Shown one piece after another: positions 1 to 64,000 of a stretch of 64,000 nt of DNA. Under the pieces are notes generated by a model. That model was not told where the DNA came from, made no database searches, and saw nothing but the letters and a program-made list of their open reading frames with translations. Position numbers and translations under genes: made by a program. Source of the DNA: Haematococcus lacustris (taxonomy: Eukaryota > Chlorophyta > Chlorophyceae > Chlamydomonadales > Haematococcaceae); the NCBI GenBank assembly GCA_030144725.1, contig JASKMD010000019.1, positions 8,358,760-8,422,759 of the forward strand, given 5' to 3'. How positions within the stretch are numbered: the stretch's first letter is position 1; each line of letters opens with the position of its first letter.

Positions 1-753
1 AGCATACTGACTGGGGAATGGGACCAGGCCACACAGCGCTACCACCCAACAGCACACAGCCTGGGGCCACGCTGAGGCAAGCCACCATCTCCTTGCCACT
101 GGGCGGTGAACAAGCTCACAGGGCGGGTGGAAGCAGCCCTGAGCTGATAAAGGTTGGCGTTGCAGGAAGTGACGAGGAGTTAAAGCATAAGTATGGGGCA
201 GCCTAGGCCAGCGGGGCAGCTGTGAAGTTGAGGCTGCCCTCTATGCATTATTGTAGAGGCAAGGTTGCAAATGGCAGCAAGGCGGCCTTTTGCAGCTGAC
301 GGGCAGGGGCTGTCTACAGCAGCCAGACACACTCAGCAACGACAACCAGCTATACTCAGCAACAACTGCATGGACGTGAGCCTGGCTGCTGCATGGCTGT
401 AAAGCTGCTTGCTGCAGGCCAGGCAGAACTCAGGGACACACAGGGCACACCTAGCGCCTGGTCCACCCCAACCAGCAACCCTGCTCCCGCCAGCCAGCAG
501 CCTATGCCATGGTGGGTCGCCCATGCACGTCAACCTAGACCAGCAGCTCAGTACAACCCTGCACCTACCAGCTGTCCACCATGTCTTTCGTATGGTCTGC
601 TGGCTTGGGAATGCCCTTGCTTAAGTTATGCCGGGGTACCCCTGCTCAAGCTCGGCCTAGCACATTTCTGCTGCAGCTGGGTAGAGGGACACCTCTAGCT
701 ATGGCTGGGCTGGGCTGGGCTGCAACCCTGGTCACGCCTGCGTGCTGGCCCAC
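1..753. other. No recognisable gene; expected downstream part of XRN
   Basis: The 5'-3' exoribonuclease on the minus strand should continue here, but I find no further XRN exon after the donor at 753. Only short shadow frames are present, and nothing resembles the next conserved XRN block. The region may be a long intron or decayed sequence. A short GGGCT run lies near 702-721. Confidence 0.4.
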
Positions 754-1381
754 CTCCTCGGCCTCCTTGGCTGACTTGAATCGGCGGGATCGCTGCTGGT
801 TCATCTTGGCACGAGGTGCACAGCCTGGCAGAAGCAGGAGTCAGGATTGCAAGCAACCATGGCCCCCTGCTGAAAACCCATTTGTGGTCATGCAGCTGGC
901 CTTCTTTGTGTAGCACCATATGCCATACAACGGCCACTGCGATGGCGTGAGCTGTGCTGCAGGCTGACTCCACAGGGGCCCTCGAACATGCAACTGGCTT
1001 TAATCTGCACTCTGTGTGCTTTGCTGTGTTGTGCCGTGCTGTGCAACCCACCGTCAATAGCCATGAATAGCAACTTTTGTGGCTTGATGATTTGAATCAG
1101 CTTGTCAATGTAGTCGAAGATGCGCAACATCATGTCATCTTCGCCCAACTTGACTTCGCGCTGGTTGGCGTGCGTGCAATTATGAATGATGCCATTCATG
1201 TCCAGATACAAGTTGTCGATCTCTGGGGGCCCTTCCGTCGCTGTAACTTTCTGATTTAGCAGCGGGTACCGCTCGCTCAACCATCGATAAAACTTGGGAA
1301 TGCCTGTTGCGGAACCCAGAGGCTGCGTCAGTGAATCCAAGACCATAGGTACCAGGATGGCGCTTCAGCACACGCACCCAT
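754..1381 (-). CDS. 5'-3' exoribonuclease (XRN family), N-terminal exons, partial
   Basis: XRN enzymes degrade 5'-monophosphate RNA processively in the nucleus or cytoplasm. Three exons are supported on the minus strand. Exon 1 is only the 4 coding bases ATGG (1381-1378) before a gtgcgtg donor. Exon 2 (1303-1052) follows a cag acceptor, and the joined start reads MGIPKFYRWLSERYPLLNQ, then NLYLDMNGIIHNCTH and LLFMAIDG. Exon 3 (824-754) gives CAPRAKMNQQRSRRFKSAKE and ends at a gtgggc donor. These blocks match the XRN N-terminal domain, including the acidic YLDMNGIIH metal site and the basic MNQQRSRRF stretch. An alternative in-frame ATG at 1346 would add residues read from the intron-like pyrimidine-rich tract, so I prefer the spliced start. 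The remaining conserved XRN domains are not seen between 1 and 753. Which XRN paralogue this is cannot be told from so little. Confidence 0.85.
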
Positions 1382-2647
1382 CTCTACTGTGGGCGCTGGG
1401 CGAGTCTTAACGAGTTACAAAGTAATACTAGCTAGTGGGCGTTTATCAAGGGGCAGTTTCTTCCAAACGAACTGTACACCCGGGCGACATGAGCCCCATG
1501 ACGGGGATCATTATTTTCAGGAGGGGAGGGGTGGCTTTGCCTGCTTGGCTGCCACATTAGTCTGCAGTGGGATTCAGTGGAAGGCAGTGCACTGCATTGC
1601 ACTGCCTCCACCCTGGCCCACCTTCAAACGGCCATAGTGCTAGGCCAGGTCAGGTCAGCTCAGGTCAGTAAAATTTATTCCCATGTATAGTGTTCAGAGC
1701 TCAAAGTAGTCGCCTGACCCTAGGACAGTGAGCCTGACAGTGTCACGTTCTGGGAAGATGCATGGAGGACACATGGCGGAGGGTTGGGGTTAGGGTTTGA
1801 CAAGGCACTAGTCTGTCACGGAGAACTCTGTCTGAGTAAGCAGATCCACCTCCCTTATCAGCCCAATAAGCAAGAAGTACCAATGCAAAGGCAAAATGAG
1901 GTTGCCTCACTACTAGTTCTGGAAACGCACTGTAACTAGGGGTCACTGGGGGTGGTGTCTTGTCTGTGTGGGATCATGTTCCCATGCACATGGCATAGGC
2001 ACCTTCCACCTACATTCTTACCTGACCCCTGTGACAGGGCTATACCCCAGAATTGGCATGACATGCATGCACTTATGTTGAGCTGATGACAGCTGAGGAG
2101 AGTGGGCACACACTACTGTGCCACAGGCTGCTGCTGCTGATGAGCGGTTTTGCAGCCGCTTGACAGTGCATGTGCAGGATAGAGCATCAGTGAGTGCATA
2201 GTAAGAACCAATGCGCTGTAAGAACCAGTGCGCCTGCATTTCCCGCTACATCCAGCCACCCCAGGCGCCTGGCGTGGGGGGGGGCTTAAATTACCTGTCC
2301 GCCCATGACAACTCAGACAATTAGACACATGGACAGATTAGACAATAGTTATGATCACATGTGGTCCGGAAACCTCGCTGTGTCGTGACCGCATGTCTGT
2401 CAAGTCCAATACGGAGGCAAACACAGAAAAAGCATTACTTCAGTTGCCATCATAATCGCCGGCCTGGTATGGTGCTGGTGTGAATCGTGTGCCGAAGTTT
2501 TCACAGCCATGCCGACCGTGTCAGCTATCTGACAAATCAAAGCTATTGACAGAGTGACATTTGGAGCAACACCATTCCAACGGCCGGCTAGTAGGGTGCA
2601 ACAGATACAAGCCTAATAACCAGCAGATAGTGCGTCGAGCTACAGCG
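1382..2647. promoter_or_regulatory. Intergenic region between divergent XRN and carbonic anhydrase genes
   Basis: The two start codons point away from each other across about 1.27 kb, so both promoters must lie here. I see no convincing TATA box. The middle (about 1963-2240) holds a Fanzor tail fragment, listed separately. Nothing else is recognised. Confidence 0.4.
1963..2240 (-). mobile_element. Fanzor 3'-end fragment (copy 2 type)
   Basis: On the minus strand this stretch aligns by eye with the end of Fanzor copy 2 and its 3' flank (about 28175-27965). A short frame reads VKRLQNRSSAAAACGTV then stop, against copy 2 YKRLRDKPPKAQEQPAEAQ then stop. The non-coding sequence after the stop shares blocks such as gcacacactactgtgcc and ccacctacatt in the same order. 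The two regions are diverged, so this is an old insertion or relic. No target-site duplication was identified. Confidence 0.55.
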
Positions 2648-5600
2648 ATGGTGATAACAGCGTGGTTCCTCGCCGCCTTGGCCGCGGCTCTGGTTTTTGG
2701 GTCTCAGGGCTGTGTGTTCTTAATGGGCGAGGCACCAGACTCGCTGGTGCGCTTTGGCGGCGTCCAAGGGACATAGCGTTCCCGACACCATCCTATCCTA
2801 TCGCGACATACAAATCCCGATTGCGAACGCCGCTCGAGTCGCAAGGCAAGTACCTACTAGCGAGTGCCATTCCGTTATGTTCGCAGGCTCAACACCCTGC
2901 AGGCACGCACTGGACGTACGGTTTTCGGGGTACGTGCCGTGCAGTATTACTTATGGCACCGTAACCCTCCCTCCACCTCCCACCTCATCATCCGCCTGGC
3001 CTCCCACCACCTCTCACCCTTCACCCTCCTACCCTTCATCCCTAGAGAGTCACTATACAATTTGTTTCTGAATGTAGGTGCTGATTGGGACGGTTTTGAT
3101 GATATGAACACAAGCTGGACATGCATGACTGGAAAGCGCCAGAGCCCAATAAACATTGCGCTCAAATCCCCAAACACAGGTACAGGCTACAGGCATGGGA
3201 CACAGTCAATACCGTAGCCATTGTCTGCTCATCTCCATGTCTTCACGACTGCAACTGCCACCATCCTTATGCCTGCCCCCTCCCCCACCCCATCCTGCTG
3301 ACCGTACCACCACCCTCGTCCCCCACATGCACCCGTGTGCCTGACCATGCCTTTGCCCTTGACACAGCCTGTTTGAAGCAAACCAGCTCCCTGCTCCCTT
3401 CCCTGCTTTCGACATGTTCTGTGTCTGCAGTTCCGGGGCAGCCTAGGCTGAAGACCACCTGGTCCTACACCAGGCTGAACAGCAACGGCAGCAACATCAA
3501 GGTAAGGCCCGACCATCTGCTGGTGCACCTGTTGCCCATGTCAGCATTTATCCCCTTACATCCCTGCATGTTGACTGCTGCTGCACGCTTGCATGTGAGA
3601 TCTGATGTCTCACCTCCCAACCCACCTCTCCTGGCCTGCACTCTCCTAACCCGGCCCTTCCTCAATCCTACCTGGCTGGCCCTTCCCACCTTATCCCTGA
3701 CCTGTCTTTCTCAACGTTTTTCTTCCCAGTCACGTCCCTGTTCTTGGCCCAATCCCAGTCAAAGTCAGATTAGTCTGAATTCTGGCCTGGGCCTCTGGTC
3801 CTGGTCCTGGTCCTGGTCCTGGTCCTGGTCCTGGTCCTGGTCCTGGTCCTGGTCCTGGTCCTGGTCCTGGTCCTGGTCCTGGTCCTACTCCTGGTCCTGG
3901 TCCTGGTCCTGGTCCTGGTCCTACTCCTGGTCCTGGTCCTACTCCCGGTCCTGGTCCTGGTCCTGGTCTTACTCCCGGTCCTAATGTTGGTGTTGGCTGG
4001 CTTAGTCTGGATCCTGCCCTGGGCCTCAGGTATTCAACAATGGGCACACGGTCCAAGTGCAGTGGAACACTGCTGAGCTGCGCAGCCGCATTCTGGTTCC
4101 CAACGTTGGTGAGTTTGACATTTGCCGCCACCAGGCAGGTGGCTAGCTGTGTGGTTGAGACAGTTAGGCAGTTGAAACAGCAGCATAGCAATAGCCAGAC
4201 TGCATGGCAGCTGGCAATGTAGGTAGGGTAAGTGGGTGATTGTTGGAGGAAGGCAACAGAAGGTGTTTGCTAGGATGTTGTGGGTGGGAGGCAGGCAGGA
4301 GCCATCAGCCAGTCACACAATCATATGGTGGATTTTTGTTTGTTCGCCGGCTGCCACCCTCCTCCGCCTCTCACTTCCCTCCACCCCCATCCCCTCCTGG
4401 CGCTCAATGGCTCTGCCCTGGCAGGAGGGCATGTGGTGGACGTAGCCCGCTCATCTGTTAACGCTAGCTACCTCCCCGTCATCGCCACACCCCTGCAGCT
4501 GCATTTCCACACGACCTCAGAGCATACTTTGGAAGGTGAGGAGTGAGATACCCTGAGTGGTAAGCCTTGAGTGGTTAGCCTTGAGTGGTTAGCCTTGAGT
4601 GAGCATACCCTGAGTGAGATACCCTGAGTGAGCATACTCTGGAAGGTGAGGGGTGTGGGGCAGGTATGGGCGAATGGGGTATGGCGCTGCAGCTGGGCCA
4701 CCCAGCAGCAGGCCCAGTACAACTAGCTCGATGAGAACAGGCTAAGCTGTGTAGGCATAACAACTGGCACAAGACCATACTTTTTGCGGTATTTATGTGG
4801 TTTTTACGCGGTATTCACGCAGGTGTCTGAACTTGGAACTTGCATGGTTTCACTGGTGTAGGTCGCTATGAGCACAGAAACCACAATGGCATAGCCTTGG
4901 GGAAGGCAGTCATGCAAGCTTGTGAGGCTTGCAGTGTGAGTGACTTTCTTTGCTGTAGCCACCATGAATGCAGCTCAGTGCACTCGTAGCGTCATCAAGT
5001 TCATATTAGCGTCATTTAGCAAATAGCAAAGGAAGCGCAGGTCAAGGAGAGGAACTCATTGCAGTGTAGGAGCGATGGAATTGGTGAGAGTGTGCGTCGG
5101 CGTTGCTGACGTGTGTGAGCAAAACAACGTTATGTCTGGCATGTTGTATAGGCCTGGGTCACCATGCACGCTGCAGGAGCCTATTATCCCCTGGAGCTGC
5201 ACATCGTGCATGTGGTGCCGCAAACCTCCCTGCCTGCCTGCCCAGCCTCAGGCTGCCTGGCAGTGGCTGGTGAGTGTCTAAACTCGATGATGCATGAATG
5301 CATCAAACGCCTGTAGTTCAATAGAGGCCCCAGGCTATTGGCAGTTCAGTTTCTACTCGCCACCTCCAGCCCTTGGCCCCACCCCACAGCGCCTGGCTCA
5401 CCACGTTTGTTGGCTGCGCTGATCGTGCTGATGCACCTGGCTGTTGCATTAGCCAGACCAATTGCATAGGCCGTTCCGATTGTATTGGCTGGACTGACCA
5501 TTCTAGCTGAGCCTGATGATCTGGCCCAGCAGGCTCAGTTGAGTCGCTGCCATTGGGTCAGGTTCATTGGGGTGTGGGCAGACATGTCACAGTGTGCAGG

Positions 5601-7248
5601 GTTGGGGTGTGCATGTCCAGGGGTGATGCTGGCCTTGTCTGATGATGACGCGGACAACCCTACCCTGGATAGCATCTGGAGTGTGATGCCCGTTCGAGAG
5701 GGGGTGGGTGCCCGCCCCCTCCTGCTACGACTGTGATGGTGGATCCTGCTGCTGCAGCAATCACATTCACCACTGTCCTTGCCACCCGTGCCGCTGTCAG
5801 TGCTTCGTTCTTGCCAACACTGTTGCCACCGCTGCTGCTGCTGCTGCTGCTCTCGTTGCTACTGCTACCACTGCCGCCCTCACTGCTGCTGCTGCCACTT
5901 CTGCTGCCCCCTGGCATTTGCAGCTTGTGAATTATATGCCAGTAAACACGACTCTGAACATCCAGGCCCTGTTGCCTAGGAACAGGTAAGACCAGCAGCA
6001 GCAGCAGCAGCATGTAGGGCAGCCAGGGACATTGGATGCCGCTGCCGGCCCACCCTGCTGCTGCTGCTGCTGCCTGGTGCAGGACATACGTACAATACTC
6101 AGGCAGCCTGACCACCCCTCCCTGCACTGAAGGGGTGCTGTGGCATTGTGAGGAACAAGCCCACCCACCACCCACCCATCCCGACCCCGGCAGCCACTGA
6201 CGTCACCCCCCTGCTGCACCGTACCCCTCACACTTCACAGCCCTCACCACCACCACCACCACCACCACCACCACCACCACCACCACCACCACCACCACCA
6301 CCACCACCACCACCACCACCACCCACTTTTCACGACATAACCACCTTGCTTTGCCTTACTGTCTAGCACCTGCGAGGGGTGTTAGTTCTAACCAGGCACA
6401 TAAATGTGCGCTGGGGTGAAAGGTTGGTCTCCTTGGGGCAAGTGGGGTGTGTGCCAAGTGCTTGTTGCACTGATCTCTTTCTATGCCCGGTACTGAGTCC
6501 CTGGCAGGGTGTGTGGGTGTTGCCCAGCGCCATGTACCATGCAGCACCACTGCACTGCACAGCGCAGCACAGCACCTCCCCCTGTGCGCCTGCTGCCCAC
6601 CTGGCTGGCTGCCTGGCTGCCTGCAGTGTTCACCAACCCTGTCACCATCTCCCTGCGCCAGCTCAGGGCGTACGAGCTGGCAGTGGGCCTCAAGGAGTGG
6701 TGAGGCGGGCGGGAGGTTAGGGGGAACAAGGGAGGTACGAGGGGGAGGAGTAAGGACAGGGGGAAAAGGAGGCAGTACTCAGCTAAGCTGCACTACATCA
6801 CTGCACAGCACTCCCCTATAGGCTGTACATGTGACATGCATATTGATGCGGGACATGTTTGATGTGGTATACACACACTGTCATCCATGTGTGTTGTTGC
6901 AGTGAGGGGCGCTCAAACCGCAAGCTGCAAGCTAGTGCCCAGACCCACCGCAAGCTAGCCACCTCACATGCCCCACCCACCACCCACTCCTTTGTTCGAG
7001 GCGCCTACTCTGGCTTTGTCCGAAGCCCTCCTGCCACCACCACCTTCCTGGGTGCTGGAAGCAATGTCCAAGCCGCAGACGCGACGCTGCTGGCCATGGC
7101 TGCTCAGCTGCTGCCCAGCAGCATGCGGCGTCTGAGTGGTGATGACAGCGAACGCACAGCTGTTGGGGAGTGTAGGGTGGTGTCCATGGGATTCAGCAAC
7201 CGGGACATCATGCCCATCAACAATCGCACCCGCTTGGTTTACAGGTGA
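2648..7248 (+). CDS. Alpha-carbonic anhydrase, secreted, 12 exons, 449 aa
   Basis: It interconverts CO2 and bicarbonate, probably outside the plasma membrane as part of carbon acquisition. Exons: 2648-2746, 2887-2929, 3078-3179, 3431-3501, 4030-4108, 4425-4535, 5177-5269, 5621-5703, 5801-5985, 6083-6147, 6627-6699, 6903-7248. They sum to 1350 nt and all phases agree. The protein starts with a signal peptide (MVITAWFLAALAAALVFGSQ). It then has HWTYGFRGADWDGF, GKRQSPINI, VFNNGHTVQVQW, LQLHFHTTSEHTLEG, YYPLELHIVHVVPQ and SGSLTTPPCTEGVLWH. The three zinc histidines are visible as H158, H160 and H177, so the enzyme should be active. Odd points are an Ala/Thr-rich insertion (exon 9, from a GCT-rich tract) just before the ALLPRNR segment and a long C-terminal region (exon 12) ending INNRTRLVYR. 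The exact ends of exons 2 and 9 rest on phase and consensus only. Confidence 0.92.
3797..3985 (+). repeat. GGTCCT hexamer array in intron 4 of the carbonic anhydrase
   Basis: About 30 copies of a 6-bp unit, with tac and ccc variants in the last third. It lies wholly within the intron 3502-4029. The hexamer keeps frames open on both strands (Trp-Ser and Gly-Pro repeats), which are not genes. Confidence 0.95.
4550..4640 (+). repeat. Short degenerate repeats in intron 6
   Basis: Units of 14-15 bp containing ccttgagtggttag or ccctgagtgag are repeated several times right after the exon 6 donor. Confidence 0.8.
6239..6322 (+). repeat. CAC trinucleotide array in intron 10
   Basis: Nearly pure CAC repeats of about 84 bp lie between carbonic anhydrase exons 10 and 11. 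The proline frame across it is not coding. Confidence 0.95.
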
Positions 7249-8782
7249 TCGGGTAGTTAGGTGGTTGGGAAGCCACAGGGTCATGGGTATGTGTGTGTTT
7301 CAAACTACAGCCATGTTGTGGCACCAGGGACTGCAGAAGCTGCACATGCACTGAAGACATGGGAAGGCCATGCAGCCGCAGCAGCCACCTACCACATCTG
7401 TCTTAGCCACAACGACAAGCAGGCCGATGACAGCTGCTGTCAAGAGTAGGTCACAGCCAGTCGCAGCTGGGCAGCAGAGGTATGACAGCTGCAGTTGAGA
7501 GGGGAACAAGGACAGTTTGCAGCTGAGCAGGAGGTGCATAAAGCGCAGCTGTATACCACTTGTTGTGGAGCTGATAGCCTAACTAGGAGCAGTGGCAGCT
7601 GTTCATGGCCCCAGGCATGGCCCCTGGTGGGGGCTGCCAGGTGGACTGCAGCGAGCATTTCCTGGACACGCTGCAATGCGTTGAGCAGAAGCCTGGTGCT
7701 TAGGGAGCTGAGGAGTATGGATGGGTGCAGTGGGTGAGCCCAAGCAGGGGGGTTTGCCCAGGGCCAATGGCAATCGCAGCACTGCATGCTTCAACCTATA
7801 GGCCACAACATGTTAGCAGCTGAAGGATTGAGCGGTAGGAAGATTGAAGATGGCGCATGGTCATGGAGACGGTATGACTAAGAGGTTATGTGGAGATATG
7901 GGAGATGGTGAATAGGTGCAGGCCCGCAAGGCAGCAGCAACAATTGAACCTTTTTGACAATCAGGCTGAGCCTAGTTGTGCATTCATCTTTCCTGGGTAC
8001 AGCTGCCACTTGGGCTTTGTGTGGCGGGTGGAGGACTGAGGCAGGCAGGGTAGGGTCTCAAGGGTTGTTGCAGTGCCAGGTGGCAGGCAGGTGTCAGGTG
8101 CTCAGCTTGGAGGTCTTCTCAGGGGTGGCATTGCTGCAGCGTCAGGTGGGCTGTCAGATGCTCAGGGCTTCCATTCACCATAACCATCGCATGCCACTAG
8201 CTTCTGCTAATGGTGGGCTAAGGCATTTGATTGCAGCAGCAGCATGATGTGTCATGAACATTTGCCTTCAAACAAACATCTCACATCGTTTTGTTTTTGG
8301 TCATGGTTGGCTGTGGCATTGTATGCATGCGTCCAAACCTGTAATGCACTGGACGGTAAATGATAGTAGCGGCCAGGGCAATGGCTTGGCGCATATATTG
8401 AATGTGTTGTTTGCACTGGTGATGGTCATGTTGAGCCTCGTCGTCGTCCCTACGATCAGACGGCATGGCAGCCTGGGGCGACATTGATGAGCTACTCACA
8501 TGGCAAGCTTAATAACGTTTTGGAAAGGGGGCCCCTTGAGAAGTTGTGCATAAACTACCTTGCTGCATTGCACCAAGTGGCGACTGTGGCTGTGGAACAC
8601 ATGATGACAGTTAGAAGGAGGATGTGCAAAAATATGTTGACGGTATAAAGATCGTCGAAACCATGTATGGCATGCTCCCCAGCTTCTCTTGGGGGGTGCC
8701 ACCTCCCACAGGGCAGGCCACATGTAGACCCCGGGGGGGGGTGAAGTTGGTCAGCATTGATGCGCTCAAATTGTGGAGTGGG
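7249..8782. other. Carbonic anhydrase 3' UTR and intergenic sequence
   Basis: No protein family is recognised on either strand. A TGTAA, the usual poly(A) motif of volvocalean algae, is present at about 8340, but this is weak evidence for a transcript end. Confidence 0.35.
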
Positions 8783-9149
8783 GTGGGAAAGCAGTGAGTG
8801 TTCCTTGCGCTTGCAGCACACACTAAACCAGTAGACAGCCTCATAACTGTCTCAACCCACAATGGTATCAACAGCGGCACAGTGGCCAAGACTGTAGCGA
8901 AATCGACAGGAAGAGTGATGCTCGTCGCATCGGCGCTGCAGGTTTGTTTACGGCGCGAAAGCCTGTAGTGGGTCGAAACTCTACCCCTGGATTGCTACAA
9001 CGTCCAGCAAATCTATCAGAAAGGAATTGCGCCCACCGTGCCGGGGGCGGTGTTGGTGCCGTGCGGAGCTGACTTGTGCACAGGTGAATCTATACCCTGT
9101 TTAACTGTCCCTCGGACTTCGTTCTAAGTCCTTGTGTCTGTTAATAGGT
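8783..9149 (+). repeat. Direct repeat A (partner of 19605-19963)
   Basis: About 360 bp closely matching 19605-19963 in the same orientation, with scattered substitutions and a short insertion near 8945. A frame within it reads TKPVDSLITVSTHNGINSG and is shared by both copies after a cag acceptor, so it may derive from an exon. I do not recognise the protein. The pair flanks the Fanzor copy 1 locus. Confidence 0.85.
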
Positions 9150-9346
9150 CACTGTAATGATGCTTATGGGAGCTTGTTATTGTTACTGATTGATGGGTTG
9201 TAGGACAGCAGGGCTTGCAGGTTGTCCATTCACTAGGGCGGTTCCCCCCCCCAGCTAATATTAGTATTAGAAAAAATAGCCAGCCAACCATATTAGCTCA
9301 TATTAGCTCCCGATTTGTGTTGCGCCTTCGTTCGTTTCCTAGCGCG

Positions 9347-12026
9347 ATGGCTGCGCATGGTGGGGCTGTGGCCCCTGAGCACCTAGTTGATGATGCGCCA
9401 TCGGAGGCCGCCTCATGGACCCAGAGAGTTAAGAAGAAGACCCACAACGTCGCTGACCTGCTGAACAAGTTAAAGGCTAGTAAGGCCGTGCGCAAGGACT
9501 ACCGCGCGATGGTCGACCTGAAACTTAAAAAGGTCATCATAGCGTGCGTGCTGTGCTGGACGACGGTGAGCTGCTCCAACATGACGACTGGGCAATGCCA
9601 GCATGACGACCGTTGCTTCAAGCGGGCCGCTGCCGTCCCAACTCCCACCATCTCAGGCAAGCACAATAGCAGTCCCAACTCGTAATGCTGGGCTAGAGCC
9701 TACAGCCCTGCAACCAAATCGTCCCGCAGACCTTGCTCTTGCAACCTTGCTCTTGCACCCTTGCTCTTGCATTCACCATGCATGCTTTGCCTTGTGCACC
9801 CTAGCTCTTGCATTCACCATGCATGCTCTGTCTGCCTGCTTGCCTGCAGCGAAGCGACTCTGTCCCAAACAACAACGTCTCATTGACAGGTTCTTTGCAT
9901 TGTTCGTGGCGACCTCCGGTGTACCATATGCTGTGTGCAAGAACAAATGGTTGAAGAGAGCTCTCACTGCCCTAGGAGCTGACACCCTGTCCCCAAAGAG
10001 GCTGAAGACTACCTTGGACAAGGGGGCAAAGAAGACTGCACAGTTCTACGCTGACATGCATGAGAGTCTGGCGATGAAGGTAGGGTTGGGCTATGTCGGG
10101 CTGGGCTAGGCCGGGCTGGGCTAGGCCGGGCTGGGCTAGGCCGGGCTGGGCTAGGCCGGGCTGGGCTTGGGATGGGTTGGACATTTTGTCCCTTGCTCTT
10201 GGTCCCTTGCACTTAGGTGACGTGTGGTGATCCCAAGCTGTTGCTTGGGGTCATCATGGACAGCCCTTCCACAAACCGTGCGGCCCTACGCCTACTGGAG
10301 CGCAAGTACCACTCTTGGATTTGCATGACCTGCTGTGTGCACGCCATGAACCTCATCTGCAAGGACCTTGCCAACGAGAACAAGACTGAATCCAAACACA
10401 CTGCCGTGGGCGGCTTCCTGAAGCAGGCAAGTTGCCGCGCGCCAGGTACCTACTAGTGCATGCATGTGTTGCGTGCAGGTTGTGCATGCATGCATGTGTG
10501 CATGCATGCATGCATGCAGGTTGTGCATGCGCATGCATCACGTTGTTGGGTGGTGCTCACAACGGTGCTCACAGGTGCAACACATCTCCAAGGTGCTCAG
10601 TGACTGTGACAAGATCTGCAACGCCCTCCAAGTCCAACAGACGGCCATCTTTGGTGATGTTCGAGAGATAGCCACCCACTGTGCTACTCGCTTTGCCATC
10701 CTCCACAAGATCTGCCGAGACCTGCAACGGAGTAAGGCGGCCCTTTGTGAGATGGTGGCCAGCGGAGCGTGGGAGACGCTCAAGTCCGCATCCGTCAACT
10801 CATATGTGCTGGAGGAGATGCAATCACGTCAGTGTTGATGGCAGGGGATCCACACACCGCACAAGGGCCTGCCACCAGCCTAGCAACAGCCTAACGACAG
10901 CCTAGCAACAGGCCAGCAATAACATGATCTTGCCACCGTGTCTTGTGTGCAGCGTGCTGGTGGAAGAAGCTGGACGTTGTGGTTCGCCTGATGCAGCCAA
11001 TCAGCAATGCCATACACCGCCTTGAGGGCGACCATCCTACACTGAGCCAGGTAGGAGCTGAAGGGATAGTAGGGGGAAGTGGGAAGAGGATAAGCGGGAG
11101 AGGGTTTGCTACAGCTACTGCTGGCCCGGCATCAGTCAGCAACTCAGCATCGATGCCTTGTCTTGTGACTTACAGGTCATGCGGATCTGGGACGACCTAG
11201 TGGAGCACGCAAAGACCTGGGCGGCTAGTCGAGGTGATGTCGATGGAGAGGACAAGGTGGACGCAGATTTCGTGAGAGGCGTGCACAAGCTCTTCAAGGA
11301 CCGCGCCGCAAAACACTACCAGCCTGTCATGGCTGTTGCTAGGTAAGATGGTAAAACCCGCCCTGCTTGTGTCCTGCTGTGCCTGCCCAAGTACCCCTGC
11401 ACTAGTACCCTGCCCTAGTATTGAAACCCCTTTGTGCTTCGTCTGGATCACCCTGCCCTGCCCTTTTGCTTGCTTACCTGACTTTTAGGCTGTTGGACCC
11501 GATAAACTTCAAGTACCTTAACCACGTGGAGCAACCTTACCCAGACTTTGAGATCCTGACTGAGATGCAACGGGTGGAGCTGGAGCCAACAATTGCACGG
11601 CTAGCTGAAGTCCCCATCCGCATGGTCCAGGCTGAGCTTGTCAAGTTCGAGAATACAGAGTGGAGCCCCGCCATGAAGAGGAGGGCCTTGTCCATTCTGT
11701 CAATCCAGCAACCACCGGGCCGGGCCGTCATCCCCATCGCAAGCATCAACGCCCGCAAAGCCTTTTGGAGCGTGACGGCATCCAATGATTTCCCTGTCCT
11801 TGCCAAGGCAGCTGTCAAAGTGCTTTCGGTGCATGTCTCTACAGCTGCTGCTGAGCGCAACTGGTCCAAGTGGAGCCTTACCTATTCCAATGCCCTACGC
11901 AGCAACCTGGGCGTGGAGACTGCCAAGCGTGACATCTACCTCAAGGCCAACGTCGAGGAGACGGACAACATGGAGCGGGACAACATGGCACCCCCCCAGG
12001 AGACCCTCATCAACATTATGGCGTAG
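9347..12026 (+). CDS. hAT transposase (BED-like N-terminus, DUF659, hATC dimerisation)
   Basis: Cut-and-paste transposase of the surrounding element. Exon 1 starts at ATG 9347 (MAAHGGAVAPEHLVDDAPSE) and runs to a gtgagc donor near 9568. Later exons are about 9850-10079 (KRLCPKQQRLIDRFFALFVA), 10217-10424 (VTCGDPKLLLGVIMDSPSTN), 10575 to about 10830, about 10953-11049, about 11176-11342 and about 11490-12026. The IMDSPSTNRAAL...CCVHAMNLICKDL block is the DUF659 RNase-H-like segment with its Asp. The end (FWSVTASNDFPVLAKAAVKV, then STAAAERNW) is the hATC dimerisation domain. The exon ending FLKQ uses a gcaagt donor, so it is a GC-AG intron. Between exon 1 and 9850 a further small exon may exist. 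No in-frame stop was found in the recognised exons, so the gene may be active. Confidence 0.85.
10090..10168 (+). repeat. GGGCT-type repeat in a hAT transposase intron
   Basis: Alternating gggct and aggcc-type pentamers right after the donor at 10080; the same pentamer family as the array at 52157-52617. Confidence 0.9.
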
Positions 12027-14887
12027 ACTTTTGTAGCTTGTAGGCCACAACTAGAGTGGTGGCTCTGAGATGAGTCACACATGATTGAACGCATGCATGC
12101 ACCTGTCTCGTCTCCCGCTTGACGTTTTCCCTTTGCTACATTGATCATCTTCCCCCCATGTTCTCCACACTTCTACTCCTCGTCACTTATGCACCTCACT
12201 TAGTGCTTTGGTTGCTGTTGACAGTGATGCAACGTTGGACATGGGCAATTGGGAGCGGCTTAATGTAGTGTGTGATAGAACATTGTACCTGCTTAGTGTT
12301 TTCATGTAGTTTATGTCATTTCTTAGCACCTCACGTGCCCCCTTGCAGCTGGCAAGGTTGCGATAACAAGCTTCTTCTATTACACGGAAGTTTATCTATC
12401 GTCAGTCACGAAAGATAGCCTAAACTCTGCGGTTGGCAGGGATAGAACATTGTACCTCTCGATCCCGGACCACCCGGCCGCCACTTTAGCTAATATTAGC
12501 TCGTAGTAGCGCTACTATGAGCTATTAGGCCATTTTTGGCTCGGAGCTAATATTAGCGGACACGCCCTACCATTCACATCAGGACATCAACATGGGAACC
12601 TGTAAAATGCAAACAAACAAAACCGACAATTCCTAGTATTTGTGATGGCTTCACCTTGCTGTTTTCTATGGCTAAAAAAGAAAGACGAACCGTGCCTAGG
12701 CCAGTGCCGGAGGACTTGGACAGTGACATTGCGGACCGCGACGAGGCACTACAGCCGGACCTCACCGAAACGGAGCGAAAAAGAAAGGTTTCTGGAGAGG
12801 CCCGCGCTACCCGAGATGGCAGGAAGTGTAAGCTAGCCCACCTCATCGACCACTTGCCGCAAGAACTTTGGGATGCCTTCCTGGACGACGCGGTGCAGCC
12901 ACGCGTGGAGGCCTGCAGCGAGCGGGCGGTGCTCGCCAGCCTGCTATTGGGCTTACTCGTGCGCGGCTTGTTTACCATTCGCGTAGCCGACCCGCTGGGC
13001 CTGCACGACCAGCCCGTGTACACAGACATCCCAGTCTCCCAGGCAGCCATCCCGGACCTGAGCTGCAGGAAACTGTTCCTGCAGCTGGTCCGGGGCTTAC
13101 CCGGAAACGGCGCGAACACTCGGCCCAACGCGGCAGTGGCTGCCGTGCTGGCAGCGCACCCTGACCTCCGCGCCCGCCTCGCAGCAATCCCTCGCCACCC
13201 CTCAGACACCAACATGGTGGACCACGTCGGCAAGCAGCTGGAGACAGCTTTCAGCAACATGCTCACGCTGCTCTTCGCTGGCAGGCTCAAGAAGTCAGTG
13301 TCCCTGGCTGGGGCTAAGGTCCTGGTGGGCACTGAGGAGCACCAGCGCAGGTTTGGGTTTAGGGGGCTGGTTGGTGGGCACCTGCCAGCCTGGTCAAAGC
13401 GGCAGTGCACTTATGTGCGCCGCATGGTGTGCGGGCTGGACGTCAGCTGGCTGGTGGGGGAGGGTGGGGTGGTGCCGACTGTAGCCATGCAGGCTGAGGT
13501 GGCTTTGCAACGGGGCCTGCTGGGGCTTGAGGAGGGGGAGGAGGTGGATGATGACTGGGTGGAGGATCCAGGCAACCGGGGCCGGCTGCTGCGCCATGCG
13601 GTGCACACTACCAGAGAGATGGAGGCAGCCATGGCAGCCTGGCAGCTGGACATGGTGCCCTGGCAGCAGGCTGAGCTCACCAACCCAGGGCTGTTGCCCA
13701 GGCCGCCCCGCCCCCCCACACCCTATGCCCTCACCCCCACCAGCAAGTGCAGTGTTCGGCATGTCTTCATTGACACACTGGGCCTCTACGGCATGATGCG
13801 TGACGCCGGCATGCTGGGGGTGCTGACGGAGGAGGGGGTCACCTCCTTGGCGAAGTTCAGGAACGGTGCCCTACCTGACCCAGCGAGGCCGGGCCACTAC
13901 ATTGAAGGGCCCAAGAACAGCCATGTGAGTGCTCCTTGCAGTCAGGTGCCAGCCAGTCCTTGGGTGCTCCATCAGCTGCCATGTGTGCTGTCAACTGCCT
14001 TGTGAGCCTCCAGCCAGCTGCCTTGTGCCTGCCTTGTGAGCCCACACAAGCTAATGAGGTGCCATGTATGTGTATTAATGGCTACAGGTGGCCAACCGAT
14101 GGGATGCATTGCTGCCGGACCCGCGCCGCCAAAAGCTCGCCAGCCCCAAGCACAGCTTCGCGCAGATCGTGCACACCGACGGAGTCGCCCTCAGCGTCAT
14201 GTTCCTGCGGCCCAAGCCTGCCGCTCCACCCGCAGAGCTGCCGCGGATGGGCAGGCACATGGGCGCAGTCAACCCGCTGGCCCACCTCGACGCGGAGTGG
14301 TTGGGCGTGGACCCAGGCAAAACAAACATGGCAACAGTGGCGCACGAGGAGCGCAGCGCTGCCGGCACAGTGGTGTCCGTGTGGCAGAGATCTCTAACCT
14401 CCGGGCAGTACTATCGCGACAGCGGCATCAACCGGCAAGCCCAGGCGACCAAGACGTGGCTGGCCCAGCTGAAGCCGCAGCTCAACGCCTTGTCGCACGT
14501 CAGCAGCAAGCCCAGCTCGCTGGCCTCGTACCGGCGGTTTGCCGACACCGTCCTGGCGACGTACGACGCCATGTGGGCCGAGGTCTCCAAGCCGCGCTGG
14601 GCCAACGCCAAGTTCAGGCTGAACTGTGGCAAGAAGCGCGTGGTGGCAGGCTCCTGGTCCAAGGTAAGGCCTCTTAGCAGTAGGCCTAGAAGCTAGGCAG
14701 TAGCCAATCAAAGTCAGCTCATGCTCTTACACCTGGCCTGCCGCTGTTGCTATACCTGACCTTACGCATGTGTGCCTTGTGTGTTGTACGGTACAACCTC
14801 CCGTAACGACCCAGCCTCCCGACCCACCCAGGGCGCCGCCCTCCCCGGCCTGCTCGCCTTCCTGTACATAGCCTTCCTGTACATAGT

Positions 14888-15633
14888 GGGGTCAGGTCAG
14901 GTCAGGTCAGGTCAGGTGGGGTCAGGTGGGGTGGGGTGGGGTGGGGTGGGGTGGGGTGGGGTGGGGTGGGGTGGGGTGGGGTGGGGTGGGGTGGGGTGGG
15001 GTGGGGTGGGGTGGGGTGGGGTGGGGTGGGGTGGGGTGGGGTGGGGTGGGGTGGGGTGGGGTGGGGTGGGGTGGGGTGGGGTGGGGTGGGGTGGGGTGGG
15101 GTGGGGTGGGGTGGGGTGGGGTGGGGTGGGGTGGGGTGGGGTGGGGTGGGGTGGGGTGGGGTGGGGTGGGGTGGGGTGGGGTGGGGTGGGGTGGGGTGGG
15201 GTGGGGTGGGGTGGGGTGGGGTGGGGTGGGGTGGGGTGGGGTGGGGTGGGGTGGGGTGGGGTGGGGTGGGGTGGGGTGGGGTGGGGTGGGGTGGGGTGGG
15301 GTGGGGTGGGGTGGGGTGGGGTGGGGTGGGGTGGGGTGGGGTGGGGTGGGGTGGGGTGGGGTGGGGTGGGGTGGGGTGGGGTGGGGTGGGGTGGGGTGGG
15401 GTGGGGTGGGGTGGGGTGGGGTGGGGTGGGGTGGGGTGGGGTGGGGTGGGGTGGGGTGGGGTGGGGTGGGGTGGGGTGGGGTGGGGTGGGGTGGGGTGGG
15501 GTGGGGTGGGGTGGGGTGGGGTGGGGTGGGGTGGGGTGGGGTGGGGTGGGGTGGGGTGGGGTGGGGTGGGGTGGGGTGGGGTGGGGTGGGGTGGGGTGGG
15601 GTGGGGTGGGGTGGGGTGGGGTGGGGTGGGGTG
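14888..15633 (+). repeat. GGGGT pentamer array in Fanzor intron 2
   Basis: It starts with a few GTCAG units, then runs as about 140 uninterrupted GGGGT units. It lies between the gtaagg donor at 14664 and the acceptor at 16799. The long open frames on both strands (Gly-Trp-Gly-Gly-Val and His-Pro-Thr-Pro-Pro) are artefacts of the 5-bp period. Confidence 0.97.
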
Positions 15634-15649
15634 GAGGTAGTGTCTCACC

Positions 15650-16515
15650 TGGTGGCATCACCAAACCACTTATCCACTAAGGCCAAGCCATAGTGCACGT
15701 CCGCAAGGTTGGCGTGATCTGCTTGGATGGCTGTCAATAGCTCAGCCACGGGGACCATCAGCTCCACCAAGCAGCTGTTCAGTTTCCACCATGGCTCAAA
15801 CGTTGGCATAGAGTGTAGGGGTAAAGGGTAAAGACATAAGTCATCTAGGATTCTGCTAACCTGGGCAGGCCGGGCCGGGCCGGGCAGTTAAGGGCAGGGC
15901 AGGGCTTGGGAGGTGGTGGGCTGGGTGGTGCTTGGGAGGTGCTGGGAGGTGGTGGAGGGGTTTGGGAGGTGGTGGTGATGAGCACATGGGATCGGGAGGG
16001 GGTAATAGTGCACCTGGTCACGAGAGGGGACAGGCATTGCAGGCACCCAGGTAGCCAAGAAGGTCTTGAACGTTGGGTTGTCCACGATGTTGAAGTCCTT
16101 TGTCCTCCACAACACCTGTAATGTGCACAGAACATAAACAATAGTTCAGTACTATTGCACCCTCCTAACACATCGTGGTCCTAGGGTTAAGGTCACCTGC
16201 GCGAGCTGTCGACTTGCTGCTCGGGGTGGTCACAACATCCTCGTTCTTGCTTGTACGCTTCAATGGCTGCCGCGAGTTCTGGGAAGGTCTTGGCGATGTT
16301 CAATGCCTGCGTGCTGGCCAGAAACTTCGTGCAGTGCAAGAGATGTCTCTTAAGGCGGTCCTTGTTACTGCTCGCCTCCTTGTTACTGCTCGCCTCCTAG
16401 TGATTGCAAGAATAGCGTAGAACGCCGTCGACATGGCCGTCAGTCTCGCTTGTTGGTATTGTGACGGCCGTTAGCTGTTCCATCACCCACGCCGACTTCT
16501 GAGTCTTGTTTCTCT
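15650..16515 (-). pseudogene. hAT transposase relic in Fanzor intron 2
   Basis: Minus-strand fragments in N- to C-terminal order resemble a hAT transposase. They are a BED-finger end NKDRLKRHLLHCTKF (near 16360), then LWRTKDFNIVDNPTFKTFLA (near 16100), then LVELMVPVAELLTAIQADH and LADVHYGLALVDKWFGDATR (near 15780-15650). An in-frame TAG precedes the BED end and no complete gene can be built. It is therefore a decayed hAT insertion, opposite in orientation to the host Fanzor gene. Confidence 0.7.
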
Positions 16516-16639
16516 TCATGAATGAGCCTCCACGTCGGAAGCGATGTGCCTCTCAGCCCTGAGGCCATCCGCTTCTTACATTGTTGTGAAGCCTCCGACA
16601 TGTTGCGACGATAGCCGACGGCCTGCTGCGCGAGTCTGT

Positions 16640-16772
16640 AATTACGTAATTACATGGCCGTATGTAATTACACGATTTCCCTGCGGACAACCATGTAATT
16701 ACAAAGTTACAAAGTTACAGAATTACGCGTGTAATTACATGTAATTTTGTAAAATTACATGTAATTCTGCAT
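16640..16772. repeat. AT-rich tract of GTAATTAC palindromes
   Basis: The self-complementary octamer gtaattac and close variants (tgtaattac, gtaattaca, aaattacatg) recur about ten times in 130 bp, just upstream of the Fanzor exon 3 acceptor. The composition is unlike the GC-rich surroundings. Confidence 0.8.
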
Positions 16773-17002
16773 CACTGGTTGTACCATGTGTGGATGCAGG
16801 TCAAGAAGCAGGCACAGAAGCGGTGGCCGGACCGCATCCTGGCCCTGGCCTACGGGGCAGCTAGCTTCAGCGGCAGCGGCAGCGTTGGCTGCAGGGGTGT
16901 CCCAGTCAGCCAGATGCGGAAGGAGGCAGTGAAGCAGTTCGGGGCAGGGCGTGTGGTGTTGGTGGATGAGTTCCGCACCAGCCGGGTCAGCTCAGCCTAC
17001 AG

Positions 17003-18696
17003 TCAGGTCCCACAAGGTCAGGTAAAATGGCTCGAAAAGATGTACCGTCACTTTTTGTCGCGTATACTGAACTCCAAGAGGTCAAACCGCGACGCCCCGT
17101 TGCGGCGTGCAGCTCCGCAGCTTGGCCTGCGAGGGACGGGCTAAAGTCAACTTTGCCCCCCTCCGCGGTATCCTGGCACCAGTGACTCCTTGCACCCTAA
17201 CGGTAGTGCACTTGCATACAATAAAGCCGCAGCAACGAGCGAGGTAGAGCGGCCACTAGTCGGTCGGTCGGCGTACCGGGATGGGGTGCCGTCATGCAAA
17301 TCTGCAGTGCTATTTTTGAGATCGATTTGCCGCTTGTTGCTGCTACGTAATCGTCTGGTTTCTGCGCCCTAGCTTTGAAGTATGCTAGAAAGAAAAAAAA
17401 AGAAAGAAAGACTACTCCCCCCGAAGCTTCAGGGGGCGTGCACTAAGGAACCGCGCGCCGCTTCTGGTCTTTCACACCATGGGAGGGGCCCCCGCGGGCT
17501 GACGTATGCCTAAAGGGCGCTCTCACAGCACGACACGCCCCGGCTCGGAAACGTGTCTACCCTCCTGAGCTTCATAGGAAATTAGCCTACTCCACTCCAG
17601 CTCCCACCCCGCACGATGGCGGGCACTGCCCTCAAGAGAGATCGATTACGCCAAATATTTCTGGCCCCTTGCGGGTGTCGATCCCCCGGCCTCTCGCAAG
17701 AAGAGGGAGGTTTGTAGCTACTGAACCACACCTGCTGCATGGGGTGCTACTGGCTTCGGGTCCTAACCCGGTTGATTGAAGTATGCTCATAGCTCCCATT
17801 AGAAGCTATTGCAGTGTATTACATCTGCCCTGCGCAGCTTGGGAAGCTCCTGGAATTACGGTGCGTAGAAGTCTTATTTCTAGGCAGGAAGTGCATCAAA
17901 CGCCGTGCTGACCTCCTTCATAGATGCAAGAGAGGTGCCTCGAGCATCTCTACCTTGCCCAATAGCGTTATCCTTAGGATTGACACCCATAGATACACCA
18001 GACATATCTACCATGCTCATGTCTGATTTACTCCATTATCTCGCGCTCATCAGGCTGCGACGAAGGTAGAGATTGTTCAGGTTCCTTCCAGCTACCACCA
18101 GCGTTCATCAGCGGCACAAATGATGCAGATTTGCGGCCATTTTAAGCGATGGGCCGACGCAGTCAGCGTAGTAAGAATAGGAAGGATAGGAAAGCATAGG
18201 ACAGCAGAGGATAGCTGAGGATAGCATAGGAAAGCGTAAGAAAGCATAGGAAGCTCTCATCATTCATCAGCCCTCTCAATAATGTCGTCGAAGGAGAGAC
18301 CAGAAAAAAACAGTTCCTTCAGTCATGCTGCCTGTAGCTCATAGTATATGCTTTGATGTGGTGGAGGAGGAGGGCCATTGCAACGCTTAGGCATGTATCA
18401 AGCGAGCTGCGACAGCCCGATGCGAGATGCGAGCCACCCCGTTACCGAACATAACCGCCGGCCCTCGCGCAAGCGCTGTTGTAGACCGTACCTACTGGCA
18501 CCCGCGTTAGAAAGAACGCCGCATCCATATACATTAACCTTGCCACCTGGACACTTGTCGACACTGGTGGGCGCCCAGGCCGTGCAGGCCCTTTGATGCA
18601 GTAGGCATATCGGGAAGGCTCGCTGATCAAGGCTGCGTAAGCGCGGCATCAAATGGCTCACGGTACATTTTGACAAACAGACCTTGTGGGACCTGA
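17003..18696. mobile_element. Non-autonomous DNA transposon, 17-bp TIR, 7-bp TSD, copy 1
   Basis: It starts TCAGGTCCCACAAGGTC and ends with the exact reverse complement. The 7-bp duplication CCTACAG flanks it (16996-17002 and 18697-18703). Removing the element and one duplication restores the Fanzor frame (SSAYSHPSEALPG). A second complete copy is at 49969-51411. No transposase is recognised in either copy. A SINE is nested at 17387-17775. Confidence 0.93.
17387..17775 (-). mobile_element. tRNA-derived SINE nested in the transposon
   Basis: It is absent from the second transposon copy (near 50345), which gives a clean empty site. The 12-bp duplication TTGAAGTATGCT lies at 17375-17386 and 17776-17787. 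On the minus strand there is an A-box-like TGGTTCAGTAG followed by a B-box-like GGATCGACACC, as in a tRNA promoter. The far end on that strand is a CTTT/T-rich tract (17388-17411 on the plus strand reads as purines), so the tail is T-rich rather than poly(A). Confidence 0.8.
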
Positions 18697-19270
18697 CCTA
18701 CAGCCACCCCAGTGAGGCCCTCCCTGGACAGCCGCCAGAGTCCTTCAGGTGAGAGGGTCAGTGGGTGATGGTCGTTGGGTCAGGGTAGTGCTTGGAGGTG
18801 GTGGAGTCAAGGTGGCTGGGTAGGGTCAGGATTGAGAAGGTAAGGAAAAATTCTACAAATGTGCATTGCCCCATGTGTCCATGTAGGTGGCTGCGGCCAG
18901 TGTACAGCAAAGCAAAGCGTTCCCAAGTCAGGGGCTTGATGTGCTCAACAAGCAACAACATCAGGTAAGCACTGGCCTGGCACCCCCCTAGCACTGACTT
19001 AACCCTACAAATGTGCATGACATGAGCATATCTCGCATGACATGGCACATGGGGTGACTTCATGCACCTCCCACACCCATGTGCAGGTTCTATGACCGGG
19101 ACGTGTCAGCCGCGCTGAACATCCGCCGCTGCGCAGTTGGCCCAGGCCCACGCCCTACTGAGCTGTGCTACTGGGACAGCCGCCCAGCCATGCCAAAGCC
19201 AGGCCAGGAGTGGGTGTACGTGCGTGACAAGGCACTGTTGCGCAAGTGGCGGCGCAAGTGGCGGCGATAG

Positions 19271-19522
19271 CCAGCTACAGCAATACAACCCAAGAAAACA
19301 AGATACCAAACCCCTCACAAAGGGGATGTGTGTGAGTAAGAGCTACAGAGTAGGGTAGGGCTCTTGCTAGTAGTAGACCTGGAGGCACACACACCAGAAG
19401 GCTGAGCTGAAGTGGGCAGTAGGCACACTGTAGGTAGCCTTTACAATAATGATCTCGCAGCCTGTGTTTGATTACAACTCATGCTTTCTTTTGGTGTTGC
19501 ATGAGGGCTGTAGGGATCAAAA
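19271..19522 (+). ncRNA. Candidate Fanzor guide RNA (fRNA/omegaRNA) region: conserved 3' tail
   Basis: This non-coding stretch follows the Fanzor stop codon and is strongly conserved (by eye) with 27609-27880 on the minus strand, although neither codes for protein. Seen: a cccctcacaaagggg hairpin at about 19310 and an agagc...ggctct pairing at about 19342-19364. Known: TnpB and Fanzor guide RNAs lie at the 3' end of the nuclease gene and extend to the element end. Inferred: this is that RNA. Simple UTR homology between element copies is the alternative. Confidence 0.45.
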
Positions 19523-19542
19523 CTTGTGTCTGTTAATCAAAG

Positions 19543-19612
19543 GTGGGAAAGGTGGGAAAGGTGGGAGGTGGGAAAGGTGGGAAAGGTGGGAAAGGTGGGA
19601 AGAAGGTGGGAA
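19543..19612 (+). repeat. GGTGGGAAA tandem repeat
   Basis: About eight units of gtgggaaag with minor variants link the right Fanzor boundary to direct repeat B. Confidence 0.9.
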
Positions 19613-19963
19613 AGCAGTGAGTGTTCCTTGCGCTTGCAGCACACACACTAAACCAGTAGACAGCCTCATAACTGTCTCAACCCACAATGGCATCAACAGC
19701 GGCACAGTGGCCAAGACTGCAGCGAAATCGACAGGAAGAGTGATGCCCGTCGCATCGGCGCTGCAGGTTTGGCGCGAAGGCCTGTAGTGGGTCGAAACTC
19801 CACCCCTGGATTGCTACAGCGTCCAGCAAAGCTATCAGAAAGGAATTGCGCCCACCGTGCAGGGGGCGGTGTTGGTGCCGTGCGGAGCTGACTTGTGCAC
19901 AGGTGAAGCTATGCCCTGTTTAACTGTCCCTCGGACTTCGTTCTAAGTCCTTTTGTCTATTAG
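19605..19963 (+). repeat. Direct repeat B (partner of 8783-9149)
   Basis: Same-orientation copy of repeat A. It carries the shared peptide frame TKPVDSLITVSTHNGINSG and the shared end ctcggacttcgttctaagtcc. The remaining bases up to 20158 are the AP180 5' region, with nothing else recognised. Confidence 0.85.
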
Positions 19964-20158
19964 GCTTGCTTACACAGGGTCACAAGTGACACAGGTCACT
20001 AAGGCCCACTGTTGAGCTCCTCTGCTGAGGACAGTTAGCATCGAGGCACTTTATGGCTCAGCGCGCTTGTTTTGTGCGCTGCCGCTCAGGCCTCGCCCCG
20101 CAGCTGTTGAGGCAGCTTATCTTTCGCATTAGAGGCTTGAGGCCAGCAGTTCTTCACC

Positions 20159-23100
20159 ATGGATCCATCAGAGAAGCAGGCCGCGAAGTACAAGTCGAAG
20201 AACCTGATGGGATACATCCAGGACAAGGTTGATGTGGGAATCACCAAGCTACGCAGCGACGAAGGGGTGGACTTGGACGTTGCGGTTGTGAAAGCCACGC
20301 TGCAAGACGAGGTGGCCCCTAAAGACAAGCATGTTCGCACGCTGAAGGTGGCATGCAGCGGCTCGGCTCCTCGCCAGCAAGTCAGCTATGTGATCCATGG
20401 CCTGGCCAAGCGGCTGGAGGAGAAGTCAGGTTGGCTGGTGACCCTGAAAACACTGATTGTGTTCCATCGCCTGATGAGGGAAGTGGACCCATCCTTTCAG
20501 GTGACTGCCCAGAGCAGCAGGTGTGACAGGAATAGCATCAGCACACAGCATCAGTTACAAGCTGCAAGTGCCATCTGCTGCCTTCTACCCCATGCTGATT
20601 GCGCTATTGTAGTTGACTTAAACCACTGCTGCCACTGTACTCAGACACCAGGTGTCAGGCTTTGGCCGCTCACTTTGTGTTGTGCTCATGCCTTGTGCTG
20701 CCTGGCATGTATCGTTTGCATCACATCCCTCTCCGCTTTATCACCATCAGCTATGTATCTCTAGCTGCAACCCATGCCTTTACTTCCTGCTCTCCTGCTC
20801 ACCCCCCTCAGCTCACACATCATATCTTTCTCACGCCACGTCACTGAGGACAAGATCATCCGTTACTAGGAGCTACCCCTACCCCTACGCCACCTGTTCC
20901 TCTACACCTCCACCTGGTCTTCACTTCTTTGTATTGCAAGCTGTGCACCCACCCACCCACCCCAGCTCCCTGTCCCGCACTACACCTACAGTTTGACTGC
21001 GCGCCCTTCCTTCCCATCCACACGCTGCAGGACGAGATCATTCGGTACCAGGAGCGCACCGGGGCTCACCGCATGCTGCGCCTGGACTCCTTCGCTGACC
21101 ACACCACACGCGACACCTGGGACTACTCCGCCTGGATCCGAGTCTACTCCGTCTACCTGGACGAGCGCCTGGGTGCCTTCAAGAGCATGCGCTTTGACCC
21201 TGAGCTGGAGGCGGTGGGGGCGGGGGGTGGGGCAGGCGGCCACGATGGCTTCACTGCGCCTCAGGCTAGGGGGGACAGCAGCAGCAAGCTCAAGAGCTGT
21301 GGGGCGTCGGAATTGCTGGACAAGCTGCCCCAGGTCAGTTTGCTGGGGGTGGGTGCGGCTGAGGGTGGGTAGGCTGAGAGTGGGTGGGTGAGCTCATCAA
21401 GGCTGGGGCAGGGTGGGGCACTGACTAGGGGTGGGTATGGGGCAAAAGGCTATGCAGAGTGGGATGCAATGGTTAAAGTTGGGGTTGGGGTGAGGGTTAG
21501 GGGTCCCTGGTAGCTGCCCATATCCATGGCAGCTTGACCCCCATGGCCCCCACTGCTACACTCACAACCAGCCCCATGCCCTCATGGCCAGCTGTGCAGT
21601 GAGGCATCTGTTCCCGCCCTCACTGCTGAGCATGGCACCACAGCCCCCAGCTGTCCCCAGTACACAGAAAGGTTCCTAATTTGGCTAGGCCTATATTGGT
21701 CGTTCTCCCATTTCCGCTCTTCAACACGCATGCCTCCTTTCATACACGGTCGTTGAAGGTTATGAGGACGTTGTGAGTCGGTTTGCGGCGGACTATCGCG
21801 TTTTGTCGGCTGAGATGAGGCTGCCACCGGTTACGCCCATTTGAACCCTACCGGCCGTTAAGGTCCCGTGTGCACTAGCGCGACGAAATACTCAAGCGAG
21901 CGCGGCCCTCCTAGACACCTTGGTGGGTACACGATGTAGCGCAGTTGGTGCGCTTTGGTTTATTGCTACCCTTTGGCCGCGGTCTTGCGTTGAAAATGTT
22001 CTCTCTCAGCTCTCGTGTCATTATTTCGGTCTCATGTGCCCAGGTCCTACCGCACACCACCAGCCCTTATGGCCAAACTGACCACTGGTGCTTCTCGACA
22101 GTCCAGCTTGGCTTAAGACAGCACAGGCGAAAGAGCCAAAAGGCTCTTGGCAGCTGCTAATGCTTACTTGAAGGTCAAGAGGGGCCAGCCACAGCCATCC
22201 ATGGCAGCTGTGGCCCGGGAACATTGCGTTCCATATGCCACCCTCCACAGAGTCATCAAGCGGGGAGGGGTGATCGCAAAACGTGGGCGCCCAACAGCTT
22301 TGTCAGCTGTGGAAGAGGAGCAGCTGCGGGACTTGGTAGTGAGGGGCCAGCAGCAGGGTGTGGGGGTCACCAAGACAGCATTGCTTGCATCTGTGAGGAC
22401 GACGCAGCGGGTCATGGAGCGCAAGGGCAAAGTGGACCCCTTCAAGGGGAAGGCCCCTGGCAAGAATTGGCGTCAGGGGTTCATGCGGCATTTAGTTATA
22501 ATTAATTACTTGAAATATATAATATAATACCGATAACAATACATGTCGGGCGGCATTTGAGAAGAGCGTGCACTTGAGAAATGGCTTTCACCCCCCAGAC
22601 AAGGATAACATGCTAGCAGCAGCAGCAGCCAGCATGGAGGGTGGCAAGCAGCAACCAACCTTCAAACCCTGGGTACCCTTGACAGTCGACGCCGCAATGT
22701 TGCGTGTTGCAGCTCAGCGATCAGCCCAACCGCAGCCCAGCTTACTTTTTCCAGCAGAGGATAGGTTCTATTTCAAGCATGAGGTGGTTGCTGAGGCAGC
22801 CAAGCAAGCTCCAAAGGCCAGCAAGCGATCTTGCAAGTAGCATGCTTGCATGTGCATGTGCGCAACTTTGAGTGCCTCTAGACTGCCACGTGATCATGTT
22901 TTTGACAAGCTGCTAGTTTTGATAGGGGCATTGGGATGGGCAGGAGCCTCTACAAAAGTCGTGGTGCCAATCTTCAAGTAGGTGGACAAAAGCAACGACA
23001 TGCTCACATTAGGGGACTTTCAATGTAAAACTGGTTTTTTGGAGGTATGGTACTAAAACATGTCATATCTTTGCTGCTGATGGGCATAAGGAGACAATCA

Positions 23101-26100
23101 AGGGCACTGTGGAGAGATGTTGTGAAGGGTTGCACGGCTATGTGCTTGGGTTCCACATTAGTACCAATATGAAGCAGCAATGGGCCTGAGACGCCAAAAG
23201 TTAATCAGATTAGGAACCTTTCTGTGTACTGGTGCGTTTCCTAGTAGCGGTAAGAGTTTGGCTTTCAGATGCGTGAAGCCAAGTACACTGCCAATGCATT
23301 GCTCCGACCCGACTCACACCATCCTCACGACCTTAATCGGCTGTGTAAGAGGAGGTGCGGGTGTTAATGGCTGATGTGGGAGAGGATTGGATCAGGCCTG
23401 ACTGACATAGGCACCTCATTTGCTGTGGCCTAATCAGGCCTGACCTGGTTAGGCACCTTACTGTGTGCGCCTGCTGTGTTGCGCAGATTCAAAAGTTGCT
23501 CAGCCGCCTGATTGCCTGCGTGCCTGAGGGTGCTGCGCAGCACAACGACATCGTGCTGCAGTCCTGCGCCATGGTGGGGTCCCTGGGGGCTGAGTGTTGC
23601 AGCTAGGGGGTTCAGGCAGGGTCAAGCGGCGTGCCAGGCAGGAGGGGAGGCAGGAGGGGGAGGTGATAAGGCAGGTAGGAGGAAAGGCAGGTAGGCGAGC
23701 AGGCAAGCAATCCACACCCGCAGCAGGGCTCTCACACACAACAGGGAGGCGCAGCATGTAGTGAGCCACAGCAGGGTGCAGGCAGACGCAGCATGTAGGC
23801 TGGTAGGGTCACCCACCCATGCTGCAGGCTACAGGCGGCAGGCTCCCACACTCGACAGGGAGGCGCAGCAAGAGGCTGAGCTGCAGGCAGGCAGAGCATG
23901 AAGGCAGGCATGCAGTCTCACCAGCGCTGCTGCCCTGGCCTGCTGCAGGTCATGCGGGAGGTGCGGGCCACATACCGCTGCGTGTGTGAAGGAGTGATCA
24001 ACCTTGCTGACAAGTACTTTGAGATGGAGCGGCCAGAGGCCCTGCGTGGCCTGGACCTGTACAAGTGCGCACAAACCCGCAGCTTGCATGCAAGCAAGCA
24101 TCACATGGGAGTGGACAGGTCTTGCCACCTTGCTTGCTCCATGCCCCAAGCAAGCATTCCTGCTGCGCCCATGCATGGTGTCGTTTTGTAGTACTGCCCA
24201 TGCGCTGCCTGGGTGCTGCGCTGACGGTGTACTGGTGTACACTTTGAGTGCTCCCCTCCAGCAACCCCACTCGCCTTGCTCGCCTTGTGTCAGTGGTGCC
24301 AGGGGAAGCAGGCAGTAGTGGCTAGCACCCCTGCCTGGCTGCAGGGAAAACTCCCTGCTGAATGATCGGCTGAACGCCTTCTTCTCCAACATCAACCACG
24401 TGCCCACGCTGCGGGGCGTGGTGCAGATGCCTTCACTACAGGTATCTCTTGCCCTGAGCCAGGGTCATGGCAGCTCTGGGTAGGGGTAGGTGGAACATGG
24501 CTTACACAGCTGAAGCTGGCAGCCATTAGGCTTCTTGGCCACCCTCCCCCTCCTCCTCTCTAGGGGTGCTGGTGGCTTGAAGTATTGTGGAGATGATTGT
24601 CACACAGGATATCAGCCCTCTCACACACGACAGAGTCAATGCCTGCACCACTTGCTTCAAGAGTCTGGGTATCAGGCATGCTTGAGATGGTCAGGCGCAA
24701 GGTGAAGCTAGGTGTCAGATGGAGTGGGACGTATGCCATTAGGCTGCTTGGCCACCCTCCCCTCCCTCTAGGGGCGCTAGTGGTTTGAAGCAGCATAGAG
24801 TTGCTTGAGCTGTTCAGGCGCTGACTTGAGCTAGGCAGCAGATGGAGGGAAACAGAGGTTGGGTGAGGAGGTTGCAAGAAGCAGGCATCACACAGCAGAC
24901 AGCGCAGCAGCAAAAATAGTAAGGCCAAGTAAAGCTAGGTGGCAGACTGAGTGGGGAAATGGTCAACAGCAAATGCGTCAGCAGCCAGAGGACCAGTGGG
25001 TGGGAAGCTGGTCCTGGCCTCTGTGGGCAGTGTACGCAACCTTTAGGGCAGGAGGTTGGGGTGATGGAGGTTAGTAGGTTGGGTTAGCTAAGGGCAGGAG
25101 GGTGGGGTAGTTGGGCACAACCTGCCAGTCGGCAGCAGCACAGCTGGGTGACTACCCTCTCTTAATGCGCAGTTGCTGAGCAGGGCTGCGGCCCTTGTTG
25201 CTTCTCTGCCCTGGCTTGCATGCAGGCGCTGCCGCCTGACTTCCTGACCACCATGGAAGAGTATGTGCGTGATGCCCCCCGCCCTGCTGCTGCTCCTGGA
25301 AGGCAGGCTGCCCTGCGCCAGTCCGGCCAGAGCCTGCCAGGCCAGGGTCAGGCATCCCCAGATGCCAAACCGACACATAGCCTGGGTGGGTGGTCTTGCC
25401 TGAATCACACTATGTGTCACACTGTCACAAACAACAAGCAGGTGTATGGCAGTCACAACTGCTGGGTTGAGGTGTGACTGCCATAAAAGAGTATACTGCC
25501 AGAAGCGGTCATTCTGCCAAGCCTGCATCATCACCATTACCTTCGTTGCCTGTAAGGGGCTTGCAGTGTGAGCAACAAGACAGGGATGGGTTTGTTTTCA
25601 GGAGACTGCAATGTTTTCATATGGGCTGCGCGGTGTTGGCAGGCAGGCTGGCAGAGCAAGCAACATGGGCAATCAAGGGGTGATGGCGAGGAGGGGGGGA
25701 GGGAGGGAAAGGGGAAGTGAAGGGAGGGAGGGAAACAAGGAGGAAGAGAGGGAGGGAGGGAAGAGCTGGGCGAGGCAGCTGTGCTGGGGCGGGGCTTGCC
25801 GCCACTCCGCCACAGCACAGCATCTTGCTGGTGCGGCTGCACAGGTGGCTCTGACGCCGGCCTGCCCCCTACGCTGGCCTCCCCCTTGCAAGGCGTCCTT
25901 CGGATTGGGCCCCCCACAGGTGTGACCTTTGCAGTTTGTGTGACCCAACAACAGCTGTGACCAGGTAGTAAGATAGCAGGGATCAGGCACCGACTGTTGT
26001 ACGCACCACCACATTGACCTCTCCAGGCTACCCTGACCGCCTGTGCCAGGAAGGCTGCCCTTTGTAGGTGTAGCTCATCCCCAAAGACCACAGGTTTGGA

Positions 26101-27348
26101 CTTGTGTCTGAAGTGAACCTCCCAGTGCTAGTGTCAGTGTCAGAAAAGGTAGCACAGCACTCGTTACAGGGATGGCCTTGACCGGACAAACGCAGTTAAG
26201 GCCTTCCGCAGAGCGCGAACTAAGACTGCCTCGCACTTCAGTCAAGTACTCCTAGAAACTCTGATGGTCTGACTGACCTCAACTTCCTTACTCCAACAGT
26301 CAGTGCCCTATGCTATCCGCAACTACCCAATCAAGTGTTGCTTACCCCAACTGTATGCAGCTTTGTGCATAGCAGGATGCCAGCTTCCTCTTCTCTATTT
26401 TACTTATCTGTTCTTAGCTTGTGAGTGCTGCCTGCCTGGCATGCAGGCTCCCCAGGTGCCAGCCTTGCCCCTGTGCCCACCCCTGCCCCCCAGCCATCGG
26501 TGGATCTGCTGGGTGATGACTTCTCCTCACCAGCCATCTCCTCACCACGACCCCCCCAGCCTCAGCAGCAGCAGCCCCAACAGCAGCAGCAGCAGATGCC
26601 CCTACAGCAGCAGCAGCAGCAGCAGCCCTTCCAGCCCCAGCAGCAGCAGCCCCAGCAGCAGCAGCAGTATGCTTCCCCCACTCAACCCCAGCACCAGTAT
26701 GCCTCAGCGGTGCCTCAACCCCACAGCTACCCTGGACAGCAGCAGCAGGCGTCAGGGAGCCCTGCTACCCCTGGGTTTGAAGCCCCCCAACCCCACTACC
26801 AACACCATGCCCCTTATGCCCACCCCATGCAAGCCTCCTACCCCCCCGCTGCTGCCCCTCAGCACCAGGGCTGGGGCGAGGCAGCATTTGCGGCTCCCAC
26901 AGCAGCAGCTGGGTTCGTGGATCGGCCCGCTTTTGCAGCCCCCATGGCCGCGCCGCCGGCCTTCAACCCCTTCGCCGCTGCTCCGCCTCCTATGACTGCA
27001 CATGCCTACCCAACTCCTCCTGGATATGGCCAGCCTGCATCCAACCCCAACCCCTTCGGAGCGAACCCCAACCCCTTCGACCAAGGGTCAGGCCCGGCAC
27101 ATGCTTTCCCGCCTGCTTCTGGCCCCAGCTTGGTCGCGAGCAACCCGTTCGGCGTGACCGGTCCGGCGTGGGGCGCGGGAGCACCGCAAGGCGCGTCGGC
27201 ATGGGGCGTGGCCGGGCCCGCGCAGGTTCAAGCCCGGCGCACTCAGGACCCACTGAATGATTTGGGCGTGGACGTCTTGTTCGGCAAGCCTGTTGGCGTG
27301 CAGCCCCCCGCCCCGTCCCTGAGGGACCTCAAGATTGGGGCCCCCTGA
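20159..27348 (+). CDS. AP180/CALM-type clathrin assembly protein (ANTH domain), 7 exons, 655 aa
   Basis: It binds phosphoinositides and recruits clathrin and AP-2 at endocytic membranes. Exons: 20159-20500, 21031-21333, 23487-23573, 23949-24064, 24345-24441, 25226-25346, 26447-27348 (1968 nt, phases consistent). The ANTH domain covers about residues 20-330. It contains the lysine-rich membrane face near KQAAKYKSKNLMGYIQDKVD, then GWLVTLKTLIVFHRLMREVD, RLDSFADHTTRDTWDYSAWI and VMREVRATYRCVCEGVINLA, plus NLADKYFEM, and it ends LPPDFLTTMEEYVRDAPR. The C-terminal half is low-complexity (Gln/Pro tract from CAG repeats at about 26560-26690). It carries NPF motifs (NPFGANPNPFD, SNPFG), which in this family bind EH-domain proteins. 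The end is LRDLKIGAP. Intron 2 contains a pogo-like transposon (21663-23226). The exon 6-7 junction rests on phase matching. Confidence 0.92.
21663..23226 (+). mobile_element. Pogo-like (Tc1/mariner superfamily) DNA transposon, internally deleted
   Basis: The ends are CACAGAAAGGTTCCTAAT on the left and its reverse complement on the right, flanked by TA at 21661-21662 and 23227-23228, the TSD expected for pogo and Tc1/mariner. It is in AP180 intron 2, where it leaves the exons untouched. Confidence 0.9.
22147..22840 (+). pseudogene. Pogo-like transposase with the catalytic domain deleted
   Basis: The first part (22147-22500) is a helix-turn-helix/CENP-B-type DNA-binding region: SMAAVAREHCVPYATLHRVI, GRPTALSAVEEEQLRDLVVR, GVGVTKTALLASV, then GKAPGKNWRQGFMRHL. 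The last part (22552-22840) has the C-terminal AFEKSVHLRNGFHPPDKDNM segment. The DDE nuclease between them is missing and replaced by about 35 bp of AT-rich filler (22501-22540). GGCATTT occurs on both sides of the filler. Non-autonomous relic. Confidence 0.75.
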
Positions 27349-27608
27349 GCAACAAGGCAGGCGCGGTGCAGGCCCCTTGAGCAGCAGGCGCGGTGAAAGC
27401 GCTGCAGGCGCGGTGCTCAGCATCTGATGAAGTGCGGTCGCTCTCGTACTTGTCGGCTTAGTCTCATTAATAGTGCTTGCGAGTAGTGATGGGTTACCTA
27501 GTTGCCACGCCTCTTCGCATGTTGTCGCCGTCTTGTTCTAATCCTGGTTGTAGCAATTGGAGTTCATTCTGATTTGTTCCATTGATTGTCGGTGACTGTA
27601 GTCTAACA

Positions 27609-27888
27609 AGTTTTAATTCCTACAGCCCTCATGCAACACCATAATAAAGCACGAGTTGTAGTCAAACATAGGCTGCGAGATCGCTGTTGTAAAGGCTGCT
27701 GCTAATGTGCCTACTGCCCATTTCAGCTCAGCCATTCTGGTGTGCGTGCCTCCAGGTCTACTACCAGAAAGAGCTCTAACTAACCCTACAGCTCTTGCTC
27801 ACACACATCACCTTTGTGAGGGGTTTGGTGTCTTGTTTTCTTGCACTGTCTTGCAGTAGCTGGCTATCGCCGCCACGTGCGCAGCACT
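27609..27888 (-). mobile_element. 5'-truncated insertion of the Fanzor 3' tail
   Basis: On the minus strand it begins within the last codons of a copy-1-type Fanzor (gtggcggcgatag, TWRR then stop) and continues through the whole conserved tail to aattaaaact. The 12-bp duplication TGTAGTCTAACA flanks it (27597-27608 and 27889-27900). A 3'-end-only insertion with a long TSD is typical of target-primed reverse transcription, not of a cut-and-paste transposon. Confidence 0.8.
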
Positions 27889-28118
27889 TGTAGTCTAACA
27901 GCTGACATCCCCCTTGTCCCTCACTAGCAGACACTAGCGGGAGTAGTCGGGGACAATTGTGGCCCAACTCAGGTGATGTTAATGGCTGTGTGGAGGAATG
28001 CACATGGACATGGTGCATGAGTGCCTACCACCTACATTACTGCCTGACACAGAGAGGTGTGGTGTAGACTTGGCATAATGAACATGCGCTGATTGTAAGC
28101 TGATGGGGGGGGCACACA

Positions 28119-30323
28119 CTACTGTGCCTCAGCAGGCTGTTCCTGGGCCTTGGGTGGCTTGTCTCGCAGCCGCTTGTAGCCCAGGCCAGGGTACTCCTTG
28201 CCCTTGGCTGGCAGCTTCCCCTGCTCTGGACAGTAGCACAGCTCCAGCGGGCGCCACCTGCTCTCCCCAATGCGCTGCATGTTCAATGCTGCATTGCAGT
28301 CCCTGTCCAGCCACCTTCCTGGCTGCGGTACTGGCTTGGCTTTGTCAGCCTTGCCCTGGGCCTTGCCTTATCCCTTGGTGGACTGGCTGGGCTCAGCTGC
28401 CTGCTCAGCCTCGGTGCGCTTGTTGCGCTTGGCTGGAGGGGGAGTGCTGGGTCCTGGCTGTGAGGCTGCTGCCAGTGTGGCTGCCTGGCTGCTGCGTGGG
28501 GCCTGTGGGGGCTTACGGGGGGCCACTATCGGGCACCACATCAGGCCCCGCACTGGCAGGTCACGCTGCTGGCTCCAGGCTGGGCGCAGCAGGCGCAGGT
28601 CCACCTGCCCTGCTGGGGGGCTTCCAGTCTGCACGCCTGGTGGGCTGCTCATGGTCCAACTCCTCCTCACAGTGCTGCTTGCCATTCACTGCTGAGCTGA
28701 CCCGGGTGGTGCAGTGCTCATCCACTAGCACTACCCTGCCCCGCCGCTGGCCTGCGCCCCTGGGCCTGCACACCACCTTGCAGCAGGCCCGCAACACCGC
28801 ATCAGCACCCCACCCTCCCCCAGTGTCAATGCCAGCAGCGCCAAAGAACACAACCAGCTACTTGGCATGCCCATGGCGCTCCATGGACACCTTCGCCATG
28901 TCCTCCTCCAGCTGCAGTCATGCACACAAGGCACACAGATGGTGGCTGACATGGTGGCACCAGGTTAGGCATGGCACAGTCCACTACTCTTTCACGTCAT
29001 GCCCACCACCTCTCAGTCCCTTACCCTCCCTCCCACCCACGCACCCCCACCTTCTTGAAGAACTGCTCCTCGGTCCTAGGCTCCGTACAGTCGCAGCCAC
29101 TTTTGTGCCCATTTGGGTCCAGGTACACCTCCCACACCGCATCCCAGGTTGCCAGGGTGACGGTGATGTGCTTCAGGTTGGCCTCCAGGGATGTGCCGGC
29201 TGAGCTTGCTGCTGCCAGGTGCTAGAGGTGGGGCTTGATTGGTGCTAGCCATCGCTCGGTGTCGTGGCGGGAGTTGTTGAGGCCGCTGGCATGCTTCACC
29301 TGGCCCTTGGTCAGCTTTCACCGGGCCAGCTAGTCAGCTACCAGCTACCTGCAGGGACCCTTGCTTCTTCATGCCCAGTAGGCGGCGGTGCTTGTCGGCC
29401 TCCTCTATCAGGTCAGCCACATGCGTCTTGTCCAGGTTGGCGGCCTGCAGCTCTGAGCTCTGCAGAAATGAGCATGGGGTGGCGACGCTGGTTCTTGCGC
29501 ACAAGCCGCCGCCGCAGCTGGTTGTAGAACGTCAAGAAGTTCGGGTTGGCGAAGAACTGGCTGAAGTCCTTAAGCTGCCTGAGCATCACGCTGTCAAGGG
29601 GCAAGGGAGGGCTGTCAAGGGCTGCCAACCGGGCGCTGCCAAGTTGGGGTGGGCTGTGTGCCAAGTTGGGGTGAGGCTCCGAGTCAGACTGTGACTCCGG
29701 CTCAGAGTCGCAGTCTGACTCGGAGTCAGAATCACAGTCCAACTCCGTGCTGGCAGGCTGGGCAGGGGCAGGCTGAGCAGGGGCAGGCTGGGCAGGGGCG
29801 CGTGGGGGGAGTGGGGGGAAGGGGGGTGCATCAGGGGCTTGGGAGGGCTGCACGGCTGGAGGTGTGGGTGCACATGCATACCCCGGGGTGGGGTAGCCCA
29901 CCAGGCAGGTCAGAAATATACGCAAACAAAAAGCGAGGCGATGACTTGAAGCTGGAAGTGCGCCATTAGCTTGCGCTTAGTCTTTTTGCAGCCGCGCAGC
30001 ACAGGACCACCCGGGACTTTGATGGCCTGCGGCCAAGCACAATCAACATTTGCCAGGCCACTTTGACAGGCCAAGACACGATGCGGGGACACAAACAGTG
30101 CGGGGACACACAAGGCGGGGGCGGCCTTTAACCTGGCGCCTGCTCGTTGCCCAGCCATCCCGGCGCTCCTGTCGTTGTTTCCTTTGAGGGGGACGAGACG
30201 CTGCGATGGAACCAATAGGAGCGACGGGTTATTACACAGCGCGTAACTCACGTAGCTCACAGTCGGCTAGGGACACGAACCTTTCTGTTTCTTGTCGCTA
30301 CCCTTCCGCTTCTTCTTAGCCAT
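28119..30323 (-). pseudogene. Fanzor-like nuclease, copy 2, degenerate
   Basis: Minus-strand homologue of copy 1. Exon 1 (30323-30281) is MAKKKRKGSDKKQK, an SV40-like nuclear localisation signal, ending at a gttcgt donor. Later blocks are KKTKRKLMAHFQLQ (near 29960), KLTKGQVKHASGLNNSRHD (near 29300), ITVTLATWDAVWEVYLDPNG (near 29150), LVVFFGAAGIDTGGGWGADA (near 28830), RuvC-II VVLVDEHCTTRVSS, VRGLMWCPIVAP, and RuvC-III RWLDRDCNAALNMQRIGESR with PLELCYCPEQ. In-frame stops are seen at 28370-28368 (TAA), 28860-28858 (TAG), 29224-29222 (TAG) and 29320-29318 (TGA). There is also a one-base frameshift in a run of six C at 28615-28620. RuvC-I is not recognisable with confidence; NLDKTHVADLIEEA near 29420 may be its remnant with D-to-N. 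The family is not in doubt, but many exon edges are. Confidence 0.8.
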
Positions 30324-32115
30324 CACGCGATGCGCAGTGCAACGGGCGGTGGCCTTTTCAAGCAATTTGGGTTTCACGGGAGATTCACGGAGATTCATGT
30401 ACTACAGCCGTGATTCAGACAATACTTTGCAGCTTAGTTTGTTAGTTTGTCCAGCTCCTCCTCCTGGATGGACCAGTCATCAGCCCAGCAGGAACTAAGT
30501 ACTATGAACAGAGCAGAGCAGCGCCGCCAGCGTTAGAACAGAGCAGCACCGCCAGGTGCTTCATGAGGATAAGCATGAGAAGTCCAAACCTCGACACCCG
30601 AAACACGACGCCTATGGTAATGACCCCGCAATGACTGATGCACCACAGCCCGTCACAGCAGGGGCCTGGCCCTGTGGCAGGGAGGTCTCATAGCCATGTC
30701 TACCCAGGTGGTTTCAACAGCATGGCCACAACACATAGGCAATGCCAGACCAACAAAACTTATTCAACAAGGAACAACATGTTGGGCTGTGGGTAATCTC
30801 ACTCAGCTACTACAAACACGTTGTAGCATCCTCGGTCGCACCCTTGATGACTGCAAACCCCAAGTCGATGGCACGTTCCAGGGGCAAACCCCCTGACCAC
30901 TGGGCTACTCATCAAAACTAACAGCTTGAATGCTTGTGAGGCTAACAGCCTGTGCAAACTACTAGGGCCTACGCATTGTTGCGGGCCCGACCATCAATGC
31001 CCCGCCGGTACTCTGCAGCGATTTAGCAACACCATCCAAGCGAGCTAGGGGGGGCATCAGGTCGCCATTCACCCGGAGTGCCGGCAACCGGAGTGGGGCG
31101 AAAATGAGATCCATTACACAATCCATTACACAATCCATGTGAGTACAGGCCCTGCTCAAGCCAGGCTACTTCAGCAGTAGGCTATGTGGCAACATAGGCA
31201 ATGCAAGGCAGGACCTGCAGGACTCAAAGTTTCAGGCTTTCTCGCCTGCCCGGCCCCTCCCTCTCCATGCTCCTGCTCCACTCCTTCTCCATGTTCCTGA
31301 ATCCCTGTTTCCCGCTGAAGGCCATTCAGGCTGCCCATTCAGGAACCCAGGCCAGTTGTCCCTCCTTCATGTCCAGCTCCTGGTCTCCAAGTGTTCACTC
31401 TCATTACTCTCACCACATGCCCTCCTGCCTCTTCCTCTCTGCCTGCCACACTGCCATCTTACTGAGGCTGAACTGAAAGGGGTTCACACTGGAAACCGGC
31501 TGTAGAGCCAGCAGGTTGCAGCTGCCTGGCCGAATCGCCAGGTATGGGCAGCTGGCGCCCTGTGAGACAAGCTGACGGCTGTGGCAGGTGCGCGTGGCAG
31601 GGCTGGCCTGGCCTGGCTGCCCTCACTTAATCTCCCGCTTTGCTTTCAACCCCACTCAGGCTAGGTCTGCCGGGATGCTCCTCCGCGGGCCAGGCTGGCT
31701 TGGCTCGCAGGTTCAATGCCTGGGCCACGGTGGCAACCCTACAACGCAGCAAAGTTCCCAAACGCAGCAAAGTCCCCAACCGACCACCTGGCCAACCACC
31801 TGGCCAACTACCAACCAACTAAGCAAATGGCTGGAATCACGCATGTGTACACACCACACTGAAAGAGCAGGATGGCCCTTGCCGCAAAAGCTTGGGACTG
31901 GCACTCAATTGTGTCATGTCAATGCTGTGCAGCAGCATGGCAATCACTGCTGCAGATGTCGACACTGTAGGCTGCAGCAGTCGCCACTGCATGGCTGTGA
32001 TGACAGCCTGTGCATGGTGAGTGACTCAGTGTTGGTGGCAGAGTCAGCAGTGGGGGCAGCGGCAATGGCAGCGGCAACAGGAGCAGTGTGCTGGGCAGCT
32101 GCAGGCTTGGTGGGC
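30324..32115. other. Intergenic sequence between Fanzor copy 2 and the Mpv17-family gene
   Basis: No gene is recognised. A tRNA-like A-box (TAGCCCAGTGG) is present on the minus strand at about 30888-30898. A poor B-box match lies near 30830, so a decayed SINE is possible. The rest is unassigned and includes the Mpv17 gene's 3' flank. Confidence 0.35.
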
Positions 32116-35100
32116 TCACCAGTCACTCTGGCTGCGCGCAAAGCTGAGGAAGGAGGCGTCCAGGATGGTCATCACGTTAACCGCCAGCAGCTGGTGGGCC
32201 ACTGGCACCCTTATGAAGTTGACAGTCTGTGGGTCGAGTCAGGTCAGGTCAGGTCAGGTCAGGTCAGGTCAGGTCAGGTCAGGTCAGGTCAGGTCAGGTC
32301 AGGTCAGGTCAGGTCAGGTCAGGTCAGGTCAGGTCAGGTCAGGTCAGGTCAGGTCAGGTCAGGTCAGGTCAGGTCAGGTCAGGTCAGGTCAGGTCAGGTC
32401 AGGTCAGGTCAGGTCAGGTCAGGTCAGGTCAGGTCAGGTCAGGTCAGGTCAGGTCAGGTCAGGTCAAGTCAGGTCAGGTCAGGTCAGGTCAGGTCAGGTC
32501 AGGTCAGGTCAGGTCAGGTCAGGTCAGGTCGTCAGTGTCACAGCAGCAGGGACATTGGCGCTAGGAGCGAGGCAGCACATACCAAGCCCTGGCCCTGGCC
32601 CTGACCCTGACCCTGACCCTGGCCCTGACCCTGGCCCTGACCCTGACCCTGGCCCTGACCCTGGCCTGTGGCCACGCTTGCCCAGGCAGTGCAGATCAGC
32701 AAGTCACCTGGAACGCGGGCCAGATGGCCAGCTCAGCAAGGTAGGTGGGTATGAAGTCCTTGGTCACCTTGTCCTTCAAAGTGCTCCTGTCAGCCAGGGC
32801 AGACACAGCCGACATGTCACCTGCCAGACCCCTGGGCCCACCTGGAGTAGAGCCCATGCAAGAGTGTAATTGTCATCCTAGCGGGCACAATCCGTGCATG
32901 CTGTCATGCTCCTTGCATGGTGGTCGCCAGGCGTGCTGACTCAGCGCAAGCAGCATTAGCACAGCCATCACTCCACCATCAGCATTCACAGATGTGGCCA
33001 GTCATCATGCAGGAAGTACACCTTCAGTGTTGTCTGACACAGTGACAATGATGGAAAGCTACTAAGGTGAAGTCAGGAGCTGAGGAGGATTCTGAAGGAG
33101 GCCAGGCACGGCCTCGTGGTGTGAGGGCTAGTAGAGGCTAAACCGTGTTCAGGAGGGTGGGGAGGTGTGGACAGGTGCGACTGACCACTCACCACCCACT
33201 ACCGTCAATGACGAAGGAGCCCCAGGCATAAAAGGCCAGCACGTAGATGGGGCCTGCACACCAGGCACGCTGCAGTTGTTACTACATGCAGTCACACAGT
33301 CATTGTATGGTCTTAGAAGGATACGTTCTAACACTCTATGAGCATGGCATGAGTAGAACATGCTTAGCCTAAAAACTTGCTCAGGCGGCTATTTGTGTTT
33401 GCATTGCTGCTGAAGTGGGTCACTGTGGTGGCAGTGAAGCTGGGTCAAGGAAGCTCTTGGCCCTGCACCTCCTGCCCTGGCCCACTTCCACACTCCCCCT
33501 GTGTTAGACATTGAGTGTGTGACACACGATGTGTCACACAATGTGTCACACGATGTGCCACATGATCATTCACACGATGTGTCACACGATGTCACACTGG
33601 GCAAAGCTGGATTGGAGTGCGGCAAGGTGGGCTGCTTGTCTAGCAGACTGAGCTACGACAAGCTCAGGCAAGGGGAGTCAATGCAGTAGGGAGATAAACA
33701 AAACATGAGCCAAGGCCACAAGCCCACCCAGTAGCAGGAACAGGTGACTCAGCACTCCTGCACCACTCCAGAAGGCTACTTGAAACTGGGAATGGAATGC
33801 AGCAGCCATGGACAGCCATGGACATGCAAGTAGCATGTGAGACGTACACTTGTGCACGACAACTACACAGCCATGCAGGTGTGGGGCAACGGAGTGCCAC
33901 GATGCGCCCCAGCGTCGCCAGCAGCTACACCAGCATGACTGACAGGTCCTAGCTGGTCCCCTGTACGCCCTCTCTATGGCAGAGACATATGCTGCAGTTT
34001 CAAACCGCTCCCCTGGCCCCACAACTCACCGCACCAGACGGCTGGCAGATGAGACGCGCCAAGCCATCATGCAGGGGCTACACAGGCTTCAATCATGCAA
34101 GCGCACACCCATGCAAGCTCACACTGGGGCAAGCATTCACCCGAGCCAGCCCATGAAGGACTCTTGCTCACCAAGGATGAGGGTGTCAGCCAGGACCTTG
34201 GCCCCGACATAGCGGGCGGTGCCAGGGGATAGTAGCTTGCGTGCAGCCACATCCAATCCTAGGTACCAGAAGTGGCCTGAGCAGCAACACCATGCATGCG
34301 CCTGTCCATGTGGGCGTGAGTCGGTCAGGGTTCAAGTTCTGGAGACGGCACCCAGGTGGGTAGGTCAGGTGTCTACAACATGGGCCAACCTCCATGCTAA
34401 CCCGCATGTGCTGTCACAGCTCTGGTGAGCAGGGCGTTGTGCAGGTGAGCAGGGCATTGTGCTGGTGGCACACATGGGGGCTGGTGGCACACAGTGGGGT
34501 GCCTTAGTGTGTGCTTAGTGTGCGCTGCATTGAGGACACAGCGGGTGTGGGCTGCAGTCTGGAAGAGTGGGCTCCAGTATGAGGTTGAGCAGGCAGTGGA
34601 GGCAGGAACAATGGAATCAGGATGCACAGCCAGTCTGATACCTGCCTGACCAGAGGAGCAGCGCCGGCCTAATGAGCAGAGTTAGGAGGCCGCTGTGTGT
34701 ACAAGCGCACGTGGCACTGCAAGTGGGCCTAGGCTCTGATCGCCACGTAAGGTTACCCTACACCCCCTCATCCTCACAGCACCTATGCTTGGCCTTCGTC
34801 ATGTAATGTTGTTGCTGCTGCAGGCCATGCCTCCTTAGATCCAGGACATCAGGTGCTTTCAGACACACACTAACAAGAGCTCACCAACTGGCCCCATGAA
34901 ACCAGCTCCGAAAGCAGCCGTCAGGCCCAACCTGCGCTGGTCCACATGTTTCCGCTGCTCAGCATATCTTTGTGCCACCAAGTCTGCACAAATACACGCA
35001 CTGGCAACATACATGTAACATGTGTACAACACATGCTAGAATTCAGCACCTGCAGCTGCATCAATGTCCATGACTATACCTCCTAATCCCCAGAGCGCCG

Positions 35101-35197
35101 CTGACGTCAATGCTTGAACCGCCACGGGCCGCTTGGTTAACTGCGCCTCGTAACCTCGCCAAAGTGCACGGCCGTGGCCTCCTAGTTGCCAGGCCAT
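32116..35197 (-). CDS. Mpv17/PMP22-family integral membrane protein, 6 exons, 200 aa
   Basis: Members sit in inner mitochondrial, peroxisomal or plastid membranes; the molecular role is debated. Exons on the minus strand: 35197-35050, 34983-34885, 34276-34172, 33253-33193, 32786-32708, 32226-32116 (603 nt, phases consistent). The protein reads WRGYEAQLTKRPVAVQALTS, LVAQRYAEQRKHVDQRRLGL, AAFGAGFMGPVGHFWYLGLD, VGAKVLADTLILGPIYVLAF, KDKVTKDFIPTYLAELAIWP and TVNFIRVPVAHQLLAVNVMT. This is the full Mpv17 pattern with GPVGHFWY and the WP..Q.VNF..VP signature, at the usual family length. About four membrane spans are expected. The stop TGA (32118-32116) directly follows SQSDW; it overlaps a GT that could be read as a donor, but the family length argues for ending here. 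Intron 5 carries a pentamer array. Confidence 0.92.
32236..32530 (+). repeat. GGTCA pentamer array in Mpv17-family intron 5
   Basis: About 59 near-perfect pentamers with a single substitution at about 32466. It begins only ten bases from the exon 6 acceptor, so the 3' splice-site context of that intron is made of repeat. Confidence 0.96.
32581..32665 (+). repeat. CCCTGG/CCCTGA hexamer array
   Basis: About 14 hexamers alternating ccctgg and ccctga, in the same intron. Confidence 0.95.
33516..33596 (+). repeat. Degenerate GATGTGTCACAC repeats in intron 4
   Basis: Five or six imperfect units of a gtgtcacac motif in the Mpv17-family intron 33254-34171. Confidence 0.8.
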
Positions 35198-35789
35198 CGT
35201 CAAGTTGTTACGTTTCTCATGCGAGCAGGCTGTGCTGGGCAAGTCGACCCTGATGAGCAGGTAGGTCGGATGCAGCCCACATCGGCATTCAATGCGGCTG
35301 GTAACGGTGCAACCGCAAAATTTGTAGCCTGCTGTATCCCGGTGCTTCGCGGGGTGTGCAAGGGGAGGCACGATCCATACTGATTCTTAGGTGTCCCCGA
35401 GCTTCTTGCTCAGATTCCCCAGTCTACACCTTTGCTGCTAGTGGTGCAGCGGTGGTAATGTGTTGAACAGTGCCCAGCAAGCCGACAGAGTAGCATCTGT
35501 CATTTACAAGGCGCCTGTAGGCATCTCCACAGGGACGTGGATCAGCATTTGATCCCTAGAAGCATCATGCCCTCCTCCAAACTATAGCAAGAGTCGTGAT
35601 CAAAGACAAGTTGCGAGATCATATTCGTGACGGTTGGCTGCGAGTCCTTAGTCCTAGCACTAGTGCTGGGAGCCTAGTGCACCGCTGGTGAGAACACCTC
35701 CCACTACCCAGCTTGAGCCACTACACTAAGCTCTTGCTCGCACACATCCGCTTGGTGAGAGGGGTTGCTTAATGGAGCTGAGCTATTGG
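35198..35789. other. 5' flank of the Mpv17-family gene, with a short Fanzor-tail-like piece
   Basis: No gene is recognised. At about 35728-35770 the sequence agctcttgctc...cacacatc...gtgag.ggggtt resembles 27786-27830, part of the Fanzor tail. It lies directly before the GGGGC array. The similarity is short (about 45 bp). Confidence 0.35.
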
Positions 35790-37854
35790 CGGGCGGGGCG
35801 GGGCGGGGCGGGGCGGGGCGGGGCGGGGCGGGGCGGGGCGGGGCGGGGCGGGGCGGGGCGGGGCGGGGCGGGGCGGGGCGGGGCGGGGCGGGGCGGGGCG
35901 GGCGGGGCGGGGCGGGGCGGGGCGGGGCGGGGCGGGGCGGGGCGGGGCGGGGCGGGGCGGGGCGGGGCGGGGCGGGGCGGGGCGGGGCGGGGCGGGGCGG
36001 GGCGGGGCGGGGCGGGGCGGGGCGGGGCGGGGCGGGGCGGGGCGGGGCGGGGCGGGGCGGGGCGGGGCGGGGCGGGGCGGGGCGGGGCGGGGCGGGGCGG
36101 GGCGGGGCGGGGCGGGGCGGGGCGGCGCGGGGCGGCGCGGCGCGGCGCGGCGCGGCGCGGCGCGGCGCGGCGCGGCGCGGCGCGGCGCGGCGCGGCGCGG
36201 CGCGGCGCGGCGCGGCGCGGCGCGGGGCGGGGCGGGGCGGGGCGGGGCGGGGCGGGGCGGGGCGGGGCGGGGCGGGGCGGGGCGGGGCGGGGCGGGGCGG
36301 GGCGGGGCGGGGCGGGGCGGGGCGGGGCGGGGCGGGGCGGGGCGGGGCGGGGCGGGGCGGGGCGGGGCGGGGCGGGGCGGGGCGGGGCGGGGCGGGGCGG
36401 GGCGGGGCGGGGCGGGGCGGGGCGGGGCGGGGCGGGGCGGGGCGGGGCGGGGCGGGGCGGGGCGGGGCGGGGCGGGGCGGGGCGGGGCGGGGCGGGGCGG
36501 GGCGGGGCGGGGCGGGGCGGGGCGGGGCGGGGCGGGGCGGGGCGGGGCGGGGCGGGGCGGGGCGGGGCGGGGCGGGGCGGGGCGGGGCGGGGCGGGGCGG
36601 GGCGGGGCGGGGCGGGGCGGGGCGGGGCGGGGCGGGGCGGGGCGGGGCGGGGCGGGGCGGGGCGGGGCGGGGCGGGGCGGGGCGGGGCGGGGCGGGGCGG
36701 GGCGGGGCGGGGCGGGGCGGGGCGGGGCGGGGCGGGGCGGGGCGGGGCGGGGCGGGGCGGGGCGGGGCGGGGCGGGGCGGGGCGGGGCGGGGCGGGGCGG
36801 GGCGGGGCGGGGCGGGGCGGGGCGGGGCGGGGCGGGGCGGGGCGGGGCGGGGCGGGGCGGGGCGGGGCGGGGCGGGGCGGGGCGGGGCGGGGCGGGGCGG
36901 GGCGGGGCGGGGCGGGGCGGGGCGGGGCGGGGCGGGGCGGGGCGGGGCGGGGCGGGGCGGGGCGGGGCGGGGCGGGGCGGGGCGGGGCGGGGCGGGGCGG
37001 GGCGGGGCGGGGCGGGGCGGGGCGGGGCGGGGCGGGGCGGGGCGGGGCGGGGCGGGGCGGGGCGGGGCGGGGCGGGGCGGGGCGGGGCGGGGCGGGGCGG
37101 GGCGGGGCGGGGCGGGGCGGGGCGGGGCGGGGCGGGGCGGGGCGGGGCGGGGCGGGGCGGGGCGGGGCGGGGCGGGGCGGGGCGGGGCGGGGCGGGGCGG
37201 GGCGGGGCGGGGCGGGGCGGGGCGGGGCGGGGCGGGGCGGGGCGGGGCGGGGCGGGGCGGGGCGGGGCGGGGCGGGGCGGGGCGGGGCGGGGCGGGGCGG
37301 GGCGGGGCGGGGCGGGGCGGGGCGGGGCGGGGCGGGGCGGGGCGGGGCGGGGCGGGGCGGGGCGGGGCGGGGCGGGGCGGGGCGGGGCGGGGCGGGGCGG
37401 GGCGGGGCGGGGCGGGGCGGGGCGGGGCGGGGCGGGGCGGGGCGGGGCGGGGCGGGGCGGGGCGGGGCGGGGCGGGGCGGGGCGGGGCGGGGCGGGGCGG
37501 GGCGGGGCGGGGCGGGGCGGGGCGGGGCGGGGCGGGGCGGGGCGGGGCGGGGCGGGGCGGGGCGGGGCGGGGCGGGGCGGGGCGGGGCGGGGCGGGGCGG
37601 GGCGGGGCGGGGCGGGGCGGGGCGGGGCGGGGCGGGGCGGGGCGGGGCGGGGCGGGGCGGGGCGGGGCGGGGCGGGGCGGGGCGGGGCGGGGCGGGGCGG
37701 GGCGGGGCGGGGCGGGGCGGGGCGGGGCGGGGCGGGGCGGGGCGGGGCGGGGCGGGGCGGGGCGGGGCGGGGCGGGGCGGGGCGGGGCGGGGCGGGGCGG
37801 GGCGGGGCGGGGCGGGGCGGGGCGGGGCGGGGCGGGGCGGGGCGGGGCGGGGCG
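35790..37854 (+). repeat. GGGGC pentamer array 1 (about 2.07 kb)
   Basis: About 410 GGGGC units with one shortened unit near 35900 and a variant block (next entry). The open frames of more than 700 aa across it on both strands are artefacts. The G-runs could form G-quadruplexes. Confidence 0.97.
36122..36223 (+). repeat. Homogenised GGCGC/CGCGG variant block inside array 1
   Basis: About 20 adjacent units share the same G-to-C change while units on both sides are GGGGC. This points to local amplification of one mutant unit. Confidence 0.95.
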
Positions 37855-38514
37855 CATGTTGGCGACGCTCATCTGGGTTACTCTTAGCGACCGCTATAGG
37901 AAGCCTGGATCCATCGCGGCGTGAATGGCGCATCCAAACTAAAATTCAAATCAGCAATTAACAGCACTTCTTCAACACGGGTCAGTCCACATGTGACAGC
38001 AACTTCAAGGTGTTCTCCACATTGATGCCTGTGGTTCTTGTGCAGCCAAACGCAGCTAGAATCAGAAGATGAAGAAATTGAGCTGCAATCATCTTTACCC
38101 CTCACACATGAAACGGCCCACACATCAAGACAATGCGTTTCTGTTCTACTGACATGTTAGGAACCCACACAAGGAGCCGCACAAAACTGGCAGTTCATCA
38201 TTTGACGTCCTGGTTGGACAGGAAACCGGCCGAGAAAAGTGCCCTTTCTAGGAATATCTAGCATGGGGTGACGTGACACGAGTTGCACGCTGTTCGGGTG
38301 CAGGGACAGGCCACACGCCATACAAACACTCTTAAAATTGTCATCAGCACTAGCACTAGCACTGGAACACATGTCAGGGGGGGTAAAAAGTTGAAAAGTT
38401 GGGCCGCTGAGCGCGATAGCTGCTCGCTGATCCCAGCCCCACTAAGCAGGCCATTCCCGGCACAGCGCGACCCAATCTTTCAGAATCCCCGCCCACCCCG
38501 GCACAGGTGCACAT
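37855..38514. other. Unassigned sequence between array 1 and the expansin duplication
   Basis: About 660 bp with no recognised gene or repeat on either strand. Confidence 0.4.
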
Positions 38515-40640
38515 CAGTCCGAGCTGCCCGCTAACATCGCGTGATGAGCTGCACCGCCCTGCGCAAGAGCCGCTGTAAAACTCTTTGAAGACTAGTACGA
38601 TTTTATCAGGGGTGCCGCCAATGGCGTCAATGGCCTGGAGTGCTCAAGCCCGCGCTTCTACAGCTTCAGGCGTGCGCGCTGTGCCACGCTGATACCGGCG
38701 GTGTGCTACTCGTTGGCATAGTCAAGGACTTTGTGACATGGACAACGAAGGTTTGCGGGGCCAATGGCGGGGTAGATCACTTCTCATTGCCTGTTGTGTG
38801 ACCCGGCGGATCAAATGGTGAGCTTTGCATTCGTCGGCACACACCCGCCGCACACTCCAGGGCGCACTCGTGTGTCGCAGCCGAGGTACTACTGCACCCT
38901 TGGCCACAAATTCAAAGCTCGCTGCATCCAGCCTCGGATACCTTAAGCAATCACAGGTGAGCTAGCGGCGCTCTCCGAGGAGCAACAGGTCTAGGTTCGC
39001 ACGCCATTGTCGCCAAAGGCCGTCACCTTATTGAACCGCCAATTGCCCTAGCATGCGCACGCCCTAGCTATTACAGCTTTGCGATAGCGAGAGGGCCGCA
39101 GCGCTAGACATGTTCCCAAGAGTCGCTTAGGACGGCGGCTTAGCACCTCACCGTTCTGTGTCCAAATTCTTCACTGCCACTTTTAGCTGTTGCCCCACTA
39201 ATCGCACCACCCGCCTCCCAGTCATGCGGCTCTCGGTGGGTCAAGGGCGCGCTTGTTGCTATGTTTGCAGGGTCACCGCAGTATGCCGCAGTTGCGCAGC
39301 CCGTGCGATGCCCCTGAGCGGTCCGAGTGGCCCTTGTCGAGTGGCAGGCTAGTGCACCCACGACCCTTGAGTCAATCGTCGCCGGCCTCCATTTTTGCGC
39401 TACTTACCTTGCTGCTGGCCGTCCCTGCTTCTGCCCAGTGGAAGGTCGGTCGAGCAACGTGGTACGACGACGCTGCCTGGTGAGGCTCACGTGATGGACT
39501 ATGTTGCTCGCTCCTAGCTAGGGACCGCGTGCTGAGTGCCTACCTCTATGCTGCGTTGACGACCTGAACATGCACCAGGCCCTTCACGTATGCTGCCAGC
39601 TCAGTGCTGCTTTACTAATCTGCTCGCATTGCCACTATGCATTCTCCCCTCGCTTGGCTGCAGGATGTCTGTTCACTCCGGTTCATGCATGTATGGTGAG
39701 TGCTGCATGTGACAGCACCCAGCACTGCACCAGAGCACCAGCCCAGCACTGACATTAGGTGTTGATATGTAGGTATGACTAGACCGGCTTGTTGCCCTTG
39801 CCTCCTGCTCAGGGTACCTTGGCAACAAGTTCGGTGGGAACCAGAACTGGATGGTGGCAGCCATGAATGATGGGCACCCACGCTTTGGTGGTAGCTGCGG
39901 GTGAGTTTATGCTGTCTGGCTTGGGATGGAAGTGGTGGTGTCGAGCTGGCTGTAAAGAAATGATTGCACATGGGGCTGCTACTTGGTGACGGTGTCAGCA
40001 ACTAGCCTGGAGAGTTGTGATAGCATGTTGTGAAGCTGTGCGGGTGTGGATGCTGATGCTGGATAGTTGGCAGGGGCATTGTTGGAAGGGCTCCTTTCTC
40101 CATGCTTGGACCCAACCTACCTGCTGCTGCTGGTCCGGGCTTGTGTTGCGCAGCCGCAGCAGCCGGCCGCTTGGCCCAGCCTGCATGGCCGTGTGACTGT
40201 CCTGGTCGGTGTGACGTGTGTGAGGGAGGACTGGTGCCACCAGGGCCAGCACATGGCCACCAGGGCCTGAAGGGGAGGGCAGGCAAGAAGCCATGCACGC
40301 ATCCCTGCTTGCGTGTATGCTTGCATTCTGTTCGAAATGTCTTGCACTGCTGGTAGTGTTGTGCATGACATGAATCTGCTGCACTTCATGTTGTTCATCT
40401 TGCCTGTCAACTATAAACTGTCGAGCAGTTGCCTGTTTGGCTGTCAGTGGCATCTGCTCTAGTACTGGTCGTAAGCATGGGTTGCGGGTGGGAAGGGTTC
40501 ACGTATCACATCACTAGCTACTTGCCTATCCTTGCTGCTGCTTCTGCTGTAGCTGCTGGTGCCATGTTACTAGCATGCTTGGATGGGCACCTCAGATTGT
40601 ATATCTGATGCTGCAGGCGTTGCTACAAGATTCGCTGCAA
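38515..40640 (+). repeat. Duplicated segment, first copy (uninterrupted)
   Basis: It is nearly identical to 44976-45173 joined to 62162-64000. It carries the 5' region and first exons of the expansin-like gene. At 38702-38709 it holds the single TGTGCTAC that is the empty site of the hAT at 45174-62161. Homology continues to the window end, so the true right limit is unknown. A 20-mer at 38753-38772 also occurs in the inverted repeat at 53480-53505. Confidence 0.93.
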
Positions 40641-41799
40641 GCCCATGACAGTGAGGGACAACTATGGGCAGCAGATTGACCGCAACCACGAGTGCTACAA
40701 CCAGGACCCCGTCACTGTGGTCATCACCGACAACTGGTAGGTTCTGCTGCTGCTGCTGCTGCTGCTGCTTGCACCGCTGCTGTTTGCACCGTCGCTGCTG
40801 CTAGCCGTGCTGACTTGGCTGTAGCTAAGTACCCTAACCACCTATTCCATTGTGGACCTCTTGTCGCTGCCCCTGCTACGTTCAGCGCTTCTGATCACGC
40901 AGCACTTGATGTCGCCACAATGCCTGTTCTTGCATCGGCACGCTCTGCTGCTGCAGCCCTTGCGACTATCCAAACAACGCGTACTCCAACAAGCGCTGGT
41001 GTTGTGGGGACATGGACCACTTTGACTTGGGTATCTGGGCTTTCAAAAAGGTGAACAATGCTGTACTTAGTTCAGCTGCTGGTACATCAAAATGATGTAT
41101 TGTATGCACAGACTGCCTCGCACACCTGCCAGCTAAGCACCAGTTGATGTGACCTGCCTTGCTGCGGTGGTGGCTGTCCTGCAGTTCGCCGACCCAGGGA
41201 AGGGTGTGGTGGGCATTGAGTACCAGGAGACCCCCTGCCCTGCTGACTTCCAGCAGCCACTCAACCCCTCAGTGCAAAAGCCCAGGTCAGGTGCTGCCCA
41301 AGCAATAGACGCAGGGGCAAAACAGCAGTGCTTTGTTTGCTGCTTCTGTCAATGATGCGACTGAGTTTGTGTGTGTTGCATACTATACAGTTCACTTCTT
41401 CGTCAATATCCTCATGACTTGGATGCGCAGCATGCTGCCGCCAAGGCTTTTGGCCAGAAGGTGGGTGGCCTCGTTGCTTAGCGTGTTGCCCAGCCATGAG
41501 CTGTCAGTGCGCCATAGCAGTGGGAAGTGCGCCTTGATGTAGGATGCAGCGCTGCTAATGCTTGTCACTCTGTACACTAAGCAAACTCGTTGCTGGTGAT
41601 GTTGCTGCAGGTGGTGTCATTTTCAGGCCCGCCTGACAATGCGAAGGTGCCTCCCCCCTCACCTTCCTCCTCCCCCTCCTCCCCTTCACCTTCCCCCTCA
41701 TCCTCCTCCTCCCCTCCCCGCTCTGGGTCGTCCTCCCCTTCCCCCACACCTTCACCCCCCCAACAGTCAGGGCGTCGGTTGGGGGCAGTTGGCCAATGA
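39283..41799 (+). CDS. Expansin-like secreted wall protein with Ser/Pro-rich tail, 8 exons
   Basis: Expansin domain 1 is a double-psi beta-barrel that loosens cell-wall polymers. Exons: 39283-39479, 39664-39695, 39813-39900, 40617-40736, 40957-41050, 41185-41285, 41391-41460, 41611-41799 (891 nt, 296 aa). A hydrophobic signal segment (SIFALLTLLLAVPASA) precedes QWKVGRATWYDDAAW, then GSCMYGYLGNKFGGNQNW, FGGSCGRCYKIRCKP, VVITDNCPCDYPNNAYSNKR and CGDMDHFDLGIWAFKKFADP. The paired cysteines and the HFD motif are expansin hallmarks. No second expansin domain follows; instead exon 8 encodes a [22 protein letters not shown] tail, typical of algal wall glycoproteins. The start is uncertain: ATG 39253 is in the same frame, and an upstream exon is possible. 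A partial second copy is at 62743. Confidence 0.88.
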
Positions 41800-43420
41800 G
41801 TAGTGGCAGCACTCCTTGCTGCCTGTTCTTTGTGATGCGGGGCGAGCAGATTATCAGCAGAAGTATGTCGGCAAGCTTATCTATGGTGATGGAAGTCCTT
41901 GGATTGCCTTGCATGCAATGCTTTTCACCTGGTGCCTGCGTTTTTCTAGTGCCTGAGCTGAGTCGAGCTGAGTCGAGGGCGTTGCTGTACAGCAGTGTTA
42001 TAATACAGGCTCTGCCTTGCACTTGCTGATGTGCAATGTTCTGCCACGCGCGCACCCGGGCACTAGATATTGTGTAGGGTATGGCGCAGAATGCTGTGAT
42101 CCACGCTTGCTGGGACCTTGAGGTGGACAGTGTGATGTGGTGTGGGCCAAAGGTGGTCTGATGCAAGTGGTATTGGATCAGAAGCAATGGCCATTCAATG
42201 ATCAACCCTTGGTACCTGCCACAAGCAAGGCTAGGTGGTGTGTTGCTGGTGAGGTGGTGTCTTGCAGCACATGTGGATTTGGAGGAAGAATATGCTTGAT
42301 CTTTGCTGCAGATGCACTGTTGCGCACAAGTATAACTGCGTGTTTATCCCCTTGGGCGTTGGCAAGATTAGGTAGAGCTGGTCGAGCAGATTTAGTGGAC
42401 AGTGTAGTGCTAGTTGTCTGTGCATGCATGCAAGGACCTGTGCATTTGCATGTGGATGCTGTTTTACTGGATAAGTATCATGGCTGACACGCAGGATGGG
42501 GGTGAGGGGTGGGAGGGTGTATGATGTGGAAGCATCGAGGCTGTATACGGATGATGTGACGACAGGGAACTTGTAAACCTATATCTCTGTGGCCTTGTAG
42601 CGTCATGGCCTGCCTCCCTCATGTTGCCAGTGATTAAGATAGACTACACCTTCTGATCTGGATGAATTGTAACTCATGCCTTTAAAAACACTTTAGCCCT
42701 GCGGCGGCATAAGTAGTGCAAGCGTTGGCATAGTCAGAGGCGTGATCACCAGTTTCTGGGAGGTAAGAAACTGTGTAAGCGCCAAGACGGGGGAGGAGTA
42801 AAGCTAGGGCAGGAACAACAAAATTCGTAGGGAGTACACCAAACCATAAAAACTTACCATGCAAATGGGGCAAGCCAAATGCATAGGCGCATGCGAATGA
42901 CACGCATGCGAGCCTCAAGTCAGATGAAACCATCACTTACTTTGCACACAAAGCTTGGAAGCACATCCTCAGGTTGAACATTCCTGCACACCTGGACAAC
43001 ATAAACACTGGCAGTATTCAAGCTATAGACACAAACGAGGTATGGCAGAGATCTCTGTCGACAGTGCGAGCGCTGGCATTCAATTACTTCACCAGCTCTT
43101 CTAAGTGTGGTGCATCCCTGGTGGTGGGTGTAGTTGCAAGTACTGCATTCACTCTTGCAGTCTCTTCGGTGATCGCTTCGTTGCACTGGCAGTGTGTGTA
43201 ACGTTGCTAACTCTGTTGGCAAGCGGTTGGGATGCACGGGCATTTGTTGTGGCTCCCATCAGCCACCTGTATTACACAACCAGCCATGTGTCAATAAAGC
43301 ATGCATGGAGAGCTGCTGCTAAAGGGTAGGGTGGTGTTGCTGCCAGCCATGCTCCTAGTGGTGCCAGCACCCCTGCAGCTAGTGGGTAGGGTGGTGTTGC
43401 TACCAGCTATGCTCCTGGTG
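41800..43420. other. Expansin 3' UTR and intergenic sequence
   Basis: No further gene is recognised. TGTAA motifs at about 42570 and 42668 could mark transcript ends, but cannot be assigned. Confidence 0.35.
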
Positions 43421-44954
43421 GGCGGGGCGGGGCGGGGCGGGGCGGGGCGGGGCGGGGCGGGGCGGGGCGGGGCGGGGCGGGGCGGGGCGGGGCGGGGCGG
43501 GGCGGGGCGGGGCGGGGCGGGGCGGGGCGGGGCGGGGCGGGGCGGGGCGGGGCGGGGCGGGGCGGGGCGGGGCGGGGCGGGGCGGGGCGGGGCGGGGCGG
43601 GGCGGGGCGGGGCGGGGCGGGGCGGGGCGGGGCGGGGCGGGGCGGGGCGGGGCGGGGCGGGGCGGGGCGGGGCGGGGCGGGGCGGGGCGGGGCGGGGCGG
43701 GGCGGGGCGGGGCGGGGCGGGGCGGGGCGGGGCGGGGCGGGGCGGGGCGGGGCGGGGCGGGGCGGGGCGGGGCGGGGCGGGGCGGGGCGGGGCGGGGCGG
43801 GGCGGGGCGGGGCGGGGCGGGGCGGGGCGGGGCGGGGCGGGGCGGGGCGGGGCGGGGCGGGGCGGGGCGGGGCGGGGCGGGGCGGGGCGGGGCGGGGCGG
43901 GGCGGGGCGGGGCGGGGCGGGGCGGGGCGGGGCGGGGCGGGGCGGGGCGGGGCGGGGCGGGGCGGGGCGGGGGCGGGGCGGGGCGGGGCGGGGCGGGGCG
44001 GGGCGGGGCGGGGCGGGGCGGGGCGGGGCGGGGCGGGGCGGGGCGGGGCGGGGCGGGGCGGGGCGGGGCGGGGCGGGGCGGGGCGGGGCGGGGCGGGGCG
44101 GGGCGGGGCGGGGCGGGGCGGGGCGGGGCGGGGCGGGGCGGGGCGGGGCGGGGCGGGGCGGGGCGGGGCGGGGCGGGGCGGGGCGGGGCGGGGCGGGGCG
44201 GGGCGGGGCGGGGCGGGGCGGGGCGGGGCGGGGCGGGGCGGGGCGGGGCGGGGCGGGGCGGGGCGGGGCGGGGCGGGGCGGGGCGGGGCGGGGCGGGGCG
44301 GGGCGGGGCGGGGCGGGGCGGGGCGGGGCGGGGCGGGGCGGGGCGGGGCGGGGCGGGGCGGGGCGGGGCGGGGCGGGGCGGGGCGGGGCGGGGCGGGGCG
44401 GGGCGGGGCGGGGCGGGGCGGGGCGGGGCGGGGCGGGGCGGGGCGGGGCGGGGCGGGGCGGGGCGGGGCGGGGCGGGGCGGGGCGGGGCGGGGCGGGGCG
44501 GGGCGGGGCGGGGCGGGGCGGGGCGGGGCGGGGCGGGGCGGGGCGGGGCGGGGCGGGGCGGGGCGGGGCGGGGCGGGGCGGGGCGGGGCGGGGCGGGGCG
44601 GGGCGGGGCGGGGCGGGGCGGGGCGGGGCGGGGCGGGGCGGGGCGGGGCGGGGCGGGGCGGGGCGGGGCGGGGCGGGGCGGGGCGGGGCGGGGCGGGGCG
44701 GGGCGGGGCGGGGCGGGGCGGGGCGGGGCGGGGCGGGGCGGGGCGGGGCGGGGCGGGGCGGGGCGGGGCGGGGCGGGGCGGGGCGGGGCGGGGCGGGGCG
44801 GGGCGGGGCGGGGCGGGGCGGGGCGGGGCGGGGCGGGGCGGGGCGGGGCGGGGCGGGGCGGGGCGGGGCGGGGCGGGGCGGGGCGGGGCGGGGCGGGGCG
44901 GGGCGGGGCGGGGCGGGGCGGGGCGGGGCGGGGCGGGGCGGGGCGGGGCGGGGC
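43421..44954 (+). repeat. GGGGC pentamer array 2 (about 1.53 kb)
   Basis: About 306 GGGGC units with one extra G near 43971. It ends only about 22 bp before the second expansin duplicate begins. Confidence 0.97.
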
Positions 44955-44975
44955 GTTCTCATTTCTGCACGGATA

Positions 44976-45173
44976 ATCAGTCCGAGCTGCCCGCTAACAT
45001 CGCGTTGATGAGCTGCACCGCCCTGCGCAAGAGCCGCTGTAAAACTCTTTGAAGACCAGTAAGATTTAATCAGGGGTGCCGCCAATGGCGGGGGTGGCCA
45101 GGAGTGCTCAAGCCCGCGCTTCTACAGCTTCAGGCGAGCGCGCTGTGCCACGCTGATACCGGCGGTGTGCTAC
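44976..45173 (+). repeat. Duplicated segment, second copy, left part
   Basis: It matches 38515-38709 with a few differences. It stops at TGTGCTAC (45166-45173), where the hAT element begins, and resumes at 62162. Confidence 0.93.
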
Positions 45174-45890
45174 TAGGGACCGTCCCGACCCATCTAACGT
45201 TAGACTAGATTAGACGGTCTCACGTTAGACCGGCATGTTAGATGTTAGATGCGGTAGATGGCGCTTTCTAGCGCTGTTGCTGCTTGCTAATGGCACGTGC
45301 AATCTGCCGCACAAGTCGCAATGTCCTCCGCGTGCATAAAATAATTGGGTCGCGGGCAGCGGTTAGTCTCCCGTGTCTGGACTGCTTGGTGCTGTCGCTT
45401 ATGGTCTGCTATGGATGGTACCATACAGTCTTACAATGGTGTACATATGGCCCCTGCTGAAGTGCTTACTTCTAGTACAACAGCAAAGGAAAAGTAGTGT
45501 GCGACACCACACAAGCGAACCCAGCTGAGCGTCGCCAACATGAGCCAGCTGCACTCCCGGCACAAATGTCAGGTCGACGGTGAACAACGCCCAGCGAATA
45601 AGCGCAGCCATGACACACAGCTTGGGCCATTGCCGCGCGAGGACAAGGGTGCACCAGTGTCTGCAGACATGCAGCGGGCTGTCAGGCGCCGAATAGGACT
45701 CTTTCTCGTCACGCAACAAGCTTCCTTCATGACCGTGGACCTTCCATGACCATGAAGGAGCTCCGTGAGCTAGCTAAGGTGAGATGCTTGTCCTTCCCCC
45801 CTCCCCTCCCCCTCCCCCTTTACCCCCCCCCTCCCCCTCCTCCTCCCCCACCCCCCACAACCACCCCCTCCCAGTCTCCCATGCCCAGCC

Positions 45891-46389
45891 CAGCCCAGCC
45901 CAGCCCAGCCCAGCCCAGCCCAGCCCAGCCCAGCCCAGCCCAGCCCAGCCCAGCCCAGCCCAGCCCAGCCCAGCCCAGCCCAGCCCAGCCCAGCCCAGCC
46001 CAGCCCAGCCCAGCCCAGCCCAGCCCAGCCCAGCCCAGCCCAGCCCAGCCCAGCCCAGCCCAGCCCAGCCCAGCCCAGCCCAGCCCAGCCCAGCCCAGCC
46101 CAGCCCAGCCCAGCCCAGCCCAGCCCAGCCCAGCCCAGCCCAGCCCAGCCCAGCCCAGCCCAGCCCAGCCCAGCCCAGCCCAGCCCAGCCCAGCCCAGCC
46201 CAGCCCAGCCCAGCCCAGCCCAGCCCAGCCCAGCCCAGCCCAGCCCAGCCCAGCCCAGCCCAGCCCAGCCCAGCCCAGCCCAGCCCAGCCCAGCCCAGCC
46301 CAGCCCAGCCCAGCCCAGCCCAGCCCAGCCCAGCCCAGCCCAGCCCAGCCCAGCCCAGCCCAGCCCAGCCCAGCCCAGCCCAGCCCAGC
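45891..46389 (+). repeat. CAGCC (= GGGCT) pentamer array
   Basis: About 100 perfect pentamers, preceded by a C-rich tract (45795-45890). It lies between possible exons of the hAT transposase, so it is probably intronic. It is the reverse complement of the unit at 52157-52617. Confidence 0.97.
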
Positions 46390-46394
46390 CAGTC

Positions 46395-46774
46395 ACATTG
46401 CTGACCTTGCTGACATTGGGTGATTGGCCAACTGACATGAAGTCCAGTGTGGAAGCTATCGTGGCTGAGACACGCACAGACGAGGACGGCAAGACTACCA
46501 CAGCATGCATCAGTGTGCGTCGCAGTATATGGACCTTTCAAGGTGCAGGGCATTTCCCTCACTTACGCCAGGCTGCAATACGCTTGTTGTCCATGCATGT
46601 TACCACGGCAGCAGCAGGAGCGAAACTGGGTCATCCTGGGGCAACACCTACCACGCTGGAAGGTCCCAGCTCAATGTGGCCACAGCGGAGAAGATGGTGT
46701 ACATTAAGGCCAACATCCCCTCGTCTGAGCCAAGTGAGCCATCCCAGCTGCTGGCAGAAGGCATCACAATGTGA
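46395..46774 (+). pseudogene. hAT transposase C-terminus (hATC), frameshifted
   Basis: One frame reads [20 protein letters not shown] and then AAAG. Another continues [20 protein letters not shown], then YIKANIP, ending ITM then stop at 46774. The expected AERNW motif is broken by one extra G near 46618, so this copy is dead. Upstream exons are not recognised with confidence. Confidence 0.75.
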
Positions 46775-46776
46775 GG

Positions 46777-46970
46777 CGTGCCATGTGTGGGTGTGAGCAG
46801 CAGGCTGGCCGTGTGTGGCACCAGGCCTAGCAGCCGCCCTGGACTCTTAGCGTGCCATGTGTGGGTGTGAGCAGCAGGCTGGCCGTGTGTGGCACCAGGC
46901 CTAGCAGCCGCCCTGGACTCTTAGCGTGCCATGTGTGGGTGTGAGCAGCAGGCTGGCCGTGTGTGGCGCC
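46777..46970 (+). repeat. 74-bp tandem repeat, about 2.6 copies
   Basis: Units start cgtgccatgtgtgggtgtga at 46777, 46851 and 46925. The first two are identical by eye. Confidence 0.95.
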
Positions 46971-47273
46971 GATGTAGGTGTATATTGTGATGTCGCCAAT
47001 TGCAGTGCCTTGTCACCAGTGATGGGCGATTTGCCAAAGACGTATTACTTTATATATTTCTTTTCTAATCAAAACAATTAAATACTGTCTTAATATCGCA
47101 AAAAATCACAGCATACTATATAATTAAACATATAATCACAGCATACTCCCTTGTAGACCTGGATGCAAAAACATCCAACATAGCCCCACACCCCAGCCCT
47201 AGTGGGTCAGCATGCGACAGGCTGGGTTGTAGCCCAACACCCTAGCCCTAGTCATCATCGCTTGCTACGCTCT

Positions 47274-49795
47274 GTGCAACAGAGCTGTTTCATAGCTAGG
47301 ATGAATGGTATGATTTCTGTTTTGCATGAGCATGCGGTGATGTACCGGGATAGCTATCACCGGACTGTCAGGTGTCAACGTGCGTGTGACAAGGTGTGGG
47401 TTGTTTCTTCTTAAGCTGAGCTTCTGTTCTGGTCTAGAGTCCTGTGGGGGAAGTTGAGACTGGAGGACTTGTACACTATGTAAGACACTACCACTCTACG
47501 CTATTCGGAAGACGACGAGTATGTGATCTGCTTCAGCAGCAGCAGCAGTTGTAGAGCACTACTGCCCAGCCTAGTCGGAAATGCAATTTAAATAGCTCTC
47601 AGCCATGCATCCTGAAATGTGCAAGCATCCTATTACATTTGGTTTCCCCGTTTCGATCATCCCTGTGCAGACATACGAGACTGCTCGCATCATCGCGGAG
47701 GTCGCCCTTCAATCGGCCATCCCGCAGCCCAACCCGCAACTCAGAGCAGCGGAGCTTTAGGACGCCCGCTCTTGCGGAGTATCAGCAGCACCTGCTAATT
47801 GCGGAGTTCCTTTCAAAGGTTCGGCCCTGTCACCTGCGACTTGACGCCCTGCAACCTGTCACTTGCAGAGTCTTAGCCTGCCCGCAAGTGCATCAGCATG
47901 GCGAGTCTTCAGCAGCAGCGCTCTTAGCACCAGCGTTAAAAGCTGAGGCTTCAGCATCCCTCCGCCTCACGGCGAGACCTCCACAGCCCCGCCACCACCC
48001 CAGCCTTTATGGGAGTTCAGCGCGCCTGTAGCACACCAGCTCATCGTTGCACTACAACATTCCGCAGTAGGCGAGAACCTCCACAGCCCCGCCACCACCC
48101 CGTCCTTACGGGAGGACATTGCACTCTTAAGCACCACACGTGCAAGCTGCAGCTCACTACTGTAGCCTTAGCAACTGTAACCATCCTTTCACAACCTGCT
48201 CCTTGCAGAGTTGCATGCACCCTGTACATAGGTGGAGAGCATACATACAACCTGCCCCTAGCAGAGCCCTAACACAACCTGCTCTATGCAGCGCATCATT
48301 TTCATCAACAGCTTGCTCAAGCAAAGCACACAGCCTACCACCACCCTGATTGTCACTCCACAACCTGTTGGCATTAACCACAGAGCTGGCACAACACATC
48401 ACATCAGTAGCACAGCACCATGCTTGCTTCAGCCTCACACCGTCTTCACTACAGCCTACACACCTGCTTTCAGTGCAGAGGCAGGGCAACATCAACACAA
48501 CATGGCAGCCCAGGCGCACCGAGGTAGCACACAACATCAGGCAGCAAGCACCCAGCCAGCAGCCTACCATTACAAACAAGTCGTTAGCCGCACAGCCGAC
48601 GCACAATCAAGCAGCCCAGGTGTCCCCTGAGGTAGCACACAATCGAGCAGCCCGAGTGTCCCCTGAGGTAGCGCACAACGGCACGGGGCAAAGCGATCAT
48701 GCATTTGCCTAGGGTTGCAGTTGCCATACTGCTTCTCTCATGTTCACTCATGCATGGGCCACACACAATGCAGCTAGGCACAGCAGCCTTTGCATACCAG
48801 CAAGCGGGCACATACGCCTAGGCTCTTGAGCTTCGCAGCCTTGCACCTCAAGTGACCTTAAAGTGCACAGTACCAGCGTCTCACCACGGCTGAACTGGCT
48901 GGCTAGCATGCCAGTTACTACAGCAGAGCCGGGGGAGCCATACCACTCCCATGCGCACCGACCTGCAACACATGGGCATGAGTGCAGTATAGCACATGAC
49001 CCCGCGACCATCCACTCTGGTTAGGGACAAGGCATACGTCTGTCTACATCCCACCAACTCTGTTCTAGCACTATGCAGCCAGCATGGATTGATCACCCAT
49101 TGCAACCTGCGCTGAACACAGCCACCACAATTTCTGCGTCTTCTCATTTTCTGTTACAATGGTTTCTTCTGCTAGCTGCTGTCAGCTGGGAGGAGGAGAG
49201 CAAGACAATGTCGAGACAAGTTTCTGATGCTTTTTGGCGATGAGAGTCGACATCTTGCCACATGTGGTTTGCCTGAATTTCACTGCATGCGCTTGTCTGT
49301 TGCATGTAGCCTGATGCAAGACTGATGCTTTATAGCCTGCTTACACATGCTTTGCATGTGCCTTTGCTTTGCATGTAGCTTCTCTTTGCATGGATTTCAC
49401 TGCATGCGTTTGTCTGTTAATGCATGCCTGATGCATGACTAACTTGCTTTCCGCTTCGTTCTGCATACCTGTTTGCACAATGTTTGACTACTTAAGACTT
49501 CAAGATGAGCTCCGGGACGTAGCTCTTTGGAGTCGGGGAGAGTGCAACAGAGCTGTTTCATAGCTAGGATGAATGGTATGATTTATGTTTTGCATGAGCA
49601 TGCGGTGATGTACCGGGATAGCTATCACCGGACTGTCAGGTGTCAACGTGCGTGTGACAAGGTGTGGGTTGTTTACTTCTTAAGCTGAGCTTCTGTTCTG
49701 GTCTAGAGTCCCGTGGGGGAGGAGTTGAGATGGAGGACTGTACACTATGTAAGACACTACCACTCTACGCTATTCGGAAGACGACGAGTATGTGA
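47274..49795 (+). mobile_element. LTR-flanked non-autonomous element (TRIM/LARD-like)
   Basis: Direct repeats of about 253 bp (47274-47526 and 49542-49795) share gtgcaacagagc at the start and gacgacgagtatgtga at the end, with a few indels. A purine-rich ggagtcggggagag sits right before the right repeat, as a polypurine tract would. The 2-kb interior has no recognisable gag or pol and contains degenerate internal repeats (for example near 47985 and 48075). I found no matching target-site duplication and the repeats do not end in CA, so LTR status is inferred. Confidence 0.6.
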
Positions 49796-49968
49796 ACAGC
49801 AGCAGCCACAGCAGTAGCTGCGAGTCCCTGCAGTTCTGGCAGCTTTGGCAGCATTTCAAACCAGGACGCAGCATGCATACTGGCGAAGCAAAACAACTGT
49901 TACACTCTGCACCCAAATATACCCATCGCGTCGCATTCTTGACATGTTGCGTTACTGACCTCTAGGGG

Positions 49969-51411
49969 TCAGGTCCCACAAGGTCAGGTAAAATGGCTCG
50001 AAAAAATGTACCGTCACTTTTTGTCGCGTATACTGAACTCCTAGAGGTCAAACCGCGACGCCCCGCTGCGGCGTGGTGCTCCGCAGCTTAGACTGCGAGG
50101 GACGGGCTAAAGTCAACTTTGCCCCCCTCCGCGGTATCCTGGCACCAGTGACTCCTTGCACCCTGGCGGTAGTGCACGTGCATACAACAACGCCGCAGCG
50201 ACGAGCGAGGTAGAGCGGTCACTAGTCGGTCGGTCGGCGTGTCGTGATGGGGTGCCGGCATGCAAATTTGCAGTGCTATTTTTGAGATCGATTTGTTGCT
50301 TGTTGCTGCTACGCATCCGTCTAGTTTTTGCGCCCTAGCTTTGACGTATGCTCATAGCTCCCACGGGAAGGAATTGCAGTGTATTAAAGCGGCCCTGCGC
50401 AGGTTGGGAAGCTCTTAAAATCACAGTACGTAGAAACCTAATTTTTAGGCAGGAAGTGCATCAAACGCCGTGCTGACCTGCTGTAGAGATGCAAACGGTG
50501 TGCCCCGAGAATCTCGTACACTTTTGGTAGCGTTATTCTTAGGATTAGCACCCATAGATCACCCAGACATACCTACCATGCTCATGTCCAAATTACCCCA
50601 TCATCTCGCGCTCACTAGGCTGCGAAAGTGTAAGAGATTGTTCTAATTCCTCAAAGCTACCACCAACGTTCATCAGCGGCACAAATGATGCAGACTGGCG
50701 GCCATAATTAGCGACGGGCCGACGCAGTCAGCGTAGTAAGAATAGGAAGGATCGGAAAGCATAGGACAGCAAGAGGGAGCATAGGGAAGCATAAGAAAGC
50801 ATAGGAAGCTCTCGTCGTTCATCAGCCCTCTCATTAATGTCGTCGAAGCAGTGTTACCAAAGACGGCTGGACTGTATTTTACCGTATACCGTTTTCCCGT
50901 AAATACTGTGCCGTATGTACCGTTTTTTCGTATATACTGTACCGTACAAAACGATTATACGGAAAATACAGACCGTACAGAGCCGTATTTGGTAACACTG
51001 CGTCGAAGGAGAGACCAGAAAAAAACAATTCCTCGGACATGCTGCCTGCAGCTCGTAGTATATGCTTTGATGTGGTGGAGGAGTAGGGCCATTGCAACGC
51101 TTAGACATGTTGCGAGCGAGCTGCGGCAGCCCGATGCGAGATGCGAGCCACCCGGTTAACCGACATAACCGCCGGCCCTCGCGCTAGCGCTGTTGTGTAC
51201 CGTACCTACCAGTACCCGCTTAAAAAAGAGCGCCGCATCCATCTACAGTAACCTTGCCAGCTGGACACTTGGAAAGGGTTGGTGGGCGTCCAGGCCGTGC
51301 AGGCCCGTTGATGCAGTAGGCATATCGGGGAGGCTCGCTGATCAAGGCTGTGTAAGCGCGGCATCAAATGGCTCACGGTACATTTTGCCAAAGAGACCTT
51401 GTGGGACCTGA
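49969..51411. mobile_element. 7-bp-TSD DNA transposon, copy 2
   Basis: Same 17-bp inverted repeats as the copy at 17003-18696. The duplication is CTAGGGG (49962-49968, 51412-51418). It lacks the SINE but carries its own 152-bp MITE. Flank and interior sequence align along almost the whole length with copy 1. Confidence 0.93.
50849..51000. mobile_element. 152-bp hAT-type MITE
   Basis: The ends are CAGTGTTACCAAA and its reverse complement. The 8-bp duplication CGTCGAAG is at 50841-50848 and 51001-51008. It is absent from the other transposon copy (near 18290), which gives an empty site. The interior has several cgtat/ccgta motifs. Confidence 0.92.
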
Positions 51412-51416
51412 CTAGG

Positions 51417-53505
51417 GGTCACCCCCGCCATTGGCCCCGCAAATGTGAGACGGTCTGGGGCGCGAATCTCAGTGAAGCTCGCGACAAAGTTTTGACGCAG
51501 ACGGGTGTAACAGGTGTATGCGGCACCCAGCCGTCCGCAAAACACTAGCTCAGATCGGCGCCCGCCCAAACCTGACCTGTGCTTTCCGCTCCTAAAAGAC
51601 TCACGCACATCATAAGGCGAGGCTAGCCAATCCTTCTACGCACTCCGTAAGCCAACGGCACAAGTGCAGTACGCCTGCTTGCATGTCAGTGCATGGAGCA
51701 TTTAATTTGCGAATTAGCGCACAAGTCAACCAGCTGGCACCCCTTACCTCATTTACTTCTTTGCATGACTCTAGGAAAGTATAAGCTGCATCATGACAGC
51801 GCTACATCATCACTTGGCAATATGTTGTCGGGATGGCTCGGGTTGGCTCTGGCTTTCAGTGTTGCATGTGCCATGGTGTTCAACAAACGCCTTGCAACAC
51901 CACTATAGAAGAGATGTATCGCTGATGCCAAGCACATGCATTGATGTAAGAAGGTGGCAACACCACACAACAACACAACATCACAACAACCACCACCTCA
52001 ACAACACACCACAACACAATGACACATGCCTCACACACCACCTATGCTAGTTGCACAACAAGCAAGGACTGGTTGCACCTCCTTGCTATAGCTAACACTC
52101 ACCACGGGACTGCTAAGCACTTTGCCTTGCTGCCTATGCCCCATGGTACCAAATCAGGCTGGGCTGGGCTGGGCTGGGCTGGGCTGGGCTGGGCTGGGCT
52201 GGGCTGGGCTGGGCTGGGCTGGGCTGGGCTGGGCTGGGCTGGGCTGGGCTGGGCTAGGCTGGGCTGGGCTGGGCTGGGCTGGGCTGGGCTGGGCTGGGCT
52301 GGGCTGGGCTGGGCTGGGCTGGGCTGGGCTGGGCTGGGCTGGGCTGGGCTGGGCTGGGCTGGGCTGGGCTGGGCTGGGCTGGGCTGGGCTGGGCTGGGCT
52401 GGGCTGGGCTGGGCTGGGCTGGGCTGGGCTGGGCTGGGCTGGGCTGGGCTGGGCTGGGCTGGGCTGGGCTGGGCTGGGCTGGGCTGGGCTGGGCTGGGCT
52501 GGGCTGGGCTGGGCTGGGCTGGGCTGGGCTGGGCTGGGCTGGGCTGGGCTGGGCTGGGCTGGGCTGGGCTGGGCTGGGCTGGGCTGGGCTGGGCTGGGCT
52601 AGGCTAGGCTAGGCTGGGGTGGGCTGGGGTGGGGTGGGCTAGATTTAAGGGGGGAGGGGGGGGGTACCCTAACAACAAGGTGACAACACAACAACACACA
52701 ACACAACACAACAACAACGTCCAGCTCCATGTCATGCCTTGCTGACTCCTGGCTACCTCCTTGTTGGCTGCTGCTCTAAGCCGCTGCTGCCTTGCTCGGT
52801 GATGGAGATGGGGGTGATTTATTATTGGCTTCCCGCACACACAATCACAAAGACAAGGTCTTGGGGCACACACCACAAAACATGGTTGGAAATAAGTAGA
52901 AATATTATGAAAGTAAGGCTCACGACAGTTGTGTGCTACCCTCAGCTGTTCATGCCTGTCATGCGTTGCGGAAGTGTGCGAGTGAACATCAAACTGACCT
53001 AGACAAGGTGAGGTATACTACAACCTTACTCACCTCTTGCTCACTGTTTTTAAGAGCTGATAGCCTTGCTGCACTGCTGCTCGGGAGACCCTTGGGCTGG
53101 TGTGGGTTTGGTGTTGATCCTCAAAACAGCCAAGCACATGTGCAGGTCAGCAGATTTGGTTGCATGTGTTATCATCGTATGCCACACGCATCAAGAAACA
53201 GCACCCCGTGCTTGCGTGGGAAGTAATCGCGACTTGCCAGTCCGACGGCAGCAAAGGCTGCTCGGCGCGGAAATGCCTCCGGCCACCAATTCATCTCTCC
53301 TGTTGCGACACGCATATAAACAGATAGAGAATGACATTTCGAAGCTAATCATGTCGTCGAGACAGTGCAGTACAATCGACAAAAGAGGGCCTAACCTGCT
53401 AGCGACACCGTTGTGAGATGTAGAGCCCAACGGTGGAAGAGTTACATGCAGCGGATCAAAGACGGTGATAAAAAGTGAATTGCGGGGCCAATGGCGGGGG
53501 TGACC
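51417..53505. mobile_element. 2.1-kb inverted-repeat element of unknown superfamily
   Basis: A 26-bp inverted repeat is exact at 51417-51442 and 53480-53505 (begins GGTCACCCCCGCC). TAGG occurs next to both ends and may be the duplication. No transposase is recognised in the interior, which holds the GGGCT array and a CAACA-rich stretch (51955-52020). The 7-bp-TSD transposon inserted at its left tip. Confidence 0.65.
52157..52617 (+). repeat. GGGCT pentamer array
   Basis: About 90 pentamers with an aggct variant near 52255 and three at the right end. Open frames across it (Gly-Leu-Gly-Trp-Ala) are artefacts. Confidence 0.97.
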
Positions 53506-54367
53506 TAGGGTGGTTCCCCCCCCTAGGTTCAGGCGGCCCCAACATTCAAAAAATGACAGGAAACCGACCCCTGGTAGTAGGACGGCTGTAATTCTGCACT
53601 CACTACGCCAAATATCATGATACTTGGCTCACAATGTAGCCAGCCCGGCCAGCTACCTTTTCCCCATCCAGAATAATAATGCAGTCAGTAGGCCGTGCAC
53701 AACAAAGCATCAAAGTTGGTGATTCAAATTTGAGCCATTGCGGAGCATGCAGTCGTCGCTTCAACCGCCCGCGTCGCGTGGGCTGCTCTACATGAGCATG
53801 CGCGTCGGCGGCAGCAGTCGGATCGGAAAGCGGTAGCGAGGATGTGGCAATGAGCCCACCTCCCCCCCATACCTGGAGGGCAATGCCACAGCTCGACCAT
53901 TTGGACTTACAACATGCTACTTACTAGGCTAAGCTCATCTAGGACATTGTAACAAACGCTCATACTCAGATAACTTTGGCCTGTGACCCCCAACTCCCTT
54001 AGCCGATTTCAGGGCCAGAGCCATGCAGTCAGTCAACCAACACCACACCATGACCGAATCTGGACTCGTCTCCTCTGAGAGTTATACTCCCCTACATGCC
54101 ATCCACCTGCGTGCAAAGTTTCATAGCTCAACTGCCACCCCACAGCCCCGTGGCCCTAGTTCTGCTTGGAGAACATGATATCACTTTGAAGATGTCAAAC
54201 TGATAGAGGCCTGGGCTGTTTAACGTGCGGTTTGTTCTAGTAAATGCGCCAAGGGGTCAAGAACAAACATTTCGTAGCCATTTTTCTGTGGGTGCAGCGG
54301 GTGCAACACAGTGGAGGACACAGTGGAAGAGGGGGGGTGTAACCCGGTGATACCTTAGTGTGCGCCA

Positions 54368-54574
54368 TGTAGCGTGCTAAGAGCAGCGCCGATAACCGAT
54401 AACCACCTCTTTCCCACAGCGTGACACGGCCAGGGTTTAGAACGTTTCCCCCGAGGAGTCGAACCTCTGAAGCAGGTGTGCACGAAGGCCCACCTGCCCC
54501 TTTCGCCCACCATGTCACACTGCAGTACAGAAGTACCGTGAGGCGAGCTAGGCTTCGAGGAGCCGTTCGCTACA
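54368..54574 (-). repeat. 3' LTR of the gypsy element
   Basis: It is identical to the other LTR except for one C/T at about 54416. On the element's sense strand it contains GGTTCGACTCC, a perfect tRNA B-box consensus. Confidence 0.97.
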
Positions 54575-54647
54575 TTCCTCCCCCTCCAAAGAGGAAACGC
54601 TCCGCCCTCGTGAGAACACAAGGACTCGCAACACTATAATAGTGATG

Positions 54648-57600
54648 CTAAGACAAACCATGCACTGCATTATATGCAGTCAACACTTCTTGGCAGTTCA
54701 CAAGGTTATTCCTTGGCTCCCATGTGTTGTAAGAGTCATCATAACCTTGCCACTTGACCAAGTAGCCACGTGCTCTACCAGCACGGACACCACGATGGGC
54801 GAGCAACTTCTCAACCTCATACAGAGGCGCCTCATCTAACCAATCCACAGGAGGAGGCAAATGAGGATGCTCACTGGTGTAGGGTCTCAGCAGAGCGACA
54901 TGGAACACAGGGTGCATGCGTGCCATGGCAGGAGGCAGGTCCAGGCGCACAGCAACAGGACCTACATGCTCCAGCACTTTGAAGGGCCCAATGAACCTAG
55001 GCAACAGCTTCTTAGCCTTACCTGGCTTCAGCCTGAGGTTCTTGGTGCTCAGCAACACTAGCTGACCAGGGCTGAACTCCACATCCCTGCGTCCCTTGTT
55101 GGCCAGATAGGCCTGACGCTGCTGAGCTTGCTCCATGAAATGGCGGGCCTGCTTGACATTACTCTGCCACCACTCGGACAGCTTCCTGGCAGAGGGACAG
55201 TACACCTCACCTGGCAGTTCCAGCAGAGCCGGCGTCAAAGGTGACTGGCCAGTGTTGACCAGGAAGGGCGTGGACTGGATGGATTCCTGCCAGCTGTTGT
55301 TCACAGCGAACTCAGCCAGTGACAGGAAGAAAGGCCAGTCAGACTGGGCAGGAGAGATGTAATGACGAAGCATTTCTTCCAAGGTACGATTATACCTCTC
55401 CGTTTGACCATCAGACTCAGGATGGTAAGCACTAGATTTACATTCTTTTACACCAAGAATGGCCATAACTGACGCCCAGAAATGATTAGTAAAGTGAGAG
55501 CCCCTATCAGAGATAATCTCTCTGGGCACTCCATGGTGTTTAAACACGTTATCAATAAACAAGCGGGCAAAGCCCTCAGCATTCATAGACTCACGGCATG
55601 GCACAAAGTGTACCATTTTAGATAGCCTATCCACAAAGACAGCAATGGCATCAAAGCCATGATCACCGGGCGGTAGTTTAGTGATCAAGTCCATAGACAT
55701 GGACTCCCATCTGTCATAGGGTATGGCCAGTGGTGTGAGTAAACCGCCAGGTCTGGTATTCACAGACTTGTTGCGCTGGCATGCATCACAGTTACTCACA
55801 TAGTGACGCACTTCAGACCTCATGCGTGGCCACCAGAATATCCTGGAGATACGCTCCAGCGTCTTGGTGATACCCACATGACCTGCAAACTGTGCATCAT
55901 GCATCTCCACCAATATCCTGGCTTTGAGATCTGGGCAGTGGGGAACCACTATCTGATTCTTGCCCTTGGTGCGATACAGGCCATGCTTGTCTAGATCATA
56001 TTGATCCACAGTGCTGGCAAAGGCCTCATCTGCTGCATACGCTGCCAGGAGCTGCTCTGTCATATTGACAGCGTGCAAAGGGTGCACAGGCAAAGGAGGT
56101 GGGGGCAGGGGCTGTTCCAAAACCAGCTGAGGCTGTGGCTCCTGCTGCGGCTGCTGAATGGCAGGCTGAGCAGGTTGTACCACACCAGCTTCCTCCCCCT
56201 CCAAAAGGCGTTTCCTGCTCCTGGTCATAACCATGACAGGATTGCTGACAGGGGCATCAGGTATGCGTGACAGAGGGTCGGCAGGATTAGTATCACCAGG
56301 TAGATACTCAATGGTAAAATCATACCGGGAGAGAACACTCCTACAAATTAATCCCTGCGTCCGTCCCTGCGTGTTGACCGACCTTGTCGGATCGGGCTGA
56401 AATTTTGATAGATGGTAGTTTGCAGAATATAAAACATATTTTTCAGATAAAATATTTTAAAAAAATCAAAGGCGGCTGCGCTGTGACCCTGTGGCTAGAG
56501 TGCAGGAATAAGTGCAGGGATAGGTTGCGGGACATAACGCAACAGCTTTTGAATTTTCCCAAAAAATTTCCTTGTAAAATATGTTTTATTTTCTGAAAAC
56601 TGCCATCTATCAAATTTTCAGCCCGATCGGACAAGGTCGGTAGAACGCAGGGACAAACGCAGGGACTAAATTGTAGGAGTGAAACTCCAACCACCTAGTC
56701 TGGCGTCTTGACAAGACCTTTTGTGTTTTTAAAGCTACCAAAGGCTTGTGGTCCGTATACAACGTGAAGGGAACACCCTCCAGGTAGCAACGCCATTCTT
56801 TACATGCAGTAATTATTGCAAGTAGTTCCTGTTCACCAGTGGTATAGTTCTTTTCAGCTGGAATCAGCTTCTTGCTTAAATAAGCCAGAGGATAGCCCTC
56901 TTGCATGAGTACTGCACCTACGCCTTGCAAAGAGGCGTCACAGTAAACTTGAAATGGTTTAGTAATATCTGGGATTTTGAGTAGAGGTACTCTAGAAATA
57001 GCATGCTTAAGAGCATCAAAAGCCTTTAATTTATCATCAGGCCACTTGTGCCAATTGAAATCAGCACCTGCTTTACCAGTCAGGTCAGTGAGAGGTGCTG
57101 AAATAGCACTGAAGTTGTGTACAAACTTGCGCACAAAATTGGCAGCACCCAGAAATTGCTGCATGGCAGTCAGACTGCGTGGCACAGGCCAGGAAGTGAT
57201 AGATTTCACTTTATCAGGGTCAACAGCAATGCCCTGGTCACTGACAATGTGACCTAGGAACTTAAGTGCAGTTTTAAGAAACTCACATTTAGATAATTTA
57301 GCTTTAAACTGATGTTTTCGTAATAACTCAAGGACCCTTCTCAAATGTGTGAAGTGTTCTGGTACATTCTTAGACATGATGAGGATATCATCTATGTACA
57401 CAAGGGCGCAGTCATTAATGACATCAGCAAAAGCATTGTTCATTACACGCTGAAACGTGGCTGGTGCATTGGTTAGGCCAAAGCACAGAACTTTAAACTG
57501 ATAGAGGCCACTGGGTGTCCTGAAGGCTGTCTTAGGGACATCCTCATCAGGGATCCTGATCTGGTGATATCCAGCTTGCAGGTCAAGTGACGAGAACACT

Positions 57601-58682
57601 GTACACCCAGCTAACCTGTCAAACAGGTCATCCACTCGAGGTAGTGGGTATTGATCCCTAAGTGTGATTTTGTTCAGCTGACGATAGTCTACACACATCC
57701 TCAACTCACCTGATTTCATTTTGACAAAAAGGACAGGGGCAGCGTAGGGAGCGGAGGAGGGTTCGATGATGCCCTGCTCCAGGAAGGCTGCTACCTGCTT
57801 CTTCATCTCCAACAGCTCTGGCTGGCTCATCTTATATGATGGCAAAGCTGGTGGCTTACAGCCAGGCTGAAGGGGAATGGTGTGTCCCACTGGACGTTGA
57901 GGGGGTAGAGTATTGAAAGGGGCGAAGACATCGTCGTACTCAGATATGAGTGCTGTCAGCTGAGCTGCCACTGCAGGGGGTAGAGAGGTTGGGTAATTGA
58001 TAGGTGAGTTAGAGGGTGAGGTAGTTGATTGAGAGAGTGGGTCAGGGTCATTGGACAGCAAATTAGCTGGATTGGGGGTTGGGTGAACGGACAGCACACT
58101 TGCTGGGGTAGGGTTGATGGGCTGAGACGAGATGAGAGCCACCAGGGACTGGCCACCTTTCCTTAACCACCTGTAAGCCACTTTTGCTGACACAGTGGCT
58201 TGCTTATGTTTTGCCAGGATATGAGCACAATGGGGAGCCATAATTGGCGCTGCTGGCTCACATTTGAGTATTGTTTTAGCAGAAGCCATTTGTACTGTAA
58301 TAGTACGTGCTAGGTAGTCCAGCAGCACACCATTGGACTGAAGCCAGTCACTGCCCATTAAGATGTCAAAGGCAGAGAACATCTCAGGCACCACCAACAA
58401 CTCGACCCTGCAGCTCAGAGTCTGCACATTCAACTGGACGCTGCATGCATGCGTACAAACTACGGGCTGCCCATTAGCCACAAGGAATTCCTTGGGCTGC
58501 TTCAGTTTATAACTGGACAGCTGGTACTGCTCAACGGCAGCACAATTGATAAAGCTAGCCGCCGCCCCACTGTCAAACAGCAGAGTGCAATCATAGCCAT
58601 TCACTTTGCCAGAAAACGAGAAGTGTAATACACAGTCGTCTGCAGCAGGACCCTTGGGCATACATGCCTTTTCAGCGGGCAC
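54648..58682 (-). pseudogene. pol: Gypsy pol: protease, RT, RNase H, integrase, chromodomain; split by a MITE
   Basis: This is the replication enzyme set of the retrotransposon. Segment 58682-56682 has the protease DSGAAASF, RT blocks YRQLNKITLRDQYPLPRVDD and ALVYIDDILIM (catalytic DD), and RNase H FQVYCDASLQGVGAVL and YTDHKPL. Segment 56335-54648 resumes after the MITE with YDFTIEYLPGDTNPADPLSR. It continues with the integrase zinc finger (HVGITKTLERISRIFWWPRM then CDACQ), the DDE core (MDLITKLP, SDRGSHFTN, YHPESDGQTERYNRTLEEML), a GPY/F-like RFIGPFKVLEHVGPVAVRLD and a C-terminal chromodomain (YEVEKLLAHR, LVKWQGYDDSYNTWEP). Ignoring the 346-bp MITE and its 2-bp duplication restores an open frame (WLEFLSRYDF), but the MITE carries stops, so this copy cannot make full Pol. 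Confidence 0.95.
56336..56681. mobile_element. 346-bp MITE with long inverted repeats in pol
   Basis: Inverted repeats of about 70 bp begin CACTCCTACAA at both ends and include accgaccttgtc and gatcgggctgaaa. The pol sequence shows a 2-bp AA duplication. The interior is AT-rich with no coding capacity. Confidence 0.9.
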
Positions 58683-58730
58683 AGTGCTACAGGCACCAAC
58701 ACAGTTCTGACCGGCTGGTTGGGCAACACA

Positions 58731-60575
58731 TCAGCGGCGGCGGTCACCCTTGCCACCCTGCTGCTTCCATCCACCCTTGCCTGGGCTGCGGTCACGCTTG
58801 CCTGGACCCCGTGGGGGACGGTCCCCAGCACCATGGCCAGAAGGAGGGCCCAGGGAGGAGGGGCGGGGGAACCCAGAGACCCGGCGGGCCTCCTCAGCAG
58901 ACAGGTGCTTGAGGTTGCAGTAGTCCCTGAAGTGGGCGGGGTTCCAGCAGTGGTGGCAGGCATGGCCAGGAGGTGGCCTGGGAGGGGCATCAGACACAGG
59001 GGCAGCAGGAGGTGGGGGCCGTGGAGGACGTCCACCACCCTGGCTGCTGTGGCGACTTCCACGGTGGCCACTGCTGCTGCTGCTGCTGACATCCCAGTAG
59101 GGGCCACGAGGGGCCGCAGGAGGAAATCCTCCAGCAGGAGCGGTGAAGCCTCTGATACGGTCCATCTGCTTGTGAGGCACAAAGGCAGCTACAGGTGGAG
59201 GAGGGCGACGTCCCCCAATGCTGGTGGATACTGCAAACAGCACCTTCTGCCCATTCACTGCAGCCTGGATAGCATCAGTGAGGGTGGGCTCAGACATGAG
59301 GGCCAGGTCATGCACAACTCGTCCCTGCAGCTCAGGGGTGAGACCCCTAATGAAGGTAGCCACAAGCATTGCAGGTGCCATGCAAGTCATGCCTGCAACA
59401 GTCAGGGTATTCCTGAACTCAGTGATGTACGCATTGAGGGTAGAACCAGCTGTCATGCGTAATGCACCTGGATCCAGCAGCTTCCTGCGGTGCACATCTG
59501 AGTCATTACGCAGGTCATCACCAGCCATCTCTTTAAAAGAGGTACGCAGGAATGACCAGGTGGGCCTAACGCCATGTGCAAGGATATGGGCATTCCTAGT
59601 GGCTGGATACCATACCTCACGTGCTTTGCCTGTCAAGAAGTTTGGCAGGGCATCAGCAGGGTCAATGCGCAAATATGCACAGTGGACTTCAAGGTCTTCA
59701 CAGAATATTTCTGCTACTCGAGAGGTGTTGAGGCACTGATCTGTCCATTTCTCAGGACCTGGAACCTTGACCCTGGGCAGAGATGCTGTCACAGGTAAAG
59801 GGGACGCAACCTGAGATGAAGGCGCCTGTCCTACTGACAACGGGTGCGGCGCAACAGGTGCGACAGGTGCAGCAGGTGCGGTGGTGCCAGATGAGGCTGG
59901 TGCAGCAGGCTTTGCAGCAGAGGTGCCACTGCTACCATTCACAGCAGGTCGAGCTGACTGCGAATACTGGTTGCGTATATCTGCCACAGTCTGCTCTCCA
60001 CTCACCAGCGCATTCTGCAGGCCCTGAAGACGCTCCATCTCAGCGAGCTCCGCTCGGATCCGGACAGCTTCGTTCTGAGAAGCCTGGAGGTTCGCATTCG
60101 CTCCCACCAGCTGCTGGCGAAGCCTCTGAATCTCGTCAAATTGCGCAGTAGCCGCAGACGTGCCAACATCAGGCAGGATCGGGGCAGCTGTCAGGGCTCC
60201 TGCATAAGAGAGCGGGGCAGCTCCAGGGGCCGCCACAGCTGAAGGTGCTGGGCCAGCCGAAGGCTGAACGGAGGACATAGCGTTCAGAGTCTGCAGCACG
60301 TTCTTCAGCAGATCCATAGCTTGAGCGGGCGGTAGACCAGTAACCCTCTCGATTTCCGCGAAGGCGGGGCTCGTGATAGGCACAGGAAGAGCGGGGGTGG
60401 TAATAGTTACCGTCGTGCCAGTATTTGGCGCCCCAGTCGCAGCAGGAACCGCTGCTGGAACACCAGAGGTGGCGTTCGGAGTCGCTGGGGGCGGGGAGCC
60501 AGGAGTTTGGCTCCCAGGAGCAGGACGCTCCTGTCGTTTGTCTCCTCCAGGAGGAGGCTCCTTATTGGCAGTCAT
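58731..60575 (-). CDS. gag: Gypsy gag polyprotein, 614 aa
   Basis: It forms the particle of the retrotransposon. The N-terminal third is Pro/Ala-rich and low-complexity. A gag-like core follows (EKWTDQCLNTSRVAEIFCED; YPATRNAHIL; ITEFRNTLTVAGMTCMAPAM; LVATFIRGLTPELQGRVVHD). Near the C-terminus lies one CCHC zinc knuckle (CHHCWNPAHFRDYC) in a basic, Gly/Arg-rich context. The frame is open to a TGA at 58733-58731. Pol continues in the same frame after that single stop, without another stop before its first ATG at 58682. Confidence 0.93.
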   Translation of the reverse strand: MTANKEPPPGGDKRQERPAPGSQTPGSPPPATPNATSGVPAAVPAATGAPNTGTTVTITTPALPVPITSPAFAEIERVTGLPPAQAMDLLKNVLQTLNAMSSVQPSAGPAPSAVAAPGAAPLSYAGALTAAPILPDVGTSAATAQFDEIQRLRQQLVGANANLQASQNEAVRIRAELAEMERLQGLQNALVSGEQTVADIRNQYSQSARPAVNGSSGTSAAKPAAPASSGTTAPAAPVAPVAPHPLSVGQAPSSQVASPLPVTASLPRVKVPGPEKWTDQCLNTSRVAEIFCEDLEVHCAYLRIDPADALPNFLTGKAREVWYPATRNAHILAHGVRPTWSFLRTSFKEMAGDDLRNDSDVHRRKLLDPGALRMTAGSTLNAYITEFRNTLTVAGMTCMAPAMLVATFIRGLTPELQGRVVHDLALMSEPTLTDAIQAAVNGQKVLFAVSTSIGGRRPPPPVAAFVPHKQMDRIRGFTAPAGGFPPAAPRGPYWDVSSSSSSGHRGSRHSSQGGGRPPRPPPPAAPVSDAPPRPPPGHACHHCWNPAHFRDYCNLKHLSAEEARRVSGFPRPSSLGPPSGHGAGDRPPRGPGKRDRSPGKGGWKQQGGKGDRRR

Positions 60576-60625
60576 TTGCTTAGGGAGAAAGTGGCGTTAG
60601 TAGCAACGTCGGTCGGAAACCAAAA

Positions 60626-60832
60626 TGTAGCGTGCTAAGAGCAGCGCCGATAACCGATAACCACCTCTTTCCTACAGCGTGACACGGCCAGGGTTTAGAA
60701 CGTTTCCCCCGAGGAGTCGAACCTCTGAAGCAGGTGTGCACGAAGGCCCACCTGCCCCTTTCGCCCACCATGTCACACTGCAGTACAGAAGTACCGTGAG
60801 GCGAGCTAGGCTTCGAGGAGCCGTTCGCTACA
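60626..60832 (-). repeat. 5' LTR of the gypsy element
   Basis: 207 bp, TG...CA when read on the element strand; one difference from the 3' LTR. Confidence 0.97.
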
Positions 60833-61298
60833 CGCCAACCCATATGGTGTATTCGGCGGAAGCGAGTACGATTATATGTTTCATTCACCCCGTCTAGGTG
60901 CCCTGCACGCCCGGCAGGCATCGCGATGGGTGTTTGCCGGACATTCCATGTGTGCACAACCCGCTCACTGCGCCAGATAGATGGCGCCACAGGGATGTGG
61001 CTCACCGTCCCAAGGATACCCGTCTCGCCGCTGTTATTTGTTCGCGGGCACATGTGGCAGTACGCGAGCAAAGACTCCAATGGCTTGCGCTGATGGTCAA
61101 ATGACGCGCATTGCTTTGCAGATACCAATGTGATAAACGGTATCGAAAACGGTGCAGATTTGAGAGAGTATTTGCATGAACATTACCACCCCCATGTTGG
61201 GGCCGCCCGACCTAGGTAATATTAACAATAGCTATATTAGCCAGCCAACCATATTAGCTCCCGATTCTTGTCGCGCCTTCGTTCGGTTCCTAGCGCTA

Positions 61299-61513
61299 TG
61301 GCTGAGCCTGGCTTCGCTGCGCCCCCTGTGCACCTGATTGATGATGCGCCATCGGAGGCCGCAACATGGACACAGAAGCATAAGAACAAGACCCACACTG
61401 TCGATGCCCTGCTTTCAAAGCTGAAATCAAGCAAGGCCGTGCGCCCAAACTTCCGCGCGATGGTCGACATAAACCTGAAAAAAGTCGTAATCGCGTGCGT
61501 GATATGTCAGTGA
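61299..61513 (+). pseudogene. hAT transposase N-terminal fragment
   Basis: MAEPGFAAPPVHLIDDAPSE then ATWTQKHKNKTHTV aligns with the start of the transposase at 9347, including SKAVRPNFRAMVDINLKKVV. It ends CVICQ at a stop, and no later exon is present. The sequence from 61514 to 61945 shows no further gene. Confidence 0.8.
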
Positions 61514-62009
61514 CCTCAACGCCTTCATCATCGGGATGTTCGGCTGGATGTTCGGCTGTGGTGGGCAGCCGCCCGCTTTGCGGAAGATGGGATACATTGT
61601 TGGGGGATAAGTAATAAGCGGAGTACCAGACATGCGGCGGAGCTATGTAGTAGATAACGACAAAACCGTCAGTGCTAAAGGGTTACCGGCGCTAAACAGC
61701 TCGAGACCGAAGCCAGCGGCCGCGGAGCGTAGCGACCAAGTTTGGTTTGTGGCTGTTGATAGGGGAGGGGCCGCGTATTAAACGTTTTAAGGATAGGGCT
61801 GCTAACGTTTTTAAACGCGTGAAAACGCCACAATTACCGGTGTAATAAATTCCACTCATTTTGATGACCACTTTTTCGACTTATTACCGTTTTTGCGCTG
61901 GATTATTACCGACTTATTACATTATTACCCAATCGCTCATCACTGCTTGTCACTCCCACTGATAGCGTATGCCTAGTCGGCGTCGGAGTAGACGATACTG
62001 TATCTAGTG

Positions 62010-62110
62010 AATTGTGAGGTTGTCAGGAATCGAACCTGGGCGGGATGACGTCTATACTCCATCTGGCACTCCTCTTTGCTAGATAACCTATGCTATGCTG
62101 CTAGACCATC
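62010..62110 (-). other. tRNA-like A-box/B-box sequence
   Basis: On the minus strand TGGTCTAGCAG fits the A-box and GGTTCGATTCC fits the B-box, but no acceptor stem can be formed with the sequence upstream of the A-box. It is more likely a SINE head or tRNA relic than a tRNA gene. It lies near the right end of the outer hAT. Confidence 0.45.
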
Positions 62111-62161
62111 TAAATCTAGCGTCTAGATCTACGTAGATCTACGTAGATGGGACGGTCCCTA

Positions 62162-64000
62162 TGTGCTACTCGTTGGCATAGTCAAGGACTTTGTGACATG
62201 GACAACGAAGGTTTGCGGGGCCAAGGGCGGGGTAGATCACTTCTCATTGCCTGTTGTGTGACCCGGTTGATTAGATGGTGAGCTTTGCATTCGTCGGCAC
62301 ACACCCGCCGCACACTGCAGGGCGCATACGTGTATCGCAGCCGAGGTACTACTGCACCCTTGGCCACAAATTCAAAGCTCGCTGCATCCAGCCTCGGATA
62401 CCTTAAGCAATCACAGGTGAGCTAGCGGCGCTCTCCGAGGAGCAACAGGTCTAGGTTCGCACGCCATTGTCGCCAAAGGCCGTCACCTTATTGAACCGCC
62501 AATTGCCCTAGCATGCGCACGCCCTAGCTATTACAGCTTGGCGATAGCGAGAGGGCCGCAGCACTAGACATGTTCCCAAGAGTCGCTTAGGACGGCGGCT
62601 TAGCACCTCACCGTTCTGTGTCCAAATTCATTACTGCCACTTTCAGCTGTTGCCCCACTAATCGCACCACCCGCCTCCCAGTCATGCGGCTCTCGGTGGG
62701 TCAAGGGCGCGCTTGTTGCTATGTTTGCAGGGTCACCGCAGTATGCCGCAGTTGCGCAGCCCGTGCGATGCCCCTGAGCGGTCCGAGTGGCCCTTGTCGA
62801 GTGGCAGGCTAGTGCACCCACGACCCTTGAGTCAATCGTCGCCGGCCTCCATTTTTGCGCTACTTACCTTGCTGCTGGCCGTCCCTGCTTCTGCCCAGTG
62901 GAAGGTCGGTCGAGCAACGTGGTACGACGACGCTGCCTGGTGAGGCTCACGTGATGGACTATGTTGCTCGCTCCTAGCTAGGGACCGCGTGCTGAGTGCC
63001 TACCTCTATGCTGCGTTGACGACGTGAACATGCACCAGGCCCTTCACGTATGCTGCCAGCTCAGTGCTGCTTTACTAATCTGCTCGCATTGCCACTATGC
63101 ATTCTCCCCTCGCTTGGCCGCAGGATGTCTGTTCACTCCGGTTCATGCATGTATGGTGAGTGCTGCATGTGACAGCACCCAGCACTGCACCAGAGCACCA
63201 GCCCAGCACTGACATTAGGTGTTGATATGTAGGTATGACTAGACCGGCTTGTTGCCCTTGCCTCCTGCTCAGGGTACCTTGGCAACAAGTTCGGTGGGAA
63301 CCAGAACTGGATGGTGGCAGCCATGAATGATGGGCACCCACGCTTTGGTGGTAGCTGCGGGTGAGTTTAACTGCCTGGCTTGGTGGAAGTGGTGGTGTCG
63401 AGCTGGCTGTAAAGAAATGATTGCACATGGGGCTGCCACTTGGTAACGGTGTCGGCAACTAGCCTGGAGAGTTGTAATAGCATGTTGTGAAGCTGTGCGG
63501 GTGTGGACGCTGATGCTGGATAGTTGGCAGGGGCATTGTTGGAAGGGCTCCTTTCTCCATGCTTGGACCCAACCTACCTGCTGCTGCTGGTCCGGGCTTG
63601 TGTTGCGCAGCCGCAGCAGCCGGCCGCTTGGCCCAGCCTGCATGGCCGTGTGACTGTCCTGGTCGGTGTGACGTGTGTGAGGGAGGACTGGTGCCACCAG
63701 GGCCAGCACATGGCCACCAGGGCCTGAAGGGGAGGGCAGGCAAGAAGCCATGCACGCATCCCTGCTTGCGTGTATGCTTGCATTCTATTTGAAATGTCTT
63801 GCACTGCTGGTAGTGTTGTGCATGACATGAATCTGCTGCACTTCATGTTGTCCATCTTGCCTGTCAACTAAAAACTGTCAAGCAATTGCCTGTTTGACTG
63901 TCAGTGGCATCTGCTCTGGTACTGGTTGAAGCATGGGTTGCGGGTGGGAAGGGTTCACGTATCACATCTCTAGCCACTTGCCTATCCTTGCTGCTGCTTC
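62162..64000 (+). repeat. Duplicated segment, second copy, right part
   Basis: It continues the match to 38702-40640 after the hAT insertion, offset 23460 through most of its length, with scattered substitutions and small indels after 63370. Confidence 0.95.
62743..64000 (+). CDS. Expansin-like gene, second copy, partial at window end
   Basis: Exons 62743-62939, 63124-63155 and 63273-63360 match exons 1-3 of the copy at 39283, with identical peptides as far as seen and conserved splice sites. Exon 4 should begin just past position 64000. The gene's upstream region is displaced by the 17-kb nested hAT stack, whose right end lies about 580 bp before the start codon, so its expression may differ from the first copy. 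The start has the same uncertainty as in the first copy (ATG 62713 is in frame). Confidence 0.88.

Follow-up and report, generated by a model that had tools for sequence, protein, structure and literature searches.

A degraded Fanzor gene copy in a high-copy, probably Helitron2-like element of Haematococcus lacustris

The closest described systems are CRe-1, CRe-2 and CRe-3, Fanzor1 elements of Chlamydomonas reinhardtii that the relevant sections of Bao and Jurka 2013 (PMC3627910) treat as non-autonomous Helitron2 transposons. As characterized in those sections, they share with the Haematococcus lacustris element analysed here a multi-exon Fanzor1 gene and high copy number, a preserved 3′ end with 5′ truncation, internal deletion and retained introns, and duplications of variable length that follow a short word, with extra sequence between the duplication and the consensus 5′ end. 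The Haematococcus element differs in its target word, NYTG, and in its 3′ end, AAAACTTG. A further feature of the Haematococcus relatives examined is the lost C4 zinc finger. A second point of reference is SpuFz1 of Spizellomyces punctatus (PDB 8gkh, 9ceu, 9cey, 9cez), the best fold match, whose catalytic E541 could be aligned. An excerpt of PMC10432273 describes a conserved SpuFz1 RNA scaffold of ~75 nt between the stop codon and the element end, with the guide in the flank; the 78-nt end of the Haematococcus element occupies the same place. Unlike the Haematococcus element, that of SpuFz1 ends in inverted repeats, and its protein bears a zinc finger of the CCCC type. TnpB proteins (IS200/IS605 and IS607; ISDra2 TnpB and the viral-contig TnpB at locus L001) have the RuvC fold and RD motif in common with the Haematococcus protein, and L001 also has the glutamate six residues before the finger; they differ in having DLG for DPG (in L001), an intact C4 finger and a shorter protein. 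For IS91, a comparable terminus and target word are known. PMC12633428 mentions Haematococcus and Fanzors of green algae, though only in separate places, and our searches of an open-licence library listed no report on Haematococcus Fanzors.

The window, the whole 64,000-nucleotide stretch of H. lacustris DNA that we analysed, carries a Fanzor gene on the plus strand at 12668-19270, with five exons and four introns, all GT-AG. Exon 1 (12668-13924) encodes the N-terminal helical part and exon 2 (14088-14663) contains the D494 codon (14310-14312, in GVDPGKTN). Exon 3 is split by a transposon into a first part (16800-17002) with the E668 codon (16968-16970, in VDEFRTSR) and a second part (18704-18748). 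Exon 4 (18887-18964) occupies the place of the latter half of the missing zinc finger, and exon 5 (19087-19270) contains the D725 codon (19100-19102, in YDRDVSAALN) and the stop codon (19268-19270). The exon lengths sum to 2343 coding nt, or 780 codons plus stop; D494 and E668 were counted on translated exons 1-3a, and D725 and the 780-aa length were derived from exon lengths. The initial annotation had proposed these exons, a protein of 780 aa and the residues D494, E668 and D725, and both the splice sites and the residue numbers hold. Compared with its relatives, the window gene is missing six codons in exon 1 and three in exon 5, both as in-frame deletions.

We observed 195 related proteins at E ≤ 0.001 among 7,996 scored; the 120 listed matches were all from H. 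lacustris, and the best-scoring relative is 89% identical to the window protein. Among 154 proteins of family A, to which the window gene belongs, 108 have a recognizable RuvC-I motif (D in 106), 93 a RuvC-II motif (E in 92) and 101 a RuvC-III motif (RD in 98). An alignment of 47 proteins has the catalytic D, E and D in 46, 47 and 47 rows, respectively, and only 52 of the 241 columns of its RuvC region are conserved at ≥97%. A second family of Fanzors, related to the first, is represented by a broken copy on the minus strand at 28119-30326 (VDEHCTTRVSSA, LDRDCNAALN), in which no RuvC-I motif was found. This family yielded 940 proteins at E ≤ 0.001, with the 120 listed matches again all from H. 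lacustris; its gene models often repeat the C-terminal part (for example, P0158). The D, E and D are conserved across both families, whose mutual identity is ~30%. To judge from the alignments, this conservation would look like constraint on catalysis, though the copies are young.

According to the text consulted from PMC10711439, 'many' Fanzors possess a C4 zinc finger. Two guides set the register of the finger: its spacing in the literature and a BLASTP alignment with the viral-contig TnpB. In the window gene, the C4 finger of the Bao and Jurka motif, between RuvC-II and RuvC-III, is missing, and the ligand positions read SSAY ... CSTS. The ligand columns of the 47 relatives hold S/T, Y/D/R/H/V, C/S/W and S/G; cysteine is found at the third only (709, in 23 of 47 rows) and never at 671, 674 or 712, and in none of the 47 rows do two of the four columns have cysteine. 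Among family A proteins with all three motifs, 59 of 63 have zero or one cysteine in the whole segment. The second family (n = 101) has two cysteines per segment in 73 proteins, three in 20, one in 6, four in one and five in one, and the C4 spacing is absent there also. Since some cysteines remain near the finger, other metal binding is possible in the second family. As read from these alignments, the relatives examined represent a Fanzor1 variant without the C4 finger.

This loss makes it a serious possibility, if one short of an even chance, that these proteins are passengers without catalytic activity, whose fold stays and in which loss of the finger ended RNA-guided cutting before the spread of the families. 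Such a history would fit the cysteine-free columns 671, 674 and 712 (with cysteine at 709 in 23 rows) and the common occurrence of copies with internal deletions, and Fanzor activity is not required for element spread. However, D, E and D were kept across two families of ~30% identity despite the small number of conserved columns around them, strands persist at the finger position in the second of two predicted models, and the second family retains some cysteines near that position.

The whole Fanzor element, including later insertions, spans 9146-19526 on the plus strand. It is flanked by the target duplication TGTCTGTTAAT at 9135-9145, where it is preceded by CTTG, and at 19527-19537. A 5′-truncated copy consisting of the element 3′ end only is present on the minus strand at 27607-27888, with the duplication TTAGACTACA preceded by GCTG. 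A search of the organism's own genome with the element 5′ region gave 1,252 candidates, of which 40 matches were scored, and the copies compared were 24 loci, made up of 20 stretches and then four short ones. Exon order is identical among the copies, and many have internal deletions. All ten copies having exons 3b and 4 kept intron 3, at 130-157 bp. The element 3′ end is constant (AAAACTTG, more fully ...GGGATTAAAACTTG, with few differences), and the sequence beyond it varies by copy. On both sides, the Fanzor element is also flanked by a 360-bp direct repeat (8782-9143 and 19605-19962; 94.5%), which could be an unusually long target duplication, of the sort reported for certain CRe elements, or else an independent repeat. 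An ORF with an ANTH domain (20141-20761) starts ~600 bp beyond the element end. Elsewhere in the window, two 1.84-kb stretches (38702-40544 and 62162-64000) are 98% identical.

We left out seven of the 24 loci, whose 3′ end was not covered by the sequence, and added the window fragment 27607-27888, giving 18 independent insertions; the window copy and L032 represent one shared insertion with the duplication TGTCTGTTAAT. Target duplications of 9-12 bp were observed in 12 of the 18, where the word that follows CTTG is seen again close to the 5′ end. The duplication is weak for L051 and was not found for L034, L035, L038, L042 and L029; the 3′ end of L028 is ambiguous. In a mismatched-flank control, which left out three later loci and the fragment 27607-27888, the own length was reached only by the window/L032 twin, the failures and L051. 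YTG precedes the duplication in 12 of 12 cases (CTTG 2, GCTG 4, GTTG 3, ATTG 2, ACTG 1), for which the chance is 8e-17 at the YTG frequency of the window, if the sites are independent. The duplication word was anchored on CTTG, with the TG countable as part of the duplication; every target has TG either way.

These data suggest that the gene sits in a high-copy, non-autonomous, rolling-circle-like (Helitron2-like) element of H. lacustris, of which this copy is degraded, a reading that we consider probable. One Helitron2 feature, a 3′-terminal hairpin, is present in the last 78-91 nt (DNA z −3.1, RNA z −4.7). In contrast to the CRe elements, neither a Helitron-type 5′ end nor an asymmetrical terminal repeat turned up, and a comparison of 19300-19540 with 11400-12700, a stretch downstream of the true 5′ end at 9146, gave no convincing inverted match. 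Under the proposed mechanism, a Rep protein supplied in trans would nick the donor at CTTG and the target at NYTG and would copy the element from its 3′ end onward; 5′ ends would often be lost because copying starts from that end. The Fanzor of intact copies would bind RNA from the element 3′ end and then cut DNA matching the sequence adjoining the element, so that retention of the element would be favoured. Spread by LINE-like target-primed reverse transcription would agree with the variable 5′ ends, the fixed 3′ end and the 9-12 bp duplications, but we regard it as unlikely in view of the intron 3 retained in all ten judged copies and of 3′ ends at which poly(A) or simple-repeat tails were not found.

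The conserved 3′-terminal 78 nt (19449-19526, plus strand) form a strong stem structure and fold better than 200 of 200 shuffles (z −4.67). Likeness among 14 copies was 95.1% for these 78 nt, a stretch picked after viewing the aligned copies, compared to 85.3% for the preceding 52 nt; L032 was left out because of an insertion. The RNA fold of the whole 266-nt 3′ region was unremarkable (z −1.2; minus-strand copy, z +0.5), and Rfam (at the gathering threshold) and tRNA scans of the 64-kb window gave no matches. The 78-nt end is a candidate for an omega-RNA (guide-RNA) scaffold and/or a rolling-circle terminator. We only infer its function, since a rolling-circle terminator would look similar. 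A further proposal, which we hold to be doubtful, is that the finger-less Fanzor1 lineage is active, with an RNA from the last 78 nt whose guide comes from the flank right after CTTG, an empty site in which NYTG immediately precedes the match to the guide, NYTG as both nick site and TAM, and a finger fold that holds without the zinc finger. What speaks against the TAM part is that the element itself ends in CTTG, which would expose the donor to cutting as well unless further bases matter.

The window copy has been hit repeatedly. A hAT transposon (9234-12569, plus strand; ends TAGGGCG/CGCCCTA) lies 98 bp upstream of the ATG between 8-bp duplications of CCATTCAC (9226-9233 and 12570-12577), and an ORF inside it (11406-12026) encodes a hAT dimerisation domain; L004 and L005 show the hAT-free version of the site. 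A palindrome at 12489-12557, considered as the 5′ hairpin of the element, was ruled out, being the end of this hAT. Intron 2, which is 141 bp in L032, is filled by a 1,988-bp insertion of unassigned strand (14790-16777) with a 7-bp duplication GTTGTAC (14783-14789 and 16778-16784) and an internal (GGTGG)144 array (14915-15634). The transposon that the initial annotation had placed in exon 3 is real: it is a TIR element of 1,694 bp (17003-18696, plus strand; TIR TCAGGTCCCACAAGGTC) with the 7-bp target duplication CCTACAG on each side (16996-17002 and 18697-18703). It contains a nested 389-bp insertion (17387-17775) flanked by repeats TTGAAGTATGCT. A further copy of the transposon lies at 49969-51411; it is 83-93% identical where the two align and has its own 7-bp duplication, CTAGGGG, and its own insertion of ~160 bp. 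Two copies of the transposon are alike in a target preference xCACCCC, which we rejected because the left flank of a third copy (L039) differs. Going by its protein, P0126 (gene model QJQ45_025663, at another locus) apparently carries the end of a transposon of this family at the same position of the Fanzor gene but reversed, as either a repeat hit or an inversion.

The exon-3 transposon had also been described as the only obvious lesion, which the upstream hAT and the intron 2 insertion contradict. The accompanying idea of uninterrupted paralogues elsewhere in the genome was correct: among the 20 genomic stretches, all ten other copies that show both sides of the site have an unbroken exon 3, as does L031. 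The degraded window copy most likely yields no working protein, because exon 3 is interrupted and the gene is separated from its upstream region, although transcription of its 3′ end is still conceivable. We think it very improbable that the transposon instead acts as an introner-like intron in a gene that is still expressed. Possible splice sites exist at its ends (donor CAG/GTAAAA at 17022, acceptor AACAG/ACC before 18681), both in phase 0 and with open frames; splicing would then leave 42 extra nt in the message without shifting the frame. For Aureococcus, PMC9860276 describes introners that bring both splice sites with them and contribute bases to the message. However, the phases would match by chance in one of three cases, the pyrimidine tract of the acceptor is poor, the upstream hAT and the 2-kb intron insert would still be there, and the peptide QVPQG of the spliced product occurs in 0 of 274 relatives.

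The assignment to Fanzor draws on fold and fingerprint. For two predicted models of relatives (P0002 and P0005), Fanzor1 proteins were the sole significant PDB fold matches. The match covers the N-terminal half also (model residues 51-675 against 8gkh 18-542) and aligns E668 with the catalytic E541 of SpuFz1, at 12-14% identity in the Foldseek rows; in the VIA rows of the second model, Fanzor had no clear lead over Cas12 proteins. The fingerprint given in PMC10711439, which combines DPG at RuvC-I with an alternative glutamate placed six residues ahead of the zinc finger, is present in the window gene as GVDPG and as E668 followed by FRTSRV and the finger position. In the 47-relative alignment it reads D in 46/47 rows, P in 45/47, G in 47/47 and E in 47/47. 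The window protein also has the D-x(125-275)-[TS][TS] motif, with 176 residues from D494 to T671, and the RD motif at 724-725. A motif-pattern search of viral contigs matched 83 stretches, of which one encodes a relative, the TnpB at L001, so identified by PDB matches; BLASTP to it gave E values of 1e-7 for P0005 and 2e-4 for P0066, which are flattering because the locus was chosen by motif pattern.

Sequence profiles were silent on the Fanzor claim of the initial annotation. The gene had no significant match in Pfam, NCBIfam or PDB sequences, its relatives matched PF07282 below threshold only, and a PF07282 profile search of the organism's own genome (307.9 Mb, 597 contigs) gave no match. By itself, the profile search suggested in that annotation would count as failed; we allowed the fold search to overrule it. 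The predicted fold of the relatives and the fingerprint support the identification of the gene product as a Fanzor1, and the modelled RuvC nuclease fold, whose D, E and D come from three separate motifs, fits Fanzor1. That the silent profiles reflect another RNase-H-like family with D/E/D by chance is hardly credible, given a Fanzor1 fold match that extends into the N-terminal half, the DPG and alternative-glutamate fingerprint, and the BLASTP match to TnpB.

Chlamydomonas elements with Fanzors were found in 2013, so that finding one in a green alga comes as no surprise, and this one is ordinary as an algal Fanzor and moderately interesting as a family. It is more surprising that two high-copy families keep D/E/D without the C4 finger, in elements whose ends, target word and duplications are readable. 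In conclusion, the many readable copies make it possible to test whether cutting requires the zinc finger and whether the spread of a rolling-circle element is aided by a Fanzor.
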